A stretch of 33,481 nt of DNA, taken from IMG/VR virus record IMGVR_UViG_3300025770_000059, positions 1 through 33,481 of that record, one strand, 5' to 3'. The first letter of the stretch is position 1. Each line of letters opens with the position of its first letter. A program made the position numbers and the translations under genes. The notes below the pieces were generated by a model. The model was given only the letters and a program-made list of their open reading frames with translations. It did no database searches and was not told where the DNA came from. Shown piece by piece: positions 1-33,481 of this stretch. Origin of the DNA: a virus.

Positions 1-1
1 C

Positions 2-3000
2 ACCGGCCCCGTCGAGGAGGATGTGACCATCACCTTCGCCTCGCAAGATGCGACCCTGGCGAAGTACGCGGTTCCGGGTTCCGGCCCCTACTACACGATC
101 AACGGGTCCAGCGACACGTTGGACATCGCGGTCAACGGTGCCACGATTTCTACGGACCTCGGTGATCCCACGGGAACGGGAACGGGTTTCTTGTCCACCC
201 TTACCGGTGACGAGGTTGCGTACACCGCAGCGAGCGGGAACACCACCTACGTCATTGACGCCACCAACAATGCGGTAGACCTCCAGATTGACGGGTTGCT
301 CATCCAAGCCGTCGCCAATGCTGGAGCCACCCAGGACATCACGGACTACGGTGAGGCCATCAATCGCGCTGCCTTTGGTGAGTTCGCTACAGCCCAAGCC
401 GCCACCATTGCCGCTGAGATCACCCTCGCGGCGGCTACATCTTCGGATGTGGACGATTACTACGTCGGCTGGGAGATCAAGATTTCGGCTGGAACCTCAG
501 CCGGGGATAAGCGCACCATTACGGCTTACAACGGCACAACCAGGGTTGCTACAGTCAGTGTGCCCTTCGCAGCAGCCCCGGATGCCACTTCTACCTACTA
601 CCTCTATGATCCTGCTACCCGTCCACAGATCGCAGGAGCCACACGCTTCCTGTCTCCTGTAGACCTGAACGGCGGCTTCGCTACATTGAATCTGTCCTAT
701 TCGGGCAACGTGACCGCACCGACTGCGTTGGTTTGCGCGGTTGCACCAGGCCCTCACGCCTCGGCAACAGCACTCGCCATAGCGGTCCAAGCTGGAGTAG
801 ACGCAGCCATCCTTGCCGCCTTTGCGTTCAATGACCGGTTGGAGATTGATGTTTCGGCTGACTCCAGTGGTCGCTTGGTGTTGACCCTTGGGGCACACCC
901 GTTGGATACGACACTGGCCACCTTGGAGGTAGTCGCAGACGGAGTCCCCGCTGCGGACTTTGCGCTCCTCGCTGGATTCGACATCGCCACGACGGGCGGG
1001 GCGCAGGCCAAGCTCCAGAACCTCCCCATTGCCAGCACGTTCGCCTTCACCGGAGCGGTGACCGGCCAGAAGGTCTACGACCGACTGATCCTCACCAACC
1101 GCATCACCCCCGGTCAATCCACGGACGGACAGTTCGTGCTTGACCAGTGCCAGTTGAAAGTCCTCGGAGGCACAGGTTCCGTCCAATCTGGACTCACCGC
1201 CAACGAGGAAGCCGATGCAGGTATCCGTGCAACCGTCATGCAGCCCACCATCTTCGGTGAGGTTGGTTTGTCGGGCGGGCAGGATGCAGCGGGCAACCCG
1301 GTCGTTACCTTCTTCGCAGACGGTGGCACGACCCCACAGAACAACGTGTTCAAGTTCACGTTTGAAGGCACCCCCGTTGTGGTCGTCTTCGCCCAGAGTG
1401 ATGGCACGACAGCCATCACTCTGGGCGGCTCCGCAGATGTGCCCCTCACTGATCCCAGTGGCGCGGCAGCGGGTCCGATCATTACCCAGATCAATACAGA
1501 GATGACGGCAGCCGGGATCGCTGTAACCGCGATCCAAGAGGGTGCCGGTATCCGATTCCGAGGTGCGTCGTCGGCTTCGTCCGCAACCATCGTGATCGGA
1601 GACGGCAATGCCAACACCATCCTCGGCTTCTCTACGGGCGACATCGTGTACCGCACGGTTCTCTCTGTAGAAACTCTGGTGAGCGGTCTGATGGCCGCAA
1701 CAGCCTTCACGGCTGTCGCTCTCGCCAAGACCAAGCGTGATGGCGCGAACGCCGAGTACCTGTTCATTCAGAGTCTCGGTACGGCGGGTGCAGGCACCAC
1801 GTCTAGCCTGGCCTTTGTGACCAGCACGGCGCTGCTTCCGGGCACTGGCCTCGGTGTCATCAACGGTGACGGCAACGTGGGCGAGACAGCGATCGATGGC
1901 TACTTCGTTACCTCGTCTGATCCTGTCAATGGTTCGGGCACCTCCGATACGTCGGTACTCAACACGGGTACGGGACAAGACGGCATTGTCGGCCAGACCT
2001 ATCGGGATCTGGTGACTGGTTTGACCTTCTCCGTTCTCCCACGCACCGGAGGCACCGCCTACCCGGTCGGAGTCACGTCTACCGTGACGTTCACCGTGCG
2101 GGCGAATGTGACTACGGACAGCAACCTGCCAGTGAACACCGTTCCCGGCATTGAGTTGTATGTCTCCAACACCTCTGGGGTCACGGTTGGCGATACCGCC
2201 ATCGCGGCGACCTATGAGAAGGGAGGCAACCAACCGTCCGTTGGTGACGTGTACTACGCCAGCTACAACTACCTGAAGCAGGACTACACGACGCAGTTGT
2301 TCACCAAGCAGTCCTCGATTGAGGCAGCTTACGGTGCGGCTACTCCAGAAAACCCGGTCAGTCTCGCCTCCTATCTGGCGATCTTGAACGGCGCGGTCCT
2401 GCTTGCAGTTAAGCAGATCAAGAAGGACGTTGATCTGGATGCTGACGGCACGTTCGACACAGCCTCGACCAATGCGTACCTCGCAGCGATTGATGAAGTG
2501 GAAGGAGCCACCCCAGGCGGGCTGTTCCCTGACACCATCACCCCGCTCAAGGGTGATTCGCTTGAGTTGTTCCAGTACCTCGCACGGCACTGTGACATCC
2601 AGAGCAGCATCCGTTACCGCGCCGAGCGCACTGCAATCTGCGGTTACTCGGCAGGTACACAGCCGACTGATGCGGGCAACATCGCACAGGCGGTGGCTCG
2701 TAGCCGGATGCGGCTCCTGTACCCCGACATCATGACCCTCTCTCTGTCGCGGGCTGACGGCACCACAGATACCTACCTCGTGGACGGCACCTACTTCGCC
2801 TCTGCATGGGTCGGTAACCGTGCTGCCCCGACCATCGACGTTGCGACTCCGTGGACGCGGGGCCGGGTGTTCGGCTTTGATGAGTTGGCCCGCACGCTCG
2901 ATGCGGTTCAGCAGAATCAGGTTGCGGTTCGCGGTGTGTCGGTATTCGCACAGCGGCAGTCGATTATCGAGTGTCGCCACGGTCTGACCACAGACATGAC

Positions 3001-3304
3001 CAACGTGCTGACCAAGACCCCGACCGTGACGACTATTGCGGACGAGGTGCAGCGTCAGGCCCGGTCAACACTGGATCGGTTCATCGGCAAGAAGTTCCTT
3101 TCCGCTGTCACCGGAGACATCGAAGGTCAGTTGTCCGTCACGCTCAAGAAGCTGGTCGCCGCACAGATCATCGCCGCCTTCACCGGAGTCTCGGCCAACG
3201 TGTCTCCCGATGATCCCACGGCTGCGGAAGTCGAGGCTTACTACCAGCCGATTTTTCCATTGTTATATATTATCGTGACATTCAACCTGCGTAGCAGTTT
3301 GTAG
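2..3304 (+). CDS. Contractile tail sheath protein (5' end outside window)
   Basis: The frame is open from the window edge, so the GTG at 23 is probably internal and the gene starts upstream. About 1100 residues are visible. The last ~250 resemble the conserved C-terminal part of contractile tail sheaths: an alpha/beta segment (KGDSLELFQYLARH, RSRMRLLYPDIMTLSL), a stretch around TPWTRGRVFGFDELARTLDA, a helix (ADEVQRQARSTLDRFIGKKF) and a closing beta strand (PIFPLLYIIVTFNLRSSL). Sheath subunits polymerise around the tail tube and contract to drive injection. The N-terminal ~800 residues are beta-rich and much longer than in small myophages, suggesting inserted surface domains; one piece (around nt 1345-1650, IITQINTEM then ILGFSTGD) resembles small domains of fibre and flagellar-hook proteins. 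The final ~18 codons (3248-3304) are abruptly AT-rich with codons otherwise rare in this gene (TTA, ATT, TAT). An endonuclease gene follows. Sheath identity is fairly secure; domain limits are not. Confidence 0.82.
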   Translation, partial: TGPVEEDVTITFASQDATLAKYAVPGSGPYYTINGSSDTLDIAVNGATISTDLGDPTGTGTGFLSTLTGDEVAYTAASGNTTYVIDATNNAVDLQIDGLLIQAVANAGATQDITDYGEAINRAAFGEFATAQAATIAAEITLAAATSSDVDDYYVGWEIKISAGTSAGDKRTITAYNGTTRVATVSVPFAAAPDATSTYYLYDPATRPQIAGATRFLSPVDLNGGFATLNLSYSGNVTAPTALVCAVAPGPHASATALAIAVQAGVDAAILAAFAFNDRLEIDVSADSSGRLVLTLGAHPLDTTLATLEVVADGVPAADFALLAGFDIATTGGAQAKLQNLPIASTFAFTGAVTGQKVYDRLILTNRITPGQSTDGQFVLDQCQLKVLGGTGSVQSGLTANEEADAGIRATVMQPTIFGEVGLSGGQDAAGNPVVTFFADGGTTPQNNVFKFTFEGTPVVVVFAQSDGTTAITLGGSADVPLTDPSGAAAGPIITQINTEMTAAGIAVTAIQEGAGIRFRGASSASSATIVIGDGNANTILGFSTGDIVYRTVLSVETLVSGLMAATAFTAVALAKTKRDGANAEYLFIQSLGTAGAGTTSSLAFVTSTALLPGTGLGVINGDGNVGETAIDGYFVTSSDPVNGSGTSDTSVLNTGTGQDGIVGQTYRDLVTGLTFSVLPRTGGTAYPVGVTSTVTFTVRANVTTDSNLPVNTVPGIELYVSNTSGVTVGDTAIAATYEKGGNQPSVGDVYYASYNYLKQDYTTQLFTKQSSIEAAYGAATPENPVSLASYLAILNGAVLLAVKQIKKDVDLDADGTFDTASTNAYLAAIDEVEGATPGGLFPDTITPLKGDSLELFQYLARHCDIQSSIRYRAERTAICGYSAGTQPTDAGNIAQAVARSRMRLLYPDIMTLSLSRADGTTDTYLVDGTYFASAWVGNRAAPTIDVATPWTRGRVFGFDELARTLDAVQQNQVAVRGVSVFAQRQSIIECRHGLTTDMTNVLTKTPTVTTIADEVQRQARSTLDRFIGKKFLSAVTGDIEGQLSVTLKKLVAAQIIAAFTGVSANVSPDDPTAAEVEAYYQPIFPLLYIIVTFNLRSSL

Positions 3305-3322
3305 CCCCAAGACAATCGAGCA

Positions 3323-3362
3323 TAGAACCTACGCTTTCGACGAATCGAGGGTGTAGGTTCTA
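3323..3362 (+). terminator. 18-bp hairpin just after the sheath gene
   Basis: An almost perfect stem-loop begins 19 bases after the sheath stop codon. Positions 3323-3340 pair with 3345-3362 through 18 pairs, including three G-U, around a CGAA tetraloop. The outer ten base pairs are perfect (TAGAACCTAC / GTAGGTTCTA). No U-tract follows, so this is either an atypical terminator or an RNA processing/stability element at the end of the sheath message. Confidence 0.55.
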
Positions 3363-3398
3363 ACCCTAAACGGGGCGGGTTTCACGAAAACGGTAGAT

Positions 3399-3412
3399 AG
3401 TAGCCCTCCACT
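3399..3412 (+). promoter_or_regulatory. Recurrent 14-base element (divergent copy)
   Basis: AGTAGCCCTCCACT matches the GGTAGCCTTCCTAT-type element found before other genes here at 10 of 14 positions and lies 30 bases before the ATG at 3443. It overlaps the 5' arm of the ribosome-site hairpin. It is the weakest of the seven copies listed. Confidence 0.3.
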
Positions 3413-3433
3413 CGGGTACAGTCCGGGTGGAGG
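3405..3433 (+). promoter_or_regulatory. Hairpin covering the endonuclease ribosome site
   Basis: CCTCCACTCGG (3405-3415) pairs with CCGGGTGGAGG (3423-3433), an 11-bp stem with one G-U and a 7-base loop. The 3' arm contains the Shine-Dalgarno GGAGG (3429-3433), nine bases before the ATG at 3443. If formed in the mRNA it would hide the ribosome site, as is known for some phage homing endonucleases whose translation is restricted. Confidence 0.5.
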
Positions 3434-3442
3434 ACTTCGTTT

Positions 3443-4531
3443 ATGGACTGTTCAATTTGTGGGTTCACCGTTGCCAACGTGCGCGGCCTCGCTTCTCATT
3501 TCCGGCACCAGTCGGACACCCATCCCGACTACGAGACGTGGAAGTCTGACCAGAAGTGGGCGGGCAAGATCGAGGACGAGGACTTCGTTCGTTGTCGGGA
3601 GTGCGGCTTTCGGTCTGCCAGCCTTGCACGGCACTTGAAGTCATCCCACGGATTCACGGCTGACGAGTACCGGGTCAAGCACGGGTCGGATGCCTTGACC
3701 CGCAATCGCCGCACGGAGGCAAAGCGTCGGGAGGGCATTAGGAACGCGAAGCAAGATCGGACGGGTACGAAGCAAGTGCCTTGCTCTACCTGTGGGGTGG
3801 AGATGACAGTCCACAAGCTGTCCCAGTCGAATCTCAAATGTGGTGTGTGTAAGCAGGTGGAGAAGGAAGCACGGTGGGAGGGTCTGGAGGACGGGTTCGA
3901 CTATGTGACCTGTCTCGACTGTGGTTACCGGGCTGTGAACCTGACCTCGCACATGCAGAACGCTCACCCTGACTACCGGGAGCGTCACCCTGACGCGCAG
4001 ATCAACGCGGAGGTTTCCCGCTCTCGTATCGGTGGGGGCGGGCAGAAGATCGACCTCACAGAAGCCGACCTGACCCCATACATGGACGGCAAGGGATGTG
4101 TTGAGGTGGCGAAGGCCGCAGACCATCTTAGGTGTTCGTGGGCTACCGTCCTCCGCAACTGCCGTGCTCTCGGCATCCCGACACGGAACAGGTTGGCTAC
4201 CCAGAAGCGGGTGTTGGACATGGTGGCTCAGGTGTTGGGTGAGCCATACAAGTGGGAGTGGTCACACCCGGAAATCAAGAACCCGGAGACGGGGTACACG
4301 CTGTTCTTCGATGGGTACTTCCCGAAGTCGAAGTTGATCTGCGAGTACCACGGTCGGCAGCACTTTGAGATGATCCCCTACTGGCACAAGACGGAGGAGG
4401 TCTTTCAGCGGCGTGTGGCACTGGAAGCCTACAAGGTTCAGCGTGCTCGTGATCTTGGGTATCGGATCATTGAAGTCCGTTTCGATGATCCGTTGACCTC
4501 GGTGGATTTCTACCGGGGCTTGCTTCGGTGA
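3443..4531 (+). CDS. Zinc-finger homing-endonuclease-like protein (Vsr/PD-(D/E)xK-type C-terminus)
   Basis: This 362-residue protein opens with four candidate zinc sites: C3/C6/H19/H27; C51/C54/H64/H69, a MucR/Ros-like finger with the HG..ADEYR..HG tail; a four-cysteine site C114/C117/C133/C136; and C157/C160/H170/H175. A helix-turn-helix-like stretch follows at about 219-250 (VAKAADHLRCSWATVLRNC). The last ~100 residues fit the Vsr-like / PD-(D/E)xK homing nuclease fold: FFDGYF (D290), CEYHGRQHFE (E301, H303, H307) and AYKVQRARDLGYRIIEVRF (K331). Free-standing homing endonucleases cut an allele lacking them and spread by repair. It sits between structural genes with no other link to them, right after a recoded-looking sheath end. 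ATG start has GGAGG nine bases upstream. The nuclease call is by motif resemblance; the target (perhaps the sheath 3' end) is inferred. Confidence 0.72.
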   Translation: MDCSICGFTVANVRGLASHFRHQSDTHPDYETWKSDQKWAGKIEDEDFVRCRECGFRSASLARHLKSSHGFTADEYRVKHGSDALTRNRRTEAKRREGIRNAKQDRTGTKQVPCSTCGVEMTVHKLSQSNLKCGVCKQVEKEARWEGLEDGFDYVTCLDCGYRAVNLTSHMQNAHPDYRERHPDAQINAEVSRSRIGGGGQKIDLTEADLTPYMDGKGCVEVAKAADHLRCSWATVLRNCRALGIPTRNRLATQKRVLDMVAQVLGEPYKWEWSHPEIKNPETGYTLFFDGYFPKSKLICEYHGRQHFEMIPYWHKTEEVFQRRVALEAYKVQRARDLGYRIIEVRFDDPLTSVDFYRGLLR

Positions 4532-4597
4532 CTTCCCTGTGCTACCTTCTGTGGGCTGACTGATTCTGCTAGACGGAGTTGGGCAGCAGGCATCTTG

Positions 4598-4788
4598 GAC
4601 CCTTCACCGGGTCGAGGGTGTTGGGGTGGGGTTGGTTCCTCACTCATCCCGCAAGGGATGCCCCGGTACAGGCAAGGCTCTGGTCTGTTCCACAGTGGCA
4701 AGGTCGGTCGGGCGCTTTACGCTCCCAAGACTGACCCGAGGCTTCGGCCTCTACAACATGCCGAAATAGTCAATCGTCCCGGTTGACT
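4598..4788 (+). ncRNA. Candidate structured RNA with six stem-loops
   Basis: Pairings visible by eye: GACCC 4598-4602 with GGGTC 4609-4613; CATCCC 4645-4650 with GGGATG 4655-4660, capped by a GCAA (GNRA) tetraloop; CTGT 4685-4688 with ACAG 4692-4695; an 8-bp stem 4702-4709 with 4729-4736 (one G-U) enclosing a smaller GGG/CCC hairpin; GAGGC 4738-4742 with GCCTC 4747-4751 around a TTCG loop; and an 8-bp stem 4768-4775 with 4781-4788. GNRA and UUCG loops are hallmarks of selected RNA structure. Alternative long-range pairings (GGGTC 4609 with GACCC 4733; GACT 4729 with AGTC 4768, preceded by GAAAT) would mimic P3 and P7 of a group I intron, but no full core or splice sites could be assigned. The RNA may belong to the endonuclease element upstream. 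Identity unknown. Confidence 0.4.
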
Positions 4789-4789
4789 C

Positions 4790-4827
4790 CCAAACCCCCA
4801 GTAAGGTCTCGTCCACTGGGGGTTTGG
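4790..4827 (+). terminator. Terminator-like hairpin
   Basis: CCAAACCCCCAGT (4790-4802) and ACTGGGGGTTTGG (4815-4827) form a perfect 13-bp stem around a 12-base loop. Only a weak T-rich tail (TCTATCT) follows. It probably ends transcription of the endonuclease/structured-RNA island before the next gene's own upstream element. Confidence 0.65.
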
Positions 4828-4852
4828 TCTATCTGGGGCTTGCTCCGTCGTC

Positions 4853-4866
4853 GGTAGCCTCTCTAT
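4853..4866 (+). promoter_or_regulatory. Recurrent 14-base element, candidate phage promoter
   Basis: GGTAGCCTCTCTAT, 36 bases before the ATG at 4903 and just after a terminator-like hairpin, which is where a new transcript would be expected to start. Confidence 0.5.
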
Positions 4867-4902
4867 CGCTCCGGTAAGGTCAACAGATTCGGAGATCCTC
4901 TC

Positions 4903-5700
4903 ATGGCTAAGACCCTTACTGCTGCCGACCGATCGGCTTTGATCCGGCTTGCTTCCACTATGGATAAGGGATCTCCCGAGCGAAAGGCGATCCTCGCTGG
5001 GTTGAAGAAGGCTTCCGGCGAATCAAACATCCCCGGCAAGCACATTCTCGACAACGCCAAGGTGTACGACGATGCCATCGTGAAAGACAAAGCCAAGGTG
5101 TCCGGCAATGCCAAGGTGTCCGGCAATGCCGAGGTGTCCGAATATGCCAAGGTTTATGGCAACGCCGTCGTGAGGGGCAATGCCCAGGTGGACGGCGATG
5201 CCTGGGTGTCCGGCAATGCCCAGGTGGACGGCGATGCCTGGGTGTTCGGCAATGCCAAGATGTTCGACAACGCCGAGGTGTCCGGCAATGCCGTGGTGTC
5301 CAGCAATGCCATCGTGAAAGACAAAGCCCAGGTGTCCGGCAATGCCCAGGTGTCCGGCAATGCCATCGTGAAAGACAAAGCCCAGGTGTCCGGCAATGCC
5401 CAGGTGTCCGGCAATGCCGAGGTGTCCGAATATGCCAAGGTTTATGGCAACGCCGTCGTGAGGGGCAACGCCTGGGTGTCCGGCAACGCCCAGGTGTACG
5501 ACAACGCCCAGGTGTACGGCGATGCCCATGTGCTCGACAACGCCAGGGTTGAAGGCAAGGCCGAGGTGTCCGGCAAGGCCAGGGTTGAAGGCAAGGCCGT
5601 GATTGGGGGTACTGCCGTTATTCTAGGAGGGAAGTGGAACGGATCGGAAGGTCCAATCATGGAAGGGACGTGGAAGTCCCCGACCGAGAGGATTCGTTAG
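4903..5700 (+). CDS. Hexapeptide-repeat left-handed beta-helix protein
   Basis: 265 residues. Residues ~1-40 (TAADRSALIRLAST, SPERKAILAGLKKA) form a short helical N-terminal region. From about residue 47 there are 32 consecutive hexads of the type x-V-x-G-N-A (QVSGNA, KVYGNA, VVRGNA), the pattern of left-handed beta-helices with three hexads per turn, so about eleven turns. Enzymes with this fold are acyltransferases, but no catalytic histidine or insertion loop is seen, so a purely structural rod (fibre or decoration) is more likely. The tail GGKWNGSEGPIMEGTW caps the helix. The gene has a GGAG ribosome site eight bases before the ATG. DNA-level repeats inside it (111, 54 and 36 bases) show recent growth by duplication in whole hexads. 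Confidence 0.72.
   Translation: MAKTLTAADRSALIRLASTMDKGSPERKAILAGLKKASGESNIPGKHILDNAKVYDDAIVKDKAKVSGNAKVSGNAEVSEYAKVYGNAVVRGNAQVDGDAWVSGNAQVDGDAWVFGNAKMFDNAEVSGNAVVSSNAIVKDKAQVSGNAQVSGNAIVKDKAQVSGNAQVSGNAEVSEYAKVYGNAVVRGNAWVSGNAQVYDNAQVYGDAHVLDNARVEGKAEVSGKARVEGKAVIGGTAVILGGKWNGSEGPIMEGTWKSPTERIR
5185..5256 (+). repeat. 36-bp tandem duplication
   Basis: Positions 5185-5220 are repeated directly at 5221-5256 with one base change, adding two hexads (QVDGDA, WVSGNA / WVFGNA). Confidence 0.8.
5311..5418 (+). repeat. Exact 54-bp tandem duplication
   Basis: Positions 5311-5364 are repeated without change at 5365-5418, adding three hexads (IVKDKA, QVSGNA, QVSGNA), which is one full turn of a left-handed beta-helix. 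Perfect identity suggests a very recent event. Confidence 0.85.
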
Positions 5701-5712
5701 CCGCAGCAAAGC

Positions 5713-5726
5713 GGTAGCCTTCCTAT
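5713..5726 (+). promoter_or_regulatory. Recurrent 14-base element, candidate phage promoter
   Basis: GGTAGCCTTCCTAT, identical to the copy at 32767-32780. It lies 30 bases before the ATG of the short frame at 5757 and 152 bases before the gene at 5879. Confidence 0.5.
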
Positions 5727-5756
5727 CGCTCCCGACAGGTATCAATCGGTACGCAG

Positions 5757-5828
5757 ATGTGGAACGAGCCGATGGGTCAGGTCGAGGAGCATGGTCGTGA
5801 TGCTTGGACTCGGGAGTATTACCCCTGA
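5757..5828 (+). CDS. Possible 23-residue peptide or gene remnant
   Basis: The frame runs from ATG at 5757 to TGA at 5828 and starts MWNEPMGQVEEHGRDAWTRE. It lies the usual 30 bases after a recurrent upstream element, which argues that a gene starts, or once started, here. Against it: no Shine-Dalgarno at normal spacing (closest AGG about 17 bases away), and the peptide is not recognised. It may be what is left of a deleted gene. Confidence 0.22.
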   Translation: MWNEPMGQVEEHGRDAWTREYYP

Positions 5829-5831
5829 TCC

Positions 5832-5845
5832 GTTACTCATCCTAT
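5832..5845 (+). promoter_or_regulatory. Recurrent 14-base element (variant)
   Basis: GTTACTCATCCTAT matches the copy at 10095-10108 at 10 of 14 positions and lies 33 bases before the ATG at 5879. Confidence 0.38.
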
Positions 5846-5878
5846 GGCGTTCCCAAGGTGTAGACCTACAGGAGCCTC

Positions 5879-8800
5879 ATGGGCCGCAAGCCTGACATTC
5901 AGCGATTGCTGTTCCGTTATGCGGATCTGAACCCTCCGTTGGGGTATCCGGGTGGGTCTTGTCATTTACAAGACCGCATCCGACAAGAGGTATCCAACAA
6001 ACGGAACCAAAACCTCTTGCTTGATCATCACTTGTCGGGTGGTGACAAGAAACCGAATGATCGCTATGAGCGGGCCATCTACGATTCGATAGATGAAGGT
6101 CCGGTGAAGGGCACGTCATTTCGTCGTGTGTTGGTCAGTGAGCACGCGCAGTATCGAATGGATCAGCGAGGTATCACGGTACCGGATCTTCGGTCAGCGT
6201 TGCGGGCTTTTCAGAAGGATTGGGGAAAGGAACGAAGTCGGGGGATCACGTCACTGACTCGACTGCTTCAACAGCCGAATGAGTTTCATTACGACTACGA
6301 CGGCATTCGTTTTTTCATGCGTCCTCTCAAGCTGTGGACACCCAAAGACAAGAAAGTAGATGTATGGATTCGGACTTTGTACGATCCAAGTGCGAGTCCA
6401 CCACGCCCTGTTGCACCTGATGAGTGTAAGAACTTCCCTGGTTGGTCGAAAGAGTACCCGGAGCACGGTTTTGATCGGCTATTTCCGAAACGGGTGGCGC
6501 AAAGGTTTGCGGATCTAGCACCGCCTCTCGGATTTCCGGGGGGTTCCTGCCATCTGATTGAACGTGTTCATGATGAGGTGAACAACCCTCGTCTTCGAGA
6601 TCGATTAGTCGATTCCGTGGAGGAGGGTCAGTCTCTCTCCAATGCTGATGCGTCCAAGGTGTACTCACCGGAAAGGGAGAGAGGCGTTTCGGGCAAGCGG
6701 CTCAATAAGATCATTCTTACTTCGCATGTTCAATATCGGATGGACTTGCGAGGGATCACGGTCCCTGAGATTCGTTTAGCCCTCAAGCAGTTTGCCAAGG
6801 CGTACCTTGATGAACGGTCCCGCAAGAGCTTGCAAGCTCGTTGGTGGGATGAGGCAATGGCATGGGGCGAGGAGATCAAATGGGAAGCCCCTATGGGGCT
6901 TGTGGTTGTTTTCACGTTGCCGTCGCAGGATACTGCCAACATCATCACAGCTTATTGGCCCGGTCAGTCAGACCCTCGGCCCAGAGATGAGACGGAATGT
7001 GGGTTTCCTTCTGCGGGTCGGGTTTCTGCTTTGAAGATGGCACCGGTTCCTGGTGTTCAGACGTTTGTTACCGAGAAGTCTCAGAAAGGCTTGCCCACGG
7101 ATAGTGATCGTGAGAAACAAGTTGTTTTGCCTCCGGGATCCGCAACACCGGGCGGTGAGGGGCGTGAGATCGGGAAGTTTGAGTTCAACACTCCTGATGC
7201 TGATTCCGACATCAAGCCTCGGACATTAGGCATCCCTGGAGAGGAGTATGGGCATCCGTCGAACGATACTTACAACACGGTGAGTCGTCGAACGATGACG
7301 GCTGGAAGCCCTTTGGTTTCGGAACCTGCTTATGGGGAGTCTGATGCAGCCCTTCCTCGTGGTGAGGAGGATGAAAAGACGGCATATGCAAAAGGTGACA
7401 TTCGACCTTCTGGTACCCCAGGAGGTCAGGGGGGCGTCCCTCAACGAGAACAAGAGGTTGCTGAAAAACGTAAGCGTAAGCGCCGTCATGAACAGAATCG
7501 AGGGAGGGATAATCAGAAAGCCCTCAAGCGTTACCATGCCAAGTACAAGAAAAAACGTCAGATGGTGGAGCGCAAAGATAAATATCGTCAAAATCCTCGG
7601 AGATACAGACGCAAAACTCCACAAGAGTATGAGCGCCCGGACAAGACGGCGGTGGTGCAGCGGTACGCGACCCGTCTCTGGTATCACGGCTCCCCGAAGC
7701 GGTTTGAGGGCTTCAAGACCTACGAGGGTCACACCTTCGGCAAGGGTCCGTCCGAGGTGCCTTTGTTCTTCAGTCCCTCCAAGTCCTTCGCCAAGATGTA
7801 CGCCACGGGTCCAGAGGGGACGATCTACGCCGCCCGGTTGAAGTGGCGGAAGGTCTTTGACGGTGCAGACCTGTACCGGGAATCTCGGTACTGGCCCCCG
7901 GAGTATGAAGACCTGACTCCAGAGGGCAAGGCCCTGTACGACGATCTCGCTGACGGCAAGGTGTTCCCCGGTGTAGACGAGGACGACCTGCTTGACGGCT
8001 ACCCGAGCCTGTGGGCACAGGTTCTCCGCATGGACTACGACATCATCGAGGATGCAGCGTTCAAGTGGTGGCTCAAGAAAAACGGCTACGACGCCGCCTA
8101 CGTCACGGGTGATGGGGTGCAGAACGTCTTTGTGGTCTCTCCGAGTCAGGTCGAGATCGTTGAGGTCGAGGGGCGCTGGGACAAGAAGGCTGGTGACGTG
8201 ATGCTGTACGACCAGCACAACCCAGCGAACAACGAGATCAAGCAACCCGGTAAGGATGTGAACTACCGGGCAGAGGGTCCGACGACCTACTCCACGGAAC
8301 CCGACGAGAAGCAAGGCATTGTGCCTGGGGGTCGTGTGCCGAGCCGTCAGTTGGACAACGCTCCTCCTGCATCGAGCCGTGTGATTCCAGACTCCATGAA
8401 GCAGACCTTGGAGGATAGCTACACGAAGGCGGCAGCAGCTACCATTCCGACAATCCTCGATAACTGCGGTCCTGCTGTTACAGACCGCTCCAAGGGGATC
8501 AAAGTCAAACGTAAGCGGCTTTCTCCTAGCGGGATGTCTACATGGTCCGTTCAAGGGTCCAGTGGGGAAGTGTACACGGTTCGTGTCAAACCAATCCGCA
8601 AGAACAAACGGTATAAAATCATCTCCAAGATGCCTGTCAAGGTGTCGTGCTCGTGTCAGTTCTGGAGATGGCAAGGGCCAGAGCATTGGGGAAAGACCAA
8701 CGATTTCTTGTACGGAAAGCCTCGCGGCACGGCCTCTGTTCCGGTTATTCGAGATCCCCTCGGAGAACACTGGGCCTGTAAACACCTCATAGCGGTCTTG

Positions 8801-10099
8801 CAGTACGTCAATAAATGGCGTTTCGCTGCCGATGCCGAGTGGTCGTATGAAGGGCCTTTCGCTCCTTTACCTGACGAGGGCCGGGTCGCTGCTCGGTACT
8901 TGGAGGCCAAGCGTCAACTTTGGTGGCATGGCACGTCTGGGAAGAACTTGCGAAGCGTCTTGAAGCAGGGGTTGATTCCGACCGGGGATCTGGTCTTCGA
9001 TGTCGAGGTGGACCCCGACCGGGCTGGTGGGCGATCCATCAAGACCTTTGGAGGCATCTACTTCTCGTCTCAGTGGTTCACCGCGTACTCCTCTGCGGGG
9101 GGCGCGAATCGGAAGTCATTCGGAGTCATTTCGGGTCCAACGCCGTACTCTAGGGTCATCATTGGAGCCACGCTCGACAACCGCTCTCCCGGCATCATGC
9201 TCGATGAGGATGACATGCTGGGAGGGGTTGAGCGTCTGATGGGGCGGGCCTTCGATGACGTGTCCCGTAAGGTACGGCTTCCTGAAGATTTGGTGGATCG
9301 GTGGTCAGGGGGTGTGAAGGCAGGGTTCTACGGTAAGAGTCACCGCTTCTTGTTGGAGGATGCTGACTACGGCGACCTGCCTGCGAAGTACCTTGATCAT
9401 ATGGCGTCGAAGTACCCGAAGTTGGAAGGTCGGGTGAAGCGTCAACGGGGAGCATTGGAGTCCGCTATTCGGGATATGTTGGCGGGCTACTCGGTTCATC
9501 TTCTTGAGGTTTGGTATCACCGCTACAAGGATGACCAGACCAAGAAGATTCAGGGGTACATCGAAAGTGCTGGTCGTAGGGGTTCACCGGATCTGGTTCG
9601 TCAGCATGAAGACGAGTTGAAGCAGCACTTGGCCGACGAGCGGGAGGTCAAAGGGTCATTCCAGTTGCTCCAGAAGGCTACCAACCGTGTTGGCCAGATG
9701 ATGCGTGAAGCGACCGAGATGCCCGAGGGTGCTTGGAGGCACAACATTCGAGTCATGCGTCCGGTGACCTACCGAGGCAAGGACCGAATTCTGATGGTTG
9801 CTTCTATCACGGATAGGGACTCACAGGTCTGGAAGGATGCGGGTCACTTCTCATCCACCGCTGACATCATCTTCCACTACGGGGCGCAGCAGCGTAAGCC
9901 GTTCATCGACAAGTACGAGGATCGGGTGGGCGGCATCGCTCGTGTGCTCGATGCTTCGGGCAAGGTGCTGGAGATCATCGACAAGCGGGGACAGTTGGAG
10001 GAGCGTGGTTGGCCTACGGACCTCTGGGGTCCTGCTCCACAAGCCTACCGGGACGTTGCGGCTTCTGCTCTCACAACGGATTCTCCCTTCCGCCGTTAG
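5879..10099 (+). CDS. Multidomain effector-like protein with two ADP-ribosyltransferase-like domains
   Basis: 1406 residues; AGGAG lies four bases before the ATG. A ~196-residue module occurs twice: R13 (RYADLNPPLGYPGGSCHL) and R209 (RFADLAPPLGFPGGSCHL), each followed by S-x-H-x-Q-Y-R-M-D-x-R-G-I-T (H89, H283), which resembles DUF4258/RelE-like toxin folds. A very basic linker covers ~529-590. Domain at ~598-770: WYHGSP (H603), FFSPSKSFAKMYA and GYDAAYVTGDGVQNVFVV, the pattern of phage/PolyVal ADP-ribosyltransferases; the usual catalytic Glu position reads Gln748/Asn749. A SWIM-like zinc site follows (C924, C926, C967, H969). A second transferase-like domain starts at WWHGTSGKNL (H1017), then GGIYFS and MRPVTYRGKDRIL (~1293). 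T4 packages ADP-ribosyltransferases and ejects them with its DNA; this protein could act likewise on host proteins or nucleic acid. Substrate and activity are unknown. Base composition shifts along the gene, suggesting assembly from separate sources. Confidence 0.55.
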   Translation: MGRKPDIQRLLFRYADLNPPLGYPGGSCHLQDRIRQEVSNKRNQNLLLDHHLSGGDKKPNDRYERAIYDSIDEGPVKGTSFRRVLVSEHAQYRMDQRGITVPDLRSALRAFQKDWGKERSRGITSLTRLLQQPNEFHYDYDGIRFFMRPLKLWTPKDKKVDVWIRTLYDPSASPPRPVAPDECKNFPGWSKEYPEHGFDRLFPKRVAQRFADLAPPLGFPGGSCHLIERVHDEVNNPRLRDRLVDSVEEGQSLSNADASKVYSPERERGVSGKRLNKIILTSHVQYRMDLRGITVPEIRLALKQFAKAYLDERSRKSLQARWWDEAMAWGEEIKWEAPMGLVVVFTLPSQDTANIITAYWPGQSDPRPRDETECGFPSAGRVSALKMAPVPGVQTFVTEKSQKGLPTDSDREKQVVLPPGSATPGGEGREIGKFEFNTPDADSDIKPRTLGIPGEEYGHPSNDTYNTVSRRTMTAGSPLVSEPAYGESDAALPRGEEDEKTAYAKGDIRPSGTPGGQGGVPQREQEVAEKRKRKRRHEQNRGRDNQKALKRYHAKYKKKRQMVERKDKYRQNPRRYRRKTPQEYERPDKTAVVQRYATRLWYHGSPKRFEGFKTYEGHTFGKGPSEVPLFFSPSKSFAKMYATGPEGTIYAARLKWRKVFDGADLYRESRYWPPEYEDLTPEGKALYDDLADGKVFPGVDEDDLLDGYPSLWAQVLRMDYDIIEDAAFKWWLKKNGYDAAYVTGDGVQNVFVVSPSQVEIVEVEGRWDKKAGDVMLYDQHNPANNEIKQPGKDVNYRAEGPTTYSTEPDEKQGIVPGGRVPSRQLDNAPPASSRVIPDSMKQTLEDSYTKAAAATIPTILDNCGPAVTDRSKGIKVKRKRLSPSGMSTWSVQGSSGEVYTVRVKPIRKNKRYKIISKMPVKVSCSCQFWRWQGPEHWGKTNDFLYGKPRGTASVPVIRDPLGEHWACKHLIAVLQYVNKWRFAADAEWSYEGPFAPLPDEGRVAARYLEAKRQLWWHGTSGKNLRSVLKQGLIPTGDLVFDVEVDPDRAGGRSIKTFGGIYFSSQWFTAYSSAGGANRKSFGVISGPTPYSRVIIGATLDNRSPGIMLDEDDMLGGVERLMGRAFDDVSRKVRLPEDLVDRWSGGVKAGFYGKSHRFLLEDADYGDLPAKYLDHMASKYPKLEGRVKRQRGALESAIRDMLAGYSVHLLEVWYHRYKDDQTKKIQGYIESAGRRGSPDLVRQHEDELKQHLADEREVKGSFQLLQKATNRVGQMMREATEMPEGAWRHNIRVMRPVTYRGKDRILMVASITDRDSQVWKDAGHFSSTADIIFHYGAQQRKPFIDKYEDRVGGIARVLDASGKVLEIIDKRGQLEERGWPTDLWGPAPQAYRDVAASALTTDSPFRR

Positions 10100-10108
10100 C
10101 CTGCCTAT
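10095..10108 (+). promoter_or_regulatory. Recurrent 14-base element, candidate phage promoter
   Basis: GTTAGCCTGCCTAT; its TAG is the stop codon (10097-10099) of the upstream gene. It is 48 bases before the ATG at 10157. An imperfect hairpin (GGTGGGTA with TACCCGCACC) lies between it and the ribosome site. Confidence 0.48.
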
Positions 10109-10156
10109 GACCCTTTGGTGGGTAGGGCGTACCCGCACCCTCGGAGGAGCCTTCGC

Positions 10157-12040
10157 ATGGCAGCACAGATCCGAAGCAGCATCCCCGCAAAACCCACGGT
10201 GGATAATGCTAGTCGCGATGACCTCACCATCGGTGATGTCATCACCTTGGAAGCGGTGCCTCCCGCAGTCGGGGCGACTTTTCAGTGGACTCTTGTTTTC
10301 GTGCCAGAGGGTAGCGCGGCAGTTCTGACGCCTCCGGCGGCAGCGACCACTTCTGGCCCGGTAGATTTCACTGCCGATCTTGTTGGGCCTTATTTGGCTC
10401 GGCTTGTAGTGGATGCGGGTCTACCTACTGAGAGCACTCAGTACGTTCGACTCCGTGCGCTGACGACGTTGCTCAATCTCAAGCTGGTCGCAGCCGGTGA
10501 GCGTCGAGATTCCACAGGTATCATCCCGGTCGATGTGGACATTGAGGGGTGGGCCAACGAACAGAATGAGAACCTGTTGGCGTTGGAGGCTGCTATAGGG
10601 GCGGCTACGGCACCCTTGTCGATTGTGTTGACGGTTGGTAACACTACGGGCGGCACAGACATCGAGGTCACTACGGGTGACTCTATCGTGGGTCAGACGA
10701 GCCTGACGATGAGTGCTTCGGCGGGCAACGTAGACCTCACCGCTACGGGCGCGGGAGCAGACATTGTGCTCAACCCTGACGCTGCCGGTGCGGTAGTAGT
10801 CAACGGCAAGCTGACCGTTACGGGACTCATCGATCCTACGGGACTCATTCTCACTGAGGCTGGGATCCCTGCAACGACCTCTAGCGAAGGTTCGTTGTTC
10901 GTGGCCAACGGGTCTACGACTGGATTGGAAGACAACGACCTTTATTATGTGAAGGGTTCACAGGTCTTGTCGGGTATCGGGGCGTATATCAACTTGAGTG
11001 CCACGACTGGGATTTCGCAGATGCTTCTGATCCCGGAGCAGTTGGAGGGCGATGGTATAGGTAACATCACTGGGGCAACAATCTTTTTGTTCGACCCGAA
11101 TAACCTTGTGAGCATACCTTCGGATGGCGCTGCTCTGGTTCTAAACAGCGGCTCTCTTACCGAAACGTATACCTTCCGCACAGTTCCAACCGTGGCCTTC
11201 GATGTTGAGATCGGCACGAATGTGCGAGAGACCTCTGAAAACCTTGCGGCTGCGATAAATACCGACAGTGATCCCTCAGACGGGTGGGTTGCTCGCTATT
11301 CGTTTGGGGCGTTTACGCGCCTTCACACCAGCAACATCAATCGAGGCTGTGTTGTTTTGATTGCGGCTCGGAAAAGCGTCGGAACACACCGGATGTACGG
11401 TGATGAGGCTGGCGGTTCTTTTGGTGCGTCCAAACCAGAACGGGCGCAGTTTACCCCGACGGATTGGGGGTATCAATTCGGCATTGCTACGAACGCAGCG
11501 CCCTTGCCTTTAGCTGATCCAGGGACCGATAACTTCGGCTATCGACAGACAGGTTTGCTCCAGCTTGGGGATGGTCAGCTTCGGTGTACTTTGTCTCCTC
11601 CAGGGACTTACTTGTTTCGGGCATTTATCCCGACAAATTCAAGTCGTTGGTATCGAATCGCCCCCACTTGTCAGAGTTACCAAGTGGATGTGCCTCCTGG
11701 TCCCAACACGACAGTTACTCAACGAGGATGGGCACCGTGTGGTGGTCGTATCTCCGTAATCCGGGTGTTCATGCAGACGGTGAACACACAAGGAAACTAC
11801 ACCGTGGTCTTCTCCAAGGTCACGGGCACGTCTCCCGGCACTCTCCTGACTACCGCTAACTTCGACATGAACACGTTGGTTGCAGCGACAGTTACCGATC
11901 TTCCCGTGACAACTTTCATCACGCGGCAATACTTCGATCAAGGAGATCAGTGGTCAGTGGAGTTCACTTCTGATGATCTCAATTTTGATGGTGAGAGCAT
12001 TTACTTTGAGATTCTGTTCGATCCCGAGGAGATTCAGTGA
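10157..12040 (+). CDS. Tail fibre-type protein
   Basis: 627 residues. The ATG at 10157 is chosen over an upstream GTG at 10115 because GGAGG (10143-10147) lies nine bases before it. Residues ~15-145 (SRDDLTIGDVITLEAV, QYVRLRALTTLLNLKLVAAGE, GWANEQNENLLALE) are paralogous to the start of the next, giant gene, so this is probably a shared virion-attachment domain with an Ig-like part. The middle carries a module common in phage fibres (GKLTVTGLIDPTGLILTEAG, then DNDLYYVKG). A small domain around nt 11090-11290 follows, and a beta-rich C-terminus of ~190 residues may be the receptor-facing end. No enzymatic motif was found. Its stop codon overlaps the start of a 16-codon mini-ORF. Fibre role is inferred from composition and context. 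Confidence 0.6.
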   Translation: MAAQIRSSIPAKPTVDNASRDDLTIGDVITLEAVPPAVGATFQWTLVFVPEGSAAVLTPPAAATTSGPVDFTADLVGPYLARLVVDAGLPTESTQYVRLRALTTLLNLKLVAAGERRDSTGIIPVDVDIEGWANEQNENLLALEAAIGAATAPLSIVLTVGNTTGGTDIEVTTGDSIVGQTSLTMSASAGNVDLTATGAGADIVLNPDAAGAVVVNGKLTVTGLIDPTGLILTEAGIPATTSSEGSLFVANGSTTGLEDNDLYYVKGSQVLSGIGAYINLSATTGISQMLLIPEQLEGDGIGNITGATIFLFDPNNLVSIPSDGAALVLNSGSLTETYTFRTVPTVAFDVEIGTNVRETSENLAAAINTDSDPSDGWVARYSFGAFTRLHTSNINRGCVVLIAARKSVGTHRMYGDEAGGSFGASKPERAQFTPTDWGYQFGIATNAAPLPLADPGTDNFGYRQTGLLQLGDGQLRCTLSPPGTYLFRAFIPTNSSRWYRIAPTCQSYQVDVPPGPNTTVTQRGWAPCGGRISVIRVFMQTVNTQGNYTVVFSKVTGTSPGTLLTTANFDMNTLVAATVTDLPVTTFITRQYFDQGDQWSVEFTSDDLNFDGESIYFEILFDPEEIQ

Positions 12041-12090
12041 TGGATGCCCTTACTTTGTCTATCCGGCCTTTTAGGTGGGAGTCTAACTGA
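12040..12090 (+). CDS. 16-residue mini-ORF chaining two fibre genes
   Basis: MDALTLSIRPFRWESN. Its ATG overlaps the upstream stop (TGATG, 12038-12042) and its own TGA overlaps the ATG of the giant gene (TGATG, 12088-12092). AGGAG (12027-12031) sits eight bases before its ATG. Ribosomes could pass from one fibre gene to the next through it. It may be a coupling device rather than a functional peptide; the downstream gene also has its own AGGTGGGAG (12073-12081). Confidence 0.42.
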   Translation: MDALTLSIRPFRWESN

Positions 12091-15000
12091 TGGCGACGGC
12101 AAGTATTCTCAGTCGGGTCACCGCACCTGTTGTCAAGATCGACCGCATCGGGATCAGCCGTGATGATCTTACGATCAACGATGTTGTCGAACTTGAGTCG
12201 GTAAACGTCGGCACGGCTTATCAGTGGAATATCGCTTTCAAGCCCGAGGACCAGTTAGGCACCCCTTCAACGGCGGTGTTCACCTCGACGGGCACAGAAC
12301 AGGCGATCATCCAGAACCCCGGCACGTTCACTGTTGACCTTGATGGGCCTTACCTGCTTCGGTTGGCTTACACGACTCCCCAGATCACGCTGAACACGGT
12401 CCTCACGGCGGGCGTCACGTTCACCATCAATGGGATCCTCCTGACGGCGGTGGCGGGCGCTCGGACTCCAGGTAGCGATGATTTCTCCGTTGCCAGCGGA
12501 ACCGCTGCGGGCATCGTCGCGGACATCGTGGCTGCGATCAACGACCCGCTCAATAGTTTTGTTGCCGCGAACCTCGCAGGAACGGATTCTTCTCCCAGCG
12601 TGGTCATCAGCCCGACGCTGGCGACCGTTCCTACGGGCGAGACGATTGGCATCTTTTATTCAGGAACCGCCTCAGATGTGACTATCGGGGATCTCGTCAC
12701 AGAGCAGTACGTCCGACTCCGTGCCTTGACGGCCTTCGGTGATCTCAAGCTGGTCGCAGCCGGTGAGCGGTACGACACTCTTCGGGTTCCGGTAGACGCG
12801 GAGCCTGACGGTTGGGCCGACAACCAGAATTACAACCTCAATCAGCTTCTTTCTCTCATTAGTTCCAACACACTCTCGACTGGAGTGGTCACTGTTGACC
12901 CGATCAACGGTGACTTCCAGACCATCCAAGCGGCGATGGATTACGCCAACGCACAGACACCCACGCTGGCCCAACAGTGGGTTGTGTTGGTTCGCCCCGG
13001 CATCTATGTCGAGGATTTGACCTTCTACCCGTGGGTTCATCTGTTCGGTTGGCCCGGTGGAGAGAAAACTCCGTTGGTCAAAGTGCAGAACGACACGGTG
13101 GCATCGCACAGTATTGCGTTGCCGGGTGTAGGCACCTCGTTGGTGCTCTGTGACATCTACTTTGAGCAGCCGGTCGTTTCCCCTAACCCAGCCTTTCTAC
13201 AGGTTGGTGTGGGGGATGTGCAGGTGTTCCGTTGCACTTTGGAGGCACAGGGCAACACAGGTGAGGTTTGGTCTACCTCTGGTCCTACCACCTTCACGCG
13301 GTGTACGATCAATGGGAACGGTGTCAACCCAACTGACTATGCCCTTCGAGTCTCCTCTGGGTCGTTCACGATCTTGGACCACACTACAGTCTTGGGTCAA
13401 TCATGCTTGATTTTGGAGGAGGGTGCGGGGATCTATGTGAGAGATTCCCGGTTCTCTGCCAGCGGCACATATGCGTTAAACAGCCTTGGTTACAACGCAT
13501 CGCTTAACTACACCCTCGTTACAGGGTTGATTGCGGGCAACCCTGCTGGAACCGGAACGGCAGGCGATTTGATCTTCACGATCAAATGGTGCGAGATTGG
13601 TAATCTGGCCATTGATGGTCAGAACGTGGTTGGTTCAGCGCGGGCCGATCTCGGAGCGACCTCTCATGGCACGCTTACTAATATCAATGGTGCTCTACTT
13701 TCTGCTACGGTTCCAGCAGACACCATTTTGTATGATCCTACGGTTTCGGGCCTCTCAGCGACCAATGTGCAGGATGCCATTGACGAGGTGTACGCTTACG
13801 CACAGCTTGTTCGCACGTTGGATGATGCGTATGACGGCGGCATCGTCGGTACGGGTTCGGGTCGGACCATCATCGCTGACCAAGGCGCTGTTCAGATCGT
13901 AGATGCTGCGGCTCCCTCTGACCCTATTCCTCCAGGGAACACTGACGGGAACTTGGAAGTCGTGGGGTCCGTCAAGCTAGGGGCTTTGACCAAACCTGAG
14001 ATCACGGTTGATCCCAACCCGTTTGACAACGGGCCAACGATCCTCCTCGGCAAAGAAATCTGGGCCAATGACGCCCCGTTCGGGAGCACCGCGCTGATCC
14101 TCGGTGACGCGAGCGGGAACCCCACCTTTCACAACTACAACCTCCGTGTCGGGACCAAGGAAGCAGACGGAGGGAATCAAGTCGGTTCCGTATTCGTGCG
14201 GGCAGGTGACTCGCTCACCACTATCGACGCTGGAGCGGTGTACCTCCAAGGCGGCACGGCTACAGATGCAGGCGGTGGTGTAGGCGGTGACATCATCGTG
14301 GTCCCTGGTGAGACAGCGGCGGGTGGCGCACGGGCAATGGTCCTGGCCAATCCTCTTACGGCAACGTCCGCCACATTGACGGCGGCGGGAGCCTTCTCGG
14401 GTGCGGCGGTCGCAGGCACGCTCACTCTAGGCACAGAGACAGGTGCTATCACCGTCACCTTTGTTGGCGGCGAAGTTCTGGCAGCGGTCCATGCACTGTT
14501 TGACGCGACAGGCATCGTCACGGCAGCCGGTGATCCCATCGTCCTCACGACGGTGATGAAGGGTGGCACAGCCGAAGCATTCTTTCTGAATGAAACCCCG
14601 GCAGGAGTGGACGCCGCTCTCGGCACCTTCTCCGGGCAAGCGATGGTATCAGGCACTTGGCCGGATACTGTAGAGCTTGGAGCTTCCGCGCCGGGGACTT
14701 TTATCGTTGGCGTGAACGCTGCGAACCCGATGCTGTACGACACAGCCACAGGCAAACTCACCGTCCCTGGTCTGATTGATCCCACAGGCGTCATATTCGA
14801 CGAGGCGGGACAGCCTGCCACGGGAGCCGCCAAGGGAGCGGTCTTCGTTTCAGATGGTTCGGTTGGAGTCCAAAACGACCTCTACTACACGGATCAGGCA
14901 GGGGCGCTGGTCAACCTCTCTGCGGCAGCGGCGGGCGTGACGAATCATGCAGCCCTCACCAACCTCTCTTGGCTACTCTCGGCACACATCGGTGCCAATG

Positions 15001-18000
15001 GCTCCCTTGCGACCTTTGACGGAGCCACGGGAGCCGCGACCCTGCTTACAGGTGTCGCGCAAGGCGATCTGGCCTATTTCGACGGGACCGACTGGACACG
15101 TCTCGCTCCGGGTGCGGCGGGTCAACTTCTCCAAACCCAAGGCATAGGCGCGGATCCGATTTGGGCAGCGGGTGTTGGCACTGATGAACTGGTGAAAGTC
15201 ACCGCGAATGACACGACCCCTGGCTATCTCCTCGACAAGCTCATTACAGCCACCACTGGAGTCGCCTGGACCGAGATCAATAACGGAGCGGACGAAGACC
15301 TACGGTTGGACGTGTCCACCGCTTCCACGGCGGGTCAAGGGCTGATCGAGATCGCGACCCAAGCAGAGGTAGACGGGGGCGCGGACACCACACGGGCGGT
15401 GACTCCAGCGGCACTTGCCTCGGCTACCACAGTAATCAAGCCAGGGGATGCTCCGACAGGCGACCTCGGTGGAACGTATCCCAATCCGATGGTCACCGAT
15501 TTCACCATTGCAGGGGAGTCGCAGGGCAGCGTCCTCTACTTTAATGGTGTCAACTGGTCACAGCTTTCCCCCGGCGTAGTGGGTCAAGTGCTTCAAACCC
15601 AAGGGGTAGGCGCAAACCCCCTCTGGGCAGCGGGTGGTGCGGGGTCTTCTGATCATGCGACCCTGAGCAATATCCTTTGGACGGCTTCGGCTCATACAGG
15701 CACAGCGTCACGCATCGCAGCCTTCGATGGTGGTGGAGCCGCGTCCTACGTCCAAGTGGGAGTGGATGTACAGGCGTGGGACACAGACCTTGATGCTCTT
15801 GCGGCCCTCGCAACTACCGGACTTCTTGTTCGCACGGGAGCCGGAACCGCAACGACCCGAAGCATCGTTCAACCAGCGGCAGGTATCACCGTCACGAATG
15901 CGAACGGTGTAGCAGGTGATCCCACATTGGCTCTTGCTGATGATCTCGCTGCTCTGGAAGCCCTTGCAGGTACAGGCATCGCAGTACGAACGGCGGCAAA
16001 CACTTGGGCGGAGCGGACCCTCACAGGCACGCTCAACCGAATCACGGTCACGAATGGAGACGGCGTTGCAGGCAACCCGACTCTTGATGTGGGTTCCAAC
16101 GTCCTTGTCAGCGGTGACGCCGCAGGGGGTGACCTTAGCGGAACCTTCCCCAACCCCACGGTCACTGATCTCACGCTCACGAGTGAAGCCCAAGGCACAC
16201 TCGTGTACTTCAGTGGCACAAACTGGGTGGTGTTGCCCGTAGGCATCAACGGCCAGCTTCTCCAGACTCAGGGGGCTGGAGCCAATCCACAGTGGGTGAC
16301 GAGCAGCGCGACGGATGAACTGGTCAAGGTCACGGCCAACGACACAACTCCTGGCTACCTCTTCGACAAACTGACGACAGCCACGACCGGGATCGCCTGG
16401 ACCGAGATCAATGACGGGGCTGACGAAGACCTTCGCCTCGACATTGACTCCGCGACGGCGGGCGGTCAAGGTCTGATAGAGCTTGCCACCCAACTAGAGG
16501 TGGACACCGGCACGGACACCACTCGTGCGATCGTGCCCTCGACCCTCGCTGGGTCTGTTCTTGCGGGCGATGTAACTGCGAACAACGCCAAGGTCACCAA
16601 CGCGACTCACACGGGCGATGTGATCGGGGCCACCGTCCTGACCATTGACGCCAACAAAGTCCTGAACACCATGCTGGTCGATATGGCATCGGCCCGGTTC
16701 AAAGGCCGTGTCACAGCAGGCGTGGGGGATCCCGAAGACCTGACTGGCACGCAGGCGACAACACTACTCGACACCTTCACCTCGGCCCTCCAGGGCGTCG
16801 TACCTGCGAGCGGGGGTGTCGCTACGGACTTCTTGAGTGCAGATGGCACCTGGGCCGTACCAGCGGGCAGCGGCGGCGTCACGAATACCGTAGTCGGCAG
16901 CCTTGGCATCACGAATGTCGGGACCAATACCAATGCCGACCTCGCTCCTACCTACGGCGCGGTCGCCAGCACGATCACCGAAGGCAACGACGCACGGCTG
17001 TCCGATGCGCGGGTACCCACGGGCGCAGCGGGCGGTGACCTGGGAGGCACCTACCCGAATCCAACGGTGGACGATGGCGCTGACGGCACGGCCATCCACG
17101 ACAACATCGCGGGGGAGATCCTAGCGGTCACCCTGAAGGCGGTCCCGGTTAGTGCTGACGTGCTGTTGATCGAGGACTCGGCAGACGCGAACAACAAGAA
17201 GCGAATCACGGTCGGCACACTCCCCACGGGCGGTGGTGGCGAGGCGAATACAGCCTCCAACGTAGGCACGGCTGGCGTTGGTCTATTCAAGCAGAAGACA
17301 GGAATAGACCTAGAGTTCAAGAAGGTCAACGCAGGGTCTACCAAGGTCACGATCACCGACGACGTTGGCAATGACGAGGTTGATGTCGATGTAGTCGATG
17401 CCTCGCTTACACAAGCGGGGGCCATTGAGCTTGCCACCCAACTAGAGGTGGACACCGGCACCGACACTACGCGGGCCATTGTCCCTTCGACACTGGCGGG
17501 AAGCACTCTCGCAAGCAACGTAACGGCCAATAACGCCAAGATCACGAATGCCACTCATACGGGCGACGTGACGGGAGCTACGGCGCTGACCATCACCGCT
17601 GACGCGGTGACCAACGCCATGTTGGCCAACGTAGCTACGGCTACCATCAAGGGTCGAGTGACAGCGGCGACCGGCGACCCCGAAGACCTGACCGGCACAC
17701 AGGCCACCACGCTGCTTGATACCTTCACGAGCGCCTTGCAAGGCGTCGTACCAGCCAGCGGCGGTGTGGCCACTGACTTCCTAAGTGCAGATGGTACTTG
17801 GAGTGTCCCCCCTGGAGGCGGTGGTCAGACGAATACCGTAGTCGGCACCCTCGGCATCACGAATGTCGGCACCAACGTAGACGCTGACCTTGCGCCCACC
17901 TATGGCACGACGGCGAGCACCATTACCGAAGGCAACGACGCGAGGTTGTCGGACGCAAGAACTCCAACGGCTCACGCAGCCTCGCACCAGGACGGCGGAA

Positions 18001-20702
18001 GCGACGAGATCGCTACCGCAACCCCCGCAGCCGCAGCTATCCCGAAGGCTGACGTAAGCGGCACCCTGGACGCTTGGATTTCTGCGGCCTCCGCTACGAC
18101 GGCTGGGATCATGGAGACGGCAACAGCCGTCGAGGTAGACACCGGCACCGATGCAACTCGCGCTGTGTCTCCCCTCTCTCTGGCAGGCTCCACCCTAGCG
18201 GGCGACGTAACGGCCAATAACGCCAAGATCACGAATGCCACGCACACGGGCGACGTGACGGGGGCCACAGCTTTAACCATCACCGCTGACGCGGTGACCA
18301 ACGCCATGTTGGCCAACGTAGCCACCGCGACATTTAAGGGGCGGGTGACAGCCGCGACAGGCGACCCCGAAGACCTAACGGGTACGCAAGCGACCACGCT
18401 GCTTGATACCTTCACGACAGCCCTGCAAGGCGTTGTTCCTGCAAGTGGTGGTGTCGCCACTGACTTCTTGAGTGCTGACGGAACTTGGAGTGTTCCTGCG
18501 GGCGGCGGTGGCGCGATCGACACGGGCAATACCTTGTGGGTTGATTCGGTCTTCGGCTCCGATCCGGGTACAAGCGATCGTCAGGACCTTCCGTGGGCGA
18601 CGATCGGCGCTGCCATCGCAGCAGCGGTGAGCGGTGACACGATCATGGTTCGACCCGGCACCTATGCGGAGGAGGGGCTTGCCCCGCCTGGCGGTGTATC
18701 TCTGCGGAGTCAGGGCGGTTGGCAGACGACGTTCATCGGGTTCACCGCAGGACGTACTGCGGACCTGATCACCCTCGACGACGAGGTGTCGATCCAGGGG
18801 TTCACCTTGTACGTCTCAGCGTCAGCGTCATTCGCGGCGGTGGCGTATTCGGGCGGCGGCGGGAGCAACACTGCGGCGATGTACGAGATTCGTTTTCTCG
18901 GCGACGGACTGACAGGCGTAGGCATCGGCATCAGCAAGACCGGGATAGGCAAGATCATCGGCGCTGAGATCCGCTACGACAATGGCGGCATCGGTATAGG
19001 GATGCAGTCGTCGGGCGGGGCCATCGCGCTGGAGGGCATCCACTACCCAGAGGGGGCTGGCACGTTTGCAACAGCAGCCAAGGTGACCGGTACGGGTCGG
19101 CTTCAGCTTGCCGATTTCAACGTAGGCAACCCAAGTATCGTTGACACTTTCGAGGTGGGTGGCGGCACCCTGCTCGTGTATGGAGTCAACGTATTCAGCG
19201 CGCAGAATATCGTTCACATGACCGCAGACGGCACTTTCATCGGCCTATATGGCGGCAAGATGGAGGGCACGGTTGACTTCCTGCTCGACCCGGCTGTCAC
19301 TTGGACGAGCGCAACGACGATGCAAGTGACGGCAGCGCACCAGGCCAACTATTCGTTTCCACCGACAGGCGTTAATGTCGAGTTTGAACTGGCGTTCTTC
19401 CAAGAAAAGACCCCCACACACCAGGCGTCGTTTTCGGTGCTCGCTCAGGGCGTCAGTTTCGGCTTCCCAGAGCTTGGGGCCATCACACATATCGGGCGAG
19501 GCAAGGCGTATGTGGGCGGGATGGCAGTATGGACTACCGACAACACGGCTCTGCCTGCCAGCGACGGGGCCACACTCACCGACGTATCCGCGACAGCGGC
19601 GAGCCTATCGGGCAGCACCTTCACGTTCCAGGGGTTGCCTGCGGCTTCGGTGGGGACAAGCATCATTTTCACCACGCTGCGTGTAGACGCTGCGGGAGTA
19701 GCCCTGCCATTCTGGGGTGTGCAACTGAAGCAGGCAGTCGCAGCGGGCGGAGGCACCTATGTATTCGAGGTTCGGACTGCGGCAAACACCTGGGTTGAGG
19801 TGGACTTTCAAGCGGTCGCAGTTGAGCTAGACTCCCGGTATTCAGCCGACGTGTTCTTGCGCCCAAACTCGGACGAGAACCTGCGAATGGGTGTGTACGG
19901 TGGCGACCCTGACCCGCTACTGCCTGACGGCACAGCATGGCCACCAACGACGATAGGCGTCATCGGCACAGGGCGATTCGCTCGCATCAGAGTCACGGTA
20001 GCGCCGACGGCTTTTCCTACATGGGAGAGGCTGGCGATAACCCCGTCGCATTCGATGTTTAATGGCGACGGTGAGCGGGTCGCACACGGGCTTGCAATGT
20101 GGCGCAAGACCATCGCAGCGGGCGGCAATGTCTTCGGCGAGTCGGGCGGCGTTGGCAATGCGAGCAAGCCGGTGGGCAGCGGTGGTGGAACCACAGGTTG
20201 GAACCACAGTATGCCGAACTCACGGATCGATAATCCGGGCAACGCGATCTATTTCCAGCAAGGCATCCCAGAGGGAATCTGCACCGCGTACCCGCTACAA
20301 GTGGCGATGGTCTACACCATGCGAGCGGGTGGCGGCACTGTGACCACAGCACCCGTCGGAATCTTGAGTCTGATCCCGGTCCAGGTGAGCGGTACGCTGG
20401 TGGCCGATCCGAGCGGCGGGCTGGTTCCGGTGGCCAGGGCCTACACAGCCACCGAGACGCTGATCGCCAAGCCAGCGCAGACGGACACGGAGAATCTCGA
20501 CGGCGGGGCCACCCTGCCAGCAAACCTGGAAGACAAGGCGCTTCGTACCGAGTTCGGGCCATTCTCGATTCAGGGATATTACGAGGGCGATCTGTTTTTC
20601 GTCCGTTTTGAAATGGACGCCGAAGGCACGCCAGCGCAGGACGTAGAGGTATTCTCGATGATCATATCTGGGGTAGCATTCAGCGAAGGAGGGCCGCTCT
20701 AA
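12090..20702 (+). CDS. Giant modular tail fibre protein
   Basis: 2870 residues; ATG start eight bases after GGGAG. Residues ~15-255 match the N-terminal domain of the preceding gene but carry a ~90-residue insertion (about 113-205). Residues ~268-520 look like a parallel beta-helix (GDFQTIQAAMDYA, VVLVRPGIYVEDLTF), followed by NVQDAIDEV. A long repetitive shaft follows with recurring units: LIDPTGVIFDEAG (~895), ELVKVTANDTTPGYL twice (nt 15183 and 16314), and a ~130-residue unit ending TFTSALQGVVPASGGVA and DFLSADGTW three times. A second beta-helix (~2150-2430; LPWATIGAAIAAAVSG, IMVRPGTYAEEG) and a ~430-residue beta-rich C-terminus complete it. Expected role: host recognition at the tail, with beta-helices able to bind or cut polysaccharide; no active site was identified. 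Its stop overlaps the next start (TAATG). Confidence 0.68.
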   Translation: MATASILSRVTAPVVKIDRIGISRDDLTINDVVELESVNVGTAYQWNIAFKPEDQLGTPSTAVFTSTGTEQAIIQNPGTFTVDLDGPYLLRLAYTTPQITLNTVLTAGVTFTINGILLTAVAGARTPGSDDFSVASGTAAGIVADIVAAINDPLNSFVAANLAGTDSSPSVVISPTLATVPTGETIGIFYSGTASDVTIGDLVTEQYVRLRALTAFGDLKLVAAGERYDTLRVPVDAEPDGWADNQNYNLNQLLSLISSNTLSTGVVTVDPINGDFQTIQAAMDYANAQTPTLAQQWVVLVRPGIYVEDLTFYPWVHLFGWPGGEKTPLVKVQNDTVASHSIALPGVGTSLVLCDIYFEQPVVSPNPAFLQVGVGDVQVFRCTLEAQGNTGEVWSTSGPTTFTRCTINGNGVNPTDYALRVSSGSFTILDHTTVLGQSCLILEEGAGIYVRDSRFSASGTYALNSLGYNASLNYTLVTGLIAGNPAGTGTAGDLIFTIKWCEIGNLAIDGQNVVGSARADLGATSHGTLTNINGALLSATVPADTILYDPTVSGLSATNVQDAIDEVYAYAQLVRTLDDAYDGGIVGTGSGRTIIADQGAVQIVDAAAPSDPIPPGNTDGNLEVVGSVKLGALTKPEITVDPNPFDNGPTILLGKEIWANDAPFGSTALILGDASGNPTFHNYNLRVGTKEADGGNQVGSVFVRAGDSLTTIDAGAVYLQGGTATDAGGGVGGDIIVVPGETAAGGARAMVLANPLTATSATLTAAGAFSGAAVAGTLTLGTETGAITVTFVGGEVLAAVHALFDATGIVTAAGDPIVLTTVMKGGTAEAFFLNETPAGVDAALGTFSGQAMVSGTWPDTVELGASAPGTFIVGVNAANPMLYDTATGKLTVPGLIDPTGVIFDEAGQPATGAAKGAVFVSDGSVGVQNDLYYTDQAGALVNLSAAAAGVTNHAALTNLSWLLSAHIGANGSLATFDGATGAATLLTGVAQGDLAYFDGTDWTRLAPGAAGQLLQTQGIGADPIWAAGVGTDELVKVTANDTTPGYLLDKLITATTGVAWTEINNGADEDLRLDVSTASTAGQGLIEIATQAEVDGGADTTRAVTPAALASATTVIKPGDAPTGDLGGTYPNPMVTDFTIAGESQGSVLYFNGVNWSQLSPGVVGQVLQTQGVGANPLWAAGGAGSSDHATLSNILWTASAHTGTASRIAAFDGGGAASYVQVGVDVQAWDTDLDALAALATTGLLVRTGAGTATTRSIVQPAAGITVTNANGVAGDPTLALADDLAALEALAGTGIAVRTAANTWAERTLTGTLNRITVTNGDGVAGNPTLDVGSNVLVSGDAAGGDLSGTFPNPTVTDLTLTSEAQGTLVYFSGTNWVVLPVGINGQLLQTQGAGANPQWVTSSATDELVKVTANDTTPGYLFDKLTTATTGIAWTEINDGADEDLRLDIDSATAGGQGLIELATQLEVDTGTDTTRAIVPSTLAGSVLAGDVTANNAKVTNATHTGDVIGATVLTIDANKVLNTMLVDMASARFKGRVTAGVGDPEDLTGTQATTLLDTFTSALQGVVPASGGVATDFLSADGTWAVPAGSGGVTNTVVGSLGITNVGTNTNADLAPTYGAVASTITEGNDARLSDARVPTGAAGGDLGGTYPNPTVDDGADGTAIHDNIAGEILAVTLKAVPVSADVLLIEDSADANNKKRITVGTLPTGGGGEANTASNVGTAGVGLFKQKTGIDLEFKKVNAGSTKVTITDDVGNDEVDVDVVDASLTQAGAIELATQLEVDTGTDTTRAIVPSTLAGSTLASNVTANNAKITNATHTGDVTGATALTITADAVTNAMLANVATATIKGRVTAATGDPEDLTGTQATTLLDTFTSALQGVVPASGGVATDFLSADGTWSVPPGGGGQTNTVVGTLGITNVGTNVDADLAPTYGTTASTITEGNDARLSDARTPTAHAASHQDGGSDEIATATPAAAAIPKADVSGTLDAWISAASATTAGIMETATAVEVDTGTDATRAVSPLSLAGSTLAGDVTANNAKITNATHTGDVTGATALTITADAVTNAMLANVATATFKGRVTAATGDPEDLTGTQATTLLDTFTTALQGVVPASGGVATDFLSADGTWSVPAGGGGAIDTGNTLWVDSVFGSDPGTSDRQDLPWATIGAAIAAAVSGDTIMVRPGTYAEEGLAPPGGVSLRSQGGWQTTFIGFTAGRTADLITLDDEVSIQGFTLYVSASASFAAVAYSGGGGSNTAAMYEIRFLGDGLTGVGIGISKTGIGKIIGAEIRYDNGGIGIGMQSSGGAIALEGIHYPEGAGTFATAAKVTGTGRLQLADFNVGNPSIVDTFEVGGGTLLVYGVNVFSAQNIVHMTADGTFIGLYGGKMEGTVDFLLDPAVTWTSATTMQVTAAHQANYSFPPTGVNVEFELAFFQEKTPTHQASFSVLAQGVSFGFPELGAITHIGRGKAYVGGMAVWTTDNTALPASDGATLTDVSATAASLSGSTFTFQGLPAASVGTSIIFTTLRVDAAGVALPFWGVQLKQAVAAGGGTYVFEVRTAANTWVEVDFQAVAVELDSRYSADVFLRPNSDENLRMGVYGGDPDPLLPDGTAWPPTTIGVIGTGRFARIRVTVAPTAFPTWERLAITPSHSMFNGDGERVAHGLAMWRKTIAAGGNVFGESGGVGNASKPVGSGGGTTGWNHSMPNSRIDNPGNAIYFQQGIPEGICTAYPLQVAMVYTMRAGGGTVTTAPVGILSLIPVQVSGTLVADPSGGLVPVARAYTATETLIAKPAQTDTENLDGGATLPANLEDKALRTEFGPFSIQGYYEGDLFFVRFEMDAEGTPAQDVEVFSMIISGVAFSEGGPL
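16479..18505 (+). repeat. Three long shaft repeats in the giant fibre gene
   Basis: Units of about 380-390 bases start near 16479, 17427 and 18132. Units one and two open with the same 35 bases (starting GAGCTTGCCACCCAACTAGA). Units two and three share long exact stretches, for example 47 bases from 17589 and from 18276. All encode a V-D-T-G-T-D to S-A-D-G-T-W module. Confidence 0.8.
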
Positions 20703-21976
20703 TGGCAGGCAACTTCACAATCCTAGCGCAAGCGACATTCACCAACCAAACCACGTTCACGGTGACGCATAACCTCGACCGGTTGCAGATTGGCGTGCTG
20801 GTCAGAATCGGTGACGTGGCGCGGAATGACCTGATCGAATCGGTCGCACCGGACCCTGCAAATCCCAGGCGCGGCACGGTGATCACGCTCACCAGTCAGC
20901 AGTCGGGGATCGTCGTCTTCGTGGACACCGACTTCGTTTTCGAGGCCATCCCTACCCCAGAGAATACGGCAGTGCTATCGGGCGGCACTGCCATGACTGC
21001 TAATGTTTATGATCCCACAAACATTTCCGCAGACGCCTTTGCTCGGGCGAACCACACGGGAACGCAGACTGCCTCCACGATTTCTGATTTTGATACAGAG
21101 GTCACCAACAACGCAGCGGTGACGGCAAACACATCGAAGGTCACCAACGCCACCCACAGTGGAGATGTCACTGGATCGGTCGCCCTAACCATAGCGGTAG
21201 GCGTAGTCACCAACGCGAAACTCGCCAATATGGCCACCGCAAGGATCAAGGGGAGAGCCACGGCGGGAACGGGGGATCCCGAAGACCTCACCGGAACACA
21301 GGTCACAACACTTCTCGACACCTTCACCTCAGTCCTGCAAGGTGTAGCCCCTGCTAGTGGCGGTGGGACTGCCAACTTCTTGAGGGCCGATGGTTCCTGG
21401 GTTGCGCCCGGTGGCGGTGGGATCACGGGGCCGGGAACTTCGGTGGATAAAGGCCGCGTCACTTGGAATGGTACGGGGGGAACCGCTGTCGCTGACGTAG
21501 GTTTACGGGACTACGGGTCAAGTGCGACTGATCCCACGAGTCCCACGCCTGCGGATGGTGACTCCTATTGGAACTCCGTTCTCAAGATGCAGATGTGCTA
21601 CGACGGGGGGCGTTCCAAGTGGCTGTCGGTGAACACCTCAGAACTCGCGTTTGGACGGAACGGGAACACGGGTGACGGAGCGTACTACCGAGGCACTGGA
21701 AACGGCTCATTCTCCGCCACACGAGGCCGGAACGCGGAGTACAACGGTACAGTGGTGTCACTGACGTACACCAGAGCCGACACTGACGCCGCCACTTTTG
21801 AAGCCGTGGCGGACGGAGTGGCTATCGGAACGGTGGCAAGCTCTGCCCTCGGTGGAAAGGATCTCACATTAGACGGAGACTTCACCGCAGATCAGGTTCT
21901 CGGGGCAAGAAATCAGACCGGTGGGAACGTCACAAACAACGTCCAAGGCTGGATCGTAATGAGGTGGCGAGCATGA
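20702..21976 (+). CDS. Fibre/baseplate-attached structural protein
   Basis: 424 residues; ATG overlaps the preceding stop (TAATG) and follows AAGGAGGG (20686-20693). Residues ~1-85 are a beta domain (TVTHNLDRLQIGVLVRIGD, VVFVDTDFVFEA). Residues ~145-240 are another copy of the shaft unit of the giant fibre (KVTNATHSGDVTGSVALTI, TLLDTFTSVLQGVAPASGGG, FLRADGSW). The C-terminal part contains a short surface module seen in phage fibres (ADGDSYWNSVLKMQMCYDGG), ending in a beta-rich domain. It is translationally coupled on both sides, so it is probably made in fixed ratio with the giant fibre, perhaps as a tip or adaptor. No enzymatic motif is evident. Confidence 0.58.
   Translation: MAGNFTILAQATFTNQTTFTVTHNLDRLQIGVLVRIGDVARNDLIESVAPDPANPRRGTVITLTSQQSGIVVFVDTDFVFEAIPTPENTAVLSGGTAMTANVYDPTNISADAFARANHTGTQTASTISDFDTEVTNNAAVTANTSKVTNATHSGDVTGSVALTIAVGVVTNAKLANMATARIKGRATAGTGDPEDLTGTQVTTLLDTFTSVLQGVAPASGGGTANFLRADGSWVAPGGGGITGPGTSVDKGRVTWNGTGGTAVADVGLRDYGSSATDPTSPTPADGDSYWNSVLKMQMCYDGGRSKWLSVNTSELAFGRNGNTGDGAYYRGTGNGSFSATRGRNAEYNGTVVSLTYTRADTDAATFEAVADGVAIGTVASSALGGKDLTLDGDFTADQVLGARNQTGGNVTNNVQGWIVMRWRA
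21137..21412 (+). repeat. Fourth, diverged copy of the fibre shaft unit
   Basis: This stretch matches the three shaft units of the giant gene in order and wording (GGCGATGTG-like, GATCCCGAAGACCT, CTCGACACCTTCACCTC) although it lies in a separate gene 3 kb downstream. Confidence 0.7.
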
Positions 21977-23067
21977 GTGTTGTCATAGCCAAGAACCAAA
22001 CGACTTCGGCTCTGAGTATTGGGCAGATCCCCATACCCGACAATGAGATCCCCGCTTCGGGCCAGGCCACGTTGTCGGATTACGCGAACATGACGGAAAT
22101 CCAAGAAGACCCACAGTTGACCGCGTACATAGCTGCGGGTGATGTGATCTTGAACGTCGATGGCGCAGACCTCTCAGCAGGCGATTCGGCGTCCTATGCC
22201 ACCCCTCTAAGTGCCGCTACGGTGGCGGAGGTCAACACCGGGACTGATGGAAGCAAGGCGGTGGTGCCTTCGTCCCTGGCAGGGTCCACTCTGGCCACCA
22301 ATGTGACCGCCAACAACGCCAAGGTGTCAGCAGATGGTCTAGTCACTACGCACAGCGACGTAAGCAGCGCAGGCAGCGGGGCGATCATAAGCAGCGCAGA
22401 GCGGACCAAGCTCACCGGGGTCGAGCCTAGCGCAGACGTGACAGACGCCGCTAACGTCGCAGCAGCCGGGGCTTTGATGACCTCCCTTGCAGACGCCAAG
22501 GGCGACGTTCTGGTGGCGACGGCAAACGATACAGTCATACGCTTGCCCGTGGGCACAGACACGCACGTCCTGACGGCTGACAGCGCAGAGGCGAGCGGCG
22601 TTAAGTGGGCCGCAGGTGGCGGTGGTGGTAGCGTGTACGGCACCGAGTACGAGTCGGAGCTAGACATGACGTTCCGCAGCACCACGTCATCGACCTTTTT
22701 CGAGGCACAGAAGTTCACAACGGCGAGCAAACCAGCGGGTACTTACCGCATCGAATGGAACTACATCTGGTCATATAACGATTCGGGGAAGGATTTCAGA
22801 TGCCGCGTAACAGTGGACGATACGACGCAACTCTACGCTCAGACAGACGGTGGCGCGGGCAGCTACGACCTGCACCAGCAGGAGCCGAAAGACAGGGAAG
22901 GATCTGGCGATGGCGGCACAGACCAGCGGCATATCACATCGTACTGGGCAGACGTGACGTTCGCTGCATCGGGCACGCATGAGATCGACATTGACATCGC
23001 ATCATCCCAGAGCGGCATCGACGCATCGATCCACAGGTCCACCATCGCTATATACAGGGTTGCATAA
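21973..23067 (+). CDS. Fibre-type structural protein
   Basis: 364 residues. The ATG at 21973 is preferred over GTG at 21964: it overlaps the upstream stop as ATGA and has GAGGTGG five bases ahead. Residues ~1-60 (SALSIGQIPIPDNEIPASGQATLSDYANM) form a small N-terminal domain. Residues ~75-115 repeat the shaft theme (VAEVNTGTDGSKAVVPSSLA, ATNVTANNAKVS). Next come a heptad-like stretch (SSAERTKLTGVEPSADVTD) and the collar-like KGDVLVATANDTVIRLPVG then GTDTHVLTADS and a glycine run. The last ~135 residues are a beta-sandwich candidate (TFFEAQKFTT, GTYRIEWNYIWSYND, GTHEIDIDIASSQSGID), possibly the host-contact head. It ends in TAATG with the next gene. Confidence 0.58.
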   Translation: MSVVIAKNQTTSALSIGQIPIPDNEIPASGQATLSDYANMTEIQEDPQLTAYIAAGDVILNVDGADLSAGDSASYATPLSAATVAEVNTGTDGSKAVVPSSLAGSTLATNVTANNAKVSADGLVTTHSDVSSAGSGAIISSAERTKLTGVEPSADVTDAANVAAAGALMTSLADAKGDVLVATANDTVIRLPVGTDTHVLTADSAEASGVKWAAGGGGGSVYGTEYESELDMTFRSTTSSTFFEAQKFTTASKPAGTYRIEWNYIWSYNDSGKDFRCRVTVDDTTQLYAQTDGGAGSYDLHQQEPKDREGSGDGGTDQRHITSYWADVTFAASGTHEIDIDIASSQSGIDASIHRSTIAIYRVA

Positions 23068-23657
23068 TGGCTTTTCCCGACTACACGGTAGCCGACACCT
23101 CGGACGGTACGCTCTCCACCCCGCTGTTAGGCCAGCAGATCGAAGCCGATCCTGCCATCGTCACTACGTTCGACGGCGTGACGCAGCGGGGCACCAGCTT
23201 CACTCTACTGTTCGCCACGGTGCCGACTGCACCAGAGCAAGCACACTGTGATGCCCTGGTGGCGGCGCACACCAGCCTACCAGCGGTGCAGGATAGCCTG
23301 GTCGCGCAAATCAAATCCCACCGAGACGGGCCACGATTATCGGTCACCCTACACGCCGAATATCCAGCTGGTGCTGGCACCCTGTTCGGGTGCTCCGCAG
23401 CGTCACAGGACAACTGGAGCAAGTTGGCGACCTTGGACGGGCAAGGGGGCGTCACATACCCGTACACCGTGACGACGTATGACGAGCGGGGCAGCTACGC
23501 CTTGATCGACACGGCAGACCGGCAAGCCGCTACTTTGGCTATCGCAACCGCAGTAGAGACTGAGAGGGCTTCGGCCTCCTCGTACATCTCAGCGGTCCTT
23601 GCGTCCACAGGTGTCGATGCAGCGAAAGCGGCGTCAGCGCCTTACTTGGAGTCTTAA
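23067..23657 (+). CDS. Small tail protein, DUF4376-like C-terminus
   Basis: 196 residues; ATG overlaps the previous stop, with AGGG seven bases ahead. The first ~55 residues (DYTVADTSDGTLSTPLLGQQ, GVTQRGTSFTLLFATVP) are beta-rich. Residues ~65-95 are helical (AHCDALVAAHTSLPAVQDSL). From about residue 108 the sequence (CSAASQDNWSKLATL, TYPYTVTTYDERGSYALID, ADRQAATLAIATAVETERAS) recalls the DUF4376-type domain of phage tail-fibre accessory proteins, where the ending helices are thought to mediate assembly. A chaperone or connector for the neighbouring fibres is a reasonable guess but not shown. Confidence 0.5.
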   Translation: MAFPDYTVADTSDGTLSTPLLGQQIEADPAIVTTFDGVTQRGTSFTLLFATVPTAPEQAHCDALVAAHTSLPAVQDSLVAQIKSHRDGPRLSVTLHAEYPAGAGTLFGCSAASQDNWSKLATLDGQGGVTYPYTVTTYDERGSYALIDTADRQAATLAIATAVETERASASSYISAVLASTGVDAAKAASAPYLES

Positions 23658-24101
23658 ATGGTGAACTACATCTCAGCGTGGCGGACGCCTCAAGAAATCG
23701 CTGATCTCCTCGGCACGCAAGCAGCGCCCGTAACACTGGGTGCTGCCTACACCGCTCCCAACTCGTCTGCCACATACGAGCTACAAGGGCATAAGTACGG
23801 GATGTACTATGTTTTCGTCACCGTTGTCGGCGGCGCGGCGCGGATTGACATTCAGTTTGAGACGACTGAGGATGACGGCCTCGGAGCCTTTGCGACTTGG
23901 AGTCCTCTCCAAACGGAGGTTGTGGCTTCTGGGGTGTCCACTCAAAGTGACTACGAGATTCAGAAAGCCATCACAACCACAGGGCTGATTGCTTTCTCCA
24001 TCCCCGTCCGGGGGTTCCGATACTGGAGGGTCCGGCTTAAAGCGGACGCAGGCACTCCCCAAGTCTATGTTCGCTATTCTGCATCAGGAGGACCAATCTA
24101 A
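23658..24101 (+). CDS. Small beta-rich tail-associated protein
   Basis: 147 residues; starts directly after the preceding TAA with GGAG six bases upstream. The protein is not recognised. It alternates short strands (TYELQGHKYGMYYVFVTVVG, ARIDIQFETTEDD, LIAFSIPVRGFRYWRVRLKA, QVYVRYSASGG) typical of a single jelly-roll or discoidin-like beta-sandwich, the fold of many carbohydrate-binding modules on phage tails. No signal peptide or membrane segment. Its stop overlaps the start of a mini-ORF (TAATG). Function unknown; likely a virion surface protein from context. Confidence 0.55.
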   Translation: MVNYISAWRTPQEIADLLGTQAAPVTLGAAYTAPNSSATYELQGHKYGMYYVFVTVVGGAARIDIQFETTEDDGLGAFATWSPLQTEVVASGVSTQSDYEIQKAITTTGLIAFSIPVRGFRYWRVRLKADAGTPQVYVRYSASGGPI

Positions 24102-24148
24102 TGGCAACCACGATGACCGTATATGTCCGCGCTTGGAGAAAGGCATGA
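24101..24148 (+). CDS. 15-residue mini-ORF chaining two tail genes
   Basis: MATTMTVYVRAWRKA. It starts in TAATG at the end of the preceding gene, with a perfect AGGAGG (24086-24091) nine bases ahead, and ends in ATGA shared with the next gene's start (24145). It also carries the next gene's ribosome site (GGAG, 24135-24138). Same arrangement as the mini-ORF at 12040. Confidence 0.45.
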   Translation: MATTMTVYVRAWRKA

Positions 24149-25245
24149 GTATCCTAGGTATGAACGGCTTTGAAAGCTACGAGTTTACAAGCGGCACCGC
24201 AACGGTGCGGGAGGACGCGGCGGATCTCATGGAGAGGTTCCTTGTCCTCAGCGGGGACTTCGATCGCTCCGCAACTGTGCCACCGGGCAGCCCCTCCCTG
24301 TGGGCGCTGGCTCCGGGAGTCCTGGACATTGTATCGCTCCCCTGGTGGGACGATTCCACTACGCCGATAACCCGCAACGAACCTTCCGATGCGGGCGGTG
24401 CATTCTGGTTTCACGGACAAGCTAGACTGACGGGGAATAGCACTAGTAATGACGGAACGATATGGGGTATCAGCAGCGACGATGCCGAATATATCGCACT
24501 ATCGTGGGAGAACAACACATCGAATGTCACTCTGCGGATAGCTGGCGTTGTAAGGGCTACGTCGTCCTATGCTTCCGGCATTGTGGCCTATACCCGCTAC
24601 ATGGTCGAAGTGTCCGGTTTCGACACAGGGGACACGGTGAACGTGTACGTCAATGGCGACCTTGTAACCCCGATTATAACCTATTCCCTGATCGCAGGGG
24701 ACGCCCTCTCTCTCGCGGCGGTAGGCACCGGGAAGGCGAACGGGTTTTACGTCATCGGACGGAACGGCCCTCTCCTCGACGACCTGTGGGCGATGGACCA
24801 CCTCGACGGCGTGGGCGCGACTGATCCCTCGCTCTACCGCGACTCGGGCATTCGCGGACAGGTGGCAACAGGCGACGGCACGCCTACAAACTGGACGCCA
24901 TCGACAGGCGGCACGACATTCGATGACATTGATCTGATCACTGACGCTGATTTTATCTCCACGGGCGCGGCAGGGACCGTCTCGGAGGTATCGAAAGGCG
25001 CTGTCGCTGGCAGCGCAGAGCGCATCGGAGCGGTCAAGGTGTATGCCAATGTCACGCAGTCGGACGTTACAGCGGGAACCAAGATCGGCCTGGGCTTCGA
25101 CGACGGAGTAGCGCCAGTGCAGAAGGACAGCTTGGTTCCTGCGACGGGCTATGTGACCAATGTGTATGACGTGGCACCGGGCGCGGTTGATTGGACCCCG
25201 GCTATCTACGATGCCTCGGACATCAAGATCATCTCGGTCGCATAG
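24145..25245 (+). CDS. LamG/concanavalin-like tail surface protein
   Basis: 366 residues from ATG 24145. The longer in-frame start at 23989 lies inside the upstream gene and is rejected. It begins MSILGMNGFESYEF. Residues ~90-215 (GAFWFHGQARLT, AEYIALSWENNTSNVTLRI, ARYMVEVSGFDTGD-like spacing, VNVYVNGDLVTP) show the strand order of laminin-G/concanavalin jelly rolls, which in phage fibres bind glycans or stabilise trimers. The linker LLDDLWAMDHLDGVGATDPS precedes a C-terminal domain (~255-366: IRGQVATGDGTPTNWTPS, ERIGAVKVYANVT, DWTPAIYDASDIKIISVA) of a type common in virion proteins that end with an Ig-like strand pair. A host-surface binding role is inferred. Confidence 0.57.
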   Translation: MSILGMNGFESYEFTSGTATVREDAADLMERFLVLSGDFDRSATVPPGSPSLWALAPGVLDIVSLPWWDDSTTPITRNEPSDAGGAFWFHGQARLTGNSTSNDGTIWGISSDDAEYIALSWENNTSNVTLRIAGVVRATSSYASGIVAYTRYMVEVSGFDTGDTVNVYVNGDLVTPIITYSLIAGDALSLAAVGTGKANGFYVIGRNGPLLDDLWAMDHLDGVGATDPSLYRDSGIRGQVATGDGTPTNWTPSTGGTTFDDIDLITDADFISTGAAGTVSEVSKGAVAGSAERIGAVKVYANVTQSDVTAGTKIGLGFDDGVAPVQKDSLVPATGYVTNVYDVAPGAVDWTPAIYDASDIKIISVA

Positions 25246-25254
25246 GGGTAGAGC

Positions 25255-26529
25255 TTGGCTACCGACGTACACAGCGTTTTCATCGAGACGCTGGAAGCTC
25301 CGCTTCCAGTGGGCACCGCTGTCAACAGCGTAGTCATTGAGACGCTGGAAGCTCCGCTTCCAGTGGGCACCGTTGTCAACAGCGTAGTCATTGAGACGCT
25401 GGAAGCTCCGCTTCCAGTGGGCACCGTTGTCAACAGCGTAGTCATTGAGACGCTGGAAGCTCCCCCCGGCCCCACAAATGCCGTTGCAGTCATAACGGGA
25501 AACATCGTTGGGACAGCAGGCACTCCCGCCAGCTTTGATGGATCTGGTTCCACGGCGACAGCGTTGGTGTGGAACTGGAGTGCGGTGCCCGGTGGGTCCG
25601 CCCTCGTAGACACGCCTCTAGCTTTCCCTGACAGCGGAGGGGCTAGTCCCTTCGACATGACGAACAACGCTGTGCTGTACCATCTGAACGGCAACGCGAA
25701 TGACACGTCGGGGAACGGGCTAAATGGCACGGAGGTTGGCGCTCCGACCTACGCAGCAGGGCAGATCGGTCAGGCCATTAGCCTCGACGGAATAACAGGC
25801 CAATATGCCTCTGTCGCCAATGATCCAGCGATCACCATCACAGGATCCATGTCGATCTCGGCGTGGGTGAACATGGATTTAACTGGCGATGGTTTCCAAC
25901 GCATCGCAGCTAAAGCCACTGGAGGTAACGGCGCTGGCGGTTACGCTCTCTACGTCAACACGGACGGACAGCCTCGGGTGGCCTTCGGAGGCACCCAGAC
26001 GACGGGCGCGGCTACAGGCTTGATCACGGCAAGCACTTGGCACCACGTTGTCGGCACATGGGACGGGACCTCGGCCAGAGTCTATGTGGACGGGGCGGTG
26101 GTGGACACTCAAGCCGCTGGTTCTGGGCCTGGAAGTTCCACGGCAGACCTACACATTGGTGCCGACCCTGCTTTCCCCGGCTTGCGGGACTTCAAGGGCC
26201 TACTCGATGAGGTGGCGATCTGGAGTCGCGCATTGTCAGATGCAGAGGTCAAGGCTGCGTATGAGATCGGAAGCGGAGCAGTAGACGGCGGAGACCTCGG
26301 CACGTTCACAGGCGACGTGGCCGGGACATACACGATCCAGTTGGCTGCGTACCAAGACTCCTTTGGGGGTTTCACCAGCGACACGACCACAGCCGATGCA
26401 GTCATCAGCGCAGCCCCGACGCCCGGTGCTGGGCGTGAGTATTTCAGCGGTACGGCTCTTTTTCAGCTTGATTTGATCGGTGTGTTCCTGCCTTCCCTTA
26501 CGGCCTATGATCCCGCCGAGGACAAGTGA
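25255..26529 (+). CDS. Tail surface protein: tandem-repeat N-terminus, LamG nested in a PKD-like domain
   Basis: 424 residues, TTG start (25255), with AGGGG (25244-25248) six bases ahead and overlapping the previous stop. No usable ATG lies nearby. The N-terminus is four near-identical 18-residue repeats (SVVIETLEAPLPVGTVVN). Residues ~75-125 begin a PKD/Ig-like domain (AVAVITGNIVGTAGTPASFD, LVWNWSAVPGG). Residues ~140-345 are a laminin-G-like jelly roll (AVLYHLNGNANDTSGNG, MSISAWVNMDLTGDGFQ, WHHVVGTWDGTSARVYVDG, LLDEVAIWSRALSDAEVKAA). The PKD-like fold then resumes (DVAGTYTIQLAAYQDSFGG), so the jelly roll appears to be an insertion in a loop. The C-terminus is short and hydrophobic (ALFQLDLIGVFLPSLTAYD). 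Glycan binding at the tail is the likely role. Confidence 0.62.
   Translation: MATDVHSVFIETLEAPLPVGTAVNSVVIETLEAPLPVGTVVNSVVIETLEAPLPVGTVVNSVVIETLEAPPGPTNAVAVITGNIVGTAGTPASFDGSGSTATALVWNWSAVPGGSALVDTPLAFPDSGGASPFDMTNNAVLYHLNGNANDTSGNGLNGTEVGAPTYAAGQIGQAISLDGITGQYASVANDPAITITGSMSISAWVNMDLTGDGFQRIAAKATGGNGAGGYALYVNTDGQPRVAFGGTQTTGAATGLITASTWHHVVGTWDGTSARVYVDGAVVDTQAAGSGPGSSTADLHIGADPAFPGLRDFKGLLDEVAIWSRALSDAEVKAAYEIGSGAVDGGDLGTFTGDVAGTYTIQLAAYQDSFGGFTSDTTTADAVISAAPTPGAGREYFSGTALFQLDLIGVFLPSLTAYDPAEDK
25273..25464 (+). repeat. 54-bp tandem repeats, each with a perfect hairpin
   Basis: Copies start at 25273, 25327, 25381 and 25435 (the last partial). Each of the first three holds CTGGAAGC-TCC-GCTTCCAG, an 8-bp perfect inverted repeat (25291-25309, 25345-25363, 25399-25417). 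Copies two and three are essentially identical. Confidence 0.88.
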
Positions 26530-26532
26530 CGC

Positions 26533-26546
26533 GGTATTCCGTCTAT
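26533..26546 (+). promoter_or_regulatory. Recurrent 14-base element, candidate phage promoter
   Basis: GGTATTCCGTCTAT, 30 bases before the TTG start at 26577, in the only clear gap (47 bases) between 12.1 and 32 kb. Confidence 0.42.
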
Positions 26547-26576
26547 CCCTCGCGGTAGGGTGGAACAGGAGTCTCT

Positions 26577-29500
26577 TTGCCCGTCTATCTTCCCGGTCTG
26601 ACGTTCGGTGGCCTCGGTTACGGTGGCGCGTCTTACGGTTATTCGCCCTACGGTTCCGGGGTTTCGCCACGCCTTCCCGTCCCTGTCTCGGGTGGTTACG
26701 GAGGCGCTGCATACGGCTACGCCTCTTACGGGTCGGTAGACCTCACCCCACCGCAAGTCACAGGAGTCAACTCTCTCGGCGGCTACCGGGTGGAGGTGTT
26801 CTTTTCCGAGGCGATGGCCGATGACACTGATCTCATCGACCCGGCCAACTATGTCTTTGTAGACGCTTACGGCGTACCGATCACCGCCGTCTCGGTGGCA
26901 CAAGGCAATCCGTCGGGCCTCGGCTACTCGTCGGTCATCGTTACTCACACAGGATCAACGCTTGGCGGTCAGTACACGCTGACCATTAGTAATGTCACCG
27001 ACATCGCCGGGAACCCGATAGGACCCCCGCCCGCAAACTCGGCGGTGTTTTACGCGCTGGGGGATGAAGCGACGGCGACGGCGAGCCTCCCCGCGCCTGA
27101 CGACGGGCGCACGATACAACTCGACTTCGTGAACAGCTTTGGTGACGCTCAGGACATGCTCACCGAGGCGGATTTCTCGCCCGGTGTGGACAGCACCGCC
27201 TCCTATGAGATCACGACGACCTATCCCGTGGTTCCCACGCTGGGGTCGGCTACGCAAGACGCTGCGCTTCTTTCACGGGTGTTGCTCGATCTGACGCCAA
27301 TGACGAGCGCGGTTTATGACCTCACGCTCGGACCCTCGCTGGCGTTCACCTACGACGGCACGCTGCTCCCCGACGATGATCCCAACCTTACTGGCGTAGA
27401 GATCGGCACCGGGTCCAGTGTTGCTACCGCGAGCGATGGACTCCTGCTCACGAAGGCGGGCGGCGTCCAGTACGGGTGGTCCTTCGGGGACGACACGGGG
27501 CGTATGATCCCCGGTACGACCTACCGGGTGGACTTCACCTTCGACCTGACATCCACGACCATCACCCCGGCTGTGTTCAACAGCACGCTCGCCACGATGT
27601 CCGTGTCGGACGGGGCTATCCAAGTTGACCTCACGCTCTCGGACTCGGCTGGGATCAAGATCATCACCATCGTCTCGGGTGCCTACTCCGCGACGGTGCT
27701 GGCTGCTTGGGCCACCGCAGGCGACCACACGGTGTCGCTGGTGCGGAACCAGAAGGGTGATTTCTACACGGTCCTGTTCGACGATGAGCCGCTGAATACC
27801 TTTGCCACGGCCAGCGCAACTGGACCCGCCGTGTACGGGTCGGGAGCCGCGTTCGTGTTCGGCACAACCCATGCGGTCAGCCTGTTCAAGTTGCGGGCGG
27901 TGAAGAACACGGCCTCCACAACGCTGTTCACAATCGCATGGAACTTCATTCACGGGGGGGCGACTTCCTTCACTGGTTCCACGGTCCTGACCGGCAACAA
28001 GATCACGACCCGGTACGGGCCGCTTGTACGGGGATGGGGTGACAACACCCCAGCCACCAAGGAGGACGTGGAGGTTCGGCTCGACGGCGGGGCGATTGAT
28101 CTCGCTGGCGTGAACCCCTACATCGGAGAAATCTATCCAGCCATCCCGATCCCGCTCGCTGTCGCTGGGACGTTCACGGTTGAGGTGGACTACATTTGGT
28201 TCATGAACCCTGCTATGGAAATGGTGGGGTTGAACACCCAAGGGCTGACGCTCAACACATGGGATCGCAGCCAAGGGCACACGGCTGGGGTTCCCTCCCC
28301 GATTCCAGACGGAGCTACCGGGACCGTCAAGACCAACCGTTTCCCGATGGGCGTAGCCCTCGGCCCGTACCGGCGCGAGTCCCCTAAGCAGATTGGCCAC
28401 AAGTACATCGGCTTCCAGAAGGGCGGTTACTCCGCTCTGCTCAACCAACCAACGACCCTACTTCTCAACCAGAACCCCCATGCAATCGGGGTGGGGGAAC
28501 TGAGTGCAGACGCTTTGCGGTCAAGTGGGGTGTTCAACGGCCAAACTACGCCCCCCAACGCTGAAACTCCGTGGACTCTCGACGGCGTAGACGGTGGTGG
28601 GTTGGTCGGTGACGGGACGTACCGGGTCGTGGATGCGTCCTCGGGTCCATACGGCATAGGCACGGCGGCGCTCTACACAAGGGGTCTGGACCTCTCTCTC
28701 GACATCCAGATCACGGACATCGCCCGTTTCCGCGTGCAGTCGTACACGGCTGACGGGGTGTTCACCGGGGCTGGATTCGGCTTTCATGACGGGGCACACC
28801 TCGTCGTGGTTGGCGCTCTCATTGTCGATGGGGTCCAGCACGTCGGCGTGCTCCTCGATGGGACCAAGACTCACTTGGAAGAAGGCTGGCAGATCGGTCC
28901 TGCGGTCGATGGGACGGCGACTGATACCACCACCATCGTCGTGTCCTACACGGAATTGCCTACGGGCATCGAGTCAGGCGACCGGTTCCGCATCCCCGAC
29001 GGACCCCAAGCGGGGGTCTACACTATCGAGGCGTGCGGGCTTTCGTTGACGGACGACGGCACCGAGGTCGAGATCACGTTCTCTCCGGCCTTGCCCACGG
29101 ACCCGAATATCTTGGGTGCCAGTGAGATCACGTTGCTCTTTGAGACGCCGTGGGACGAGAACCTGATTTCGTTCAGGGTCTATTCCCACTTCCCAACCGG
29201 CTCGGCCACCGTGTACCTCGGCGGCGGCATCTCCGGTCTGGTCGCTGACATCGCGGAGGTCGCGCCTTTCCCGGCCCAAACGGCTTTGCTTCTCCCAGCC
29301 ACGGAAAAGGGTGTCATGTTCTGGGGCAGTTTGTCTCGACGTGCAGAGTCCGTTTCCGTATGGGATCTGACGCAGTACCTTGCGGATCCGGTTCAGATTA
29401 CGAACACGGTGCAGGGCATCACGGCACTGACCGAGATGAACACGCTGCCCGAGGACGACCCGAACGACCCGTGGTATCGCGTTGGCAACTTCGGCACGGC

Positions 29501-32003
29501 ACAGGTAGACATCACAGGAGATCAGGTTCTCCTCAAGTCCACGTCGGGCAGCACAAGTATCCCGGTCGAGTTCACCTACGAACGAACGGAACCGTACTTG
29601 ACTCCGAAGGTCAGGATGGACGCCGAGGCCACCCTGCTTGTGGAGTCGGGCATCCTCGGTGCGGGCAACGCCTCGTACCGTTTGCGGGACACGGCCCGCG
29701 AGTCGCTGTTGACGACGCTCCACTACGTTGAGGATGGATCGCTTCGCCAGTTGATTCCGATACGACCCAATGTGTCCTTGTCGGGCTTGCAGACGCCCGA
29801 GGACGCCGGGTGGTCGGTTGGGTCGGGTAACACGGCCCCTGATCCCTTTGTTCGGGGTCAGACCCTTGAGATGTCCAAGACCTCCGCTCAAGAGGCATCG
29901 TGGCGTCAGTTAGTCGGAGCCGGAACGGTCGTCAATGATGAAGGCTTGATTCTGGAGTCACGGTTCTCGGTGCAGTCGGGAACCGTTGGTACGCGGGGCA
30001 TCGGCATAGGCATCGGCGGCTTCTGCGAAGTAGTCCCTGGCTTCCGTAGGGTCTTGTACCTGACCCTCGGGGCAGACCTCATCGAACTGCGAGATCAAGG
30101 GTTCGCGGTCATCCAGTCGTTCCCCTTCGTGTGGAACGATGGGGCGTCCCACACCTACCGTCTGCTTTGCGACCCGGTTGCAGACATTGTGGTGCTCGTC
30201 GTGGACGACACCATCATCGGGTCAACACCATTTACGGGCTTCAGCACGACAACCACACCCGAGTTCTTGGGTGGTCTTCTACTCCTTACCGGTGACGGCG
30301 AGTGTGAAGTCACGCTGGACTCCTTGAGTGCGACCCCGCTACGGGTCACGCCGATAGGTGCCCAGATCATTAACCGGACTTTCGGTGTTTACCTGCGGCG
30401 CACACCCACGGGTGGTGATCCCAACCCCAACGACATCGACTCGTACCGGATTCCACGAACGGATGGCACCAACACGCTCAACAGCAGTCTGTTTGCCATC
30501 CCTGAGCCGATGGATTGGACGGTGTTCTGTCGGGTCCGCATGTACCTCGACCCGAACTGGGGGTTTTCGGTCTACCGGCCCGACCTCCCTCTGCCTCCCG
30601 GCGCTCCCGGTACGGCACTCCCCTCGGAGACGACCGACCCGGCAGCGGCTTGGATCAACGTCGAGTACGGCGACCTCCCGGTGTACGACACCGATTTCCG
30701 AGGCACTGTAGCCTTTGGTGCGCTCGACCAGCGGGCGATCTCACAGACGCGGTGGGACTCGGTTCGCTACCGCATCCGGGGAGCACCGGACGGTTTCGGC
30801 ATCGCCCCTCAGAACATGGTGCTCAACCGTGCCTTCACCCTGACGAGCGGGGAGTTCAACCTCGACAACACGCCCGAGACGGCAACCATCGTCTCTCGGA
30901 CACCGTTCCTCGTCTACATCCCTGACTCGGCTATCTACGCCGACCGGGTGTTCGTGGTGCAGGTGGACGGGGTGGTGATTTCTCCGACGCTGTACCAGTT
31001 CGACAAGCTCACTCAAAACCTCCAGTTTGCATCTCCCGCTGCTCTGCCCTCGGCGCAGCATCCGGTCACGGTCACGTTCGCGGTCGGCAAGCCGGTCACG
31101 CAGGAGTACCTGTGCAGCCAGCCCCTTGAGGAGACGGTCACCGTCCTCAACGAAGGTACGCCTCCCGTCCCGTCCGACCTTGATCAGCCTTCCGAGCGCA
31201 CGGTTGAGGCGGGCAGCAAGATCAACGACCCGAACGACGTGCTGGATGATGCGGAGTCACTGGTCCTCAACGACCCTCTCCGCGTGGTCACATTCACGGA
31301 TGACGAGGACTCCATCTACGCGGACTTGCAGTTCTGCGAGACAGAGGATGGAGACAGCGTTCATATCACTTCGATTTGCGATGGTCCTGGTCCCGGCCAC
31401 GGCCTTGCTCATCTTGAGATCGACGGTCATTTCACGACGGATGTTCACACGGTGCCCGAAGGCCCTGCGGGTCCGTGGAAGGGTTCCCCTACAATCAAGG
31501 GGTCGGCGACTCATTTCGACCAATCAAAGATTTTGACGGCGAGCGGCGGATTCATCCTCGGCGGCAACCTTGGCCCCGGTACGGCGATCTTGTATCCGAA
31601 CCAACGTGGTCCGAGTGGGCAAGTGCCCGAAGGCCGCATGGGCATCAATCAGGATTTCGCTCTCCGATTGGAGGACGTGACTCCACGAGAGGACACGTTC
31701 GACATCCCCGGCTTGTTGAATGATGACGTGCCTCCAACAAGTGCCGACCCTACCACGGACCCCAACCCCGGCAATCCCGGTGCGGGTGGGGCCAACGGTA
31801 ATGGGGCAGCGGCCTATACGATGACTGATTACGCAGCAGTTACCGTATCCCGGCTAGGTCCGTGGGGCGGTTTGACCTCATTGGAACCCCGTTCGCTTCT
31901 AGCGGGGGGTAGTCAGTTGAACGGCGATGAGTTCATCCTTGAAGGCGGGCAGCAGATCCCCGCACCCACGGTAACGACTGGATTTATCCAGGCGGCCAAC
32001 TGA
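26577..32003 (+). CDS. Very large tail/baseplate-type virion protein
   Basis: 1808 residues; TTG start five bases after AGGAG (26567-26571). The N-terminus is glycine/tyrosine-rich (GGLGYGGASYGYSPYGSG, GGYGGAAYGYASYGS), then a bacterial Ig-like domain (~57-155: PPQVTGVNSLGGYRVEVFFS, DPANYVFVDAYG). Several laminin-G-like jelly rolls seem to follow (~275-450, ~690-830, ~1110-1265) with similar wording, such as YRVDFTFDLTSTT, GDHTVSLVRNQKGDFYTVLFD and SHTYRLLCDPVADIVVLVVD. The region ~1430-1530 ends in AYDTDFRG-type strands, and the C-terminal ~300 residues are acidic and proline/glycine-rich. No enzymatic motif was recognised. Size and build suggest a baseplate-peripheral or long-fibre component. 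Its last 20 bases overlap the convergent KOW gene. Domain limits are approximate. Confidence 0.55.
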   Translation: MPVYLPGLTFGGLGYGGASYGYSPYGSGVSPRLPVPVSGGYGGAAYGYASYGSVDLTPPQVTGVNSLGGYRVEVFFSEAMADDTDLIDPANYVFVDAYGVPITAVSVAQGNPSGLGYSSVIVTHTGSTLGGQYTLTISNVTDIAGNPIGPPPANSAVFYALGDEATATASLPAPDDGRTIQLDFVNSFGDAQDMLTEADFSPGVDSTASYEITTTYPVVPTLGSATQDAALLSRVLLDLTPMTSAVYDLTLGPSLAFTYDGTLLPDDDPNLTGVEIGTGSSVATASDGLLLTKAGGVQYGWSFGDDTGRMIPGTTYRVDFTFDLTSTTITPAVFNSTLATMSVSDGAIQVDLTLSDSAGIKIITIVSGAYSATVLAAWATAGDHTVSLVRNQKGDFYTVLFDDEPLNTFATASATGPAVYGSGAAFVFGTTHAVSLFKLRAVKNTASTTLFTIAWNFIHGGATSFTGSTVLTGNKITTRYGPLVRGWGDNTPATKEDVEVRLDGGAIDLAGVNPYIGEIYPAIPIPLAVAGTFTVEVDYIWFMNPAMEMVGLNTQGLTLNTWDRSQGHTAGVPSPIPDGATGTVKTNRFPMGVALGPYRRESPKQIGHKYIGFQKGGYSALLNQPTTLLLNQNPHAIGVGELSADALRSSGVFNGQTTPPNAETPWTLDGVDGGGLVGDGTYRVVDASSGPYGIGTAALYTRGLDLSLDIQITDIARFRVQSYTADGVFTGAGFGFHDGAHLVVVGALIVDGVQHVGVLLDGTKTHLEEGWQIGPAVDGTATDTTTIVVSYTELPTGIESGDRFRIPDGPQAGVYTIEACGLSLTDDGTEVEITFSPALPTDPNILGASEITLLFETPWDENLISFRVYSHFPTGSATVYLGGGISGLVADIAEVAPFPAQTALLLPATEKGVMFWGSLSRRAESVSVWDLTQYLADPVQITNTVQGITALTEMNTLPEDDPNDPWYRVGNFGTAQVDITGDQVLLKSTSGSTSIPVEFTYERTEPYLTPKVRMDAEATLLVESGILGAGNASYRLRDTARESLLTTLHYVEDGSLRQLIPIRPNVSLSGLQTPEDAGWSVGSGNTAPDPFVRGQTLEMSKTSAQEASWRQLVGAGTVVNDEGLILESRFSVQSGTVGTRGIGIGIGGFCEVVPGFRRVLYLTLGADLIELRDQGFAVIQSFPFVWNDGASHTYRLLCDPVADIVVLVVDDTIIGSTPFTGFSTTTTPEFLGGLLLLTGDGECEVTLDSLSATPLRVTPIGAQIINRTFGVYLRRTPTGGDPNPNDIDSYRIPRTDGTNTLNSSLFAIPEPMDWTVFCRVRMYLDPNWGFSVYRPDLPLPPGAPGTALPSETTDPAAAWINVEYGDLPVYDTDFRGTVAFGALDQRAISQTRWDSVRYRIRGAPDGFGIAPQNMVLNRAFTLTSGEFNLDNTPETATIVSRTPFLVYIPDSAIYADRVFVVQVDGVVISPTLYQFDKLTQNLQFASPAALPSAQHPVTVTFAVGKPVTQEYLCSQPLEETVTVLNEGTPPVPSDLDQPSERTVEAGSKINDPNDVLDDAESLVLNDPLRVVTFTDDEDSIYADLQFCETEDGDSVHITSICDGPGPGHGLAHLEIDGHFTTDVHTVPEGPAGPWKGSPTIKGSATHFDQSKILTASGGFILGGNLGPGTAILYPNQRGPSGQVPEGRMGINQDFALRLEDVTPREDTFDIPGLLNDDVPPTSADPTTDPNPGNPGAGGANGNGAAAYTMTDYAAVTVSRLGPWGGLTSLEPRSLLAGGSQLNGDEFILEGGQQIPAPTVTTGFIQAAN

Positions 32004-32709
32004 TGTTTTTGCGGTTCATTTCGGATATGAAATGAGAAGCAGTTTCCGCTGGCAGGTGTAAAAGAAAGGTGCCTTCTTTATCGTATGCCTCCCATTGGTT
32101 TTTGTTGGGTCCAGACTTAACTTGATGGATTTTAGACATGAGATTATCTTCCGGGTTGGGTTCTGCTTTTACGTCTTTGGCGTAAGGTACCCATTCGTCC
32201 GTGACTCGCGCATCCCGTGGGAGTGGGTGTGGGCGAAGCCGCGTTAGGTGAGGTTCCCGGATGTTTACCAGGGCTTTGGTGTATTCGACCCACGAGAAAC
32301 CAGTGCGGGGATAGTCGGGAAAGTTGCAACCGAGGACACCATCTTCAATAAGAACAACGTAACCCTCTTCATCTGTGTCTCGGTGCAGGATCAAATCCCC
32401 TATGGCAGGGACGAGGTGCCTGTTTTCTTGTCGTTGCAAGAGCGCACACCACCCTCCTTTAGGGTCTTGGTTGGGTTCTAAACCGGGCCAGATACGAGAT
32501 ACATGCTTACGAGAGACAGTTTCTAACAAGATGGTTTCGTTGGGGGACTCCTCTGGATTTTCGTCGATCTCAACTTTCGTTTCCTTTCCTGCATCCCAAA
32601 CTCTTTTGACAGTTCCACGAAGTCCTTTCTGTGGGCCTCGGGTGACATAGACCTCATCTCCTTTTTTGATCTTATTCAGCAGCACTTTTTTTGCTTCTTG
32701 TTCTTTCAT
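31984..32709 (-). CDS. KOW-domain protein, only reverse-strand gene
   Basis: 241 residues; ATG at 32709, with AAGGA (reverse complement of 32717-32721) seven bases ahead. Residues ~14-48 are a KOW motif (IKKGDEVYVTRGPQKGLRGT, VKRVWDAG), the NusG/L24-type small beta-barrel that binds RNA or RNA polymerase-associated surfaces. No NusG N-terminal domain precedes it. The rest (GWCALLQRQENRHLVPAIGD, GYVVLIEDGVLGCNFPDYP, WVEYTKALVNI) is unrecognised and contains no membrane segment. It ends with a small ~45-residue domain (HQVKSGPNKNQWEAYDKEGT). The gene is more AT-rich than its neighbours and transcribed against them, converging on the 1808-residue gene. It may be an early or regulatory gene, or a later acquisition; an RNA or transcription role is only suggested by the KOW motif. 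Confidence 0.68.
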   Translation of the reverse strand: MKEQEAKKVLLNKIKKGDEVYVTRGPQKGLRGTVKRVWDAGKETKVEIDENPEESPNETILLETVSRKHVSRIWPGLEPNQDPKGGWCALLQRQENRHLVPAIGDLILHRDTDEEGYVVLIEDGVLGCNFPDYPRTGFSWVEYTKALVNIREPHLTRLRPHPLPRDARVTDEWVPYAKDVKAEPNPEDNLMSKIHQVKSGPNKNQWEAYDKEGTFLLHLPAETASHFISEMNRKNISWPPG

Positions 32710-32766
32710 CTGGCAGTCCTTCTGCTTGGTTTACCCGACAATGCTCCATACCTCCCCCCTCTTGTC

Positions 32767-32780
32767 GGTAGCCTTCCTAT
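32767..32780 (+). promoter_or_regulatory. Recurrent 14-base element, candidate phage promoter
   Basis: GGTAGCCTTCCTAT, identical to the copy at 5713-5726, 28 bases before the ATG at 32809. It sits between divergent genes. A 7-bp inverted repeat (CCGACAA 32735-32741 with TTGTCGG 32762-32768) touches its first bases. Confidence 0.52.
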
Positions 32781-32808
32781 TGTCCTCTGGTAGTCGGAGG
32801 TTCCATAC

Positions 32809-32949
32809 ATGGGATGCGCCTGTCGGAAGAAAACGAGGACCGCGACCTCGCAACAAATCAAAAAACCTGCCCCGGTTAGGGTTGGCAGGGCTGTCCCTCG
32901 TGTTCCCGTGACCAAACGCCTCCCCCAAGGGACTAGGGTACGCCGATGA
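32809..32949 (+). CDS. Small very basic protein with CxC N-terminus
   Basis: 46 residues starting MGCACRKK, with GGAGG (32796-32800) eight bases before the ATG and a recurrent upstream element 28 bases away. It has nine arginines and five lysines, no acidic residues, and two cysteines (C3, C5). It also has several prolines (KKPAPVRVGRAVPRVPVTKR), so it is likely unfolded and nucleic-acid binding, or a tail of a larger assembly. Small phage proteins opening with a CxC-basic motif are familiar, but no function is known to me. It is followed after 47 bases by the next structural gene, so probably shares its transcript. Confidence 0.58.
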   Translation: MGCACRKKTRTATSQQIKKPAPVRVGRAVPRVPVTKRLPQGTRVRR

Positions 32950-32996
32950 GACGAACCTTCTATCGGGTAGCGTACCCAGCGACGGAGATGTAGGCG

Positions 32997-33481
32997 ATGG
33001 CGATCCGAAACAAGTTTTTTCCAGGTTCCACCGTTTCCCGATACCTTCCTCCGGGGGAGCATTCGTGGGACGAGGCCGTTTATCAGAGCGGGAAGCCGGT
33101 TCTGGATGCTGAACTCAATCTCTCCCAAGAGGTTGGCCGTGAAATCAAGCGGTTAGTTCAGAACAACGAGACTCCTTCTGGGTTTCTTCGGGGACCCTCA
33201 CCGATCAACGTGTTGGCTGACTACGCCTTCCCGACTGTGGGTTCGCCTTCGTTTGTGGCAAACGCCTTCTACATGCAGAAGCGCACGGCCCTTGTGGCGA
33301 ACATGCCGGTCGTGGTCGAGTATTCCAACACCTCAATCACTGGACAAAGCCTTATCCAGTTGGATTCAGCCCCGGTCAACGGCGGCACCCCTCCTGACGT
33401 GAAGCGCACTGACTTCGTGTTTCTTGAGGTGTTCCGAGCGCAGGTAAGCAGTTCCCCTCATGCCAGCGGCACGATTACAGT
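32997..33481 (+). CDS. Virion structural protein, N-terminal part (cut by window end)
   Basis: 161 full codons are visible from ATG 32997; GGAG (32984-32987) is nine bases ahead, preceded by a GGGTA-GCG-TACCC hairpin (32965-32977). The start (NKFFPGSTVSRYLPPGEHSW, then YQSGKPVLDAELNLSQEVGR, FLRGPSPINVL) has the Q-x-G-K-P-x-L-D-x-E-L-N type motif seen near the N-terminus of large phage tail/baseplate proteins (DUF6519/DUF4815-like in flavour). The following residues are beta-rich. The frame stays open to the window end, so the gene is long. A structural role is likely from motif and context; exact identity is not. Confidence 0.55.
   Translation, partial: MAIRNKFFPGSTVSRYLPPGEHSWDEAVYQSGKPVLDAELNLSQEVGREIKRLVQNNETPSGFLRGPSPINVLADYAFPTVGSPSFVANAFYMQKRTALVANMPVVVEYSNTSITGQSLIQLDSAPVNGGTPPDVKRTDFVFLEVFRAQVSSSPHASGTIT

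Follow-up and report, generated by a model that had tools for sequence, protein, structure and literature searches.

Introduction

KOW barrels are central to the control of both transcription and translation. According to one account of NusG-type proteins, the NGN domain makes the contact with RNA polymerase, the KOW domain sets the regulatory partner, and the presence of several KOW domains is a feature of Spt5 (PMC7819879). Our limited search of the open literature found no paper on tandem KOW domains in a bacteriophage. Here, we analyze a KOW gene from a stretch of 33,481 bases that is a complete virus record (hereafter, the window), and compare it with its counterparts in related large phages.

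Results

An intact KOW gene on the reverse strand

The KOW gene is an intact open reading frame (ORF) at positions 31984-32709 on the reverse strand, which starts with ATG and encodes a product of 241 aa (P0001). The features of the locus are as follows.

26577..32003, plus strand: flanking large gene, 1808 aa, presumed structural; best-segment identity of 82, 65, and 63% in records L006, L007, and L008, respectively
31984..32709, minus strand: KOW gene, 241 aa; predicted KOW1 (~15-75), KOW-like barrel 2 (~101-150), low-confidence linker, and C-terminal module (~190-235)
31984..32004, minus strand: final six codons of the KOW ORF plus its stop codon, within the conserved 3' end of the plus-strand gene; putative junction scar
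32004..32764, no strand assigned: swapped cassette, without DNA homology to L006, L007, and L018, both flanks of which match
32766..32782, plus strand: promoter-like motif CGGTAG-N5-CTATNG from a motif search, heading the downstream late unit
32809..32949, plus strand: small basic protein MGCACRKK..., 46 aa, conserved ahead of the downstream late gene both here and in related records
32997..33481, plus strand: downstream late gene MAIRNKFFPG..., continuing past the window end

A preliminary description of this DNA had reported a reverse-strand KOW ORF that is more AT-rich and overlaps the largest downstream structural gene by 20 bases. Its coordinates, ATG start, and tail-to-tail overlap with the plus-strand ORF 26577-32003 (31984-32003) were all confirmed, the GC content is indeed lower (0.486, versus 0.614 in the adjoining 1808-aa gene), and the KOW motif was recovered by Pfam PF00467 at residues 16-37 (E 7e-7; 29.2 bits, above the curated threshold of 22.3). 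The account of the neighbor needs correction as to size and place: it ranks second after ORF 12090-20702 (2870 aa), and, read along the late strand, it precedes the KOW gene. Because its product matched no Pfam or PHROG family, the label "structural" is based on context.

When scored by a profile made without it, P0001 reached 74 bits (E 5.9e-21), so its gene is more than a chance ORF; the reverse-strand ORFs in our list that are longer all lie inside larger plus-strand ORFs and were taken as shadows. G001, a contig from this same phage (99.88% identity over 18,146 bases), extends the window upstream and ends near window position 18,260, short of the KOW gene. No tRNA was found in the window, an Rfam search of it gave no match at E ≤ 1, and named phages showed no DNA match to positions 1-25000. 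Elsewhere on the plus strand, 3443-4531 matches a ROS/MUCR zinc finger (E 2e-10) and, weakly, an HNH endonuclease, and 5879-10099 (1406 aa) weakly matches ART-PolyVal and PARP, in both cases under the cut-off; this group of phages also has WGR proteins.

The KOW gene lies in a cassette that differs as a unit among relatives

The sequence of P0001 alone retrieved no close relatives from viral contigs, phages, or plasmids, and relatives were reached via synteny, starting from the neighboring genes. The 1808-aa neighbor as query led to L006, L007, and L008, and the downstream late gene led to L016-L022; L022 shares only the downstream flank, since a homolog of the 1808-aa protein was not seen within 8 kb of upstream sequence. 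A profile search with alignment A4 detected a full-length KOW homolog in 10 of the 12 records; the exceptions were G001, where the site is not reached, and the 485-kb phage LR745208.1. Nine of these 10 homologs stand directly upstream of the same late gene, and some lie between the same two late genes and others beside the downstream one. In G005, the full homolog is located away from the island (at 96974-97750), and the island itself holds a short reverse ORF with the C-terminal module only. Further searches returned only three already-known relatives (A1 profile versus viral contigs), no match (A3 profile versus species genomes; the G005 homolog and one WGR-module protein versus named phages), or only weak single-KOW matches (L006 homolog versus phages).

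DNA homology with L006 (blastn) continues until 32005 and resumes from 32760; the corresponding positions are 32003 and 32765 for L007, and homology with L018 resumes from 32764. The segment bounded by the upstream gene's stop codon and the promoter-like motif thus differs as a unit. Its counterpart in L006 is a 3.4-kb island with its own KOW gene at its end, and the two KOW proteins share 34% (A1) or 31% (A2) identity, as against 82% in the upstream flank. The locus combines replacement between conserved flanks with a different base composition, two marks of an accessory cassette; among KOW genes, the GC offset is seen only in the window copy, the seven measured in relatives being like their own flanks. 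A chimeric assembly is unlikely from these alignments, because the flanks on either side match one and the same relative, and the family of the insert is the expected one.

Strand orientation varies at this site. The KOW gene is opposite to the structural genes in six of nine island records (the window, G006, G007, G010, G008, and G009) and co-directional with them in three (G002, G003, and G004); as G002/G003 and G007/G010 are near-identical pairs, this corresponds to five versus two of seven lineages. Neither strand nor overlap is therefore conserved. Because the end of the KOW ORF (31984-32004) falls within the part of the upstream gene that is homologous among relatives, the 20-base overlap is probably a junction scar of the cassette rather than a regulatory device. 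Sequence comparison shows in-place allele replacement and a variable strand, and it gives no support to the antisense design put forward in the preliminary description. These data advise caution in deducing antisense regulation from reverse-strand genes, as strand and overlap here seem to be results of cassette swapping.

Other island proteins were also noted. Those at L006 15591-17048, L007 16463-18205, and L008 16468-17418 have a common RRILAQEGLTKTA-like N-terminus, which resembles prohead-protease/capsid-targeting signals, and a WGR domain scores above cut-off in the protein at L006 16341-17045.

P0001 is predicted to contain two tandem KOW-like barrels

The structure model of P0001 was weak (pLDDT 60.7); a model with the L020 homolog placed first reached 74.6 and is the main source of the two-barrel picture. 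It comprises a barrel (residues 20-73), a helix, a second barrel (109-151), a low-confidence linker (154-195), and a C-terminal end of three strands and a helix (210-243). Consistently, profiles of the two barrels aligned with each other in hhalign (E 8e-7, probability 91.6), as against 0.5 and 0.2 for the control comparisons of each barrel with the C-terminal module. The models show P0001 as a predicted array in which a pair of tandem KOW-like barrels is joined by a linker to the C-terminal module, and the "unknown body" of the preliminary description resolves accordingly.

The best Foldseek matches in the PDB were RNA polymerase II elongation-complex chains (E 7e-6 for one of them), which we take to be Spt5/DSIF, and ribosomal KOW chains, with whole-model TM-scores of only ~0.2; these matches support the RNA/transcription-type domain named earlier. 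Using VIA-align, KOW1 gave Z scores of 9.3 to a ribosomal small-subunit chain, presumably eS4, and 8.4 to DSIF KOW6-KOW7 (5ohq; both 4ytl and 5ohq are named as Spt5/DSIF KOW domains), in rows that mainly cover residues 13-84 in the model of L020 and thus barely compare KOW2 and the C-terminal module with PDB folds. Viral fold matches were mostly uncharacterized proteins with low TM-scores, and a sequence-profile search of the PDB gave chance-level matches only.

The KOW motif of the window protein is of the standard type, and its relatives carry a GRKVP insertion; KOW1 of the five relatives tested matched no Pfam KOW family and fell below the PF00467 cut-off. With NCBIfam rplX, the equivalog model for ribosomal protein L24, P0001 scored 22.2 bits, far under the cut-off of 53.7. 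A PHROG "transcription antiterminator" match (E 0.0017) was confined to the KOW part. GRKV-type KOW domains joined to other N-terminal parts were also observed in other phage contexts (L035 5680-6165 and L034 5530-6273), the N-terminus of the L035 protein being, by eye, like those of L022 and L031.

The C-terminal module recurs in other phage proteins

The final 45 to 50 residues of the KOW proteins, a short module, recur as the C-terminus of other proteins in these phages, namely, WGR-like proteins (L067-L070 and L091), a DUF7448 protein (L071; E 2e-21), and a short protein in L018. Pfam WGR falls just below cut-off in four of the five WGR-like carriers and has no match in L067. A profile trained without KOW proteins detected the module pattern LPxPFxxIRxV...A..xxGxxxxxL in P0001 (E 1.8e-7). 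This profile, made from six non-KOW carriers, found the module in eight of nine KOW proteins, which include two near-identical pairs (E 1.6e-9 to 2.7e-6); the exception was L031 (E 0.34), and the best of 1800 shuffles reached E 5.4. The test is not fully independent, because the six training rows were first found by profiles containing KOW proteins; alignments A5, A6, and A7 were entered by hand from earlier search output. If the module is common to KOW, WGR, and DUF7448 proteins, it would offer a direct handle on the machine that these proteins serve.

A contig of this phage encodes a distinct NusG-like protein

NGN (PF02357) was not found in P0001 at E ≤ 1 or in a six-frame search of the window, and NCBIfam nusG covered only residues 3-48 of P0001 (13.6 versus 135.7 bits). 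Contig G001 of the same phage carries a separate NGN+KOW gene, in which NGN scores 17.2 to 18.1 bits (below cut-off) and KOW 23.6 bits (above cut-off); its relative in G003 is above the NGN cut-off. The NGN+KOW gene is followed by a Sigma70 region 4 gene, which it overlaps (L094 1294-2434, contig of this phage); the preceding gene may encode a clamp loader. Of 11 records searched, three had NGN; a search for RNA polymerase beta-type PF00562 in 11 records found none. Since NGN did not match P0001, and an NGN+KOW gene is present elsewhere in this phage, the antiterminator role suggested previously for the KOW gene is less likely and is disfavored.

A promoter-like motif heads the downstream unit

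CGGTAG-N5-CTATNG occurs three times in the window, always on the plus strand (4852-4868, 5712-5728, and 32766-32782). Allowing a variable gap, 51 instances were counted in 10 related records, some of them near-duplicates, versus 4 for a reversed control, and most of the 26 instances listed with flanks lie, by eye, tens of bases before a start codon. None of 10 KOW genes had the motif within 300 bases upstream, the best sites agreeing at 6 to 8 of 11 positions, like shuffles. The lack of the motif there is weak support for a KOW gene outside the late transcription unit and suggests that it is expressed separately. No sigma-70-like site was found for the KOW gene, and terminator-like matches were near chance (4 versus a mean of 2.1).

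The small MGCACRKK... protein had no Pfam match. A ribozyme-like hairpin near 32936-32980 was considered and rejected, Rfam being blank and the leader alignment putting the hairpin across the end of this small gene.

Discussion

Our preferred reading, held tentatively at a probability of about 0.45, is that P0001 is a swappable accessory adaptor: its KOW barrels would bind nucleic acid or nucleoprotein, and its module would dock on a phage partner that other proteins share. Its gene would be an accessory one, carried by a replaceable cassette that sits between two late genes in a group of large phages, probably outside the motif-driven late transcription unit, and the tail-to-tail overlap would be a by-product of the joining point. 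The KOW pair may bind RNA or DNA, or else a nucleoprotein machine (the ribosome or RNA polymerase), and the C-terminal module may dock the protein on a partner also used by WGR and DUF7448 proteins. KOW barrels can act in purely protein-protein roles, which counts against a nucleic-acid-binding adaptor. A bolder and quite doubtful extension is a plug-in system, in which one C-terminal docking module with interchangeable heads (tandem KOW, WGR, and DUF7448) would recruit domains that bind nucleic acid to one phage machine; the tandem-KOW protein would then be an Spt5-like factor without NGN, next to the separate phage NusG.

Three other readings draw on the same observations. The KOW pair could modify RNA polymerase elongation or transcription-translation coupling as an NGN-less, Spt5-like transcription factor, antitermination included, as the Foldseek matches to presumed Spt5/DSIF chains, the PHROG match over the KOW part, and the multiple KOW domains of Spt5 cited above would have it; we consider this unlikely, because NGN, the RNA-polymerase-binding part of NusG/Spt5, was not found in P0001, this phage encodes a separate NGN+KOW protein with a Sigma70 region 4 gene next to it, and KOW arrays are generic. 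A protein that is associated with the virion or internal to it and is delivered along with the DNA, its module serving as a packaging tag, would suit a gene that sits in the late cluster in nine records, co-directionally in three, among island neighbors whose RRILAQEGLTKTA-like N-terminus recalls capsid targeting. P0001 itself lacks such an N-terminus and has its module at the other end, and the opposite strand in six of nine records, the separate location in G005, and the missing late motif make this role slightly less likely still.

The least probable of the readings is a host-takeover or anti-defense gene in which selection by hosts drives the exchange of alleles. In-place swapping, strong divergence, foreign GC, and a variable, mixed-strand island would all fit such a gene, but the family is retained in 10 of 12 related records, steadier than expected for genes of this kind. 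PADLOC matched none of the five proteins tested; as its library models defense rather than counter-defense, this result says little on anti-defense. The preferred reading remains that of the swappable adaptor.

Comparison with known systems

P0001 resembles NusG/Spt5 in its KOW barrel and, like Spt5, has more than one linked KOW. It differs in that no NGN was found and in its phage-specific C-terminal module, with a separate NusG-like gene present in the phage. NusG/Spt5 proteins carry KOW in their C-terminal part; of the two KOW-like barrels predicted here, KOW1 is near the very N-terminus. The ribosomal KOW proteins L24 and eS4 share the KOW1 fold, as the small-subunit alignments indicate, but P0001 lies far under the rplX cut-off and has another length and architecture. 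About 50 residues of the KOW part of the L006 homolog resemble Mycobacterium phage Muddy gp36 and Gordonia phage Vine gp31 (E 0.006 to 0.2), a similarity confined to one KOW. Finally, the locus is reminiscent of "moron"-type phage cassettes, being a single gene of foreign GC swapped between conserved late genes; unlike in those cassettes, the same family here returns to the same place.
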